From assembly GCA_947650285.1 (NCBI GenBank), contig CANTFL010000430.1:1-64000 (forward strand): a stretch of DNA of 64,000 bases, read 5' to 3'. Positions 1-64,000 of the stretch are shown here, one piece after another. Source of the stretch: Hyaloperonospora brassicae (lineage: Eukaryota > Oomycota > Peronosporomycetes > Peronosporales > Peronosporaceae). The notes beneath the pieces are model-generated. The model did no database searches. It was not told where the DNA came from and saw only the letters and a program-made list of their open reading frames with translations. Positions within the stretch are counted from its first letter, which is position 1. The number at the start of each line of letters is the position of its first letter. The position numbers and the translations under genes were made by a program.

Positions 1-81
1 CTTTGGCGTAAAACAGTTGCAGTAGATCTGCGCTCTCGGTTCTCAAGTGCCCAAAGGTTGTGTTAGGTCCGTCACTCTATC

Positions 82-303
82 ATGAACAGGTGGCCGACAA
101 CCGGTGTATCCTACGAACGTCACCAACCTGAGCGCCAGAGCTCAGCTTTACGCTTGATGAGCTCGCTTGTCGTCCGGCTGCAAAAAGAGCTTGGATACGA
201 CAACCAGGACACCATCGCGACTAGTCGTACAGGCTTACTCATCACTGGATTCGGCGCTATCATCCGCACAACAACCGTATACATGTTGCTGGAGCTAACG
301 TAG
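82..303 (+). pseudogene. 73-codon open block of unknown identity (copy 1)
   Basis: The block is a short open frame beginning with ATG and ending in TAG just before base 304. The copy at 18703-18924 encodes almost the same peptide, with a serine/proline change near residue 21. In copy 2 the same frame stays partly open upstream, with occasional stops, so this is more likely the tail of a decayed larger gene than a small gene. There is no signal peptide, clear domain or motif that I recognise. Its preservation in both copies may only reflect a recent duplication. Confidence 0.25.
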
Positions 304-1798
304 CGAAGAAGAAGCTACGGCGATAGAGCGAGTACGCCTCGGAGAAAGGGTGAGTGAAGCGATATACGTCTCAGATACGGACACTTGTACTCCATCTCAT
401 GTTCTTTGCCTAGCTCATTCGCGTCTCTTGACTCATCTTGGCCCGTTTCATTACCATTCAAGCAGGCGTAGTCATTAGCTGTAGCGCCAATAGTAACACA
501 CAGCTGGCAACAAGAGCTGAGCTGCGATACAGAGCAGTCGTTCCACACCGTGCCAGTCAATGAAAGACTCCGGCATGTGCCAAGCAAGCTCACTATTTGC
601 GACCTGTAGCACGGTGGCGAAGAATCACATGGGCTACTAGAGCAGGCACCACATGTCCAGATCATGTTCACTTTCGATACAGCTATACATCCTTTGCAGC
701 ACATGACGATCAAGTCGATGGGGAAGCGCATGTGTGCGTGTGCGACAGCACCATGTCGAGACACGAGCTGCCTGTTGTCTGTAGCAACAGAAACAGCATA
801 GGAACTGTACCCTCCCCAAGCTGGCCCACGAGTTCAATGGCTATCTTCCACACCGAAACATCCAGCTCCAACGATCTCTCTCGTTCTGCTTCTTTTACAG
901 CACCGATGCCACATCAGCCAATTTATCGTCATCGACGTAGAAGCTTCGCTGTTGACTAAAGCTCGCGGAAGTCAACATCCAGGAACTGCAGACAGCCAGA
1001 TGAGGTGATCTTCCATGGCATCAAAGCTTGAGAAAGTATACATGTATGAAATGACAAATAAATGAACAAAATGATGTTTACGTCACGTGGTTGTGCTTTT
1101 TCGGATGCTGCATGTGAATGAGTGACACAGGTTGGGACTGGGCAACCCAATTGCCTGTTTCATTCTATGTGATTCTTGTTTTGACACGGGCACAACATGA
1201 AGGTCTCAATTGCACTGCGACAAGACCCTATTGTATCGTAAGTGCATTGCTGCTTTGTTGTCGAATGTAGCATTGTATGTGACCAATACGCGTATTTGAT
1301 TCTTCGAGGGTCTGTATCCCCCAATAAACGTAAAAAAGGCTTGCATGCGTTTATAGGTTTTCAAATTTTAGTCATTTGACGATGGACCGTACCAGGCGCA
1401 TGCTGCTGTCGTCCGCATTGATTACGCAAACGCTTCCATATGTATGCTGTTCGAATGGCGTTGAGTAGTCGTGCGTGGATGCTTCATCTCTGGGTTGAGG
1501 CGGGTTGCCAGATTAGTGTTTTTGGCCACGTACTGCTCTCCGGTACGGTAGCGTTCACAGTATAGTATGGTCACATAGGCTGAGGTCACGTCGAGAGGCA
1601 TTGTGCTGATGCCTGAGTTGACACATATAAAGCGTTCATCTTAAGGTAGATATTGTAGGTACAACGTCTTTATGCCCTTTGTTTCGAATAGGTACGCAAG
1701 AAATTATCAAACAAATTGTCACGGCGCATTACGTAGTATTTTTGTTCGACCGACCGTTGTGATTCGATCTGGTGTTTTTCACGAGCGTTCACTGTACT
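304..1798. other. Duplicated region without a recognisable gene
   Basis: Only fragmentary open frames are present, for example 597-959 on the plus strand and 315-764 on the minus strand. They overlap each other and none resembles a family I know. The sequence around 1055-1075 (AATAAATG) could be a polyadenylation signal, but nothing upstream supports a transcript. The block recurs at 18925-19061 plus 26761-27864. Confidence 0.5.
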
Positions 1799-2192
1799 TG
1801 TAACGGGGCACACCCTTGCGTGAAATTAACGCAAGGGTTTCGGTGCCCCGACAGACGTACACGAGGCAAACGAGGAAGCGTAGATATGGTAAAAGCAGAA
1901 CTGTTATATTAATATAATTAAGTCTTTAACCACTGTCTCTCTGTTTGACTTAACTTAATCATGTTACTCTAACTGAGTGTATGGTGACGTCTCGTCACCA
2001 CTCATTGCGCGCGTCTTGCGTCGATTGGTGGGTTTATATCGTCAAGATATCAACCAATGAACAGACTCTTTGGTCGACCCTTCAATATCACCACTATTGG
2101 TGATATTGTTTAAAAGAATATTTAACGTAATATACTTTTTTGTCATTATCCCTTCAAATGAAAATTTCCGTGTAACGAGCTGCCCCGTTACA
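1799..2192 (-). repeat. Solo LTR, family A, reverse orientation
   Basis: A 394 bp LTR reads in reverse: on the minus strand it begins TGTAACGGGG and ends CCCCGTTACA. It is flanked by a perfect 5 bp target duplication, GTACT (1794-1798 and 2193-2197). The other copy of the duplication has a single GTACT here (around 28594), so this is an insertion after the duplication that later lost its interior by LTR-LTR recombination. It is closer to the 5' LTR of element 1 than the 3' LTR of that element is. Confidence 0.93.
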
Positions 2193-2908
2193 GTACTGGA
2201 GGGATACCGTTGCATGATTCCGAATCTCAATGATGGCTTGCTGACGTGTCTCAGATAGAGGCTGCAAAGCTTCAAGTGCAAGTGGTGGAAGGTCGAGCTG
2301 ATACTTCGTAATGAAGTAACTATTGATTCTTGTAGCTGTTTGGTGTCTGTTGGTGAAAAGGATTGGCACTGTGTGACCATCACCTTTCGAGCCTCTTCTT
2401 TTCGCGCCCTTGATTCTTCACTAGGTCTCTCACACGCACTCTGATGTAGCTGCTTGTACACATTGAGTTGCCGTCATTCCAAATTTTGGATCGGTGCGAG
2501 GCTGAACAAAAGCGTCACACCCAGCTTGGGGGGACTAACGCATATCACTAGACGTCAACCTTCGCGACCCAATGATAGCGATACACGATGCGCCATTAGT
2601 CGTAACTAACGGTCCCCACTTGTCCATTCTAGCCATATTGTACTTGTTGCGAAATGGAATACACGGTGACGTTATGCCGCTTGTAGCAACACATCACGTC
2701 ACATAATAAAAAAACCGAAGACTACTGAGGTGCAGCACAATGTCGGACCAGCACATGCGATACGTAAGCCAGACGACGCTGCACATCACAGGGCAATGTT
2801 TACAGCGAAAGAACCAATAGAGCAGATGCGACAGTACTCGAAGACCTCGCAGTTGCTGCTAGACACCGTCAGCATTACGTATGCATGTCAATCCATATCC
2901 CGGGCGTC
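2193..2908. other. Duplicated region, short unidentified frames
   Basis: This matches 28590-29103 and 36923-37130 in copy 2. On the minus strand two overlapping open frames, 2154-2369 and part of 2042-2461, have counterparts at 28544-28771 and 28591-28863. I cannot choose between them or name either. No intact gene is supported. Confidence 0.4.
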
Positions 2909-3141
2909 AGGCAATCGCCGCAAGACGCGCGCAATGAGTGGTGACGAGACGTCACCATACACTCAGTTATATTAGCATAATTAAGTTAAGTCAAACAGAG
3001 AGACAGTAGTTAAAAGACTTAATTATATTAATATAACAGTTCTGCTTTTACCTTACCTACGCTTCCTCGCTTGCCTCGTGTATGTCTGTCGGGGCACCGA
3101 TACCCTTGCGTTAAGTTCACGCAAGGGTGTGCTCCGTTACA
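2909..3141 (+). repeat. Truncated LTR, family A (3' part only)
   Basis: This is the right-hand 233 bp of a family A LTR, starting inside the conserved AATCGCCGCAAGACGCGCGC core and ending CTCCGTTACA. The left part is missing exactly where copy 1 of the segmental duplication stops, so an LTR probably took part in the rearrangement that ended that copy. Confidence 0.85.
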
Positions 3142-3318
3142 CAGAGCGTTAAACACGCCATACTGCAGTTCGCTCAGCGTACGGGCGTGGGCGTCTCAAA
3201 CTCCGAAAATAGCATCATTTGAAATCATATCGACTCTCGTCGTTCGGGCCAGCAGTTTTACAATAGTCACCGAAAGATTGAAACCCTCTTTTCAAGAAGC
3301 TAAGTCCTTGGCTATCCC
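3142..3318. other. Spacer between LTR fragment and element 1
   Basis: These 177 bp of unique sequence carry no feature that I can identify. The last five bases, ATCCC, would be the left target duplication of element 1, but no matching copy follows the element at 11311. Confidence 0.5.
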
Positions 3319-3710
3319 TGTAACGGGGCAGCCCGTTACATGGAGTTGTCACTTTATGGAAAGTGACAATAAAGAATATGAAGATGGATATTCTTTTAAA
3401 CAATATCACCAAAGTGGTGATATTGAAGGGTCGACCAAAGAGTCTGTTCATTGGTTGATATCTTGACGATATCAACCCACCAATCGCCGCAAGACGCGCG
3501 CAATGAGTGGTGACGAGACGTCACCATACACTCAGTTAGAGTAACATGATTAAGTTAAGTCAAACAGAGAGACAGTGGTTAAAGACTTAATTATATTAAT
3601 ATAACAGTTCTGCTTTTACCTTATCTACGCTTCCTCGCTTGCCACGTGTACGTCTGTCGGGGCACCCAAAACCCTTGCGTTAAGTTCACGCAAGGGTGTG
3701 CCCCGTTACA
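3319..3710 (+). repeat. Element 1 5' LTR (392 bp)
   Basis: It begins TGTAACGGGG and ends CCCCGTTACA, so the LTR ends form a 12 bp terminal inverted repeat rather than just TG...CA. Internally it is a string of hairpins, for example arms GGTTGATATC/GATATCAACC. It carries the CCACCAATCGC...GTGGTGA core found in the other LTR families here. Confidence 0.95.
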
Positions 3711-3712
3711 CC

Positions 3713-3720
3713 TGGTAGCA
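3713..3720 (+). promoter_or_regulatory. Primer binding site (TGGTAGCA)
   Basis: It lies two bases after the 5' LTR. The 8 nt TGGTAGCA are the complement of UGCUACCA, the 3' end of a typical eukaryotic initiator tRNA-Met. Elements 2 and 4 have the same 8 nt at the same distance. Bases beyond the eighth do not follow the usual initiator sequence, so the tRNA assignment is inference. Confidence 0.7.
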
Positions 3721-3743
3721 CTTTGTAGTCCTTCCAAGGACCA

Positions 3744-3773
3744 CATCATCCAACATGAACATGTTGGATGATG
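3744..3773 (+). other. 14 bp-arm hairpin spanning the gag start codon
   Basis: CATCATCCAACATG is followed by AA and then its exact reverse complement. The gag ATG at 3755 lies in the left arm. The counterpart in element 4 (29584-29613) has changed CATCAT/ATGATG to CATCG/CGATG, so both strands of the stem changed together and pairing was kept. Confidence 0.85.
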
Positions 3774-4911
3774 AAGAGACCTTTCACGCCACGCGTGAAG
3801 GGTTAACCCATTTGAGTGACATCGAATGGGGTGCGGTAGAACGAATGAGTTCTACCGTAGGCGAGTTCGTCGTTAGCGCCATGTTGGAGTCTCTAGACAG
3901 AGACCAACAACATGCCGCTATCGCCAAGTTCATTCAAAATGAACTTGCTCGTCGAGAAGGGAGAAAGTAGCCTTGCTTCACCAGCAAGGCTCTCAACAGG
4001 CCGAGCAGTTGAGAGAACTCGGTGCTCAACAGACAGAGCTGTTGAGACAGCAGCAATTCCATGCTGCTGTGGGCGGGACGGCGCATGCGCGTCGTTCCGA
4101 AGTCATGAAAGTTGACATCTCCAAGTACAGTGGAGTCCCGGAAGACTCCCTGTTACTATGGTTTGTCGAACTCGACAGAGCCTTAAGGGCTCGTCGCGTC
4201 GAAGATGAGCAAATGAAACTCACATTTGCTCAGACCCACTTGGCAGGACGTGCCAAAACTTGGTCCCTGGGCCTCGAGAGTAGCGACCCACATGTGTTTA
4301 GGTCGCTAGATGACTTCAAGTCCCGGCTCAGACAAACGTTTGAGCCGCCACGGGCTGAGTTCAGGGCTCGTTCAGAGCTCCTGAAACTCAAGCAGGGTAA
4401 GCGTGATGTGCACGCTTACGCACAACATATACGACTCCTTGCGAGTAGTATAACTGCTAACCCAGTCCATGAACACACGTTGATTACGGTGTTCATGCAA
4501 GGGCTCGCAGAAGGGCCCGTCAGGAGCCACCTGTTCCGCCTTGAGCTGAATACGCTGGAAGATGCGATATCAGCCGCGGAACAGGAAGACTTTAGCATGA
4601 GACAGGCTCATGCCAGCTCAAACTCTTATCGTCCACCGAGACGACAAGAGATCGGAGGTCCAGAACCAATGGACCTCTGCTATGTTGAGAGCGAGAGACC
4701 TCGCTCTTCGATCAACAAGCGATTGCAGAGGTGCAATCGCTGTCAGAAGTTAGGGCACTACGCACACGAGTGTAGTGCTCCACGCCCAGTACCAAACAGT
4801 ACTGAGCGAAATGGACGACCATTTGCCAGAAACGGCAATGGGCGTGGGTCCAGCGCTGTTGCGAAGCCGCAACAGCGAGACGGACCATCAAAAAATGGTC
4901 GGGGTCAGTAG
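3755..4911 (+). pseudogene. gag: Element 1 gag (capsid + CCHC zinc knuckle), frameshifted
   Basis: This is the structural polyprotein that forms the intracellular particle and binds element RNA. The frame opens at ATG 3755, hits TAG at 3968-3970, and resumes in another frame (through 3967 onward) to TAG 4909-4911. A single small indel near 3966 explains this, because element 4 reads across the same point in one frame. The second part has a retrotransposon capsid region (roughly residues 40-190 of the second frame: F..L.L..G.A..W...L, then ...F....R...L...KQGK.....YA). It ends with a zinc knuckle, CNRCQKLGHYAHEC, matching C-x2-C-x4-H-x4-C, followed by a basic tail. A frameshift signal lies at its 3' end. 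Confidence 0.9.
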
Positions 4912-4929
4912 GGGCGGAGCGCCCTACTG
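4890..4929 (+). promoter_or_regulatory. Probable -1 programmed frameshift site at gag/pol junction
   Basis: In the gag frame the heptamer A AAA AAT lies at 4890-4896 and fits the X XXY YYZ rule. A 9-nt spacer (4897-4905) follows, then a hairpin pairs 4906-4914 with 4921-4929, with one bulged base; the gag TAG (4909-4911) is in its left arm. Moving back one base enters the pol frame, which is open from here into the protease. In element 4 the stem and stop are kept (30711-30734), but the heptamer reads A ATA AAC and no longer fits. The arrangement is seen in the sequence; function is inferred from known retroelement recoding sites. Confidence 0.72.
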
Positions 4930-5585
4930 ATCCAGCAACCTCAAGAGAATTTGCAAATCTCTTGACGAAAGTTGCTCCAGATACACAATCATTGTGTGTC
5001 TCTGCACCTGGTGATGACGTTTCGCTCATCACCTTGAAGTTGGAAGCGACAAATGATTTGTCGCTTCGTGCCCTAGTAGACTGTGGGGCGTCGAACAACT
5101 TTGTTCGACGCCAGTCACTAGAGGGTCGTAGGCTCAAGTTCGTTGAGCGCGACATTCCCCTCACAAGGATGACGGTGCGCCTTGCAACAGGCGCATCGAT
5201 AACCGTTGAGAAACGTGTAGTAGGAATCCACTACACGTTAGAGGGCGAACAGTACGATGATGACTTCATCGTACTAGATCTGGATGACAAATTTGATGTC
5301 ATCCTGGGATTACCTTGGCTCAGAAAGTACGAGCCAAGGGTGAGCTGGCAGCATCGATCCGTGAAGATGCCTGCTGCTTGTTCATCAGATGGCCATCTGA
5401 TGAACATCTTGGAGCGTCCACAAGCGTGTGGATGTTCTGCGAGTGAGTGCGATGGCCTCACTTGCGGTACGGTCGTTAGCACGACTGCACAAGATCACAG
5501 TGTAGTTGATCACTACACTGTGGAGCAAGCTCCCGGCGGCTGTACAGAGAGTACAGGCTGCGCCGAAGGTCCACCACTCGAATAA
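4912..5585 (+). pseudogene. pol: Element 1 pol: aspartic protease segment
   Basis: This is the protease that would cut Gag-Pol. The frame is open from the gag stop region. The catalytic loop reads VDCGASNNFV (D-C-G-A where many relatives have D-S-G-A), and the flap-side motif ILGLPWLRKYEP is typical of Ty3/gypsy proteases. After about residue 150 the protein becomes a variable linker, and the frame ends at 5583-5585. The continuation lies in another frame (5506-6330), so a small indel between 5506 and 5585 breaks pol here. Element 4 carries a homologous protease at 30740-31308. Confidence 0.85.
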
Positions 5586-7123
5586 GTCGAGTGGACCGGG
5601 ACATGGATGCATGCCTAGTGGGCAGCATCTTAGAAGAAAGAAACCTGTTGCCTCCAAGGGGCAACATGGAAATCCTAGGTCGACTGGAGAGTCGACCGTA
5701 GAGGATCGGTGCCTGACTGTGGTTGCACAGCCACAGTCGGAAGACGTCGAGGGAATAAGTCCCCACGTACTTGAGGAAGGAATTCCTCAAGAGTCACTTG
5801 CTGAGGGATTAGGCCCTCAGCAACCTGTGGAAGCAAGTTCCCAGGAAGAAACCGGGACGTTGAACGTCTTGGTCAATGACGGATCAAGTGTAGGCGCTTA
5901 TACGCTTGATCTGATTGTGCCTCCGAAGTTGACTTCGGAGATAACTCAGTTGCCAACGCTAGAACCGAAACGGTTCTTGCGTGATCTGCGTAGTGGCAAA
6001 GTCAAGCAGATCTGCATACTCGTCACAGAGGATGAGTATGTGGACGATATTTGGTCGGCCACAGTATTTGCTGAGAACGAACGGGTTCTCAGCAGCTCAT
6101 CGATGGACGAAAGTGTCCTCGATGAGAAGACTCGGATTGAGCGATACACGTCTCAATCCTGGGAGTCACTTCAGGCAAATCCTTTGTATAAGGATTTGAT
6201 CGAATTCAAGGATGTATTCCCTGAATCCGTGCCTTGCGAGTTGCCTAAGGACAAAGGCACTCGACACGAGATCGAGCTCAAACCGGGCTCGAAGTACTGT
6301 GTCATGAATCAGTGGCCACTGGCCTCGTGAACAAGTGATAGCGATCGACAAGTTCTTTGCCGATCGTTTAGCAGCGGTTCATGTGAGGGAATCGACATCC
6401 CCTCACAGCTCTCCGACCTTCTGTGTGCGAAAGGCCACAGGAGGGTGGCGGATAGTGCACGCATTCAACAAATTGAATGCTGCAACGGTACCGGCTCAGA
6501 CGCCGATACCGAGGAAGGACGTCATCATAGATGGTATGTCAAAGAGTACCATCTTTTCGTCCATGGATCTGATGGATGGGTTCTATCAGATCCTGATGCG
6601 TGAACGGGACATCCCGTTCACGGCAGTGAGTACCCCCAGCGGGATGCTGTGGGAGTGGCTAGTGATGCCACAGGGGCTGAGCAATGCCCCTGCAACATTC
6701 AACAGATGTGTAACAAGTCTGTTGAGACCGGTGCGAGACTTCGCACCGAGTTACTTCGACGATGTGTTCGTCCATAGCCGGGCTATGGACGGAAAGACGG
6801 ACGTTGAAGTTCACAGAACTCACGTTCGTCAGGTTCTTCAACTTATGCGCAAGCATAAGTTGTACGCCAACCTCAAGAAGTGTATATTCGCGGCTAGCGA
6901 AATACCACTTCTTGGGTGCATCGTGGGTAAACACGGCGTACGCCCTGATCCCGAAAAGATCAAGGCGATCACCGACTGGCCAGTGCCAGTCGATGTCAAG
7001 GGACTAAGGAAGTTCCTTGGTCTAGCGGCGTACTTGCACAAGTACTCGCGCAACTACGCCGAGATGACTGGTTCATCTTTCTTGCTTGCTCAAGAAAAAT
7101 GTCAAGTGGTCATGGAACGCTGA
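5586..7123 (+). pseudogene. pol: Element 1 pol: linker and reverse transcriptase, frameshifted
   Basis: The linker continues to a stop at 6330, caused by one extra G near 6321 (CTGGCCTC where element 4 has CTGCCTC). The reverse transcriptase resumes at about 6335. It shows the substrate strand FYQIL, the segment LPQG-like MPQGLSNAPATF, and the active site YFDDVFVHS with both metal-binding aspartates. The connection domain ends in FLGLAAYLHKYSRNYAEM. A further single-base change near 7065 moves the downstream part into another frame, where the reading continues from 7086. The reverse transcriptase motifs themselves are undamaged. Confidence 0.92.
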
Positions 7124-8827
7124 GTGCCAGCGTTCCTTTGAAGGTATCAAGCAAAGCTTGATGCAATCGCCCATCTTGGCGATTGCAGATCAGGACAGAC
7201 CATTTCATGTGGTCTGTGACGCCAGCGATTTCGCAATCGGCTGTGCGTTAATGCAGTTCGATGCAGATGGCGCGGAGCGCGTCATCTGTTATCAGTCGCG
7301 TCAGCTGCAAGCAGCTGAGCGTAATTACCCAGTGCATGACAAGGAACTCCTTGCCATGAAATACGCACTGGCTAAGTTTCGCGTCTATCTCTTGGGAGAT
7401 AGACCGTTTGTTGTCTACACGGACCATGCGTCATTACGCACGGCCGTAAACAGCCCACACCTCTCGCAAAGAATGGCGAGGTGGCTGTCTTTCTTCGCGG
7501 AGTATAACTTCTCCGTGGAGTATAAACCAGGACGACTCAATGTCGTCGCTGATGCGCTTTCGCGCCGGCCCGATTTCGAGCCGGACGCACAAATCAACAG
7601 TGAGGATAAGCCCACTGTTGCGACACTGTCAGTCAGTGTCCCGTCGTCAAGTTTACTTGACGACGTACGAAAGGCATACGCGGAAGATAAGGATCTTCTG
7701 CGATTGATGGATCATCTGGTGAATCCATCCAGTAAATCCATGAGGGATTTACCGGCTTTGTACCGATCCTCATCGGATCGGTATAGTACACGCAACGGAT
7801 TGCTGTACTATACAGCTGTTGCCGACGACACGCCTCGTGTCGTCGTACCCGCTCATCATGATTTGCGTTTACGCATCATGTATGAGTGTCACGATGCCCC
7901 AACAGGCGGCCATCGTGGTAGAGAAAAGACTTACCTCACGGTAAGTCGTGACTTTTACTGGCCCCGCCAGTATCAGTTTGTCCGCAAGTACATACGTGCT
8001 TGCGAGGTTTGTCAACGGGTGAAGCCTAGTCCTTCATCCCGTGCGCCATTGCAGCCTCTGCCTGTTCCGACAGAGTGCTGGCAGTCCGTTTCAATGGACC
8101 TCGTCTTCGGTTTCCCCGAAGACGCTCACAAGAATAATGGTATTCTTGTGTTTGTTGACCGATTCAGCAAGATGGTCCATCTTGCTGCTGTCCCTGAGTC
8201 GATCAAGGCTCAAGGTTGTGCTCGTGTCTTTCTAGACACGGTCTTTAGACTCCACGGGTTACCCCGTGACTCGTATCCGACCGTGACCCTCGGTTCACGG
8301 CGGCATTTTGGCAAACCGTGTTCCGTACTCTCGGAACACGATTGAAGATGTCCACTTCTGACCATCCAGAAACAGATGGTCAGACGGAACGTGCGAACCG
8401 TGTCCTCGAAGAGATTCTTCGAGGATATGTCCACTCGTTTCCGAGTTGGAGCGAATTCCTACCCATGGTGGAATTCGCCATCAATAATTCGGTGCATGCT
8501 TCAACACAGCACACACCGTTTTACGTGAATGGCCTACGCCATCCACGTGTGCCCACCCTTCTAGAGTGTGACTCTTGGATAAGGGGGGAGGGACTCGCTC
8601 GAGCAAAAACCGTTTTGGCTCTTGCTCATCACGTGTCGACGCTAACGTCGTTACGTATGATGCCGATGTCGATCAAGTCGACATCGATGAAGAAGATCAC
8701 CTCAATAATAGCGATGACGCTATTATTGACTCGGATGATGATGACGATGCTGGTATATTCAGCATCGTCAACGATTATGCCAGCGAGGAAGAAGACAACC
8801 TCGCTGAAGAAGAGAGCAATCTCTTAG
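7086..8827 (+). pseudogene. pol: Element 1 pol: RNase H and integrase core, frameshifted
   Basis: RNase H motifs appear in order: VVCDASDFAIG, HDKELLA, YTDHASL and VADALSRRP. The integrase follows with an H-H-C-C zinc domain (H...H, then CEVCQRVKP) and the first catalytic aspartate in SMDLVFGFPED. The frame is lost near 8268, where CCGTGACTC lacks one A relative to element 4, so the second aspartate motif (SDRD in relatives) is read out of frame up to a stop at 8345. The correct frame resumes at 8318 with MSTSDHPETDGQTERANR, which holds the catalytic glutamate. After about 8560 the plus-strand frames become low-complexity. Confidence 0.92.
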
Positions 8828-9809
8828 CAGTGCGCACGAAGCGCACTGACAGACAAAACAAAGAGTCAGCAGAGAACTTCCTGCTGACTCGAGAAGCGGT
8901 AGTCCGTTTCGTTCAGGACTCCATCGCAAATGCGGTGGACCGTCAGAAACGGAACGCAGACAAGAATGGAAGAGCAAATGTTCTTTCATTTAAGGTTAAC
9001 GACCTAGTACTACTGTCTACGGTAAACCTACCTGGACATGCAGTCACTAGTGTCGGCAGTAGTAAACTACTGCCGAAATACATTGGGCCATTTCGAGTGT
9101 TGCATCGCAAGGGCAATGCATACACGACTCGAATTGCCACGTAAGATGCGCACTCATCCTACGTTTTACGTGGGGAGGCTTAGGTCGTACTGTCAGTACG
9201 AGCCTTCTTCTTCCGATGAAGATAGCCCCCACGTTCAAGAACATCCATCAAGTTCTTGCGTTCGCGCTCCAGACGATCCGTCTGGTCGCGCAGATATGAT
9301 ACCTCGGTACTCCACCGAGATATCTCCCCGCGAGCTGTCGCCAGCTCGCCGAATAGGGAGCGCACATCCCGCTCGACCTGAAGCTGCGCTGTGGCATAAT
9401 CGGCGCGATCCCTCGCCCGATCAGCCTCGTGACCCTTGCGGTTCTTCCGCACGGTGTCGGTCAAAGCGTAGCGCCGGTCGCGCTCGTGCTTCAAGTCATC
9501 GCGCAATTCATCGATTGCGCGATCCATCTCGTAAGGGTCGAGATAGTGAGCCTGAATCATCTGGAGGAGGTCTTTCCTCCTCTACCACATCCTTTGGTGG
9601 ATGCGCACGGTGATCAACGCTTTCTAGTGGAGCGTATCTTGAATCACCGTGACGATTCAGGATCAAGGACGAGCTACCTCGTCCAGTGGCGGGGGTATCC
9701 ACCCTCTTGGAACAGCTGGGAGCCCCGCTCTCAGCTGTTGATGGATGTTGAAGGTCTCGTCCGCCAGTATGACGAGACCCATCCGATGAGTCCTGTGGCC
9801 CATCGGTAA
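8575..9809 (+). pseudogene. pol: Element 1 pol: integrase C-terminus and chromodomain
   Basis: An acidic stretch (DSDDDDDAGIF) and a helical block lead to the integrase GPF/Y-like module (KYIGPFRVLHRKGNAY). The next 100 or so codons are rich in S, R and P, and here the minus strand encodes a coiled coil instead. The chromodomain occupies 9615-9786: FLVERIL...[18 protein letters not shown], with the aromatic residues expected of a chromatin-binding cage. It ends at TAA 9807-9809. A frame change near 9135 (ACACGACTCG, one base longer than element 4) and another before 9600 split the segment. Chromodomains in this position define chromoviruses and bias insertion toward marked chromatin. Confidence 0.9.
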
Positions 9810-10788
9810 ACACGCACTCTAGGCGCTTGTAGACGGATTGCAAGTTTGCAATCGCGTCACGCATCTCAGCCGAGATGTGTGCCCTTCCCCAGGGCGAATC
9901 AAGGGAATAGACATTCCTATGTGCACGCTGCGAGTTGTCAACACAACTCGCACAAGGGTCTCTTCAAGTGAGGCAATGAATGTCTGCCTCACCCGACAAA
10001 CGATGCAACCGGTACCTTGCACCGGTTGGCGTTCGCCTTTCGAACCTGAGGCGTGTCGCCTCAAGTTTCTTGAGCCACCCTTCTCGTCCAAATTTCTTTA
10101 CGTTTTGGACGAACGCGTTCCACGCAGCCAAAAGCAAGGCCTTGTCACGCTTTTGGTTGCTGTTGTACCATCGATGTCTAAGGAAGACATCGAGATAAAA
10201 GTCTTCCTCAGCGCGAAAGTTCTTCGCGCTGGAACTCAAGCCGTGAAGCTCGGTTGCATCGAATAAGGGTATTCGATGGTGTTGGCCTGTCTCGTGAGAC
10301 AGGCTATTGATGAGCCGTTCGGGCAAACGCCACGGCTCCAACTCATCACGCTTCACAGTGGTACCCTTGTCGGTTCCACGACTCCCAGATTGACGACGGC
10401 TCGCGCCATCGTCATCACGCTCGTGCGAAGACGCACGAGCCGGCGGTGGTGAGGAATAGAATTCCTCACCACCCTGATCATCATCATCACTGCCGAACAG
10501 ACTGTGATGCAAATCACGAGTCCTTTCGTTCGGCAGTGGTCTTGGAGAATACTGAGGCGTCGCAGGTGAGCGAGACGCCTCTGGAGCATTGCCCGAGTCA
10601 GACACGTCTGACTCGCCAGAGTAGATGACCTCTACATCAAGGTCATCGTGCGCACGCGGTGTGATACCGCGTGCACCTGCAGCACCTGTTGCTGCAGGCG
10701 AAGAAGGGGCGGCAGACGACGAATCGTCTGCCTCAGAGGCTGGCACAGCACCGGGCTGTGTGGGTCTTGAGTCACCTCGCATAGACAT
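9180..10788 (-). pseudogene. Antisense ORF of element 1 (acidic N-terminus, helical core, coiled coil)
   Basis: The minus strand is open from ATG 10788, 131 bp inside the 3' LTR, to TGA 9964-9966 (274 aa). It continues in the same frame to about 9555, then in a shifted frame to 9180. The first 130 residues are Ser/Pro/Asp/Glu/Arg-rich with VEVIYSGESDVSDSG. A helical core follows (RDELEPWRLPERL ... AAWNAFVQNVKKFGREGW). The end is a charged coiled coil (DELRDDLKHERDRRYALTD and onward). The core is about 70 percent identical to the antisense ORF of element 4, although 9810-10900 has no sense reading frame. The 3' half overlaps the integrase tail and chromodomain. I do not recognise the family, and its role is unknown. 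Confidence 0.8.
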
Positions 10789-10882
10789 GTTAACTATGCG
10801 AGGTCAAGCGGAAAGTGAATGGATTGGACCCAACAAGTGCTCCCTGTCCCAATGGTGGCCAACGGGTGGCCTCCATATTTTC

Positions 10883-10903
10883 GATAGTCACACGGTGACT
10901 ATC
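10883..10903. other. Perfect hairpin next to the polypurine tract
   Basis: Arms GATAGTCAC and GTGACTATC are separated by 3 nt. The same hairpin is present at 36444-36464 in element 4, at the same place between the antisense start and the polypurine tract. Confidence 0.85.
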
Positions 10904-10907
10904 AGTT

Positions 10908-10919
10908 AAGGGGGGGTGA
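10908..10919 (+). promoter_or_regulatory. Polypurine tract of element 1
   Basis: The sequence AAGGGGGGGTGA lies immediately before the 3' LTR. It is the expected primer for plus-strand DNA synthesis. Confidence 0.85.
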
Positions 10920-11310
10920 TGTAACGGGGCAGCCCGTTACATGAAATTGTCACTTAAGGAAAGTGACAATAAAGAATATAAAGATGGATATTCTTTAAAC
11001 AATATCACCAAAGCGGTGATATTGAAGGGTCGACCAAAGGGTCTGTTCATTGGTTGATATCGTGATGATATCAACCCACCAATCGCCGCAAGACGCGCGC
11101 AATTAGTGGTGACGAGACGTCACCATACATCCAGTTATATCAGTATAGTTAATCTAAGTCAAACGAAGAGACAGTAGTTAAAAGACTTAATTATATTAAT
11201 ATAACGGTTTTACTTTATACCTTATTTAAGCTCCCTCGCTTGCCACGTGTACGTCCGTCGGGGCACCCAAATCCCTTGCGTTAAGTTACGCAAGGGTGTG
11301 CCCCGTTACA
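10920..11310 (+). repeat. Element 1 3' LTR (391 bp)
   Basis: It has the same ends and core as the 5' LTR but roughly 30 differences. The base after it (11311) begins GGTGC, which does not repeat the left flank ATCCC. Confidence 0.94.
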
Positions 11311-11819
11311 GGTGCTGCATGTCGTCATTAAGGCGCCTCGGCATGGTTCCCGCACATGAGCTTGTAGCTCAAGTGTTTTGGTGTTGCAGCACCAAGCAAG
11401 AGGTCACCGGTTCCATATCCGGTGTCTGCAGTAAAATGTTAAAGCCTTCGAGTTCTGGTGAGCCAGGGTTCGGAATGCTTGGTCATGCTTGCACAGTGTA
11501 AGACTTTTTGTTCGCAGCAGGAGACGGGAGAGGAGTTCTCAGGGATGATCCACAAGAGGCAGCATTAGGTAGGAAAGCTCAGCAAAAACCTCTTTTGCAA
11601 CAAACTGGATGTTTTTGTACGTCCCTCGGCAGCAGTAGTTTAATATTTGTATGGCGAAAATTCTCTGGCTCTAATAATAATAATTAAAGGAGTTTTTTAA
11701 GATTTGGCCTGGGTCCAACATGGAACCCAAAAGTTCTATTAAGTAAGGGAGTTTATGAAATAAGAGAATAGAATTACGGAGACTCTAGTGGATCGCATCA
11801 GCACGCCGGTGGCCCATCG
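11311..11819. other. Spacer between elements 1 and 3
   Basis: These 509 bp hold no recognisable gene or repeat. The middle is AT-rich (around 11635-11700). Confidence 0.5.
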
Positions 11820-12297
11820 TGTAGCGGAGCTACACATCTTTAAAGTCAGAGGAAGACTTGACGCTCAATGAACAACTTTGGGTTTATGAACCCGACTCAA
11901 AGAGTCAACAAGATCAGAGTGCTTACGGTCCCTGTTTCAGGGGGACCAAACGATTCAAGAGAATCAAACGCACAGAGTGCTCAAGAGCAGCTGCCTAAAC
12001 AAGGCGTTGCTAGCTCTTCCGATCAAGGCGCCTCGTAAGGCACGTGTCTTATGTTAATCAAAATGAGAACTCCTTTTTATTTCTTCTTTTAACCTAAAAG
12101 AACACCGTAGAACAAAGTAAATAACCTACTCACTTATGTCCTAAATAAACGTATGAAAAGATATTGTAATCAATGGTTGACAGACGTCAGTCTTCAACGA
12201 TTGATACTTGTGTTGTAATAATACTTTAAAGGGGATCCCATCCCTTGTGTGCACCAAACCTATTGTCGACTACCATTCGGTGTGTAACCCCGTTACA
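11820..12297 (-). repeat. Element 3 3' LTR, family B (478 bp)
   Basis: The plus-strand reading starts TGTAGCGGAGCTACA and ends CCCCGTTACA, that is, TGTAACGGGG...GCTACA on the minus strand. The complement of a polypurine tract (CCCTCCTCCACC, 12298-12309) follows directly. Confidence 0.92.
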
Positions 12298-12408
12298 CCC
12301 TCCTCCACCAGACGGACGTTTTCTCAAAACGTCAATCGAATTCTTTCCTCGAAGAGGACGGTGTGTGTGTGCGCTTCCTCCTTCACGGTTGGCAAATTAT
12401 CCAACAAC

Positions 12409-13660
12409 ATGGCGTCGCCACTCCATGAGTCCTCGAATCTCTCGTCTTACCTCGGCATCGATGTGGAGGTGGATTATGGAAGCGATACCGATATCCATGG
12501 TGACGAGAGGACAATGTCCAACTCACCAGTGCAAGAGGCACCGCCTCATACTGCACTAAACCCATTTGCCGAGCGTGGCGAAGCCAACGCGCCATCGGCG
12601 CACATTAAACACTTATCGTGGGCGATGCCACCATCAACAATCCGCTCAACGAGCAACAACAGATGGCTATCCAACGAGAGGAGATCGCTCAGCGCCATAT
12701 GAAGCTTGATGCAACCATTGAGGGTCGTTGTGGCTATATGTTCACACCACTCAATGTTGAAGAGCGTGTACGCCAAACGAAATATCGTTCTTTGACAACG
12801 TGAGCCATTGGCGCTAGGCCAACATCTTCTGAAGAGGTGGCGAGTCGACAGGCACCTAGTGAGAGGTACCTGCAACCTCACTTGACGACTCAAAGTCAAT
12901 ACTGGTTGCGACTGACACTAAAGCACGGGGTGCACCGATTCCACCGATGAAGGGTATACCTATCCTCCTATTTGCAGGCGAATCTCAGGAGGAAGAAGGC
13001 AACGCTTTATTTCGCTGAATGCATCAAAAACGACACCTCAGCAGCGTGTCAGCTCTCAGAGAAAGTGCCGATGTGGCAGATGTTCGTCTAGACGAAAGCT
13101 TTGGTATGATAACGCCAAGCTTAAGGCCAGAGGCCAGTTGCAAACTTGCACACACTATGGTCCGGCTGTGCCTATTGATGTGGGTGTTGGTCAAGCAATA
13201 CCCAACTACCCACCTGCCTCCACCACTATTGGTGAGAAGCGCTCTCGGTCGAGGGATGACCCCTGCCGCGATGTTCAAAAACATCAACGGCGTATGGGCA
13301 ATCCTGACGAAGGGGGGGTCTTAAACTCCCACTAGTTCTCCGCCTCCGGAAACCCTCGCCACTTCACCAGATACTGGTATTGAGCCTGACGACGACGCCA
13401 TTTCAGGAGTCGCTCCACATGGAACTGGCGGTTCCCTTGCTCATCGAGCAGCGTCGGTGGTGGTCGGTGTACCGAAGGAGGAGCATAGAAGGTGATTCTC
13501 GAGCTGAGTGGTCTCCGTGAGACATTGGGTAAGACCAGAGTGCGTTTGACGCGATGCGATCCCGTGTTGAGGTGTTGGAGTTGGGCCAAGCCCGTATGGA
13601 GGTTCAGCTTGACCTCCTGATGCGGATTCAGCAACCGATGACAAGGCGAACCTAACCGGC
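12409..13660 (+). pseudogene. Antisense ORF of element 3, frameshifted
   Basis: It runs opposite to the pol of element 3 and starts at ATG 12409, 111 bp inside the 3' LTR, in an AACATGG context. The first 66 residues match the antisense ORF of element 2 at about half of positions (MASP..ES..LSSYLG, V.YGS, GDE, NPF..RG), although the DNA is well diverged. This is the pattern expected if the protein had been under selection. The frame shifts near 12610; a later piece (12618-12803) aligns to element 2 residues about 75-130. Near 13510-13650 the coiled coil SRVEVLELGQAR recurs. Several frameshifts and stops make this copy dead. The function is unknown. Confidence 0.72.
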
Positions 13661-16600
13661 GCAAGCGCCTCCAAGTTCACGTGGGACGGATCCCGATAAA
13701 GCTTAAGTAAATTAACGTAGAACACGGGGTGTGTGCGCAGTTTGCGCAAAGGTTGAGCGTATACGCATTTTCTCGTATTGGCGACGACCGTAAATAATCC
13801 GATGAAGCGCGGACGCAACTTTGTCTTGAAGACGGCGGACACTACATTTGTAAATAGGTTTTTATCATTAAGTAGAACTTGGTCTCCGACCTCATAACGT
13901 TCAATACATCCTCTGCCTTTAACATCAGCTTGCTCCTTCTGCTTGTCTTGGCTATCAGCCAGTGCGTCACGTACATGTCGTAAGACATTCAATAGCGTTG
14001 CGAGAAACTCTTTTACTTGTTTCTGAACAGTAGCAGGGCTGATATCAGCAAGCCGATAGGTAACTCCTCCCCTCAAGCCCTGAACCACGCAGTGGTAGCG
14101 TTAACAGAACGCGAGGGTGTGTGAGACCGTTCACGTAGAACGGTATAAAGCCTGTAGAGGCGTGAACAGCGTTATTTAACGCAAACTCAACGACAGGGAG
14201 CATCGCACTACAACGCTTCGGCGTTTCAGTGCAAACACTGCGCAAGATGTCACCGATGATGCGATTGACTCGCTCGGTTCGACCATATATCTGCGGATGA
14301 TCCGATGTGGACATGTCCAAACGTGTGCCGAGCACCTTGAAGATGGACCTCCAAAACTTCCCAGTGAAGAGAGGATCTCTATCAGAGACAATTGCCAACG
14401 GCAAACCGTGTTGTCGAAACACGCGATCGATAAACAGCGTAGCTGTACCCTTGCTATCAATGGTATCCGGCACCGCTGCGAAATGAGACATCTTGCTCAA
14501 ACGGTCAACAAATATCACAATACCCGTATTTCCATACAAATACTCCGGTAATCCGAACAGGAAGTCCATACTGATGGACTCCCAACACCCCTTGGGTATA
14601 GGCAAACTAGCCAGCGGCGCGGCCGCGTTAGGTGAGGGTTTCACCCGTTGACACGTTTCACACGTACGCACATATGTGCTCACCCATTTGTATTGTTTGG
14701 GCCACCAACAGTATTGGCTAACTGAGCCGTAGGTCTTCTCTCGACCGAGAAAACCATTCAGGGCAGTATCATGTGCCTCATAGAGTATCCGATACTTCAA
14801 CCTCTCATCATAAAGGACAACGATGCGAGGGGTATCCTCCACATCTGTGCTATATCACAACAGGCCTTGATCGATGGAATATTGATGTAACCTCGCACGT
14901 ACTCGTGCCGACAATTCTATGTCCGAGCCCTTAAACTCCTCGTTTTCCAGAGCACGTAGCAGAGCTACACAGTGTTCATACTTGGCATATGCCGTACGGA
15001 TTAGGTCAGTGACCGAAAAAAATAGAGTCGTAACATGAGCAATCTCATATTCAGGCCTGCGTGACAACGCATCAGCCAAAGCATTCTGCTTGACCGGTTT
15101 ATACTTCACCTCGAAGTAGTACTCGGCAAAGAAGAAAATTCAACGAGCCATTCTCTGAGAGAGGTGAGGCGAATGGGTCGCAGTGCGTAGTGACGCATGA
15201 TCTGTATCGATCACAAACGGCTTAGAGCCAAGAAGATGAACTCTGAATTTGACTAAAGCATACTTCATCGCAAGTAGCTCTTTGTCATGAACTGGATAGA
15301 TCTTTTCTGCAGCCTTCAGCTACCGGAATTCAAACGCAATGACGCGTTCCCGTCCACCAGAATCTGTCTGCAACAGGGCGCTGCCAATGGCAAAATCATG
15401 TGCGTCACAGACGACACTGAATGATCGATCAGGATCAGGCAAAGCCAAGATTGGCGCATGACGGAGACTTTCCTTTACTGCTTGAAAATCATCATGCTCG
15501 GTGGTAGTCCAGCACCATTCCACATCCTTTTTAAGGTGATTGGATAATGGCCGAACCATATCTGCGTAATTCGCACTGTATTTGTGCAAGTAATTGGCAA
15601 GGCCAAGCCACTTACGTAAGTCTTTTTGGTTTTTGGAACTGGCTAATCAACTATGGCTTTTACCTTAGCGGGATCCAATCTAAGGCCTCGCTTACCAATG
15701 AAGAACCCTAAAAAGGGAATCTCTTCTGCACTAAAGGTAAACTTAGACGCGTTGGCGTACAGCTTATTCGTGCGCATGCAGTCGAGCACCGCTCGTAAAT
15801 GGTCGATGTGATTGTCCACATCTGACCGACCGTTCATAGCACGACTATGGACAAAGATGTCATCAAAGTCCGTCTGTGCATATCCTCGGTGAGGTATGAA
15901 CAATTGTGTCACGAGGCGATTGAATGTAGCCGGGAATTTTATCACCCTTGTGTCATAACAAGCCACTCCCAGAGCATACCGCTTGGAGTGCTGACCGCTG
16001 TCAGCGGAATATCTCTTTCTCGCATGAGAAGCTGGTAATAACGATCGACTAAGTCGAGCGCACTGTACATTGTACATCCCACCATATTGTTCTGAAGAAC
16101 ATCCTTCCTCGGAATTGGTGTCTGAGCCGGGATGGTGGCCGCATTAAGCTTATTGTAAGCATGAACAATGCGCCACTTCCCATTGGGCTTTTTGACACAG
16201 AAGGTCGGTGTGGAATGGAGAGATTTGCTCTCACTTGACATTCCTGCCGCGTGCTTTGCACGAAAGAAGTCGTCAATGACGTCACACTGCTCCTTTGGTA
16301 AAGGCCACAGCCGTGTTACGCAGTATTTAAGTTCCAGGAACCAAGTTAATTTCATGAAGTACAGCTCTATCGGGAGGCAAGACGGACGGTGGGTTGTGAC
16401 ACAACACGTCTTGAAATTCCTTTGCCAAAGGATGAAACGGATCAAGAGGATCCTTAAGGATAGAATCTCCACTACGCGCACTAAGTGTTGCCTTTGTGTC
16501 CTCAAGGACTGACTCGTCCAATAAAGAGGCTGAGTTCAACTCAACATCGGGTCGAATGACCACTAAGTCGGATAACTCTCCTGCCTTTAAGGCTTGGCTG

Positions 16601-17225
16601 AATTCGCCGTCAGACATTTCGTCTAGGTCAAAGAGAGTATCCAAGGATAGAAGAGTCTCCGGACTAATATTGCCATCAATCTGGCCATTCAACCCATTGA
16701 CAAGTGTATATAGTGTATTATTACTATTATCAATCCTTAACATCTCGGACGTCTGGCGCTTGACAGTTGCCACCCGACGCCGAGATTGTTTCCTCAAAGA
16801 AACCTTACGCCTCCTAGAGGCCGGGACAGTAGGGTACCTGTAGTTGCTATCTGCTATAGCACGCTCTATACGAGAGCTCATGTCTTGATCGACATCTGGT
16901 GAAGTGGTACGTACTTCGAACACTTCACCCAGTGGATTTACACGTACCACTTCACGTACAGCAATCGGGTCTAGCCCTGAACACTCTGGCTTATCGCCAT
17001 CAATGTCATTACCGACATTCAGTGTGGTGCCTACTCGGCCGCCTTCACTCGGTGAAATTTTACAAGCCACCCCACTCACATCATAAAAATTACATTCTTG
17101 ATGTTTCGGCCCTTGGCCAACCATGCTTGACGCATGCAGTGACTCAGTATCACAACGAGTATAACTCCCCTCACGTGCGGTGAAAGAGCTCCGCTGAATA
17201 TGGACGGAGATGCCGCTGAGTCTCC
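13332..17225 (-). pseudogene. pol: Element 3 pol remnants (RT to chromodomain)
   Basis: On the minus strand, in order: linker (17265-16327), reverse transcriptase (16505-15942, then 16077-15643 with TDFDDIFVHS), RNase H (15589-15109, VVCDAHDFAIG and ADALSRRPEYE), integrase (14842-14045: CETCQRVKP, SMDFLFGLPE, IVSDRDPLF, RTERVNR) and integrase tail (14088-13441). A chromodomain follows (FHVERLL...YQYLVKWRGF), ended by a stop at 13332-13334. At least four stops interrupt pol (facing 22192, 22577, 22876 and 23199 of element 2), and all four recur in element 2. The integrase catalytic D-D-E set is intact within its own frame. Confidence 0.9.
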
Positions 17226-18621
17226 AGAGCATTGAAACGTTTCGTGACGGTGCGAGCTTAACCATGCACTTCGATTGTCAGTGAGCACATCGCTCCACAT
17301 GTCTGGCACATCGATCTACCTGGCTGTGTTGGTGCACCTTTTAGCGGATGAAGCTGGTATCGCTCACGCCCAGTCCGTTTCGACGATGTTGGAGACATTT
17401 CCCGGTGTTTGTTGTGCGCTGCCACGGCCCCATCGGTTCCGTCTGGAGCCCTGCCGGTACTCACCACCACGTGGGACACTATCTTCCCGAATATGCAACC
17501 CCGGACAATCTGTATGGACTCGTCTTGGCTTCAGACGTGCTCTTAGATCGCTTTGTCACTCTCTGCGATGTACGCGCACAGGCCATACTGTGTCGATTCG
17601 TATCTGACCAGCTTGATGCCGAGGACGTGGAAACCGTACCACGCACAGATACTCAGCAATGCGCTGCAGGATGCAGTACCACCACTGGCTGCAATCCATT
17701 TTACATAACTCCTTCACGGACGTGGCAGTATCGATCCTTACATTGTGTCCGCTACTCACAGCATCATAACAAGTCAAATGAAGATCCGATCGGCGATAGG
17801 CTTACAAGAATACATCATAGCCTCTGACGCTTGGCCAACTCACATGCGTTTGTTGCAAACCAGAGAAGTGCTGCTTATCGTGCTTGACGCGATCCAGACA
17901 AGTAAGACCGAAAAAAAAACCGACTCACTGGTGCAAGTCGTTGCTTCATATGACATCAGCAATCGTCACCAGCTTGCAGACACCACAGTTTATCATAGCT
18001 ACGCATTCTAATGCTCGATTCCATGCTGATCTGAGCACTAGTGTACATGGCATGGGTGAGCTGCATCAAGTCGTCTGATGCTACATTGGTGCCTACAACA
18101 CGCGCTCAGCGTGCAGATGGTATCGCAGATGTGCAATAGGTCACTCAACTACGCGATAGTCCTCGGCCGACAACGCGCGTCTGACAACTCGACCCCCAAG
18201 TAGACAAGTCGCTTGCCACGACATAGCTCCATTCAATTGACTGAGCGTGCACCTCGACTTCAGCGGTGCAGGCTCAGTTAATTGACCAGTACTTGTCTGG
18301 AATCGACCTCCAACAGGTAGATAGTCCTACGATGCCTGCAAACGTATTGAAACTGTCGATGGATGAGGTACCGTCGACGGGATCACGAAACGTGTGTGCA
18401 CCCCTCTCTTTTCCAATGATTGCATCTAAATGCACTACATGGCGATTGGACTGTGCTGAAGCTGCACTCTCACACCCCAAGGCCTGACCATCTTCGCGTA
18501 TGACAAGAAGACTCGCGACTCCAACCACGTTGACTTCCAGTGACTTCACAATCGAGGAAAGGAAAGACATGTCCCACAGATCAAGTCCATGCAAGGCCCG
18601 TGGCGGAGAATGGGCCGTGAG
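17226..18621 (+). pseudogene. Decayed coding-like region, family unknown
   Basis: A series of plus-strand open blocks (17275-17607, 17348-17827, 17745-18011, 17884-18078, 18266-18487) follow each other with frame changes, as in a decayed gene. One block reads ATPDNLYGLVLASDVLLDR. A minus-strand frame of 106 codons (18274-18594) competes for the right-hand part. I recognise no domain. The region probably belongs to the segmental duplication whose other copy lies left of the window. It may also be chance. Confidence 0.3.
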
Positions 18622-18702
18622 CTTTGGCGCAAAACAGTTGCAGTAGATCTGCGCTCTCGGTTCTCAAGTGCCCAAAGGTTGTGTTAGGTCCGTCACTCTA
18701 TC

Positions 18703-18924
18703 ATGAACAGGTGGCCGACAACCGGTGTATCCTACGAACGTCACCAACCTGAGCGCCAGAGCCCAGCTTTACGCTTGATGAGCTCGCTTGTCGTCCGGCT
18801 TCAAAAAGAGCTTGGATACGACAACCAGGACACCATCGCGACTAGTCGTACAGGCTTACTCATCACTGGATTCGGCGCTATCATCCGCACAACAACCGTA
18901 TACATGTTGCTGGAGCTAACGTAG
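18703..18924 (+). pseudogene. 73-codon open block of unknown identity (copy 2)
   Basis: This is the duplicate of 82-303. Upstream, the same frame is open for most of 18490-18700 apart from two stops (reading GRELWRKTVAVDLRSRFSSA), so the block may be the end of a longer dead gene. Confidence 0.25.
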
Positions 18925-19061
18925 CGAAGAAGAAGCTACGGCGATAGAGCGAGTACGCCTCGGAGAAAGGGTGAGTGAAGCGATATACGTCTCAGATACG
19001 GACACCTATCCTCCATCTCATGTTCTTTGCCTAGCTCATTCGCGTCTCTTGACTCATCTTG

Positions 19062-19598
19062 TGTAACGGGGTTACACGTCGACTGGTAGTCGACGATAGG
19101 TGTGGTGCACACAAGAAAGGGATACCCTGTAAAATGATAGTAGAACACTGTAAGTGTATGAATTGTTGAAGACTGATGTCTGTCAGCAATTGATTACGAG
19201 ATCTTTAGAGAGGTTTTACTTTGAACCTTAGTGACTAGGTTAAGTACGTTGTTCTATGGTGTTCTTTAGGTTTAAAGAAGAAATAAAATTCAGTTCCTCT
19301 TTTGATCAATAAGAGACACGTGCCTTACGAGGCGTCTTTGATCGGTAGGACAAAAGCAACGCCTGTAAAGGTAGCTTGTCCTCGAGCACTCTGTGCTGTG
19401 ATTCGTTTGAATCGTTTGGTCCCTCTGGAACGGGGACCTTAAGCTCTCTGAGCTTGTTGACTCTATGAGTCGGGTTCTCTGAACCAAAACCTTATCTCTA
19501 ATAGCTGTTGACTCTCTGAGTCGGGTTCTGTGAACCAAAGTTGCTCGTGAGAGCGTTCAGTCTTCCTCTGACTTAAGGAGCTGTGTAGCTCCGCTACA
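19062..19598 (+). repeat. Element 2 5' LTR (537 bp)
   Basis: It begins TGTAACGGGGTTACACG and ends GCTCCGCTACA. The right part is a run of small palindromes such as GACTC-TAT-GAGTC and GGTTC-TCT-GAACC. Confidence 0.96.
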
Positions 19599-19600
19599 CT

Positions 19601-19608
19601 TGGTAGCA
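19601..19608 (+). promoter_or_regulatory. Primer binding site of element 2
   Basis: TGGTAGCA lies two bases after the LTR, identical to elements 1 and 4. Confidence 0.7.
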
Positions 19609-19669
19609 CTCGTAGTCAATCTACGCCCGAGTCGTTACGACTGACCCTATGCGAGGATGGAGTAATCCA

Positions 19670-20616
19670 CACCCCTCAATGAGGCCCAAAAGGTTGCGCT
19701 AGATAAGCTAACCGCGGCCGTTGGCCCATAGTATGTTGAGTTTCTCGCTACACAAGGTCCCGACGTGCTCAATGCGCGTGTCGAGACCCTTATGCGGTAT
19801 GAAACGGCCCTTTAAGGGCAGGTTGAGAACCAGGTAGCGTCGGCTATGCCCACACGCTTTGTGGCTATGCCAGACGAAGAGGCTAAGCCTCGTCCTCTTC
19901 GGGTGGACGTTAACCATTACTCCGGGAAGGAGGGTGAAAACCTCACCCTCTGGATCCGAGAGATTGAGATGGCCATGAGATCTGGCTTGATCTCAGTCGA
20001 GCATCAGCGAGTATCGCTGGCGATCTCAAAACTAGATGGAAGAGCTAGAGAATGGGCTCTGACGTGCGGCACGTCGGTCGACTTGGCGTTTTCCACATGG
20101 AATTCGCTCAAGCTAGACCTGTTGCGAGTTTTCTCGCCGCCTAACCAGGCCTATCGCGTGCGTTCACGCTTCTTGTCTACCCGTCAGGGTAAGAACGAGT
20201 TAAACGACTATGTCCAAGAGTTCAGAACTCTTATGGCTGCTATGCAGTCTGACCCTCTCCCTGAGACTGTCTTCGTGACAGTCTTTATGGAAGGTCTCCG
20301 CACTGGCGCTGCCAGGACCGAGGTGTTTCGAGTCCATCCCTCGACTTTTGAAGAGGCTGTGAGCAACGCTCAAAATGCTGAGCATAACGTTTAGTCAGCG
20401 AGACTTGGTTGGAATGGGTACAACCCAAGCTTTGCGAGAGCAACCTTTGCAAGCACCTCGGCTTACTGTAAGCCAGAACCGATGGATCTCAGCTATGCTG
20501 AAGATGAAGGTGAAGCGGATCTTCATGTTGCAGAGCAACGACAGGAAGTGAGACGTTGTTATACGTGTGGAAGTACCAAACATCTACGCCCCACTTGTCC
20601 TTTGCGTAAGCAATAG
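19670..20616 (+). pseudogene. gag: Element 2 gag with CCHC knuckle, stop-interrupted
   Basis: The longest open part starts at ATG 19846. The same frame is readable upstream from about 19670 through a TAG and a TAA, so the true start lies further left. The capsid part reads WIREIEMAMRSGLISVEHQR...LDGRAREWAL and F..PNQAYRVRSRFLSTRQGK. A TAG at 20392 precedes the tail, which contains the zinc knuckle CYTCGSTKHLRPTC (C-x2-C-x4-H-x4-C). It is clearly related to, but well diverged from, the gag of elements 1 and 4. Confidence 0.85.
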
Positions 20617-20766
20617 CGTAGCCCTATGGGCCGCAACCAGAAACCTGGTATGGCACGGGGAAACGTCGACACCCCGTAGGCGTGGGGTGCCCTACTGGGG
20701 TCGAACTGAGTTCTGTCACTTCTCTACGAGGTAGAGCATAACAAGGGCTTCGCCCCACAGATCTCC

Positions 20767-21674
20767 GTGCCAGCAAGCACAGAGCGTGGGTACAAGCCTG
20801 GCTTGCTAGTCGCCGAGGTGATAGTTAAAGGCTTTGAGAAGCACTCGTCGATATTAATCGATTCTGGGGCTTCATGCAACTATGCTAGACGCCGTTCCCT
20901 TGAGAGGAGTCAGCAATATGCTGCGTCGATCAAAGCGCACGACGGTGATTCCATCACTGTTCGGTTAGCGACGGGTAGTCGCGTTACTGTGCCTTAAGTT
21001 CCGTTGAACCTCCGCGTGAAGTTTTTGGACTTTGATAGCACAAAATATGTCTTGTCCTTGACTTGGATTAAAGATACGATTTTTTCCTAGGCATGGCCTG
21101 GCTTGAACGCCATGAACCATGGATCGATTGGAGGTCTAAGACCTTAGGCGCAACGCGCAATGTTATTGGTGAAGTTTTGGAAGGTCATGAACCCACCTTC
21201 GCTAGGCAACAAAAGCGCTATTGGCGCGAGCCATTGACGGAAGATGTCAATGTGCTGGACATTGGTATGTCGGCGTTGATTAACTCGGATATTTATGACA
21301 TAAATATTGAGCGGAGATCTTCTAACGTATTTGATGAGACTTGTACTCCGTTGAGTGATACTCGTTGTGATAATGAGTCACTGCATGCGTCAAGCATGAT
21401 TGAACAAGGGCCGGGACATAAGGAATGTAATTCCTCTGATGTGAGTGGGGTGGCTTGTAAAATTTCACCGAGTGAAGGCGGCCGAGTAGGCACCACACTG
21501 AATGTCGGTAATGACATTGATGGCGATAAGCCAGAGTGTTCAGGGCTAGACCCGATTGCTGTACGTGAAGTGGTACGTGTAAATCCACTGGGTGAAGTGT
21601 TCGAAGTACGTACCACTTCACCAGATGTCGATCAAGACATGAGCTCTCGTATAGAGCGTGCTATAGCAGATTAG
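20767..21674 (+). pseudogene. pol: Element 2 pol: protease and linker
   Basis: The protease active site reads LIDSGASCNYAR, followed by ITVRLATGSRVTVP, with a TAA at 20995-20997. Sense continues in the linker (MAWLERHEPW from 21093) to a TAG at 21672-21674. That stop comes from one extra T that element 3 lacks (GCAGATTAGC against GCAGATAGC), so it is private to element 2. From 21441 the sequence is almost identical to element 3. Confidence 0.85.
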
Positions 21675-23201
21675 CAACTACAGGTACCCTACTGTCCCGG
21701 CCTCTAGGAGGCGTAAGGTTTCTTTGAGAAAACAATCTAGGCGTCGGGTGGCAACTGTCAAGCGCCAGACGTCCGAGATGTTAAGGAGTGATAATAGTAA
21801 TAATACACTATATACACTTGTCAATGGGTTGAATGGCCAGATTGATGGCAATATTAGTCCGGAGACTCTTCTATCCTTGGATACTCTCTTTGACCTAGAC
21901 GAAATGTCTGACGGCGAATTCAGCCAAGCCTTAAAGGCAGGAGAGTTATCCGACTTAGTGGTCATTCGACCCGATGTTGAGTTGAACTCAGCCTCTTTAT
22001 TGGACGAGTCAGTCCTTGAGGACACAAAGGCAACACTTAGTGCGCGTAGTGGAGATTCTATCCTTAAGGATCCTCTTGATCCGTTTTATCCTTTGGCAAA
22101 GGAATTTCAAGACGTGTTGTGTCACAACCCACCGTCCGTCTTGCCTCCTGATAGAGCTGTACTTCATGAAATTAACTTGGTTCCTGGAACTTAAATACTG
22201 CGTAACACGGCTGTGGCCTTTACCAAAGGAGCAGTGTGACGTCATTGACGACTTCTTTCGTGCAAAGCACGCGGCAGGAATGTCAAGTGAGAGCAAATCT
22301 CTCCATTCCACACCGACCTTCTGTGTCAAAAAGCCCAATGGGAAGTGGCGCATTGTTCATGCTTACAATAAGCTTAATGCGGCCACCATCCCGGCTCAGA
22401 CACCAATTCCGAGGAAGGATGTTCTTCAGAACAATATGGTGGGATGTACAATGTACAGTGCGCTCGACTTAGTCGATCGTTATTACCAGATTCTCATGCG
22501 AGAAAGAGATATTCCGCTGACAGCGGTCAGCACTCCAAGCGGTATGCTCTGGGAGTGGCTTGTTATGACACAAGGGTGATAAAATTCCCGGCTACATTCA
22601 ATCGCCTCGTGACACAATTGTTCATACCTCACCGAGGATATGAACAGACGGACTTTGATGACATCTTTGTCCATAGTCGTGCTATGAACGGTCGGTCAGA
22701 TGTGGACAATCACATCGACCATTTACGAGCGGTGCTCGACTGCATGCGCACGAATAAGCTGTACGCCAACGCGTCTAAGTTTACCTTTAGTGCAGAAGAG
22801 ATTCCCTTTTTAGGGTTCTTCATTGGTAAGCGAGGCCTTAGATTGGATCCCGCTAAGGTAAAAGCCATAGTTGATTAGCCAGTTCCAAAAACCAAAAAGA
22901 CTTACGTAAGTGGCTTGGCCTTGCCAATTACTTGCACAAATACAGTGCGAATTACGCAGATATGGTTCGGCCATTATCCAATCACCTTAAAAAGGATGTG
23001 GAATGGTGCTGGACTACCACCGAGCATGATGATTTTCAAGCAGTAAAGGAAAGTCTCCGTCATGCGCCAATCTTGGCTTTGCCTGATCCTGATCGATCAT
23101 TCAGTGTCGTCTGTGACGCACATGATTTTGCCATTGGCAGCGCCCTGTTGCAGACAGATTCTGGTGGACGGGAACGCGTCATTGCGTTTGAATTCCGGTA
23201 G
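21675..23201 (+). pseudogene. pol: Element 2 pol: reverse transcriptase and start of RNase H
   Basis: The reverse transcriptase reads STPTFCVKKPNGKWRIVHAY, then YYQILMRERDIPLTAVSTPS. Its active site is TDFDDIFVHS, with F in place of Y before the two aspartates. Stops at 22192-22194, 22577-22579, 22876-22878 and 23199-23201 interrupt it, and all four are also present in element 3. RNase H begins with VVCDAHDFAIGSALL. The changes include a missing LSNAP segment after MTQG, so a deletion accompanies the second stop. Confidence 0.9.
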
Positions 23202-23252
23202 CTGAAGGCTGCAGAAAAGATCTATCCAGTTCATGACAAAGAGCTACTTGCG

Positions 23253-24476
23253 ATGAAGTATGCTTTAGTCAAATTCAGAGTTCATCTTCTTGGCTCTAAG
23301 CCGTTTGTGATCGATACAGATCATGCGTCACTACGCACTGCGACCCATTCGCCTCACCTCTCTCAGAGAATGGCTCGTTGGATTTTCTTCTTTGCCGAGT
23401 ACTACTTCGAGGTGAAGTATAAACCGGTCAAGCAGAATGCTTTGGCTGATGCGTTGTCACGCAGGCCTGAATATGAGATTGCTCATGTTACGACTCTATT
23501 TTTTTCGGTCACTGACCTAATCCGTACGGCATATGCCAAGTATGAACACTGTGTAGCTCTGCTACGTGCTCTGGAAAACGAGGAGTTTAAGGACTCGGAC
23601 ATAGAATTGTCGGCACGAGTACGTGCGAGGTTACATCAATATTCCATCGATCAAGGCCTGTTGTGCTATAGCACAGATGTGGAGGATACCCCTCGCATCG
23701 TTGTCCTTTATGATGAGAGGTTGAAGTATCGGATACTCTATGAGGCACATGATACTGCCCTGAATGGTTTTCTCGGTCGAGAGAAGACCTACGGCTCAGT
23801 TAGCCAATACTGTTGGTGGCCCAAACAATACAAATGGGTGAGCACATATGTGCGTACGTGTGAAACGTGTCAACGGGTGAAACCCTCACCTAACGCGGCC
23901 GCGCCGCTGGCTAGTTTGTCTATACCCAAGGGGTGTTGGGAGTCCATCAGTATGGACTTCCTGTTCGGATTACCGGAGTATTTGTATGGAAATACGGGTA
24001 TTGTGATATTTGTTGACCGTTTGAGCAAGATGTCTCATTTCTCAGCGGTGCCGGATACCATTGATAGCAAGGGTACAGCTACGCTGTTTATCGATCGCGT
24101 GTTTCGACAACACGGTTTGCCGTTGGCAATTGTCTCTGATAGAGATCCTCTCTTCACTGGGAAGTTTTGGAGGTCCATCTTCAAGGTTCTCGGCACACGT
24201 TTGGACATGTCCACATCGGATCATCCGCAGATATATGGTCGAACCGAGCGAGTCAATCGCATCATCGGTGACATCTTGCGCAGTGTTTGCACTGAAACGC
24301 CGAAGCGTTGTAGTGCGATGCTCCCTGTCGTTGAGTTTGCGTTAAATAACGCTGTTCACGCCTCTACAGGCTTTATACCGTTCTACGTGAACGGTCTCAC
24401 ACACCCTCGCGTTCTGTTAACGCTACCACTGCGTGTTTCAGGGCTTGAGGGGAGGAGTTACCTATCGGCTTGCTGA
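23253..24476 (+). CDS. pol: Element 2 pol: RNase H end and integrase core (open)
   Basis: This is the longest intact pol frame of family B (407 codons). It holds the RNase H tail (DTDHASLRTA, LADALSRRPEYE), the integrase zinc domain (H...H, CETCQRVKP) and a complete catalytic set: D in SISMDFLFGLPE, D in AIVSDRDPLF, and E in GRTERVNR. The integrase would insert element DNA into chromatin. The frame is only a piece of pol, because upstream stops separate it from the reverse transcriptase, and I see no start signal of its own. The matching frame in element 3 (14842-14045) is shorter, because a change near 14850 stops it. Confidence 0.85.
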   Translation: MKYALVKFRVHLLGSKPFVIDTDHASLRTATHSPHLSQRMARWIFFFAEYYFEVKYKPVKQNALADALSRRPEYEIAHVTTLFFSVTDLIRTAYAKYEHCVALLRALENEEFKDSDIELSARVRARLHQYSIDQGLLCYSTDVEDTPRIVVLYDERLKYRILYEAHDTALNGFLGREKTYGSVSQYCWWPKQYKWVSTYVRTCETCQRVKPSPNAAAPLASLSIPKGCWESISMDFLFGLPEYLYGNTGIVIFVDRLSKMSHFSAVPDTIDSKGTATLFIDRVFRQHGLPLAIVSDRDPLFTGKFWRSIFKVLGTRLDMSTSDHPQIYGRTERVNRIIGDILRSVCTETPKRCSAMLPVVEFALNNAVHASTGFIPFYVNGLTHPRVLLTLPLRVSGLEGRSYLSAC

Positions 24477-25295
24477 TATCAGCCCTGCTACTGTTCAGAA
24501 ACAAGTAAGAGAGTTTCTCGCAACGCTATTGAATGTCTTACGACACGTGCGTGGTGCACTGGCTGATAGCCAAGAGAAACAAAAAGAGCAAGCTGACGTT
24601 AAAGGCAGAGGATGTATTGAAAGTTATAAGGTCGGACACCAAGTTCTACTCAATGCTAAAAACCTACCTACGAATGTAGTCTTTGCTGTCTTCAAGACAA
24701 AGTTGCGTCTGCGCTCCATTGGGCCGTTCACAGTCATCGCTAAGAAGGGATTGACGTACACGCTCAACCTTCCGCGCAAACTGCGTACACAATTCGTTTT
24801 CTACGTTGGCTTGCTTGAGTCGTATCGTGACCCGTCCCATGTGAACTCGGAGGCGCTTGCGCCTGGAAATATGGCCTTGACGTCGACTGTTGCATCCGAA
24901 CCAGGGGGCCAAGCTGACCATCCACACGGGCTTGGCCTAACTCCAACACCTCAACACGGGCTTGCATCACGCCGAGCGCACTCTGGGTCTTACCCAATGT
25001 CTCTCGGAGACCACTCAGCTCACGGAGCACCTTCTATGCTCCTCCTTCGGTACCCCGACCACCACGGACGCTGCTCGATGAGCAAGGGAACCACCAGTTC
25101 CATGTGGAGAAAACCCTTCAGCGACGTCATCGTCGTGGCCAATACCAGTATCTGGTGAAGTGGCGAGGGTACCCGGAGTCGGAGAACTCGTGGGAGTATG
25201 AGATACCCCTTCGGCAGGACTGCCCTTACGCCGTGGATATTTTTGAACATCGTGACCAGGGTCGCCTTGCGAACGAGAACGCTTCTCACCAATAG
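24433..25295 (+). pseudogene. pol: Element 2 pol: integrase C-terminus and chromodomain
   Basis: The frame at 24433-25158 covers the integrase C-terminal part (RSIGPFTVIAKKGLTYTLNLPRK). Another frame from about 25079 to 25295 has the chromodomain FHVEKTL...YQYLVKWRGYPESENSWE. The two are separated by a frame change around 25040-25100. From about 24545 on, similarity to element 3 drops sharply. The minus strand of this same stretch carries the C-terminal coiled coil of the antisense ORF. Confidence 0.88.
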
Positions 25296-26115
25296 TGGTG
25301 GGAGGTAGCGTGTTGCTCCGCACCTTAGGGTCGTGACCCGTGATTGCCATTGTAGCCGGAGCATAACGCGTACCTATACGCAACTGGCCCCTGGCCTTGA
25401 GTTTGGCATACTCGAACCGAAGATTTCGTTCCAACCGAACGTCGGCCACATCGGCTCTGGCCCGCAGCGCTGGCACACTTCTAAAGTGTCGCTTGCGATA
25501 CACCCAACGGATGAACTGATTGTCCTCCTCCTCGGGAAGTTCGCCAGCGAACAACAAGATGGGCACGCCTTTAATCGGTCGAACCGAGACACCACGAGAC
25601 AAGCTCTCAAGATGCGCGCGGTACTGACCTTGCGTGGTAAAGAATGGCTCGAGATATCTCTCATTTAGAGCCTGACGAACGGCTATATCTTCGGGCGACG
25701 TAGCCTCGGGGCCCATGGCCCATGTTGAAAGGCTACGGCCTTCCGTTTGACGGAGGCGTTGCTCCACGTCAGGTGTTGTATATACGTAACCACTTCGGTT
25801 TTGAATAACCGTCTGGGTATGAGTGCGACGTAGAGCACGCTCCTCACGCTGGAGGGTTAACTCCTGTTGATCGTCGAGCGGGTTTGTGATGATGTTCTCA
25901 TCCGCATCTGTTGTATGATGCTGCGCCCCTGGCGCTGTGGTAACACCACGTCTAACGAACGGATTCGGTGCTCTTAGGGGTCGAGCCTCAGATACAGCGG
26001 AGTGGGACGATATCCCTTCGTCTCCAGGGACACTGTTTTCACTACCATAGTTCACATTCTCATTGAGACCGAGGTAGGAGGAAAGAGTCCGAGACTCGTT
26101 GGGTGGCGATGCCAT
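24764..26115 (-). CDS. Antisense ORF of element 2 (366 aa) plus coiled-coil extension
   Basis: A minus-strand ORF of 366 codons runs from ATG 26115 to 25015. It starts in an excellent ACCATGG context 108 bp inside the 3' LTR and is uninterrupted. Near the N-terminus is LSSYLGLNENVNYGSE. A middle Gln/Arg-rich helical part follows (QQELTLQREERALRRTHT), then a conserved core (FIRWVYRKRHFRSVPALR) and a Ser/Thr/Pro-rich tail. A second open frame (25030-24764) overlaps its end and encodes a coiled coil (GVMQARVEVLELGQARVDGQ). It matches element 3 and, in layout and a short N-terminal motif, the antisense ORFs of elements 1 and 4. It lies opposite the chromodomain. No family is recognised. Confidence 0.78.
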
Positions 26116-26211
26116 GGTGTTTCGTGTTTTGCCACCGTGATGTTAAGCGCACACACACACCGACCTCTTCGAGAAAACAAACCGATTGACGTTTTGTGGT
26201 AACGTCAGCCT

Positions 26212-26223
26212 GGTGGGGGAGGG
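26212..26223 (+). promoter_or_regulatory. Polypurine tract of element 2
   Basis: GGTGGGGGAGGG lies directly before the 3' LTR. Confidence 0.85.
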
Positions 26224-26760
26224 TGTAACGGGGTTACACGTCGACTGGTAGTCGACGATAGGTGTGGTGCACACAAGAAAGGGATACCCTGTAAAGTGAT
26301 AGTAGAACACTGTAAGTGTATGAATTGTTGAAGACTGATGTCTGTCAACAACTGATTACGAGATCTTTAGAGAGGTTTTACTTTGAACCTTAGTGACTAG
26401 GTTAAGTACGTTGTTCTATGGTGTTCTTTAGGTTTAAAGAAGAAATAAAATTCAGTTCCTCTTTTGATCAATAAGAGACACGTGCCTTACGAGGCGTCTT
26501 TGATCGGATGGACAAAAGGAACGCCTGTAAATGTAGCTTGTCCTCGAGCACTCTGTGCTGTGATTCGTTTGAATTGTTTGGTCCCTCTGGAACGGGGACC
26601 TTAAGCTCTCTGAGCTTGTTGACTCTATGAGTCGGGTTCTCTGAACCAAAACCTTAGCTCTCTTAGCTGTTGACTCTCTGAGTCGGGTTCTGTGAACCAA
26701 AGTTGCTCGTGAGAGCGTTCAGTATTCCTCTGACTTAAGGAGCTGTGTAGCTCCGCTACA
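26224..26760 (+). repeat. Element 2 3' LTR (537 bp)
   Basis: It is the same length as the 5' LTR with about 12 substitutions. It is followed by the target duplication TCTTG. Confidence 0.96.
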
Positions 26761-26765
26761 TCTTG

Positions 26766-27864
26766 GCCCGTTTTATTACCATTCAAGCAGGCGTAGTCAT
26801 TAGCTGTAGCGCCAATAGTAACACACAGCTGGCAACAAGAGCTGAGCTGCGATACAGAGCAGTCGTTCCACACCGTGCCAGTCAATGAAAGACTCGGCAT
26901 GTGCCAAGCAAGCTCACTATTTGCGACCTGTAGCACGGTGGTGAAGAATCACATGGGCTACTAGAGCAGGCACCACATGTCTAGATCATGTTCACTTTCG
27001 ATACAGCTATACATCCTTTGCAGCACATGACGATCAAGTCGATGGGGAAGCGCACGTGTGCGTGTGCGACAGCACCCTGTCGAGACACGAGCTGCCTGTT
27101 GTCTGTAGCAACAGAAATAGAATAGGAACTGTACCCTCCCCAAGCTGGCCCACGAGTTCAATTGCTATCTTCCGTACCAAAACATCAAGCTCCAACGATC
27201 TCTCTCGTTCTGCTTCTTTTACAGCACCGATGCCACATCAGCCAATTTATCGTCATCGACGTAGAAGCTTCGCTGTTGACTAAAGCTTGCCGAAGTCAAC
27301 ATCCAGGAACTGCAGACAGCCAGATGAGGTGATCTTCCATGGCATCAAAGCTTGAGAAAGTATACATGTATGAAATGACAAATAAATGAACAAAATGATG
27401 TTTACGTCACGTGGTTGTGCTTTTTCGGATGCTGCATGTGAATGAGTGACACAGGTTGGGACTGGGCAACCCAATTGCCTGTTTCATTCGATGTGATTCT
27501 TGTTTTGACACGGGCACAACAAAAAGGTCTCAATTGCACTGCGACAAGACCCTATTGTATCGTAAGTGCATTGCTGCTTTGTTGTCGAATGTAACCTTGT
27601 ATGTGACCAATACGCGTATTTAATTCTTCGAGGGTCTGTATCCCCCAATAAACGTAAAAAAGGCTTGCACGCGTTTATAGGTTTTCAAATTTTAGTCATT
27701 TGACGATGGACCGTACCAGGCGCATGCTGCTGTCGTCCGCATTGATTACGCAAACGCATCCATATGTATGCTGTTCGAATGGCGTTGAGTAGTCGTGCGT
27801 GGATGCTTTATCTCTGGGTTGAGGCGGGTTGCCAGATTAGTATTTGGCCACGTAATGCTTTCCG
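26766..27864. other. Duplicated region, copy 2, no recognisable gene
   Basis: It matches about 440-1550 of copy 1 with scattered differences. The open blocks correspond to those in copy 1 and are not conserved well enough to argue for a gene. Confidence 0.5.
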
Positions 27865-28334
27865 TGTAAGAGGGTGAGCCCGTTACATAAAATTGGTACA
27901 AAAGTACCAATTTTATATATAATCTATTTTGATAATTCTTAATGAACATCACTCGAGAAAAGGCATGTTGTTGGAATATTACCTCTAAGGCCCATACCAG
28001 TTGAAATTTACATTTCTTGGTTGATGTACTGTGTACATCAACCACGTTTAACCAAAATCGCTGCTGGACGCGCGCAATAGGTGTTGGACAGAAGACCCGC
28101 ATAGGAGACAGTGGTATATATAGTAAAATTTCGACTAAAGATGATTTAGCAAGAAACATAACTATATTAAATAACAGTTTCTACTTTTGCCTTAAGACAG
28201 CGCTTTCCGGTTCTGTATTGTCGTGGTCGCGCTTCCCCACGCCACGTGTACGTGAAGTTGGGCGTACGCTCTCTTGTATAGTTGTCAATACAAAGCCCAA
28301 TTCAGTTATCTGAGCAAGAGCGTGCCCTGTTACA
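27865..28334 (+). repeat. Solo LTR, family C (470 bp)
   Basis: It begins TGTAAGAGGG and ends CCCTGTTACA. Copy 1 lacks it (empty site near 1550). Five extra bases (CTTAA) follow it relative to copy 1, which fits a target duplication whose left copy has since changed. It has strong hairpins, for example AAAATTGGTAC/GTACCAATTTT and TGGTTGATGTAC/GTACATCAACCA. Confidence 0.88.
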
Positions 28335-29098
28335 CTTAAGTACGGTAGCGTTCACAGCGTAGTATGGTCACGTAGGTCGAGGTCACTTCACGAGGCGTTG
28401 TGTTGTGCTGATGCCGGAGTTGACACACATAACGTGTGCACCTTGATGCAGATCTTTTGGGTACAACGCCTTTATGCACTTTGTTTCGAAAAGGCACGCA
28501 AGAAACTACCAAACAAATTGTCACGGCGCATTACGTAGTTTTTTCATTCGACCGACCGTTGTGATTCGATTTGGTGCTCTTCACGAGCGTTCACTGTACT
28601 GGGGTGAGCCCGTTGCATGATTCCAAATCTAATGATGGCTTGCTGGCGCATCTCCGATAGAGGCTGCAAACCTTCAAGTGCAAGTGGTGGAAGGCCGAGC
28701 TGATACTTCGCAACGAAGTAACTATTGATTCTTGTAGCTGTTTGGTGTCTGTTGGTGGAAAAGGTTGGCACTTTGTAACCATCACCTGTCGATCCTCTTC
28801 TTTTCGCGCCCTTGATGCTTCGCTAGGTTCCTCACACGCACTCTGATGTAGCTGTTTGTGCACATTGAGTTGTCGTCATTCTAAATTTTGGATCGGTGCG
28901 AGGCTGAACAAAAGCGTCACACCCAACTTGGGGGACTAACGCATATCACTAGACGTCAACCTTCGCGACCCAATGATAGCGATACATGATGGGCCATTAG
29001 TCGTGACTAACGGTCCCCACTTGTCCATTCTATCCATATTGTACTTGTTGCAAAATGGAATACACGGTGACGTTATGCCGCTTGTAGCAACACATCAC
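28335..29098. other. Duplicated region, copy 2, unidentified
   Basis: It corresponds to about 1550-1798 and 2193-2705 of copy 1. It contains the empty GTACT site of the solo LTR in copy 1. No gene is recognised. Confidence 0.5.
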
Positions 29099-29103
29099 GT
29101 CAC

Positions 29104-29544
29104 TGTAACGAGGTAGCTCGTTACGTGAGATTGTCATTAAAACAATCTGACAATAAAGAATATTACGCTGAATATTGTTTTAACAATATAACAAGACATG
29201 GTGATATTATTGGGATGACCGAAGGGTCTACTCATTGGTTGATATCGTGATGATATCAAACCACCAATCGCTGCTAGACGCGCGCGATGGGTGGTGAGTA
29301 GACGTCATCATACATTTAGTTAGATTAGTATAATTAAGTCAGGACAACAGGGATTCAAGGAGTAATAGGACTTAATTATATTAATACAGTTTTACTTTTA
29401 CCAAGAGACTAGTCTGACTACTTAGTCTTCTTTCCTTCCTCTGTGTTTCCTTGAACACCTAGCAGGGCACTGTCGACCACTGTCGTCAGTGGAAGTATAC
29501 TCCGTACTGGTCAACCAATACGTAGTCAACAGTGCCCCGTTACA
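29104..29544 (+). repeat. Element 4 5' LTR (441 bp)
   Basis: It begins TGTAACGAGGTAGCTCG and ends GTGCCCCGTTACA. It shares the CCACCAATCGC core with families A and C. Confidence 0.95.
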
Positions 29545-29546
29545 CC

Positions 29547-29554
29547 TGGTAGCA
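29547..29554 (+). promoter_or_regulatory. Primer binding site of element 4
   Basis: TGGTAGCA lies two bases after the LTR, as in elements 1 and 2. Confidence 0.7.
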
Positions 29555-29594
29555 CTTTGTAGTCCGTCCAAGGACCACAACTCCATCGCCCAAC

Positions 29595-30716
29595 ATGAAC
29601 ATGTTGGACGATGTAGACGGCGACAGCTTTCACGGAACCCGTGAAAGCTACTCCCATGTGAGCGACATCGAATGAAGTGCGATCGAACGAATTAGTTCAA
29701 CCGTTGGCGAGGAAGCCATGTGAGCCATGCTATCCTTAAGAAATAGGGACCAGCAACACGTCAGCATTAGCAAGTTCTTGCAACGAGAACTTGATGAGTC
29801 GCGAGCGCAGGTGACCTTGTTTCAACAACAAAATCACTAGCGTATCGAAGCACTGAGACTACACCAGTCTCAGTCGGCAGAGCCGACGCGTGAGCATCGA
29901 CGGGAGTCTCTAAAACTAGAGGTCTCCAAGTATCGGGGAGTCGAGGAAGACTCCCTGTTGAGGTGATTCGTCGAGCTAGACGATGCCATCGATGCTCATC
30001 GCATCAGAGATGAGCGAATGCAAGTCTCATTCGCTCAGTCTAACCTGGCAGGAGAAGCCAGAGCTTGGGCCCTGAATCTCCAGTTGCACGACCCAAATGT
30101 GTTTGGGTCGTTAATGATTTTTAAGACCCTGCTCAGTGAGACGTTCGAGCCTCCCAGAGAAGAGTTCAGGACTCTTTCAGAGCTCCTGCAAATCAAGCAG
30201 GGTAAGCGTAAGGTTCACGCTTACGCTTAACATGTACGCTACCTTGCAAGCTGCATGGTAGTGAACCCTGTGAGTGAGTTTGTGTTGATCACAATCTTTA
30301 TTCAAGGGCTATCAGACGGTCCCGTTAGGGACCACCTGTTCCGCGGAGAGCTAAAGACGCTCTCAGAGGCAATCTTCGCAGCGGAACAAGAAGATTATAG
30401 CGTGAGACAGTATCACGCTACGTTGACCCCGCATCGTCCACAGAGACGATTAGCAGTCGGAGGTCCAGAACCAATGGACCTCTGTAATGTCGAGAGCGAG
30501 AAACCTCGCCCTGCATATGACAAGCGAATGGTGAGATGCCATCGCTGTCATAAAGTGGGACAATACGCATATGAATGCAGTATTCCCCGCTCAAAATCTC
30601 GCGGTGCTGAGCGCAGTGTTCACCCACCAGCAGCAAGAAATGGAGGGCGAGGGTCCGTTGCTGTTGCGAAGTCTCAACCGCGAGGTGGACCATCAATAAA
30701 CGGTCGGGATCAGTAG
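29595..30716 (+). pseudogene. gag: Element 4 gag, stop-interrupted
   Basis: It starts at ATG 29595 inside a conserved hairpin. Stops occur in the N-terminal part and in the capsid region (for example before 29967 and near 30230). The capsid frame reads QVSFAQSNLAGEARAWALNL and later EPPREEFRTLSELLQIKQGK. The tail has the knuckle CHRCHKVGQYAYEC, in which the histidine expected before the last cysteine is replaced by Y or shifted, so metal binding is doubtful. It ends at TAG 30714-30716 inside the gag/pol hairpin. Confidence 0.88.
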
Positions 30717-30739
30717 GGCGCTCCGCCCCTACTGGTCTA

Positions 30740-31308
30740 GCAACATCAAGAGAATTTGCAAATCTCCTGAAGAAGGTAGCTCCCGACACAATATTTCTGT
30801 GTGTCTCTGCACCAGTGATGAGGTGCCACTCATCACCTTGAAGTTAGAAGTGATAAAAGACTTGTCACTTCGAGCCCTAGTTGACTGTGGGGCGTCGAAC
30901 AATTTTGTTCGTCGCCATTCGCAAGAGGCAGATAGATTTGACTTCGTGGAGCGGGAGATCCCTCCAACGAAGATGACGGTGCGCCTAGCGACAGGCGCAT
31001 CGATCACTGTGAAGAAACGTGTAGTCGGAATCCACTACACGTTAAGAGGCGAACAGTACGATGATGATTTCATCGTGCTTGATCTAGATGACAAGTTCGA
31101 CTTCATCGTAGGGTTGCCTTGGCTCAGGAAATACGAGCCAAGGGTGAGTAAGCAGTATCGATCGGTTACGATACCTGCCACTTGTTACTCAGATAACCAC
31201 CTGACGAATATCAGGAACGCCCACACTCACGTGGGTGTACTACGAGTGAGTGCGATGACCTCACTTGTGGTACGGTCGTTAGCACGACTGTACAAGAACA
31301 CAATGTAG
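30740..31308 (+). pseudogene. pol: Element 4 pol: protease
   Basis: It has the active site VDCGASNNFVRR and the downstream motif IVGLPWLRKYEP, as in element 1. A one-base loss just before 30799 separates it from the natural pol frame, and it ends at 31306-31308. Confidence 0.85.
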
Positions 31309-31322
31309 ATGATCACTACATT

Positions 31323-33028
31323 GTGGAGAAAGCTTACTCAGATCCTGGGGAAGTGATTTCCCAGGAAGAAACCGAGACACTGAATGTCTTGGTTAATGAC
31401 GGATCAAGCGTAGGCGATTACACGCAAGATCTGGTTGCGCTTTCGAAGTTAACTTCGGAGATAACTCAATTGCCAACGCTAGAACCGAAACGGTTCTTGC
31501 GTGATCTGCGTAGTGGCAAAGTCAAGCAGATCTGCGTACTCGTCACAGAGGACGAGTATGTGACCGACCAATTCGGTCGGCAACAGTATTTGCTGAGAAC
31601 GAACGGGTTCTCAGCAGCTCATCGATGGACGAAAGTGTCCTCGATGAGAAGACTCGGATTGAGCGATACGCGTCCCAATCCTGGGAGTCACTTCAGGCAA
31701 ATCCTTTGTATAAGGATTTGATCGAATTCAGGGATGTGTTCCCTGAATCCGTACCTTGCGAGATGCCTAAGGACAAAGGCACTCGACACGAGATCGAGCT
31801 CAAACCGGGCTCGAAGTACTGTGTCATGAAGCAGTGGCCACTGCCTCGTGAACAAGTGATAGCGATCGACAAGTTCTTTGCCGATCGCTTAGCAGCGGAC
31901 CATGTGAGGAAATTAACATCCCCTCACAGCTCTCCGACCTTCTATGTGCGAAAAGCCACAGGAGGGTGGCGGATAGTGCACGCATTCAACAAGTTGAATG
32001 CTGCAACGGTACCGGCTCGGAAGCCGATACCGAGAAAGGACGTAATCATAGATGGTATGTCAAAGAGTACCATCTTTTCGTCCATGGATCTGATGGATGG
32101 ATTCTATCAGATCCTGATGCGTGAACGGGACGTCCCGTTCGCGGCAGTGAGTACCCCCAGCGGGATGCTGTGGGAGTGGCTAGTGATGCCACAGGGGCTG
32201 AGTAATGCCCCTGCAACATTCAACAGATGTGTAACAAATCTGTTGAGACCGGTGCGAGACTTCGCACCGAGTTACTTCGACGATGTGTTCGTCCATAGCC
32301 GGGCTATGGACGGAAAGACGGACGTTGAAGTTCACAGAACTCACGCTCGTCAGGTTCTTCAACTTATGCGCAAGCATAAGTTGTACGCCAACCTCAAGAA
32401 GTGTATATTCGCGGCTAGCGAAATAATACTTCTTGGGTGCATCGTGGGTAAACACGGCGTACGCCCTGATCCCGAAAAGATCAAGGCGATCACCGACCGG
32501 CCAGTGCCAGTCGATGTCAAGGGACTAAGGAAGTTCCTTGGTCTAGCGGCGTACTTGCACAAGTACTCGCGCAACTACGCCGAGATGATGGTACATCTTT
32601 CTTGCTTGCTCAAGAAAAATGTCAAGTGGTCATGGAACGCTGAGTGTCGGCGTTCCTTTGAGGGTATCAAGCAAAGCTTGATGCAATCGCCGATCTTGGC
32701 GATTGCAGATCAGGACAGACCTTTTCATGTGGTCTGTGACGCCAGCGATTTTGCTATCGGTTGTGCGGTGATGCAGTATGACACAGACGGCGCAGAGCGC
32801 GTCGTCTGCCATCGATCGCGTCAGCTGCAAGCAGCTGAGCGCAATTATCCAGTTCATGACAAGGAACTACTTGCCATGAAATATGCACTGGCTAAGTTCC
32901 GGGTCTATCTCTTAATGTATAAGACCGTTCATCGTCTGTACGGACCATGCGTCGCTACGCTCGGCCGTAAACAGCCCACACCTCTCGCAAAGAATGGAGA
33001 GGTGGCTGTCTTTCTTCGCGGAGTATAA
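31323..33028 (+). pseudogene. pol: Element 4 pol: linker, reverse transcriptase and RNase H
   Basis: A linker frame (31323-31721) gives way near 31570 to the long frame 31625-33028. This frame holds an apparently complete reverse transcriptase (FYQILMRERD, MPQGLSNAPATF, SYFDDVFVHS) and the first RNase H motifs (VVCDASDFAIG, HDKELLA). Near 32915 the sequence after VYLL diverges from element 1 and runs out of frame, losing the YTDHASL motif. This is the best-preserved reverse transcriptase frame of the window. Confidence 0.92.
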
Positions 33029-35323
33029 CTTATCCGTGTAGTATAAACCAGGACGATAAATGTCGTCACGGATGCGCTCTTGCGCCGGTCCAATTTCGAG
33101 CCAACGACCCGAGTCAACAGTGAGGCCTTGCCCACTGTTGCGACACTGTCCATTAGTGTGCCGTCGTCGCCGTTACTCGACGACGTGCGGAAGGCATGCG
33201 CAGGAGACACGAATTCCCTCCGTTTGATAAGTCATCTTGCGAACTCACCCCGTAATTCTTTGTCGGATTTGACGGCCCCGTACCGTTCCCCTTTGGATCG
33301 GTACACTACTCGACACGGGTTGCTGTACTATACAGCAGATGACGACGACACGCCTCGTGTCGTCGTACCCGCTCATCCTGATTTGCGATTACGCATCATG
33401 TTCTAGTGTCACGATGCGCCGTCTGACGGGCATCGTGACCAAGAGAAGACTTACCTTACGGTCAGTCGTGACTTTTACTGGTCCCGAAAGTATCAGTTTT
33501 TTTGCAAGTATATTCGTTCTTGCGAGGTTTGTTACCGGGTGAAGCCTAGTCCTTTATCCCGTGCACCGTTACAACCTCTGCCGGTCCCGGCAGTGTTGGG
33601 AGTTCGTGTCCATGGAATTTTTCTTCGGGTTTCCCGAAGACACTAACAAGAATAATAATATTCTTGTCGTTGTGGATCGTTTCAGCAAGATAATACATCT
33701 TGCTGCAGTCCCAGAATCGATCAACGCCCACCGCTGTGCGCGTGTCTTCATCGACATTGTGTTTCGACTCCACGGTTTACCCCGTGAACTCGTATCCGAC
33801 CGTGACCTTCGGTTCACGGCGGCGTTTTAGCAATCCGTGGTCCGCATATTGGGAACACGGTTGAAGATGTCAACCTCTGACCATCCTGAAAAAGGTGGTC
33901 AGACAGAACGTGCGAACCGTGTCCTCGAAGAAATTCTTCGTGGATACGTCCCCTCCTTTTCACATTGGAGTGAGCTCTTACCGATGGGTAAGTTTGCCAA
34001 CAACAACTCCGTGCATGCGTCCACAACGCATACACCGTTCTACATGAATGACTTACGCCACTCACGTATTCCCGACCTCATACATATGACTCTGAGCTAA
34101 GGGGGAGGGAATCGCTCGAGCAAAAACCATTTTGGCTCTTGCTCATCACGTGTCGACGCTAACGTCGTCACGTATGATGCCGATGTCGATCAAGTCGACA
34201 TCGATGAAGAAGATCGCCTCAATAATAGCGACGACGATATTATTGACTCGGATAAGGATGACGATGCTGGTATATTCAGCATCGTCAACGATTATGCCAG
34301 CGAGGAAGAAGACAACCTCGCTGAAGAAGAGAGCAATCTCTTAGCAGTGCGCACGAAGCGCACTGAAAGACTAAACAAAGAGTCAGCAGAGAACTTCCTG
34401 CTGACTCGAGAAGCGGTAGTCCGTTTCGTTCAGGACTCCATCGCAAATGCGGTGGACCGTCAGAAACGGAACGCAGACAAGAATGGAAAAGCAAATGTTC
34501 TTTCATTTAAGGTTAACGACCTAGTACTACTGTCTACGGTAAACTTACCTGGACATGCAGTCACTAGTGTCAGCAGTAGTAAACTACTGCCGAAATACAT
34601 TGGGCCATTTCGAGTGTTGCATCGCAAGGGCAATGCATACACACTCGAATTGCCACGTAGGATGCGCACGCATCCTACGTTTTACGTGGGGAGGCTTAGG
34701 TCGTACTGTCAGTACGAGCCTTCTTCTTCCGATGAAGATAGCCCCCACGTTCAAGAACATCCATCAAGTTCTTGCTTTCGCGCTCCAGACGATCCGTCTG
34801 GTCGCGCAGACATGATACCTCGGAACTCCACCGAGAAATCTCCCCGCGAGCTGTCGCCAGCTCGCCGAATAGGGAGCGCACATCCCGCTCGACCTGAAGC
34901 TGCGCCGTGGCATAATCGGCGCGATCCCTCGCCCGATCAGCCTCGTGACCCTTGCGGTTCTTCCGCACGGTGTCGGTCAAAGCGTAGCGCCGGTCGCGCT
35001 CGTGCTTCAAGTCATCGCGCAATTCATCGATTGCGCGATCCATCTTGTAAGGGTCGGGATGGTGAACCGAATCCTCTGGAGGAGGTCTTTCCTCCTCTAC
35101 CACATCCTTTGTTGGACTCGTACGGTGGTCAACGCTTTCTAGTGGAGCGTATCTTGAATCACCGTGACGATTCATGATCAAGGACGAGCTACCTCGTCCA
35201 GTGGCGGGGTATCCACCCTCTTGGAACAGCTGGGAACCTCGTTCCCAGCGGATGGCTGACGTTGAAGTTCTCGTCCACCAGTATGACGAGGCTCATCCGA
35301 TAAGTCCTCGGGCTTATCGGTAA
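33029..35323 (+). pseudogene. pol: Element 4 pol: integrase and chromodomain remnants
   Basis: The integrase is broken into short frames (33080-33406, 33561-33830, 33837-34100). The first catalytic aspartate is replaced: SMEFFFGFPED where element 1 has SMDLVFGFPED. The second, LVSDRDLRF, and the glutamate region GGQTERANR are present. The tail frame 34347-35177 contains YIGPFRVLHRKGNAY and reaches the start of the chromodomain (FLVERILNHRDDS). There a TGA at 35175-35177 and a lost G in TGGCGGGG stop it. The tail from about 34100 to 35180 is nearly identical to element 1, unlike the integrase core. Confidence 0.88.
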
Positions 35324-36349
35324 ACGTGCGCTTTTGGCGCTTGTAGACGGATTGCAAGTTTGCAATCGCGTCACGCATCTCAGCCGAGATGTGTGCTCTT
35401 ACTCAGGGCGAACTTATGGAATACACATCCCTAGGTGCAGGCTGCGAGTTGCCAACACAACTCGAACAAGGGTCTCCCCATGTGAGGCAAGGAATGTCTG
35501 CCTTACTCAACAAACAGTCCAACCGGTACCTTGCATCGGTTAGTGTTCGCTTTTCGGACTTGAGGCGTGTCGCCTCAAGGTTCTTAATCCACCCTTCTCG
35601 TCCAAAATTCTTGACGTTTTGGACGAAGACGTTCCACGCAGCCAAAAGCGAGGCCTTGTCAAGCTTTTGGTTGCCATTATACCATCGATGCAAAAGGATG
35701 GCATCGAGGCAGAAGTCCTCTTTAGCGCGGAAGTTACTCGCGCTGGAACTTAAGCCATAAATCTCAATTGCATCGAGTAAAGGAATTCGATGGTGTTGGC
35801 TTGTCTCGTAAGACAAGCTATTGAATAGCTGCTCGGGTAAGCGACACGGCTTGAGCTCATCACGCTTCAATGTGGTTCCTGTTTCGGTACCACGGCTCTC
35901 AGAATGACGATGGCTCTCGCCATCGTCATCACGCTCTTGCGGGGAAGCACGAGTTGATACTGGTGAGGCATAGTATTCCTCACCATAGAGTTCATCATTA
36001 ATGCCGAACAGACTGTGATGCATTTCACGAGTCCGCTCGTTCGACAGTGCTCTTGACGAACGATGAGGCACAGCCGGTGATCTAGATACCTCTGGAATGT
36101 TGCGCGAGTCAGGCAAGTCTGACTCGCCATAATTGATGACCTCATTGCCAAGGTCATCATGTCCACGTGGTGCGATACTGCGTGCGTCTGCAGCACCTTC
36201 TGCTCCAGACGGAGAAAAAAAGCAGACGACAAAGCGTCTGCAGCACCTTCTGCTCCAGACGGAGAAAAAAAAGCAGACGACAAAGCGTCTGCCGCAGAGG
36301 CTGGCACAGAATCAGGCTGTGTGGTCTTCAAATCACCTCGCATAGACAT
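34696..36349 (-). pseudogene. Antisense ORF of element 4, frameshifted
   Basis: It starts at ATG 36349, 132 bp inside the 3' LTR. The N-terminal part is disturbed by a 50/51 bp tandem duplication (36184-36284). The middle frame (36116-35403) aligns well to element 1 (about 70 percent in HHRIPLLDAIEIYGLSSSAS and AAWNVFVQNVKNFGREGW), and the same frame continues at 35378-35178. The coiled-coil frame (35181-34696, DELRDDLKHERDRRYALTD and onward) follows after a frame change. The breaks differ from those in element 1, so the ancestor of both was probably intact across about 530 codons. Confidence 0.78.
36184..36284. repeat. 50/51 bp tandem duplication inside the antisense ORF
   Basis: Two adjacent copies begin GCGTCTGCAGCACC (36184-36233 and 36234-36284). 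They differ by the length of an A run, and together they break the antisense frame. Element 1 has a single, diverged version. Confidence 0.9.
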
Positions 36350-36443
36350 GATAACTATGCGAGGCAACGTCAGGAGTTAATGTATCTGACCAAACAGGTG
36401 CTCCCTGTCCTACTGGTGTTCAACGGGTGGCCACCAAGTTTTC

Positions 36444-36464
36444 GATAGTCACACGGTGACTATC
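36444..36464. other. Hairpin next to polypurine tract, element 4
   Basis: Arms GATAGTCAC and GTGACTATC are separated by 3 nt, as in element 1 (10883-10903). The polypurine tract AAGGGAGGGGTGA follows at 36469-36481. Confidence 0.85.
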
Positions 36465-36481
36465 AGATAAGGGAGGGGTGA

Positions 36482-36922
36482 TGTAACGGGGTAGCTCGTT
36501 ACGTGAGATTGTCATTAAAACAATCTGACAATAAAGAATATTACGCTGAATATTGTTTTAACAATATAACAAGACATGGTGATATTATTGGGATGACCGA
36601 AGGGTCTACTCATTGGTTGATATCGTGATGATATCAAACCACCAATCGCTGCTAGACGCGCGCGATGGGTGGTGAGTAGACGTCATCATACATTTAGTTA
36701 GATTAGTATAATTAAGTCAGGACAACAGGGATTCAAGGAGTAATAGGACTTAATTATATTAATACAGTTTTACTTTTACCAAGAGACTAGTCTGACTACT
36801 TAGTCTTCTTTCCTTCCTCTGTGTTTCCTTGAACACCTAGCAGGGCACTGTCGACCACTGTCGTCAGTGATAGTATACTCCATGCTGGTCAACCAGAACG
36901 TTGTCAACAGTGCCCCGTTACA
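36482..36922 (+). repeat. Element 4 3' LTR (441 bp)
   Basis: It pairs with 29104-29544 and is followed by the target duplication GTCAC. Confidence 0.95.
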
Positions 36923-36927
36923 GTCAC

Positions 36928-37457
36928 ATAATTAAAAACCCCGAAGACTACTGAAGCGCAGCACAATGTTGGACCAGCACACGCGATACGTAAGCCAGAC
37001 GAAACTGCACATCACACGGCAATGTTTGTAGCGATACAACCAATAGTGCAGATGCGACAGTACTCGAAGACCTCGCAGTTGCTGCTAGACACCGTCAGCA
37101 TCACGTATGCATGTCAGTCCATATCCCGGGCGATAAGACCCTGATGCTGACGATGTACAGGAGGTAGGGCACTGTCTTGCTGGACAAAGGACTTCATACA
37201 ATTCAGCGTTGCATAGTCGCAGCGGGAAAGCCAGACTCGTGGAACACGGATTTGTTTCACCGCCGTGGCGCTCAGCACTTTCGACATGTCGCGGTCGTCG
37301 GTCTCTTGAATGACCGGACAATGGACACAGTCGATGCAACATCACCGACGGATCCGGTCCCACCATCGTCTCGACGGCAATTCTATTGCCCAATACATCT
37401 TACGCCACTGTTGGCGGTATCAATAGCCTCACGTCGTCGTTGAAGGGTCCCGGGGAC
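36928..37457. other. End of duplication copy 2 and adjoining unique sequence
   Basis: Up to about 37130 it matches 2706-2908. Beyond that, copy 2 continues where copy 1 is interrupted. Overlapping short frames occur on both strands (37085-37393 minus, 37177-37443 plus), and I cannot assign either. Confidence 0.5.
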
Positions 37458-37898
37458 TGTAACGGGGTGAGCCCGTTACATAAAAATTGATACGAATGTA
37501 TCAATTTTCGAATAGTATACACTTTGAATATATTCAATCGGCATCACTCGAGAAAGGGTGATGTTGTCGGAATGTTACCCCAAGGTTATTATTCTTGGGT
37601 GCTCCACTTCTTGGTTGATGTACACGTTACATCAATCAAATTAACCACCAATCGCTGCTATACGCGCGCAGTGGGTGGTGAGCAAGATCCCCACATAGGA
37701 GATTGTAGCTTAACAAAGTTATATTAAGACGAAACATGATTTACAAAGAAACTTAACTATATTAACAACAGTTCTACTTTTCCCGCAGACAGATCTTTCG
37801 GGTTCTGTTTGTATGGTTTGCGCTTCCTCGTCACGTGTAAGTGACGTCAGGAGTACGCAACCTTGTGTTGAGTCAACACAAGGGCGTGCCCCATTACA
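37458..37898 (+). repeat. Solo LTR, family C (441 bp)
   Basis: It begins TGTAACGGGGTGAGCC and ends GTGCCCCATTACA. It is similar to 27865-28334. The flanks GGGAC and TAGCG do not match, so no target duplication remains. Confidence 0.88.
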
Positions 37899-40800
37899 TA
37901 GCGCATCGCTCGGTATATAATCCACCGGACTAAATGTATACGCTCAAAGCGGTTGCACACTTTTATCGCATCGGTAAAAGAGCTATTGGATAAAATGGAA
38001 AAAAGTCAAGCAGATAGGTGTCGCTGCTAGTATACTACGTCCATTTGTCTCGCCATTACTTCGCAGCGGTGATGTCTCGCCATTTACTTCTTGTCAGTCC
38101 AGATTATACTGCAGGACGGTGGAAACAAAGGTAGCCGCTGAAGAAGGGTAGTAATTCAGCTCGCGTTCGAGTAAGAGTCGTTTCGAGATCGAAAACTGAC
38201 ATGTGACCTGGTACGAATTGACGATACGACCTGTACTCGCACGAGGTACGTCATTTATATCGAAAATCTCTTTCACGTTTACCACATCCAAGCCACATAC
38301 TTGCCATAAACTGCAACTGCATACTGAGTGCGCGCATGTTGTGGCGTCAAAGCGCGTGTTATGGCTTCCAACTTCATTGGAGAGCAAGACCTATCGAAGT
38401 GATGCGCATTAACGTCGGTTTCTGGTGTTCAACATGTATCCAAAGAGAGTGGACAACAAATCGTGACAAGCGCATTGTGTTTGACAGATGTGTAGTCTAA
38501 ACAACATTTTGGCTGACAGGCTACCCAGAATACAAACTCAGCACGCGATTTAGGACTTCGACAAGGTTCTATTTGGGAGCCCAATATGTACAAATCCTCT
38601 ACATGCTGGAAGTCCGATCTCATTTCTATCGTCTTAGGCGACCAACACGCATTGCTTACGCAGAACAGCCGGCTTCGGATACAAAGACTGTGTATATGCG
38701 TTCATTTCGCGGGAGGCTAGTATGAGCCAGCATAATGTGCATCAATTTCGACGCTAAGACAGGCTCTCTTCCTCGTGCCCCATGTGATCAACCACGTATT
38801 GACGCAGAGTGTCATGTGCGCTTTGATCGAAAAGAGTAGATGATCGAATCAATCGCCGACGAAAATGTGGGTATAATAACGAAATGTGCACGAGCTTCTG
38901 ACATCCTGGATACAGATGGTAGACTGACATTCTCAACAAGTCGTAGCAAAACGTTTGTGCTATGAAAAAGATCCTACAAGCCATCAAAATGAAAATGGAA
39001 ATGATAATGGTCAAAGTCGATCCTTGACTAAATGCAAAACGATGTTCTACTAATGCCATCATCAGGCGCAGATTGGGAAAGAATATCGTCAGGACTCTTA
39101 GAGCCATGCAAACACCCTAACTAAGATCCACATATCATATCTATTCTTTTCCCTTCGTGACAACACAAGCGCGTGGTTAACAACACAATGTTTTATCGCT
39201 CTTCGCATACAGGGCATGACAATCAGCGTCAAATACTAAAACTTTGATGGAAGAGAGAAGCTCTCCAGTTCTTCTTCTGACTCGCCAGCGATGATAGTCA
39301 GAAATGGTCTTGAATTATTTGTGATGGCATAGACCTCTTGAATTAGTGAAAAGGTAACACGTCGGCAGTACATAAAATTACTGGCGTCGCAACTTCTTAG
39401 ATTTAACTCGCAAGATATTGACTATCGCCAGGTAAATTTTAAGCAGCCCTACATGCATCAAGATTCAACCTTCAAATTTGATGACTCGTAAGAAAGAGCT
39501 ACATATGATGACCTTGTGCACCAAGCTAGGTCCACTTGACGTCGCGATGGAGCGCACGCAACAAGCAAAACGTTGTTACTCTTACAACGAAGCCGTATAC
39601 TGATCGAGGCCGTATACTGATCGATGACGTATACTAATCGATTTCGTGTACTGATCGATATCTTGCAGGTCCGACATTATGAAGGTTGGCATGCAGAACG
39701 CGTGGCCACGTGACTCAATAGCTGTGATGCAATAATAGCTTTAGACATAAATGGTATGGATGCAATACAAAAAGAGATTTACTGAGATGATTCAAGGCTC
39801 GTCTACGTGCATGAATGACAGCACTGGTTGTAGAAGCAAAATTTCGATGGCAAGACGTATGTACAGTAGTATGTTACACCTTTCACTCTGGTGCCAGCGA
39901 TCGTTGTCAAAGCCGCATCAATTGTGAGCGTGACCTTCTTACAGATGGACGGAATGGGTAGCTGTTTAAAAACACCAATCATGAAGAACCGTGATTATTG
40001 ATAGACGCACATTCATATGATGTGCATCGCCAGCATCCCTTCATTAGTTTGGCCACGCTCACAAATAGCCTGCTCGATTGATGCTCCAACCGCCAATATC
40101 CACAGATCTTCAGCTCTCTGCACTCTATATCTTAAGTAGTGGTGGTAAACTATCAACCAAACGTCAATAGAGGAATGTGTCATGATAAATTGGAATAGGC
40201 CGGATACATAACGACACAATTCGTAGTCTTGTGCATATAAAGAAACGACCACAAGAATGTCACAGCGCTTTGTCGTCACCTGAGAAGAAAGGCACTATGC
40301 ATGAAAATTTCAAGAATCCGTTTAAATTGATTGGTCAGTAAAGTTGTCGGATATAGTTGTGCACTGATATGATATGATGAGCGCGAAATTCGTGTCCGTT
40401 CATAGTATCAATTTGAAAACAGCAACGCTCCGACACTTGCCAAACTTCGCGAAGGTAACTCAGCATGCATTGTTTATAAAACTGCTGGTTGAGATGCGAT
40501 GCGTTTTCATTATGTATTGAATGCAACAAGCAAGGCTCAGTAATATTTAGTTCGGCTGAGAAAAACAAGCAGATCCATTCTCGGAAACACGACCACACAA
40601 ATCCATTATCGGACACAATGACACTGTTTGGAATAAGGAAATACAGTGTATAATAGAGCCTTTTCTGGATTATAAATGCGCTAAATAAGTCTCACGGGTG
40701 AGCCCAACTTGGAGTGTGTAATTGGACAGAGTGCGAAGCTCGTGTATTACTTACACTAAGGAGTATATTTTAAGTAACAGGAGGTCCCACTAGCACAAGA

Positions 40801-43800
40801 TGGCGTCGAGACTTGTCCAGTGACGAGTCGGTGACCCGATAGACGGTACTGTTTATTGCTTGTCCAGTGGCAAGTCGGTGACCCGAGAGATGGAACTGTT
40901 CGAGATTCGTCCATTCTCAAGCCGATGGGCCTCAGACGCTGGAGCTGTAATTTTTCTAGTATGGCCTATTCTAGTTTCGGTGACCTTTGAAAGCCCAAGG
41001 GCGTCGACTTCCATCCGTTGGTGTGAGATCACAAAGGAGTAAAGTTCAGAGGCTGCTAGGTTCAACAGTCCTCAAAAAAACAATTTGAGGTATCAGTAAG
41101 GCAAAAATTACACATCTGAACCCTAATTGATGTGCGGCTAACGGACACGAGTTAACCCGACTTGCTGGTCCCATTCGCTTAGTTGACTATGACATGTCCA
41201 TGTTGCAAATTTGAGCCTGTAATTTATTAAATTTACTTACGTCTTGACCACAACTCCCTCATTCTTTAATGAGATACGGACCGCGCAAAGCCAACACTCG
41301 TAAAAATGATTAATGTATGCACGATAAACTGCAATGCTTCTTCGTAATCTAACATATCTTTGCAATCAGTAACCTTGATAACAAAATCTCCATGTAAAAT
41401 TAGACATCTTGAGTAATAGTTTTTTATGATCTTTTTGTGCTGTCAGTTTTCGGCAATGTAGTGTGTGGTGGTGTACTTAATATTTCACACGATACATACT
41501 TTTTGACGATCTTAATATACACTCCAGTAATTTATGGATGTCTTAAGCGTTAAACGGGGTCTTGTGATGCATTATCAGGAATAAGAAGTCTATAATAAAA
41601 GAATATGATACCTTACGTGTCGATATATAGCAGAATTGATGTAGTAAAGACGGGACCAATTTTTGTCGGAGGAAAGATTAAACTTAGACGGCCATTCATT
41701 ACTCAAGCATGAAACTGACTCATCGGAATACAGCGATTAGACAAAAATGGGTAAATACGGATCAGACACACATGCGAATGGAGCAACGGTACATAGAATC
41801 AACAGTCCAAGGGACAAAGGTTCGATCTAAGAACGAACTTAGCTACTAGGCAAAAAAAACGAGCCAACCTTATTTAATTTCATACCATGATCCTGAATTA
41901 TACTTGCATGTAATGTATACTTCTGACCGGAGTAAAGGCGCGGTAGCTATTATTCTGGGTCGATCACACGCGTCAGTTCCAGCTTTGGTATTTAGTACCA
42001 CATGAAGGCTTATAATTAGTACATCACAAATTGCACGTGACCATATTGTGTTCGTATCGCCAATGTCTATAGTATTAATTCAGGATGATATTGTGACACT
42101 AAAGGCGATGTTCGAAGGCCACGTCGAGATAACGGCTTTAGCATGCCTTCATATATCTGCATATTACGATCCGCCCTATGCGGATAAATTTTCGAAAGAG
42201 AAGATAATATAGTATAATCTAATTGTCCTCATTCTTGGCGATACAAAAAAGAATCCGAGAGACGATATGGATGGCGTTCGAATTCGTGCATGTCAAATTT
42301 GCAGTAGAGGCTAGACTGATGTACTATCTGAACGACTCAAGATGTCGTCACTATCTTAATACGTGATGTATACAACGGATACTGAACTAGTAGCAAGATC
42401 TACTGGAGCCAAAAGTTTGCTGTAGAAAAACAATCAAGCATCTTTGCACCAGGGGCCAATATCGTTTAAAAAATTGGTTGTATTTTCATGGTTGTTTCGA
42501 ATCCTGTTTAAGCTACAAATACAGGAGTAGGTTGTCAAAAACATATCAAACAAAATTACAGTAGTGATCACGAGCAGCATACCGTACATCGTACAAAGTA
42601 GTCGACGAATATAGACTGCGTGAGATGGCATGACCGGTGACCGCTTTGGAGAGCGGTATAACGCATTACAGAATCACGATTAGCGAAGTTTGGTCTCGTA
42701 TCGTTAGATACATGTATAACCCAGCAACCATTGCATACACACCATCCTTGATCTTCCTTTTCTCATCTTCTACCAGCGTTAAGGAGAAAAACTTCCTACA
42801 AATGGTGACGTTTTCGAGAAGTGTCACCAAAGCTTATCGCAACGTACATAATGGAGAGGTGAACATTTGAAGATAAGGTTGTTCCAATCCTGATCAATAC
42901 TTCAGTGAATGATTTGTCGAGTTGATTATTTTCTCATGACTACTATTTATTCACGGCGTCTATATCGTATAAAGTAATCGTCCTCTTATGGTACCATTTG
43001 TTCGCCAAAGCCTGGAGTGGATTAGCGTGGTTAGTACAATCTGACTATATGTAAAAGGCCTTACTAAACCGTTAGCGAAGCTAATGCAATATCAACTTTT
43101 CTAACTGATGAGTGCAAATCTGTAATACACGCAAATAGGTCAACGTGTTCGTAGCAACACATTTTTATATTCAGAGTTTAACCCCTTCGCCTTATCGATG
43201 CATCCATGTGGTATCAAAACTCCATTAGGTCATCTCACCTGTTTACTAAGCAATGCGGTATAGCGAGGACGTTTATCGTCAATCGACACAATATTGGACG
43301 TCATCTGCACCAATAAAAATATCACATCAACGATCGAAATGATCATATTAGCGAATGTATCGGGTATTTAAGTTTCCGTTGTGGTTGCACATTTTTAATT
43401 TGAGATCTCAGGTCCTCTCTTTGTTTCTCCAAGCTTACATTATGTCGAGTTATGATGTTCAAAAGAAGTGTTCTCTTCCGATGAGCGGATGAGCATTTCC
43501 TACCTAAGGCGATCGTCGTCTACGCACTCAGCTTGATCTTAATGTCACCCATTCGGAGGCAACAAGTGCGTTGTCTTTGAGCTTATAATCCAGCTCACAA
43601 TTTTGTGGAAATGTTAGTGAATTGCGATTAGGACGATGAATAATACAAGACACCGAGATTGACTCAGGACCTTGATCGAATATCGTTGGATTGATAATAT
43701 GATGACTTGTTTATTAGATACCGATGAAGCGACACTTAAGCTACGGGTGCATACACATGTGTGTGTGCTGATTTATATAGAGCATGAAAGACCACGAAGT

Positions 43801-45729
43801 AATCATTGCATAGTTATGATGTAACAGTAATGTTGCTGAATATACCGGTTACGTCGAGAGTCCTGCGTGGGTAATACTCTGCATCAGTTTTGTGATAGTC
43901 GCATACATATTGCTGCAACCCACGCCATGTTAATGTAAGGATAGCTACGATCGTGTTCCTGCTGATTATCTTTTCTTGACAAATGGATCAAGAACACTAC
44001 TACAGAAGGTGTATTTGCTAACAATTGTTATCGTTAAGCCATAATATATAATCGCATGTCGTCTAGCTCTCTCAGTCCAGATACAGCTATAATAAAGCGT
44101 GGCGTTGCTGCTACTTTATGAATGTGATGGAATGGGATGTGATGTCGTATTGCGGTATGTGTTGTCAGTTCTAGCTACCATACATTAAACGTAATGATCA
44201 CCGAAGCTAAACACCATGCATGTGTGTGGTGCTGCACTCTATACTAAACGCTTCATGAACGCCTGTGATGCTGTACTCGCTACTTTACGCTCGTACAAAT
44301 TGTCGTCGGAACACGAATAACGAACGTACTAAATTATCGACGGTTGCTGCAAAACAACCTGCTGATTCTGGTAAAGGTTTAAATGCCGTCGTTTTACATG
44401 CACTAGCAATAAAGTACACATGACGTGTGTAGGATCACATAAAGACATTTTGGTTTCGTCTCGGTAATCAGAAAACTCGCGGTGCATGCTTTTTGACACC
44501 GACGATGATATTATTTATCGTCTTGTGTAAAATCTCCTCCAACTCCAGATCCTACATGTATGGAAGCCTTTTCAGCCTTATATTGACGCCGAAACAGAGT
44601 GAGTAATTGGGCTCTATTGATCAAGTGTGCTTGATAATCACAAGCTGGTAATGCACGAATAGATGAGAAACTACAAGGTACACCAATAATGTGTAGTACA
44701 AGACAGATTACATGTGCTGAAGATGATTCAAACAATTGATCATATCTTTGCCATTTGTTCACATGTCGTAGCGAATTGACCTGATCTAATCTTTTGCGAT
44801 TGACTAGGGCATATTGATCGAGCATATCCATTCATTTCCCAATGCTACTTTGTAAATACTGACGATGATACTGCAGTATGTTCCTTTGCTATATACATTC
44901 TTAGCGGCACGTGCTTGTTATATCATGCTATCGCAGGTAGCGCGATTATGTTGAGCACAAGGATGCGTTAGTATGGTGAATGAAAAAGGTGAAGTGAGCC
45001 AAAAAACTAATTTTCCTTGCTTACACAATGTCGTCCGACGCAGACATGATTATTGCACTTGTCCACAGCTACTGTTTGGATGCATTCTGATCAACCCTAA
45101 CATTACCACTAAAGTTGTAGAAGTCTCCTTTTCGTGACAGCCATAACGCTCAATAAGTCTTGCATGCTCTATCAGCGACCCTTGCGCTCCGTTTGTCCTC
45201 GAGCAACCGCTTGATTACTTACATATCACCAAATATTTCCGTAAACTTGTCGGTGCAGTTTCTGATATTGTTGACCAGGTCGACGTATGGCTCATCGAGT
45301 TTGCTCGAAAACATCGTTGACATCATTGTGAAGTTACGATTTGACATCGCGCTGTCTCATCCTATGCAAATTAGTTGATAGCGTAGTGTATACAGCTAAA
45401 CATTGTCCCGCTGTAACACTATACGATTTTAACAAAGATTTCCAATATGAACTGACAATCTATTGGAAAAAAACACTTTCAGCATACGACTGACGCGTCA
45501 ACGCGCCTATTCTTTTTTGGAACATGAACGATGACGCATACATCAGGATTGTAACATATGCCACAACATGAAAAAGACCGTCGTATATGTGTACCTATAA
45601 TTGTAAACTCGCGTGTCATCGACCATATGGTATGCATCAGAGGTGCATAATTATATATTAGTATACCTTGTATTTCATTTGTTGCTTTTCAGTTGTTTTT
45701 ATCATGTATTCTAGATTTGTGTTGCTTTT
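37899..45729. other. 7.8 kb AT-rich region without a convincing gene
   Basis: Only scattered short frames occur. The more protein-like ones are on the minus strand: 38754-39107 (117 codons, with a hydrophobic run LTIIISIFILMACRIFF), 40013-40279, 40335-40616 and 44511-44831 (106 codons). Minus 45280-45370 also reads like a short exon. These could be ruins of one or more genes, but I see no recognisable family, start context or consistent splice sites. No dense hairpins as in element 1 are visible. Confidence 0.5.
39588..39662. repeat. Short minisatellite, about 17-18 bp unit
   Basis: Four imperfect copies of a GCCGTATACTGATCGA-like unit occur in tandem. Confidence 0.8.
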
Positions 45730-46215
45730 TACCTTTTGTGTAGTGGGGGGGTGTCCGTTGCATGTTATTGGAACGATGTGTGCCACTGTATGTTTTCTTT
45801 CTGATCGTATATAACTAATATGTACATAAATAACTTTTGGGAGTAATATTAAAGATTATTACCCTCAAAGTTAATATATTCAGCCGATACACTTATTTGT
45901 TAAATTAGGCCTTGCTATGAACTAACTAAACCACCAATCGCTACTAGACACGTGCATATGGGTGGTGAGCGAGAATCCATGTTGGGAGCTCGTACGTAAA
46001 TGTTGTTTGAGTAAGATGAGCGATTTTGTTGTTACAAAGGCTTAGCTATATTATCTATACCTTTTCCCAAACCCTGAGATGTTCCTTGCTCATATTCTTC
46101 GATTCCGCTGCAAGTATCGTGTACGTCAGATAAGGAGCACACACCTTTGTACTGTCATGGTACAAGGACTTATCAGTCTTTTGGTAAGAGTGTTTCCCGT
46201 AAGATTTTGAGTGTC
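45730..46215 (+). repeat. Decayed LTR related to families A/C
   Basis: It keeps the conserved core (ACCACCAATCGCTACTAGAC ... GGGTGGTGAGCGAGA at about 45930-45972) and an end reading GTTTCCCGTAAGA. The rest is heavily mutated. The ends are approximate. Confidence 0.6.
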
Positions 46216-46277
46216 TTTTGCAATTTTCAGACTGAAAATGTGAAACTTTGGAAAAAAAATGATTGGCATGCTTTGTG

Positions 46278-46640
46278 TAGCGAAGCTGCTACAGATCATT
46301 GACAGAGAAAGTCTTTAGGCTATGAGCAACTTAGTTCTTTATAAGAACACGACTCTACGAGTCCACAAGCTTACAGAGCTTCTGGTACTAGTTTAGGGGG
46401 CCCAACAATTTATCATTTCGCCATCACAAAGGGCTCAAAAGAGTATTCCCGTTAAGGCTGACTAACTTCGGCGATCTAAGACACCTTTACAGGACACATG
46501 TCTTACTCAGAGCAAAAGAGAAACTGATGTTAATCAACTTTTTAATACGGAGACAAAATTTTGTCTTTTTGCTACAACGAAACGTTTTACGCTATACGAG
46601 AGTAAAACCTAAAACGTATACCTTTGTTCACTGATCACTA
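46278..46640 (-). repeat. Decayed solo LTR, family B
   Basis: The plus strand starts TGTAGCGAAGCTGCTACA and follows the same order of motifs as the element 3 LTR (11820 onward): ACGACTC..GAGTC, GGGGGCCCAA, and an ACATGTCTTA-like segment. It is much diverged and its right end is uncertain. Confidence 0.65.
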
Positions 46641-46990
46641 GAAACGACCTTGATTTCGATGATCATGGCGAATTTTTCTCCCCAGATGGATGCAGGGTTG
46701 GCCAATAGGAGTACCGAAAAACAGTATAGTGGGTTATAGGGTAGAAAATGCGGAAACATCACAAGACCGATCGTCGGCGATAGAATGGAGATAAGCTACA
46801 GATTCCACTAAGCACAGGTCCCAAGTGATGGACGTCAAGTAATACTGTACGATGAGTAGTGCATGTGTGGGTGCATATATGGACGATCATGTCGATGATG
46901 AGACACAAGTTTGCAATTCTTGGGTTTGGATGTGTATGTCGAGTAGATAGACGAAAGTAGCGAGCAATAAATAAAAAGGCCGTCCAATGA

Positions 46991-47417
46991 TCAGGTAAAT
47001 TTCCCAATACTGTGTCGAATAATCATCGCAATGATGGTCGATTGTCTCGACTGACTTGATGGACGAAAGTATGACTGTGCTCTCAAGCTCATAGCCTGAA
47101 CCACTCGCCAGCGCATTGTTGTATGTTGTTTCTTCATACTTTTGACCACCACATGCTGCTTGAATGGGTCAGTGCAACTACCACATGTCGGTTATTTCGT
47201 TGCCCCTTGGTTGGAGTTTCTCTAGTCTGAAAGTTGTGTTCGTCTTGTTCTTAGTGCGCCTGAGCCTAATTACAGTATCACCACACTCTGACACAGTTGA
47301 TCGATATACATGCGCACAAATTTCTGGCAGATGTATCGATAAAGCAGCTTGACCTACAGGAAATTGTTGCAAAGAAGTGCTTTCTAGCATATCTTCTCCA
47401 TTAAGCCACTGCGACAT
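46991..47417 (-). CDS. Possible small gene upstream of GH30, frame-changed
   Basis: From ATG 47417 the minus strand is open for 79 codons (MSQWLNGEDMLESTSLQQF and on) to TAG 47178. A second frame overlapping this end is open for about 66 further codons to TGA 46991. The two could be joined by a small indel or an unusual splice, but I found no convincing intron. It would be divergent from the GH30 gene, with 292 bp between the two ATGs. I recognise no domain. It may be a host gene fragment or chance. Confidence 0.3.
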
Positions 47418-47709
47418 CGACTAATCACCATAAAACCCGATGCAGCTAAAAGTTACACCACTATGACCACCATCCAAGAATCCCCTCGCTATTCCACTTT
47501 TTGTTCAACCATACACATCTTCAAAGATTGACATCTATTTTTCATGATCTTCAAAACCAACCAACCACTGTATTTTCTGCTGACAATTAGCTCACCTACC
47601 CCCGATCCACATTACGATCTTCTCGTCGCTGTCCCTCCAGTCCTCACCCATTATCAGCCAATCACTGACCAGTTCCTGACTCGCATTGCACACGTCGGCC
47701 GCTGACCCC

Positions 47710-49767
47710 ATGACGAGCGCCTCCTCGACGGCCTATGGCACGTCCTCCTTAGCGACCGACGAGCGCCTGAGCGCCCGCGCCGCCCGCCGCCGCGTCGTAC
47801 TCAAGTGGACGCTCCTGTGCGTCAGCGTCTGCGGCCTCTGCGCCGTCGCCGCGCTCGTCGGCGTCTCGAGAGGCCCCACCACCGACGCGTCCGTTGCGTC
47901 CGTCCAGTCGACGCCGTCCCCCGCAGCGGCTCCTGCGGCTCGGGACGCCGCGTCGGACCTCTCGTGTGTCCAGAGCGCGTACGCAGACAACGCGACGGAT
48001 ATGATGGCGCCCGTTGTGGGGCTCAAGTGGACGCCGCACGGGCCGTCGACCGCTGCGTCGGTCGTGACAGTGGACGTGACGCGGCAGTTCCAGCGGATAT
48101 TGGGCTTTGGCGGCGCGTTCACGGAGGCAGCGGCGCTGCAGTTCGACCGACTGTCGCCCGAGAAACAGGACGAGGTGCTGACGCTCTACTTTGACCCGGA
48201 GAGAGGCAGCGCCTACACGTTTGGCCGCGTGCCCATGGGCTCGTCCGACTTTTCGCGGGCGTCGTACACCTTTGACGACGTCGTGAACGACTCGGAGCTC
48301 GTGCACTTTGACGAGAACGTGACGCACGACCAGCACGTGCTGGTCCCGTTCCTTCGGCGCGCGCTCGCGCGACAGCCAGCGCTCAAGCTGTTCCTCGCGC
48401 CCTGGAGCCCCCCGGCCTGGATGAAGCGCACGACGCTCGACTTCCCAGTGCCCAGCATGCTGGACTCGGCCAAGCCCATTGGCCTGAAAGACGACGCTCG
48501 GGCGACGTGGGCGCTGTACTTTTCCAAGTTCATCACGGCGTACAAGAGACACGGCATTGCGTTCTGGGGCCTCACGCCTCAGAACGAGCCACAGGCAGAG
48601 GTGCCGTGGGAGTCGTGCATGTACACAGCCGAGTACCAGGCCGAGTTCATTGGGAACTTCCTTGGACCGACGCTGAAGCGGGACCATCCCGGTCTGGTGC
48701 TCATGGTGTTTGACCACAATCGCGGCAGTGTCCATCAGTGGGCGACAGAGATATACAACCACCCTACTGCTGCTCAGTACGTGGATGGCATGGCGTTCCA
48801 CTGGTACGACGAGCAGCGCTACATGGATGGCGTCGAGTACCACGAGCGTCTGAACGACACGCACTTTGTGGATGAAAACCGCTTCATGCTGGCGACAGAG
48901 AGCTGCAACTGTCCCGGTGTGGGGCACGGCGACCTCGCGTGGTTCCGTGCGCAGCGGTACGGACACGACATCATGACGGATCTGAACAACTACGTGGCTG
49001 GATGGGTCGACTGGAACTTGCTGCTCGATCACGAAGGGGGGCCCAATCACTTGGCCAACATGTGCGATGCTCCTATCATTCTGACCGAGGATGGAACAGA
49101 CTTCTACATCCAGCCCATGTACTACTTCATCCAGCACTTCTCCAAGTTTATTCCTGTGGGCTCACGCCGCGTTGAAACGCAAGTGGCAGCAAAGTTTGCG
49201 CGTCCGGGTGATCCGCAACTGTTCGTGGACTATCCGTCGATGCTGGCAGCTTGCGATGGCAGCTCGCGTCAACAGTTGCGGCCGACGGACGATGGCAAGC
49301 TGGAAGTGACTGGCACGGGCTTTTGCATCGATCTGAAGGAGATCCCGTGGCAGGGACATCAAGGACTGCTCGTGGAGTGCAGATACACGCAGCAGCATTG
49401 GACGTATGAAATGGACACCGGCCGCATTCGCATGGGCGATTACTGCATCTCACTGAACCACGGGTCCACGGAGAACGGCGTGCGCATCAGCACCGACTTG
49501 TGCGAACACGAGGTCGTGCCGCACCAGCAGTGGAGATTTGACGCGGAAGACGGCACCATGCGGTCCTTTGCGTCGACGACGGACCAGTGCGTGACTGCCG
49601 GGTATGCGTTTGTGCAGGCCGCTGCCTTTGTGACTCCGGAGAACCGGAAGGTGCTTGTCGTGATGAATGAGAACACGGAGCCGGTCGACTTTGAGCTGCA
49701 GGTTGGCGGCAAGGCGCTGGAGACGACGGTGCCTCGCGGAGCCATTCGGACGTTCACGTGGGAGTGA
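47710..49767 (+). CDS. GH30 glucosylceramidase-like hydrolase with nested ricin-type lectin, membrane-anchored
   Basis: The protein has 685 aa; I chose ATG 47710, because the frame to its left has only a TTG at 47686. A signal anchor spans about residues 33-52 after an Arg-rich stretch, so the enzyme should face the lumen or outside. The GH30 barrel starts near residue 128 (QRILGFGGAF). The predicted acid/base is E293 (TPQNEP) and the nucleophile E397 (LATES), both present. After HFSKFIPVGSRRV (about residue 490) comes a region of about 125 residues (about 508-632) with ricin B lectin features (FCIDLK, QHWTYE, YCISLN, QQWRFD, QCVTAG). The GH30 beta-sandwich then resumes (FVTPENRKVLVVMNENTEPVDFEL) to the end. 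The lectin thus sits inside the beta domain. The likely reaction is cleavage of beta-glucosides such as glucosylceramide. The gene has no introns and is GC-rich. Confidence 0.92.
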   Translation: MTSASSTAYGTSSLATDERLSARAARRRVVLKWTLLCVSVCGLCAVAALVGVSRGPTTDASVASVQSTPSPAAAPAARDAASDLSCVQSAYADNATDMMAPVVGLKWTPHGPSTAASVVTVDVTRQFQRILGFGGAFTEAAALQFDRLSPEKQDEVLTLYFDPERGSAYTFGRVPMGSSDFSRASYTFDDVVNDSELVHFDENVTHDQHVLVPFLRRALARQPALKLFLAPWSPPAWMKRTTLDFPVPSMLDSAKPIGLKDDARATWALYFSKFITAYKRHGIAFWGLTPQNEPQAEVPWESCMYTAEYQAEFIGNFLGPTLKRDHPGLVLMVFDHNRGSVHQWATEIYNHPTAAQYVDGMAFHWYDEQRYMDGVEYHERLNDTHFVDENRFMLATESCNCPGVGHGDLAWFRAQRYGHDIMTDLNNYVAGWVDWNLLLDHEGGPNHLANMCDAPIILTEDGTDFYIQPMYYFIQHFSKFIPVGSRRVETQVAAKFARPGDPQLFVDYPSMLAACDGSSRQQLRPTDDGKLEVTGTGFCIDLKEIPWQGHQGLLVECRYTQQHWTYEMDTGRIRMGDYCISLNHGSTENGVRISTDLCEHEVVPHQQWRFDAEDGTMRSFASTTDQCVTAGYAFVQAAAFVTPENRKVLVVMNENTEPVDFELQVGGKALETTVPRGAIRTFTWE

Positions 49768-49921
49768 GAGGACAGCGGTCGTAGCACAGACTTGCCACGC
49801 TGGTATAAGTTGTAGCGTCGCAGGCACAGCCGCAGACGCAGAAGCTAACAACGTCAAGAACGCGGCAGTCGAGCTGCATGCACGCGCGTCAACAGTAACT
49901 TGTGCTGCCCCTTGCGTTGTG

Positions 49922-50974
49922 CTAACAAGTGCCGTTGTTGTTGCCGTCGTTGCTGTTGTCGTCGTTGCTGTTGTCGTCGTTGCTGCTGCTGCCGTCGCAG
50001 ACACCCACTTTGCTGCCATGTGCACGATCCGATGACAAGTCTCGCAGCAGATCGTTCCACACATCGGACGGACTCGTGTCCTGTCCATCTCCGTCATCGT
50101 GCAGCCCCTTGTGATGGTCCCAATCCTCTGACGCAGTTCCGATCCGCATCTCCCGCGGCACGCGACGCTTCTTGCGTCTCAGCTCAAACACTTCGATCGT
50201 CTCTTTCCGACCATCGACCTCGAGCGCTCCCGCCGGCACTTCCTGCCACTGGAAGTACGTGTCCAGGTACCGCATGAACTCTGCTCGGACCGCTGGCGCC
50301 CGTCGCTCGTTCGCCACAAAGATCACAGTCTTACGGTGCGACAGAGCCAGCAGAGACTGCACGAGCGGCTTGACACACGCCTTCTCGTACACGACATCCG
50401 CACACAAGAGGCAGTCGAACGGCGCCTTCAGCCTCGTCACCGGCGTGCCCCTGTAGACCACAGCACCAGTCAGCACCTCGTCTGCCCCTCACGACACAGC
50501 CCTTTCAGTGATCAACATGCAGCAGCCAGCGCCTGCACGATCGCTCCTCTCTCCCCCTCTCGCATCGCACCACACGCATTGCTCGACTCGGACGCGCTGT
50601 CGCTCCCGATCCGTCAGGTTCGCTCGCACGTTGCGTCGAAGCCACGGGAGCACCGGTCCAACGTCCGTAAGCACGACGTCGGCCAGTCCGTGAGTGACGA
50701 TCGCACTGGCGATGCCCGCGAGGCCTCCACAGCCAGCGCCGAGTTCACAGATAGACATAAGGCCCTCGAACCGTTCGGGATGACGCTCGATGAACTGGAA
50801 GAGCGTCTTGCTGCTGTCCCACACGGTCGCCCCCAGCACAAACGAGTCGGGGTCCTGCTCCACGGCCACAACGCGAGACGCACGACCAATGCGCAGCTCC
50901 ACATAGCGAGCCCAGTGCGTGAACGGCGCTTCGTGCGCGAGCAGCTCTTGAGCTGCTGCTGCTGCTGCTTCCAT
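49922..50974 (-). CDS. METTL21-type (Methyltransf_16) SAM-dependent methyltransferase, two exons
   Basis: It starts at ATG 50974, followed by a poly-Ala run. Exon 1 (50974-50539) and exon 2 (50481-49922) join to 331 aa. Motifs are ICELGAGCGGLAGIAS (SAM loop), ADVVLTDVGPVLPWLRRNVRANL (motif II) and FDCLLCADVVYEK (the ADVVY signature of lysine methyltransferases of this group), followed by VIFVANERR. Without splicing the frame meets a stop at 50489. A 57 bp intron with GT...AG ends keeps the frame. The last 30 residues are Asn/Asp/Ser-rich from a trinucleotide repeat. It is convergent with the GH30 gene (154 bp apart). The substrate is probably a lysine of a protein such as an elongation factor or chaperone, but this cannot be told here. 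Confidence 0.85.
49927..49992. repeat. Trinucleotide (GTT/GTC/GCT) repeat in methyltransferase 3' end
   Basis: About 20 triplets read as Asn/Asp/Ser on the minus strand, forming the C-terminal tail. Such tracts change length easily. Confidence 0.85.
50482..50538 (-). other. 57 bp intron of the methyltransferase gene
   Basis: On the minus strand the intron begins GTGCAGGCG and ends GAGGGGCAG. Its length is a multiple of three, and it contains the in-frame TGA at 50489-50491. Removing it joins ...GERSD to EVLTGAVV through a new His codon. It is a prediction from splice rules only. Confidence 0.7.
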
Positions 50975-51505
50975 GGCGTGTCGTCACTCTTGCGGGTATT
51001 GTTCCCTCCCATGAGTGACATCACTGCACGGGCCACCGCTCGATGGATATGGCACTTTCGTGCTATTTGAAGGTCGTTGGACGAAGCAACTGCCAGCGTC
51101 GTGTGGCTATGCTGTTCGTGCCAGTCCAGATGTTCCATAAGTAATTGCAAAGCGTATTTAGGCATACGGTAAACACCACCTGTAACCTGTAACTTGTTCT
51201 TTCATTGGCCAACTTTGAAAACGCAAACAAATATTACTATCGCCGTTTCCGCAACCGAAATCGCCTTTTTTAACGCTTCCGTCGCACTGCACACAATAAG
51301 CACGTATTTGGCACGTTTATAACATCAGCCAATGTACGAACCAGTCAACACGCACTAACATGCCGCGCCCCGGCTAATGGCTACAGCACTTGCAGGCTAT
51401 CAGGGTTGTTGCAGCGCCCACAAAGTATCCAAATTCAATGTCAAAAAAGCCAAAAAGAATTTACGGAAGAGACTATCACTGCAACCGGCCATCACATTGT
51501 TTTAC
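50975..51505. other. Region upstream of the methyltransferase, no gene seen
   Basis: These 531 bp contain the presumed promoter of the minus-strand methyltransferase gene. A longer upstream frame (50614-51165 minus) is in another frame and looks like a shadow. It joins the inverted repeat at 51506. Confidence 0.5.
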
Positions 51506-52991
51506 AATAGGTTCGACTGCGAACTAACCTGCATTGAAATTTTCTAGCGAGAATCAAATGCCATGCTCGAAAAAATTGCGACTGCACGTTCAAAGGCCTC
51601 GAGCAGATGGCCCCGTCATCCCTTGCATCCGTCTCTCACTACCATCCGCCGCCATGCTCGAAAGTGCTTTTGATACATGGACGTGTATCGCAAGAACCTG
51701 ACTGGGAAGGCCACCGAATAAGCCCCAACGAAGTATCGGTCGCACCGTATGGTAAACATCTGATACTTACGTTGGTGAACGTTTTAGCTGCTGCCAATTA
51801 CTGTGGTTTGCAATAGTTTTGGCAAAACGTAATGGGTTTTAATAGATTTGTATAATTGACTGCGTCGTAAACGCAATACAAACACAGGCAAAACAATGCC
51901 GTTTAGGGTGACGACAGCCGTTTTTGCACTTGTACATATGAAAAAATGAATCTTTTACCCTAATCCGTCTACTTACAGTATTTATAGGGCTGCATGTAAA
52001 AAATCTCGAAAAAAATCGAAAACAAAAGTCCACGCAGGGAGTTTCGGGGTGGTCAAATGTGGCTGTCTGCGAGCCAAAATTAATGAGATTCTCCAATTTG
52101 TAGGGTCCTATGGCTTCGCGGAAAAATTGTCAAATTAAAAGATGAGACTACAGAACATAAGCTAGTACCATACTCAAGCCATCTATAGTCTTGAATTTGT
52201 GTTTAAAGAGTTACGGGTGTGAGGATTAGCTGAGTGACGGAGATCGGAAAATGATACAGATAATAGAAGGGGCACACTATTTTTCAATTGTACGTTTACT
52301 CTCGACACATCTGTTGTATGTAAACAATGGTGAGGTCCCGCTCTTGGCAACATACTGCGGTAGAGCAATCTCTAATATTTGACAGACTGCACAGTTCCTC
52401 GACTTTAGGGACGGGGCGATTTTAGCTGGTACCAGCTCAGTCCATAGTAGCACGCCGGACAGTAGGCCGCCTTCAACTCTTACCCCCAAAGAGGGGGCTG
52501 GAGGAGATGCTACGAATTCGCCAGCTCAAATAGGCTTCTATGGCAGCGCGACAGCCACGGACAGATTGCACAACGCCGCCGCTCACGCTGATTGCTTGCC
52601 TCGAGGGGCATTGGAAACGCTATGGCTGTCATGCAGGCATTATTTGCGCATCAATTCAAACGCCGGGCCTTTCAGTAGGGTCCAGGTCGAAACAATCACG
52701 GGAACGACGGACCAGCGGAGAAAGGGCCGGATGTAGACGCGCTGGGGACGAGACCGAAAGGCACGACCTAGAGGAGTACCAACGAGTAGAATGCACCTCG
52801 TGGAAAGAACCCGGAGACAGCCGAGGGGGTCAGTCGGCGGCTAAACTATCACCACGTTCTTCCTAGTCACCCCTTCCCCGTACGACGTGATTCATAATAT
52901 TGTGGCGGAAATGAAGGGCCACTCAAGGGAAAGGCAAATAGAGACATGACTACTGACTATTCGAGAGCTCTTCGCTTTGGTCTACACTAAG

Positions 52992-53369
52992 ATGCCGATA
53001 AATTTGAAGGATCTACCGGTTTCCGAACAACGCTTTCCGCGGATTAAAGGAGTAGAGGCGTCGTGCTTACTACGTTTGTTTAAGAAGATGTTTATATAAC
53101 GCGCCGGCTCTTATCAAGACTGGCACCGAATCACCATTAACATCAGTAAGGAAATTGTATCGACTAAACAGGCCTTTACAGAGATTTTAAGGCGGCCATC
53201 TTTCCAGCGCAAGTGGTCCAAGGCTCCAATTCCAGATCAGTGGGAGCAAGTGGTGCGGAACGGCACGACGGCACCTTCCGCAGTGGGAGTTAATGCTCCC
53301 GACATTCAGTACGAGGACTTCATGTTTGACCCCACAAAATTCCCGAAGGACGAAGCGGCGGAGTTATAG
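52992..53369 (+). pseudogene. Coding-like block in the inverted repeat arm
   Basis: The frame from ATG 52992 runs 35 codons to TAA 53097, then stays open to TAG 53367 (WHRITINISKEIVSTKQAFT and later QYEDFMFDPTKFPKDEAAEL). The same frame is protein-like again from 53511 to 53760. The mirror copy (62137-62514, minus) has the same stop, so the damage predates the inverted duplication. No family is recognised. Confidence 0.35.
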
Positions 53370-54149
53370 TACGTATGTGATCGACGCACGTCCGGGGGTC
53401 CTCACTCAGTCTTGCGGGAAGGAACAGATGCCGGGTGGAGGGTTGTGGTGGAGTGGCGATCGCTCTTTTGAGAAGTCCATCCCAACTTTCTTCTGGCGCC
53501 CGGACGACTAACTAATGGAGGAGGTACTCCGATTCCGTGCTGTAATGTTTGCTCACCTTGTGTACCCGTCGGTGGGGCGGGTTGCACTCTTCCAGGTGGA
53601 CTCCAGTCAATGCCGAACTTGAACGTGGTTGGGATTGGGGCTGTTGCGAGGAAAACTTCACACGATAGCGGGTGTACTTGTAAGGTGCTCCATATGAGTT
53701 ACCTTGATCTCTATGAGATCGCCTTGTCCAAATTCGATACTATTGGATACTTGATTCGTTAGCCTTCTGACTTCTTGAGCCGTCTCGCGATCTTTCACCC
53801 TTCGCCTTTACTTATTTGCTGCGTCCAATCGCAGTCTGGGTTCTTGGTTGAGAGTCCTCGATCACTGGCCAAACAATTCAGGGATACCACTTGATTTAAT
53901 TATGCAATTTCTCTTGACGTCGGTTGGCCAGTAATCCAACCCGGAAGAAAAATCAACATGTGTACTTAGAAGCCAAGTGAACTCTGTTTAATGTTAACTA
54001 ACCAGACCGAAAACTAACACCTCGATAGGCCTATCTATATCACGACTTTCGAGGCCACGCATCTCCCTCTCCAGAAGACCGCCCCTTTGTACCTATGTGG
54101 ATTACACCAAGTGCGCTCTCTCTGGAACATTGGCGTGTACCACACCCGA

Positions 54150-54330
54150 CTTGTACGCAGCTGACTCCAAGATCACGATCACGGATCGGAATCGCGGATT
54201 TGGACCGGGATCGCGGGCTCGGACCGGGATCGCGGATTTGGACCGGGATCGCGGGTTCGGACCGGGATCGCGGATTTGGATCGGGATCGCAGATCGGGAT
54301 CGGGATCGCGGATTCGGATCGGGATCGTGA
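54150..54330. repeat. 19 bp minisatellite, left arm
   Basis: About eight or nine tandem copies of a GCGGATTTGGACCGGGATC-like 19 bp unit are present. Because 19 is not a multiple of three, open frames appear on both strands with the same repeating residues; these are not genes. The mirror copy is at 61176-61356. Confidence 0.92.
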
Positions 54331-54703
54331 CCTTCAGTGATTCCGCAAACTCCGGTGAGATTCGTCTTTAGGTTACATAGACATCTCAGAGTCACTACAT
54401 ATCACACCCTCGCCATCAACGATATCGCGATCTGGTACGTTTGAGTACACGATCGTGATCTACCCGTCCCAGCTCGTATCCTCCAATCAGAGTCCTTTCC
54501 GGACTTAACTGAAGCCGGAAATCTGTGTGCCCCCAAGCCCAACTCAACGGTAAAATCTTGTAATCGCGTTACCACAGGGTCATGATCCGAATAGCTGAAG
54601 GTCACATAGCCTGTCGTCACATGTCTTATTTCTTATGGGAGGTTTTGACGGCTCGGATCAATAATGTCTTTACGTTACGGTACATGCTCAAGTGTAAGGG
54701 CAC

Positions 54704-55024
54704 TTGGTGCCCAAACTTGGCCATGATCGTGGCATCTTGATCAGCCGGCGGACAGTCCGATCTATCACTAAAACGATCCTTGGGTCAGCGGAATTAGCTA
54801 AGATCAGCCTGTCGAAGCTCCACAACCTTTTAGGATTGACCAGGACTATAATCTACGACCGCTCGATGAACGCCGTCCATTTCTTTTTATTTTCTCTGGA
54901 ATCAGCTGTGCGTTTTGATGATGTCTGCATACCATTTAAAGGTCAAATAAACCTGTTATCCAATGCGAACCATCCCGCGGGTGGTTCTGTTTGGAGGTGT
55001 CAGCAAGGTCCGACTGGGCAATAG
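54704..55024 (+). pseudogene. Coding-like block at the inner end of the left arm
   Basis: A 106-codon open frame without a good start reads RRTVRSITKTILGSAELAKI, SLSKLHNLLGLTRTIIYDRS and FDDVCIPFKGQINLLSN. It looks like part of a larger protein, possibly of a mobile element, but I cannot name it. The mirror copy is at 60455-60802 (minus), with a handful of changes near the inner border. Confidence 0.35.
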
Positions 55025-58000
55025 TTGAATCATGGGGCTGAGTATACAGTCGTAAATATAACCTTGCCCGAATCTATATAGCTGGTCGTGTCGCAGCTTA
55101 ACTGAGGTCAAATATTTTCGAGCGTTTTGTATTCGAGTATATGGACACGTTTTATCCGATGTCTCGCCCCTTCAAGTCTTTGAGAATTACCTTTTTAGCT
55201 GGACGTGTGTCTAATATTTTTCGAAAGGATGGTTCGGCTACTTTATTATAGGACGACGTTTATTCTTTAACATCCTGAAGTTGGCCGACGTCTACAATGA
55301 CTTAAGTGCGGGGTGGTAGGGCCCACGGCGATAAGGTTTGGTTACACGTATGCCCAACTGAAGGTACCTGGGAAAAGAGGTTAAGGAGAGCGACCTTACG
55401 GAGATCAAGGACCTGGCCAAATCGTTTAGTAGCACAGCGCAGATGTAATAAATGGCAAAAGACCACATTCTAGCTCACGAGTTAGCCAACACGTCAGCTC
55501 AAGCCGACGTGTCAACAATAATAGCTAAGGCCTCCTCCCCGCCAATTTCGAGAGATCATACTGTCGAAGTTGCGGAACTTATTTAGGTCAATCTACACAC
55601 CACCCAGTCGGTCTTCAAACGATTCGAGTCCACCTCCTGTACCGATGGTAGCGCAACCATGAGTTACTTAACCCCTTTGGGAGACGAAACCCTTTGGGCT
55701 TCGCACCAGCGGTCCGCAGTAGTGTCAAATAAGCGGTTTTCGGTGTTCGATGAGGAGTTGGACTCGTCCAAGGAGGACAAGAAAACATATGAGCCATATA
55801 ATTTAGCAAATACGGTGCGGACTACTTCAGATAGGCCTGGTTATATCCAGATAGCGGCTGAATCCTAGTACGACGATCAGGAAGAGACATACTCTTGCTC
55901 TTGTAAAGCTGCCTTCTTTTCAGGACCAGGCCTAATGACCCTCTTGAGTCAAGAGATATAGCAGCGGGGTAAAAAACTTTGTCTGCTGGGTGTTTCTCTT
56001 AAACACGCTTCTTACATGGTTCAACGTCCCCAGGTCATTTCTCAAGACGTGCTTAGCCTCGAATGGATTATGAAGGTACAAGAAATGTTGACTCCGGCTA
56101 CTATAAATAGCATGGCGATGGCAGTGGATCGATCGTTTGCATACGCAAACTTGGTCAGTACGGAATATGGGCTCGCGATTCTATCAGCTTTCTTACAACG
56201 TGTCAATAAACGAGCGGGGCTTTTGAACATGGAATAGAAGTATGCGCATGATCTGAGTGTCCAAATTCTCCTCTCTGTAGGTCACAGTTAGACAAAGATG
56301 ACAAGGAAGGAATCGGCTGATCAATAATGGTGATATTTACTGGGAAATTCCTCCCCACTCTTGGATAGGACCTTCATGTCGGTAGAAAGGCTAGGGGGGG
56401 TGACACTCTGGGAATGGCAGCAAATTTTTATGCAGAGAGACACATAATTCCACATCTTGGCAACTAGGGCGATGGCGTACTAAGTTATTGAAATTTAGCG
56501 CGACCATCACTACCCAGAGCCTCATGGCCGTGTAAACAGTTGATGAATGTTAATTATCATTGTGTGACTGCGATGATGAATTGCAGGCGGCCAAACACGC
56601 ACATTTGGAGCTTTCAACGGTAATGCTGCGATTTAATGGTCGTCATTACTCGGTTTTGCTTGATTATGAGCAACGGGAGGGGCTACCTGACTTAGTGGCA
56701 GCACCGGGAGGAGTCATCCAGAAAGAATTACACTCTCTAGCGAATTTTAATCGATCACGTGCGGTCTCAGGGCCTAGCGCCGAACAACATGTACATCCCG
56801 AGGACCATAATTCGGAGCCTTACAAACAAATTCTCAGAATCTGGGTTGGAGCACTAACTTATTTTCCGCCAATCGAGGTATCCCATCATTTCGTTGTGTA
56901 CTCTTTAAGCGCCACCCCTGCATCAGAGCTCATGGCTGAGCAGCTTTGGAAGGGACCGCAGACTCGAAAAAAACATTTCTCGGACAATTTAAACGAGAAG
57001 CGTGTGAATTTGATAGTGTCTACGGAACTAATACGGGAGAAATCAGGGGTATGGATAGGGCTATTGTCCATCGGTCTGGAAAGAATTAGCTCGGGCTTGA
57101 CCTACATCGGAATCAACATCACTACATCAAGCTTAAAGTTTATGTGGAAATGAACAGCGCAATTGAAAATGATTCTATTTTTACATCGCGTTTGCCATTT
57201 ATCCTTTACAGGCGAGCTGCCATACAGTCTGGACGTCCAAGTTTTATGCTATTGGTACTTCTACTGGCGTTAATAATGCTTACTAGACGGTATACGGTAT
57301 TTCAAGAGCCAATTTTAGTCGCATCTCGATCAAAAATGGCTGAACCAATGGATTGAAAGCGCCACGCAAAGATCCGTCATGCTTCATTAACGCCCTCATA
57401 TCAATAACGCTGATGATTGGCGCCGTTTATGAGAGACAAATCATGCAGCGGACGACATATTTAAACTGTGTGACCCTCACAACAAGAATCGGTTTGGCCA
57501 GCGTCTTCTATGCACCATTCTATTCTACCACGAGATACCTACCCTGGCTGAAGCACGCATTGAGGGCTCATCATCTTTCGGGGTAAATCGAAGGCACTTG
57601 CAGCTGTTCCGGAAAATCCCTGCGTAAAAGGCGGCTTGATATATATATCGGTCAACGGCAGGTCGACTGAGTTACCGTCGCTCGATTTTTCGCTTCAGCT
57701 CTCTCGCCGGCTCGACAGCAGAGGCTATTGATGTGCGAAAAGATGCTTTACGGCTGACTTGGAGACGCGCCTACGAGGAACGATCTGGATAGAGCGGATG
57801 CGTTCGAATGTCATGCTTTGCTGTCATATTGGGCCGACAGGGGTGTAGATACACCAGGACATCTAGCGATGGGGTAGGATAGCATTAAATTCGTAGCCCC
57901 AAACGTGCGTACCTTTACACGAAGGTGTAGAGCTGGAATATGTCGGTTTGGTAAAGTTTTCCAGTTCATGACCACCCTAGGACGTGGGATATGCAAAAAA

Positions 58001-60494
58001 CGTGTTTCCGATTACGTTTAAGCGCAGACGTTTATTTTGCGGTGAGCTAAATTGTAGGGTATACAAGGTGACCATGATCAACCACCTCTATTATTGGAGA
58101 TATGTTTCGGCGCAGGCCGAGGAAGCTGCGATCTTACTGACACCCAAGGCCGCTCAGAGAACGTCGTAGTTGGGGCCGAAGACCAACATAGCACGCACGC
58201 GATTGCGCTTTCCATTGATGGCCTCGTACTTTTTATGACTGTATCGATCGACGATCCGTCATGATCGCAAGTAGATCTTCACGCCTTTTTTTTCGATGGA
58301 AACGTCTTTGGAACAGCTCCATCATTGTGGGAGTTTATATCTGCGTGTAGAATCCTTTATTGGATGGGTGAAGTCTACACCGTTCGGGTCGGCTGAAAAG
58401 CCTGGCACTGGAGGGGAGGATTTCCGATCACGACTGGAATGACGCCAGGTTTATGTGCGACCATGCAGGGGAGAAGAAAGCGTATGTACCAGTAGACAAT
58501 CTTACGTATTGGGAGGGCAAAAGAGCTTGCAGTCTCGACCAATTCTACATTCCGGCCGACTGAGCTGTTAAGGTCTTATGGGTGGTCGATCGGGCTCCAC
58601 TTTCTCTACACTATCAAGTTTATGCTTTTATGCTCAAGTTTAAAAGTCAAAATAATAGAGTGTGTCATACCTGTTATAAGCGCTGCCAAAGGTGGAAAAT
58701 GCGTCAAAAACGCAAATAGCGTGCAAGGCGTGAACGGTCTGACCAAACAGGCTGGACGCATGGATTCCGGACTGCATTTGGTTTAGGGGACCGTCGCGCC
58801 TGGTGGGCAAGGGAGGCCTTTAAAGGCGGGGTGCGAGGATTAAATTTGGGCAGGCCAAGCGACAAAGCGTCCAGATGGGACGATAGGGGTTGTAAATTTG
58901 ACGTCATCGGGTCCAAACGCTCGACCAGCGAGCGGACCGGACGGCGAGCGATCGACCAGCGAGATATGCGGAATACATTCGGTACCTCGTAATAACGCGG
59001 CGGCGATAAAGGGTAACAGTAAGCGCGCCGACCACGACCGGGTGTTGTACCTACAGATACAAAGGCATGGATAGAAAACTGGATGTTATTTTCGATCGAA
59101 GATTCGTTTGGACAAGGAAGCTCGAACGGCTTGTAATATGGCAAAATTGTACTGCCTCCCCTCCTGGATTTCTGGAATGCACGCAAACGCGGGCGGTGAC
59201 GGTTGCGATGATGGAATACTAGGGTGTACTTGAAAGGACTGGTTCTTGCGATATTTTTTTCGTACGTCCGAATGCCTCAACATATTGCGGAGAAGACACT
59301 GCTTCTTCAATTACCTAAACGACATGAGGTCCAGAAGGCAGTGGAAGACCTAGTTCTTAACCTCGTCAAGAGTGCTAAATGTAGGTGCTACGATTTATCA
59401 ACTCGTCGCATTACTTTTGGGCTCCCGGATTAAGCAGCGGTATTTGGATGCCACTTGAAACTGATCGGCTATGAGGCGCCAGGCTTCAGCTATCATGCCC
59501 GTCCATGTCGGAGCGCGAAGATATTTCTTCTGACACCACTACTGATTGATCACAAAGTCGCGGAATTTTAGCAGTATCAAATAAGTGTTCTCTCCACCGG
59601 CATGTAGGCTGAGACAGTTCAGGCAATTATCTCGTCAACTGTGACCTACTCGGTGACCTCAGTTACCCGCGGTTTATTCAACGCGACAGACGCTTACTAT
59701 TTTAACTACTTCGTGGTCTCCTTCGGCACTGCCGCTTGTCCAGATCTACTGAGTTAGTGACGCACGTATATGCGATAGGTTCGTCGTCCGTCATGAATCA
59801 TCATCGAGAGTTCCAGCGAGTTCCATGCTTTACCTGCTACTCTCCTTTTCATTCGAGAGCAAAGTACACGTTTCGTCGAGGTGCTCACCTCCTAGACCAC
59901 CACAAAGAGAACACAAGGCGATACCACGTATAAGAACTTTACCCGGATTGAACACCGCACACCTCAGTGTGGCGAGCCGCTGAAGTATGGCAGCAATTTT
60001 AAAGATCGTCTGGCAATCCCAACGACTAAGCTGCAAGCGGACGCGTGAAAAGCACCAGTAGTGGAGAAGGTACAGCAGTCGCCATCTTTTACAATACATC
60101 GATTGAAGACTAGAACCTTTGCGACCCAATGCTAGACATTGAACGAACACGACGGTAACCTTGCCCAGGATCTTGCAGCTGGTGAGTGGACCGACCTCGA
60201 GAGCAACAAAAAAACACGAAACCATCGAAACGCTTAAATAGCATGAGATAGACCACGGCAATAAAAATATAGCAACATCAATTTTGCATAAGTGCAGAAG
60301 TCACTTGCGGGCATATCTCGTATTCTGCCAGGAGTGACAACTTACATATACCCGACAAAGGGTATCCTAAGTCAAAGTACTAAGCATATTTCCGATCAGG
60401 CCACCTTTAAGACGAGACTACAAGCGGTTAAGCCAAAGATCGTGTTAAAAAGCCTCATAACATTACTTCGACACCGGTCGGACAAAGAACGGTT
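55012..60494. other. Centre (loop) of the giant inverted repeat, decayed coding-like blocks
   Basis: These 5.5 kb are not repeated elsewhere in the window. The longer open blocks are 55659-55868 and 56016-56237 (same frame, plus), 56560-57153 (197 codons, plus), 57144-57356, 57353-57586, 57984-58169 and 59224-59433 (all plus), and 58704-59186 (160 codons, minus). On the plus strand 58369-58720 reads like a protein with CHTCYKRCQRW. These look like remains of several genes of a mobile or viral element, but no domain is certain and no gene is intact. Confidence 0.45.
56560..57153 (+). pseudogene. Longest open block in the loop (197 codons)
   Basis: It is open from a TTG after TAA 56551 to TGA 57151. 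It has mixed composition with segments such as VMLRFNGRHYSVLLDYEQRE and LIVSTELIREKSGVWIGLL. It overlaps the next open frame (57144, plus) by a few bases. It is longer than expected by chance for this base composition, but no motif is recognised and no splice or start signal stands out. Confidence 0.35.
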
Positions 60495-63400
60495 CGACCT
60501 TCCTGACGCCTCCAAACAGAACCACCCGCGGGATGGTGCGCATTGGATAACAGGTTTATTTGACCTTTAAATAGTATGCAGACATCGTCAAATTGCACAG
60601 CTGATTCCAGAGAAAATAAAAAGAAATGGACGGCGTTCATCGAGCGGTCGTAGATTATAGTCTTGGTCAATCCTAAAAGGTTGTGGAGCTTTGACAGGCT
60701 GATCTTAGCTAATTCCGCTGACCCAAGGATCGTTTTAGTGATAGATCGGACTGTCCGCCGGCTGATCAAGATGCCACGATCATGGCCAAGTTTGGGCACC
60801 AAGTGCCCTTACACTTGAGCATGTACCGTAACGTAAAGACATTATTGATCCGAGCCGTCAAAACCTCCCATAAGAAATAAGACATGTGACGACAGGCTAT
60901 GTGACCTTCAGCTATTCGGATCATGACCCTGTGGTAACGCGATTACAAGATTTTACCGTTGAGTTGGGCTTGGGGGCACACAGATTTCCGGCTTCAGTTA
61001 AGTCCGGAAAGGACTCTGATTGGAGGATACGAGCTGGGACGGGTAGATCACGATCGTGTACTCAAACGTACCAGATCGCGATATCGTTGATGGCGAGGGT
61101 GTGATATGTAGTGACTCTGAGATGTCTATGTAACCTAAAGACGAATCTCACCGGAGTTTGCGGAATCACTGAAGGTCACGATCCCGATCCGAATCCGCGA
61201 TCCCGATCCCGATCTGCGATCCCGATCCAAATCCGCGATCCCGGTCCGAACCCGCGATCCCGGTCCAAATCCGCGATCCCGGTCCGAGCCCGCGATCCCG
61301 GTCCAAATCCGCGATTCCGATCCGTGATCGTGATCTTGGAGTCAGCTGCGTACAAGTCGGGTGTGGTACACGCCAATGTTCCAGAGAGAGCGCACTTGGT
61401 GTAATCCACATAGGTACAAAGGGGCGGTCTTCTGGAGAGGGAGATGCGTGGCCTCGAAAGTCGTGATATAGATAGGCCTATCGAGGTGTTAGTTTTCGGT
61501 CTGGTTAGTTAACATTAAACAGAGTTCACTTGGCTTCTAAGTACACATGTTGATTTTTCTTCCGGGTTGGATTACTGGCCAACCGACGTCAAGAGAAATT
61601 GCATAATTAAATCAAGTGGTATCCCTGAATTGTTTGGCCAGTGATCGAGGACTCTCAACCAAGAACCCAGACTGCGATTGGACGCAGCAAATAAGTAAAG
61701 GCGAAGGGTGAAAGATCGCGAGACGGCTCAAGAAGTCAGAAGGCTAACGAATCAAGTATCCAATAGTATCGAATTTGGACAAGGCGATCTCATAGAGATC
61801 AAGGTAACTCATATGGAGCACCTTACAAGTACACCCGCTATCGTGTGAAGGTTTCCTCGCAACAGCCCCAATCCCAACCACGTTCAAGTTCGGCATTGAC
61901 TGGAGTCCACCTGGAAGAGTGCAACCCGCCCCACCGACGGGTACACAAGGTGAGCAAACATTACAGCACGGAATCGGAGTACCTCCTCCATTAGTTAGTC
62001 GTCCGGGCGCCAGAAGAAAGTTGGGATGGACTTCTCAAAAGAGCGATCGCCACTCCACCACAACCCTCCACCCGGCATCTGTTCCTTCCCGCAAGACTGA
62101 GTGAGGACCCCCGGACGTGCGTCGATCACATACGTACTATAACTCCGCCGCTTCGTCCTTCGGGAATTTTGTGGGGTCAAACATGAAGTCCTCGTACTGA
62201 ATGTCGGGAGCATTAACTCCCACTGCGGAAGGTGCCGTCGTGCCGTTCCGCACCACTTGCTCCCACTGATCTGGAATTGGAGCCTTGGACCACTTGCGCT
62301 GGAAAGATGGCCGCCTTAAAATCTCTGTAAAGGCCTGTTTAGTCGATACAATTTCCTTACTGATGTTAATGGTGATTCGGTGCCAGTCTTGATAAGAGCC
62401 GGCGCGTTATATAAACATCTGCTTAAACAAACGTAGTAAGCACGACGCCTCTACTCCTTTAATCCGCGGAAAGCGTTGTTCGGAAACCGGTAGATCCTTC
62501 AAATTTATCGGCATCTTAGTGTAGACCAAAGCGAAGAGCTCTCGAATAGTCAGTAGTCATGTCTCTATTTGCCTTTCCCTTGAGTGGCCCTTCATTTCCG
62601 CCACAATATTATGAATCACGTCGTACGGGGAAGGGGTGACTAGGAAGAACGTGGTGATAGTTTAGCCGCCGACTGACCCCCTCGGCTGTCTCCGGGTTCT
62701 TTCCACGAGGTGCATTCTACTCGTTGGTACTCCTCTAGGTCGTGCCTTTCGGTCTCGTCCCCAGCGCGTCTACATCCGGCCCTTTCTCCGCTGGTCCGTC
62801 GTTCCCGTGATTGTTTCGACCTGGACCCTACTGAAAGGCCCGGCGTTTGAATTGATGCGCAAATACTGCCTGCATGACAGCCATAGCGTTTCCAATGCCC
62901 CTCGAGGCAAGCAATCAGCGTGAGCGGCGGCGTTGTGCAATCTGTCCGTGGCTGTCGCGCTGCCATAGAAGCCTATTTGAGCTGGCGAATTCGTAGCATC
63001 TCCTCCAGCCCCCTCTTTGGGGGTAAGAGTTGAAGGCGGCCTACTGTCCGGCGTGCTACTATGGACTGAGCTGGTACCAGCTAAAATCGCCCCGTCCCTA
63101 AAGTCGAGGAACTGTGCAGTCTGTCAAATATTAGAGATTGCTCTACCGCAGTATGTTGCCAAGAGCGGGACCTCACCATTGTTTACATACAACAGATGTG
63201 TCGAGAGTAAACGTACAATTGAAAAATAGTGTGCCCCTTCTATTATCTGTATCATTTTCCGATCTCCGTCACTCAGCTAATCCTCACACCCGTAACTCTT
63301 TAAACACAAATTCAAGACTATAGATGGCTTGAGTATGGTACTAGCTTATGTTCTGTAGTCTCATCTTTTAATTTGACAATTTTTCCGCGAAGCCATAGGA

Positions 63401-64000
63401 CCCTACAAATTGGAGAATCTCATTAATTTTGGCTCGCAGACAGCCACATTTGACCGCCCCGAAACTCCCTGCGTGGACTTTTGTTTTCGATTTTTTTCGA
63501 GATTTTTTACATGCAGCCCTATAAATACTGTAAGTAGACGGATTAGGGTAAAAGATTCATTTTTTCATATGTACAAGTGCAAAAACGGCTGTCGTCACCC
63601 TAAACGGCATTGTTTTGCCTGTGTTTGTATTGGGTTTACGACGCAGTCAATTATACAAATCTATTAAAACCCATTACGTTTTGCCAAAACTATTGCAAAC
63701 CACAGTAATTGGCAGCAGCTAAAACGTTCACCAACGTAAGTATCAGATGTTTACCATACGGTGCGACCGATACTTCGTTGGGGCTTATTCGGTGGCCTTC
63801 CCAGTCAGGTTCTCGCGATACACGTCCATGTATCAAAAGCACTTTCGAGCATGGCGGCGGATGGTAGTGAGAGACGGATGCAAGGGATGACGGGGCCATC
63901 TGCTCGAGGCCTTTGAACGTGCAGTCGCAATTTTTTCGAGCATGGCATTTGATTCTCGCTAGAAAATTTCAATGCAGGTTAGTTCGCAGTCGAACCTATT
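60495..64000 (-). repeat. Giant inverted repeat, right arm (cut by window end)
   Basis: It is the reverse complement of 51506-55011, with very few substitutions and no indels. The arm still matches at base 64000, so it probably continues and might include inverted copies of the methyltransferase and GH30 genes. Confidence 0.95.
61176..61356. repeat. 19 bp minisatellite, right arm
   Basis: This is the mirror copy of 54150-54330. The number of units is the same, which is notable for an unstable repeat and argues for a recent duplication or active correction between the arms. Confidence 0.92.

What the first reader, a model, noticed from the sequence alone, without database searches (positions are those of the whole stretch)
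3319..11310. Element 1 is written as a continuous chain of short perfect hairpins
Nearly every 25-40 nt of LTR, gag, pol and antisense region contains an inverted repeat with 7-14 bp perfect arms and a 2-13 nt loop, often directly abutting. Checked examples (arm length): 3744-3773 (14), 3834-3857 (9), 3925-3947 (10), 3969-3991 (9), 3990-4015 (8), 4025-4046 (8), 6839-6862 (10), 7163-7186 (9), 7383-7404 (9), 8357-8384 (10), 8863-8890 (10), 9054-9075 (10), 10445-10473 (13). A 9 bp arm with a short loop should occur by chance only about once in tens of kilobases. The GH30 gene, the duplicated flanks and the pol of family B do not show this. Protein motifs are kept, so synonymous choices appear bent toward self-pairing. 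Possible causes are selection for a compact genomic RNA, defence against or exploitation of RNA silencing, or a reverse transcriptase that template-switches and perfects hairpins.
Basis: partly seen in the sequence, partly recalled or inferred. Interest (0 to 1): 0.93.

Follow-up and report, generated by a model that had tools for sequence, protein, structure and literature searches.

The report
Jumping gene built from tiny hairpins
A recently active retrotransposon family in an oomycete, likely a downy mildew, carries short perfect hairpins all along its length, coding and non-coding alike, with stems that change slowly; this is likely kept by selection and would help both RNA strands stay folded and hidden from RNA silencing.

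Summary
Element 1 has 134 perfect hairpins (arm at least 7, loop 3-15) against 5.95 in dinucleotide shuffles; with arm at least 9, 72 against 0.55. Nine of nine family-A coding pieces exceed all 200 synonymous shuffles. Element 3 (98), 20 fetched copies (125-140 each) and one copy of another gypsy family (21 against 1.68) share it. GH30, host stretches, family-B pol and five other RT domains are near chance.

At fourfold silent sites stems diverge 1.7-3.4 times less than outside, and loops diverge most. Hairpin losses are common among single-copy variants and rare among high-frequency ones; gains are relatively commonest at high frequency. No significant G.U over A.C preference was found, and both strands fold about equally.

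Best reading: selection for strand-symmetric local self-pairing, inferred to hinder sense-antisense duplexes and small-RNA silencing; a conserved 534-aa antisense gene fits this. Exact loop inversions show that strand switching also happens, but it predicts more compensated pairs than are seen. The function is untested.

The parts
3319..11310 (+). Element 1: Ty3/gypsy LTR retrotransposon, family A, old copy; 134 perfect hairpins (arm >=7, loop 3-15)
3319..3710 (+). 5' LTR of element 1; in copy L016 the first 22 bases of the LTR are themselves a hairpin
10920..11310 (+). 3' LTR of element 1 (90.9% identical to the 5' LTR)
3943..4908 (+). gag frame (Retrotrans_gag, Ty3_capsid; weak zinc-knuckle match below its cut-off); 15 hairpins, synonymous-shuffle mean 1.26
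4806..5582 (+). protease frame (RVP_2); 13 hairpins, synonymous-shuffle mean 1.31
6308..7120 (+). reverse transcriptase frame (RVT_1); 12 hairpins, synonymous-shuffle mean 0.90
7068..8342 (+). RNase H and integrase frame (RT_RNaseH, Integrase_H2C2); 23 hairpins, synonymous-shuffle mean 1.64
8572..9141 (+). pol tail, 7 hairpins (synonymous-shuffle mean 0.83); the related frame of element 3 (34101-35174) carries a Tf2-1-like SH3 domain
9183..10803 (-). antisense gene, split into three frames in element 1; one 534-aa frame in copy L016, overlapping the 3' end of pol
29104..36922 (+). Element 3: another subfamily of family A (LTRs 98.2% alike), 98 hairpins in 29000-36900
19061..26522 (+). Family B gypsy copy used as control: pol near chance, LTR and gag side mildly raised
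47680..49767 (+). GH30 host gene used as control: 2 hairpins, shuffle mean 2.2

Best explanation
Every part of this recently active Ty3/gypsy family (LTR, gag, pol and antisense gene) carries short perfect hairpins, about 17 per kilobase, whose stems change slowly at silent sites, likely because selection favours Watson-Crick self-pairing of both strands, which is predicted to keep sense and antisense RNAs folded on themselves and so to hinder duplex formation and small-RNA silencing. Shown: the hairpins, their excess over synonymous shuffles, silent-site constraint in stems, fast loops, near-equal folding of both strands, no significant G.U preference, few arms above 10 bp, a conserved antisense gene, and rare exact loop inversions. 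Inferred: that selection and not only biased copying maintains them; that the target is RNA; that the benefit is escape from dsRNA-triggered silencing; and that arms stay near one helical turn because longer ones bring no gain or would be seen as dsRNA. Strand switching by reverse transcriptase or host polymerase probably supplies some of the perfect stems that selection then keeps.
For: Density: 134 against 5.95; 9 of 9 coding pieces above all 200 synonymous shuffles; 20 of 20 fetched copies, 125-140 each; 24 of 24 family-A pieces 10.6-17.6/kb; 6 of 6 family-B pieces 0.3-0.9/kb. Fourfold sites, hairpins found in L016 but scored between the other three lineages: L033-el3 stems 9/123, outside 43/252, loops 10/28; L054-el3 6/110, 43/235, 6/25; L033-L054 12/122, 43/253, 8/30. 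Stem against outside p 0.011, 0.0014 and 0.086; stem against loop 0.0003, 0.0096 and 0.030. Polarised variants: hairpin losses 172/704 single-copy, 37/199 intermediate, 11/136 above half of copies (first against last p 7e-6); gains 29/704, 4/199, 15/136 (first against last p 0.0025); at non-coding plus fourfold sites losses 32/140 against 2/44 and gains 3/140 against 5/44. Covariation: 41 of 55 double changes at L016's stem pairs in el3, L033 and L054 keep the pair (about 40% assumed by chance). Strand symmetry: G.U 101 against A.C 92 in shared variants plus three lineages (p 0.56); first mismatch beyond stems G.U 19, A.C 16, other 80; folding z -5.4 sense, -6.1 antisense; MFED 53% and 49%. 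Mainly local: arm >=8 with loop 3-15, 102 against 1.7; loop 61-120, 3 against 7.3. Antisense gene: 534 aa open, 12 homologues, shared variants at codon positions 1/2/3 6/8/28. Family C: 21 against 1.68, 3 of 12 mapped hairpins homologous to A's.
Against: No RNA, small-RNA or mobility data were available, so the function is untested. Family B also has a long antisense frame (375 aa, no significant BLASTP similarity to A's) but hardly any hairpins in pol, so an antisense gene alone does not predict the trait. Biased copying contributes: loop inversions in 4 of 197 hairpins, stem-biased adjacent changes (odds ratio 1.69, p 0.014) and one-arm multi-base gains (10 of 14 against 5.7 expected); pair-making variants exceed the other-base expectation (31 against 19.5; 48 against 27.0). 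The frequency trend of gains is not monotonic (4/199 in the middle class), and fourfold sites alone give only a trend (losses 20/80 against 2/23, p 0.15). In residual one-mismatch stems of length 10 G.U leads A.C in el3 (19 to 10) and L033 (10 to 5), though not in L016 (17 to 20) or L054 (6 to 6) (pooled 52 to 41, p 0.30). Only 35-39% of 25-26-mers of the sense strand fold to -5 kcal/mol or lower (17-20% shuffled, 26-30% family B), so small-RNA self-folding is at best partial.
Confidence: 0.45

Rival explanations
1. Mutational drive: during reverse transcription (or host DNA replication) the growing strand folds back, copies its own arm and returns, so that imperfect hairpins are perfected and loops are inverted, with no benefit to the element.
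For: Exact loop inversions in 4 of 197 hairpins, among them an 8-nt loop between L016 and element 3 and 4- and 5-nt loops in single copies; 10 of 14 hairpins with at least 2 new pairs changed on one arm only against 5.7 expected (two loci counted in two lineages; 8 of 12 without them); adjacent derived changes enriched in stems, p 0.014; multi-base compensation at one hairpin (4 pairs); pair-making variants above the other-base expectation; no significant G.U preference. Arm homogenisation and spacer inversion are the described outcomes of polymerase template switching (PMC8604942, abstract; PMC8794818, abstract and passages).
Against: One-sided differences far outnumber compensated pairs (el3 160 against 23, L033 39 against 9, L054 70 against 9; part of this is decay after insertion), whereas correction by copying should convert or revert them; no compensated pair and 13 one-sided ones in the LTR comparison. 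Few arms exceed 10 bp. A possible 5'-arm bias (18:6) was not reproduced (23:25). Conserved residues are not damaged more in stems (2/64 deviate against 12/234 outside).
Confidence: 0.25
2. Ordinary sense-strand RNA structure: selection for a compact or packaged genomic RNA, as in GORS RNA viruses or viruses with dispersed packaging signals.
For: Very strong folding excess in the sense strand (MFED 53%; z -5.4), covariation, silent-site constraint; a non-significant G.U lead in el3 (50 to 32; p 0.06).
Against: The A1 copies lean the other way (shared G.U 19, A.C 32), G.U is not favoured beyond stem ends, antisense folding is about as strong, and there is no excess of stems at loop 61-120.
Confidence: 0.15
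3. DNA-level function: hairpins in single-stranded cDNA or cruciforms in the inserted DNA aid strand transfer, recombination or integration.
For: No significant G.U preference and strand symmetry; the subfamilies are mosaics, so recombination is likely frequent.
Against: Even density over all parts and spacing not distinguishable from random do not point to a site-specific role; breakpoints were not mapped.
Confidence: 0.1

Closest known systems
Genome-scale ordered RNA structure (GORS) of positive-strand RNA viruses
   Same: Stem-loops spread over coding and non-coding sequence, folding energy far beyond dinucleotide-shuffled controls, constraint on silent sites
   Different: Here an LTR retrotransposon; MFED about 50% against a 3% threshold and a highest value of 16% in the table rows seen of PMC3950689 (passages; their folding program, step and shuffle number differ); many perfect 8-10 bp stems; both strands about equal; no significant G.U preference
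Template switch mutation (quasipalindrome correction) in DNA replication
   Same: Perfect arms, exact loop inversions, some one-arm multi-base changes
   Different: Here about 42% of L016 lies inside hairpins with arm >=7, many kept between subfamilies that differ by up to 23% per window, with one-sided changes outnumbering compensated ones
Anti-annealing structure of RNAs copied by Q-beta replicase (fewer unpaired GC rule)
   Same: Strong local structure proposed to stop complementary strands from forming dsRNA (PMC6913131, abstract)
   Different: In vitro evolved RNAs and an RNA replicase, not a retrotransposon
Ty3/gypsy retrotransposons with extra antisense frames (for example plant Retand)
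   Same: gag-pol plus an antisense frame on the 3' side (here; for Retand the position is recalled, the paper was seen in a listing only)
   Different: No hairpin chain is mentioned in that listing; the paper was not read

Membership tests
Ty3/gypsy LTR retrotransposon | direct LTRs and gag-protease-RT-RNase H-integrase order | tested here: met
   (integrase seen as the H2C2 domain)
Ty3/gypsy LTR retrotransposon | recent activity (identical LTRs, open frames) | tested here: met
   LTRs 100% identical in 6 of 20 fetched copies; gag 384 aa and a pol frame of 1614 aa open in L016
GORS RNA genome | MFED above 3% | tested here: met
   53% sense, 18 fragments of 300 nt; but with this method family B (11%) and GH30 (4%) also pass 3%
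GORS RNA genome | genome of a positive-strand RNA virus | tested here: not met
   LTR retrotransposon
GORS RNA genome | structure of the sense RNA, G.U pairs accepted (expectation recalled from knowledge of RNA helices) | tested here: not met
   G.U 101 against A.C 92, p 0.56; 19 against 16 beyond stems; antisense about equally folded
Template-switch product | loop (spacer) inversion between perfect arms | tested here: met
   4 of 197 hairpins
Template-switch product | arm homogenisation by one-arm multi-base change | tested here: inconclusive
   10 of 14 hairpins one-armed against 5.7 expected; two loci are counted in two lineages
Template-switch product | compensated pairs dominate stem divergence (my own prediction from the mechanism) | tested here: not met
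   41 compensated against 269 one-sided pairs in three lineages
Silencing-evasion structure | fewer small RNAs or less dsRNA than hairpin-poor elements | not testable with these tools
   no RNA data held

The most novel reading that the evidence does not exclude
A self-shielding genome: a retrotransposon clade that has evolved both of its strands into a chain of roughly 9-bp hairpins, short enough to escape dsRNA sensors, so that its sense and antisense RNAs resist annealing and silencing while still encoding proteins on both strands.
Probability: 0.35. Interest if true: 0.95.

Novelty: new variant of a known kind. Interest (0 to 1): 0.86.

Why it matters
It would be an extreme case of whole-sequence nucleic-acid structure in a DNA-integrated element: folding excess about three times the highest GORS value seen in PMC3950689 (methods differ), coexisting with sense and antisense genes. 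It makes a long-standing question testable in nature: can a mobile element hide from RNA silencing by folding both of its strands, and how much of a structured genome is made by selection and how much by templated mutation? One genome holds many copies (40 scored, 2006 first-look candidates) with a hairpin-poor sister family as control, which makes it a good test bed.

Tried and rejected
Rejected or dropped:
- A 5'-arm bias of new pairs, expected from minus-strand cDNA fold-back: 18 to 6 in four lineages, but 23 to 25 in the copies.
- Regular spacing of hairpins: not distinguishable from random placement.
- A fixed span matched to 25/26-nt small RNAs: spans peak at 23-26 nt, but arm length looks more bounded than span, and self-folding of 25-mers is only modestly raised. 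Phytophthora transposon small RNAs of 25/26 nt come from PMC3804510 (passages).
- Stems with one mismatch 'nearly absent' (strict 5+1+5 filter): a wider count finds them (L016, length 10: G.U 17, A.C 20, other 20 against 44 perfect), so I do not claim it.
- A single arm-length peak: in L016 the excess over shuffles is also large at 5-6 bp (46 and 34), dips at 7 (20) and rises again at 8-10 (34, 37, 32).
- Codon damage by hairpins: conserved residues deviate no more in stems.
- Family B's antisense frame as homologue of A's: no significant match.
- Relatives in viral contigs and genome contigs: none. Other oomycete DNA could not be reached; only proteins.
- Printed precedents for a hairpin-chain retrotransposon: none seen in the listings. 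Most subscription papers are not held.
Full report
WHAT IS THERE. The window lies in a 100.56-Mb assembly (G000, contig C225). The RT-RNase H protein of element 3 is 84% identical over 88% to a Peronospora matthiolae protein, and the other named relatives in the 120 listed (of 2376) are Phytophthora, Globisporangium, Pythium, Aphanomyces and Peronospora, so the host is an oomycete and most likely a downy mildew (inferred). Element 1 (3319-11310) is a Ty3/gypsy retrotransposon. Its RT has 40 scored matches of 98-100% identity, itself included, and 2006 first-look candidates. Six of 20 fetched copies have identical LTRs. One of them, L016, has an open gag (384 aa), a pol frame of 1614 aa and a 534-aa antisense frame that overlaps the end of pol. 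Element 1 itself is old (LTRs 90.9%) and its frames are broken.

THE HAIRPINS. All 13 examples are exact. Element 1 has 134 perfect hairpins (arm >=7, loop 3-15) against 5.95 in shuffles; with arm >=9, 72 against 0.55. Element 3 has 98 against 4.55; GH30 2 against 2.2; two other stretches 9 against 7.0 and 5 against 7.5; family B 27 against 10.2. Synonymous shuffles keep protein and codon counts: 9 of 9 family-A pieces exceed all 200 shuffles, 3 of 3 controls do not. The 20 fetched copies carry 125-140 each (flanks included). Of 30 loci fetched by an RNase H profile (150 scored of 3511 candidates), 24 are family A (10.6-17.6 per kb, lowest in L054, which is 87% identical to element 1) and 6 family B (0.3-0.9 per kb). 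Five further RT domains, four of which I read as non-LTR (LINE-like) and one as a distant LTR type, show 0 or 1 hairpin each against 0.28-0.58. Another gypsy family, C, RT 74% identical to A over 165 aa, shows 21 in 2435 bp against 1.68, and only 3 of its 12 hairpins that map to A lie at homologous pairs. So the trait recurs at new positions in a related family. C rests on one copy.

GEOMETRY. In L016 the excess of arms over shuffles is 46, 34, 20, 34, 37, 32, 10 and 2 at 5, 6, 7, 8, 9, 10, 11 and 12 bp, with none longer; element 1 has cases of 13 and 14 bp. Of 44 arms of at least 10 bp, 12 go further, close to the 25% expected by chance. Loops peak at 4-5 nt. Stems with arm >=8 are strongly enriched at loop 3-15 (102 against 1.7), less so at 16-60 (18 against 5) and not at 61-120 (3 against 7.3); at 121-380 there are 37 against 23.7 (three shuffles). 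Density is even along the element (7-11 per 500 bp), but spacing is not distinguishable from random.

BOTH STRANDS. Folding z over 27 windows of L016 is -5.4 sense and -6.1 antisense; element 3 -4.2 and -4.1; family B -1.6; host 0.1. MFED in 300-nt fragments is 53% sense and 49% antisense, element 1 48%, element 3 34%, family B 11%, GH30 4%, host 1.6% (12 shuffles, ViennaRNA). The GORS threshold in PMC3950689 is 3% and the top value in the table rows I saw is 16% (passages; their method differs, and with mine even GH30 passes 3%). Mismatches in stems show no clear strand preference: shared variants in the copies G.U 19, A.C 32; el3 50 and 32; L033 10 and 12; L054 22 and 16; together 101 and 92, p 0.56. 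The pair just beyond stems is G.U 19, A.C 16, other 80. Residual one-mismatch stems lean to G.U in el3 (19 to 10) and L033 (10 to 5) but not in L016 (17 to 20) or L054 (6 to 6) (pooled p 0.30). If the sense RNA alone mattered, G.U should be clearly favoured (expectation from knowledge of RNA helices).

SELECTION OR COPYING. Hairpins were called in L016 and divergence scored at fourfold sites. Between the other lineages: L033-el3 stems 0.073, outside 0.171, loops 0.357; L054-el3 0.055, 0.183, 0.24; L033-L054 0.098, 0.17, 0.267 (stem against outside p 0.011, 0.0014 and 0.086). Over all six comparisons outside exceeds stems 1.7-3.4 times. In the copies, substitutions per column are 0.143 outside, 0.115 stem, 0.155 loop for private variants and 0.071, 0.035, 0.077 for shared ones. 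Of 1039 polarised variants, losses are 172/704 in one copy, 37/199 in two copies up to half, and 11/136 above half; gains are 29/704, 4/199 and 15/136. The middle class does not show the rise in gains. The pattern can come from selection or from a bias acting in each replication cycle; pair-making variants are more frequent than alternative bases would give (48 against 27.0; 31 against 19.5). Covariation is real between subfamilies: 41 of 55 double changes keep the pair (40% assumed by chance); within the copies it is 7 of 11. But one-sided differences dominate (269 against 41), which argues against correction by copying as the main keeper, though part of the one-sided ones is decay after insertion. 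Traces of strand switching are clear: loops exactly inverted in L011 (4 nt), L022 (5 nt), L054 and L058 (4 nt, only 2 differences) and element 3 (8 nt), 4 of 197 hairpins. Weaker traces are: 10 of 14 multi-gain hairpins changed on one arm (5.7 expected; two loci counted in two lineages), and adjacent derived changes enriched in stems (p 0.014). Stems are not placed at the cost of conserved residues: 2/64 deviate against 12/234 outside (0/17 at stem edges), and they sit in less conserved columns (53% against 68% conserved, 60 homologues).

WHY BOTH STRANDS? The antisense frame looks like a real gene: three homologues cover 93-96% of it at 43-48% identity, and two weaker ones are from P. matthiolae (40% over 76%, 32% over 73%). 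It is open in 10 of 14 copies checked, and shared variants fall at codon positions 1, 2 and 3 as 6, 8 and 28 (private 32, 26, 44). Against el3 the position effect is weak (0.157, 0.150, 0.204). Convergent sense and antisense transcripts could anneal, and Phytophthora transposons are sources of 25/26-nt small RNAs (PMC3804510, passages). Strong local structure is a proposed way to avoid dsRNA (PMC6913131, abstract). I therefore favour selection for strand-symmetric folding that hinders duplexes and silencing, with strand switching as one source of stems. Against it: family B has an unrelated 375-aa antisense frame without the trait in pol, and there are no RNA data.

LIMITS. L033, L054 and el3 are single copies; the subfamilies are mosaics; relatives in other species could not be read as DNA; only 20 copies were fetched whole. 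Novelty rests on searches of open-licence papers only.

Noticed in passing
window 51506-55010 and 60496-64000: A 3505-bp inverted repeat, 100% complementary, 5485 bp apart, at the window's end: a very recent inverted duplication or an assembly feature.
   Followed up: no
window 13771-16849 and 21672-24750: Family-B sequence in two inverted copies, 98% complementary over 3079 bp.
   Followed up: no
window 25018-26142 (-): Family B also has a 375-aa antisense frame before its 3' LTR, with no significant BLASTP similarity to family A's antisense protein.
   Followed up: partly
L016:5959-7563 (-): A 534-aa antisense protein; its longest remnant in element 1 has no Pfam match; homologues in Peronospora matthiolae and unnamed ENA contigs.
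   Followed up: partly
L016, L033, L054 and element 3, pol region: Subfamilies are mosaics: distance between L016 and element 3 ranges from 0.00 to 0.23 per 250-bp window, pointing to recombination.
   Followed up: partly
L064 and L066 (G000:C14:91766-94200): Another gypsy family with the hairpin trait at mostly different positions.
   Followed up: partly
window 47680-49764: GH30 glycosyl hydrolase with a ricin-type lectin domain between its two GH30 domains.
   Followed up: no
window 1799-3141: Family-A LTR fragments in both orientations just upstream of element 1.
   Followed up: no
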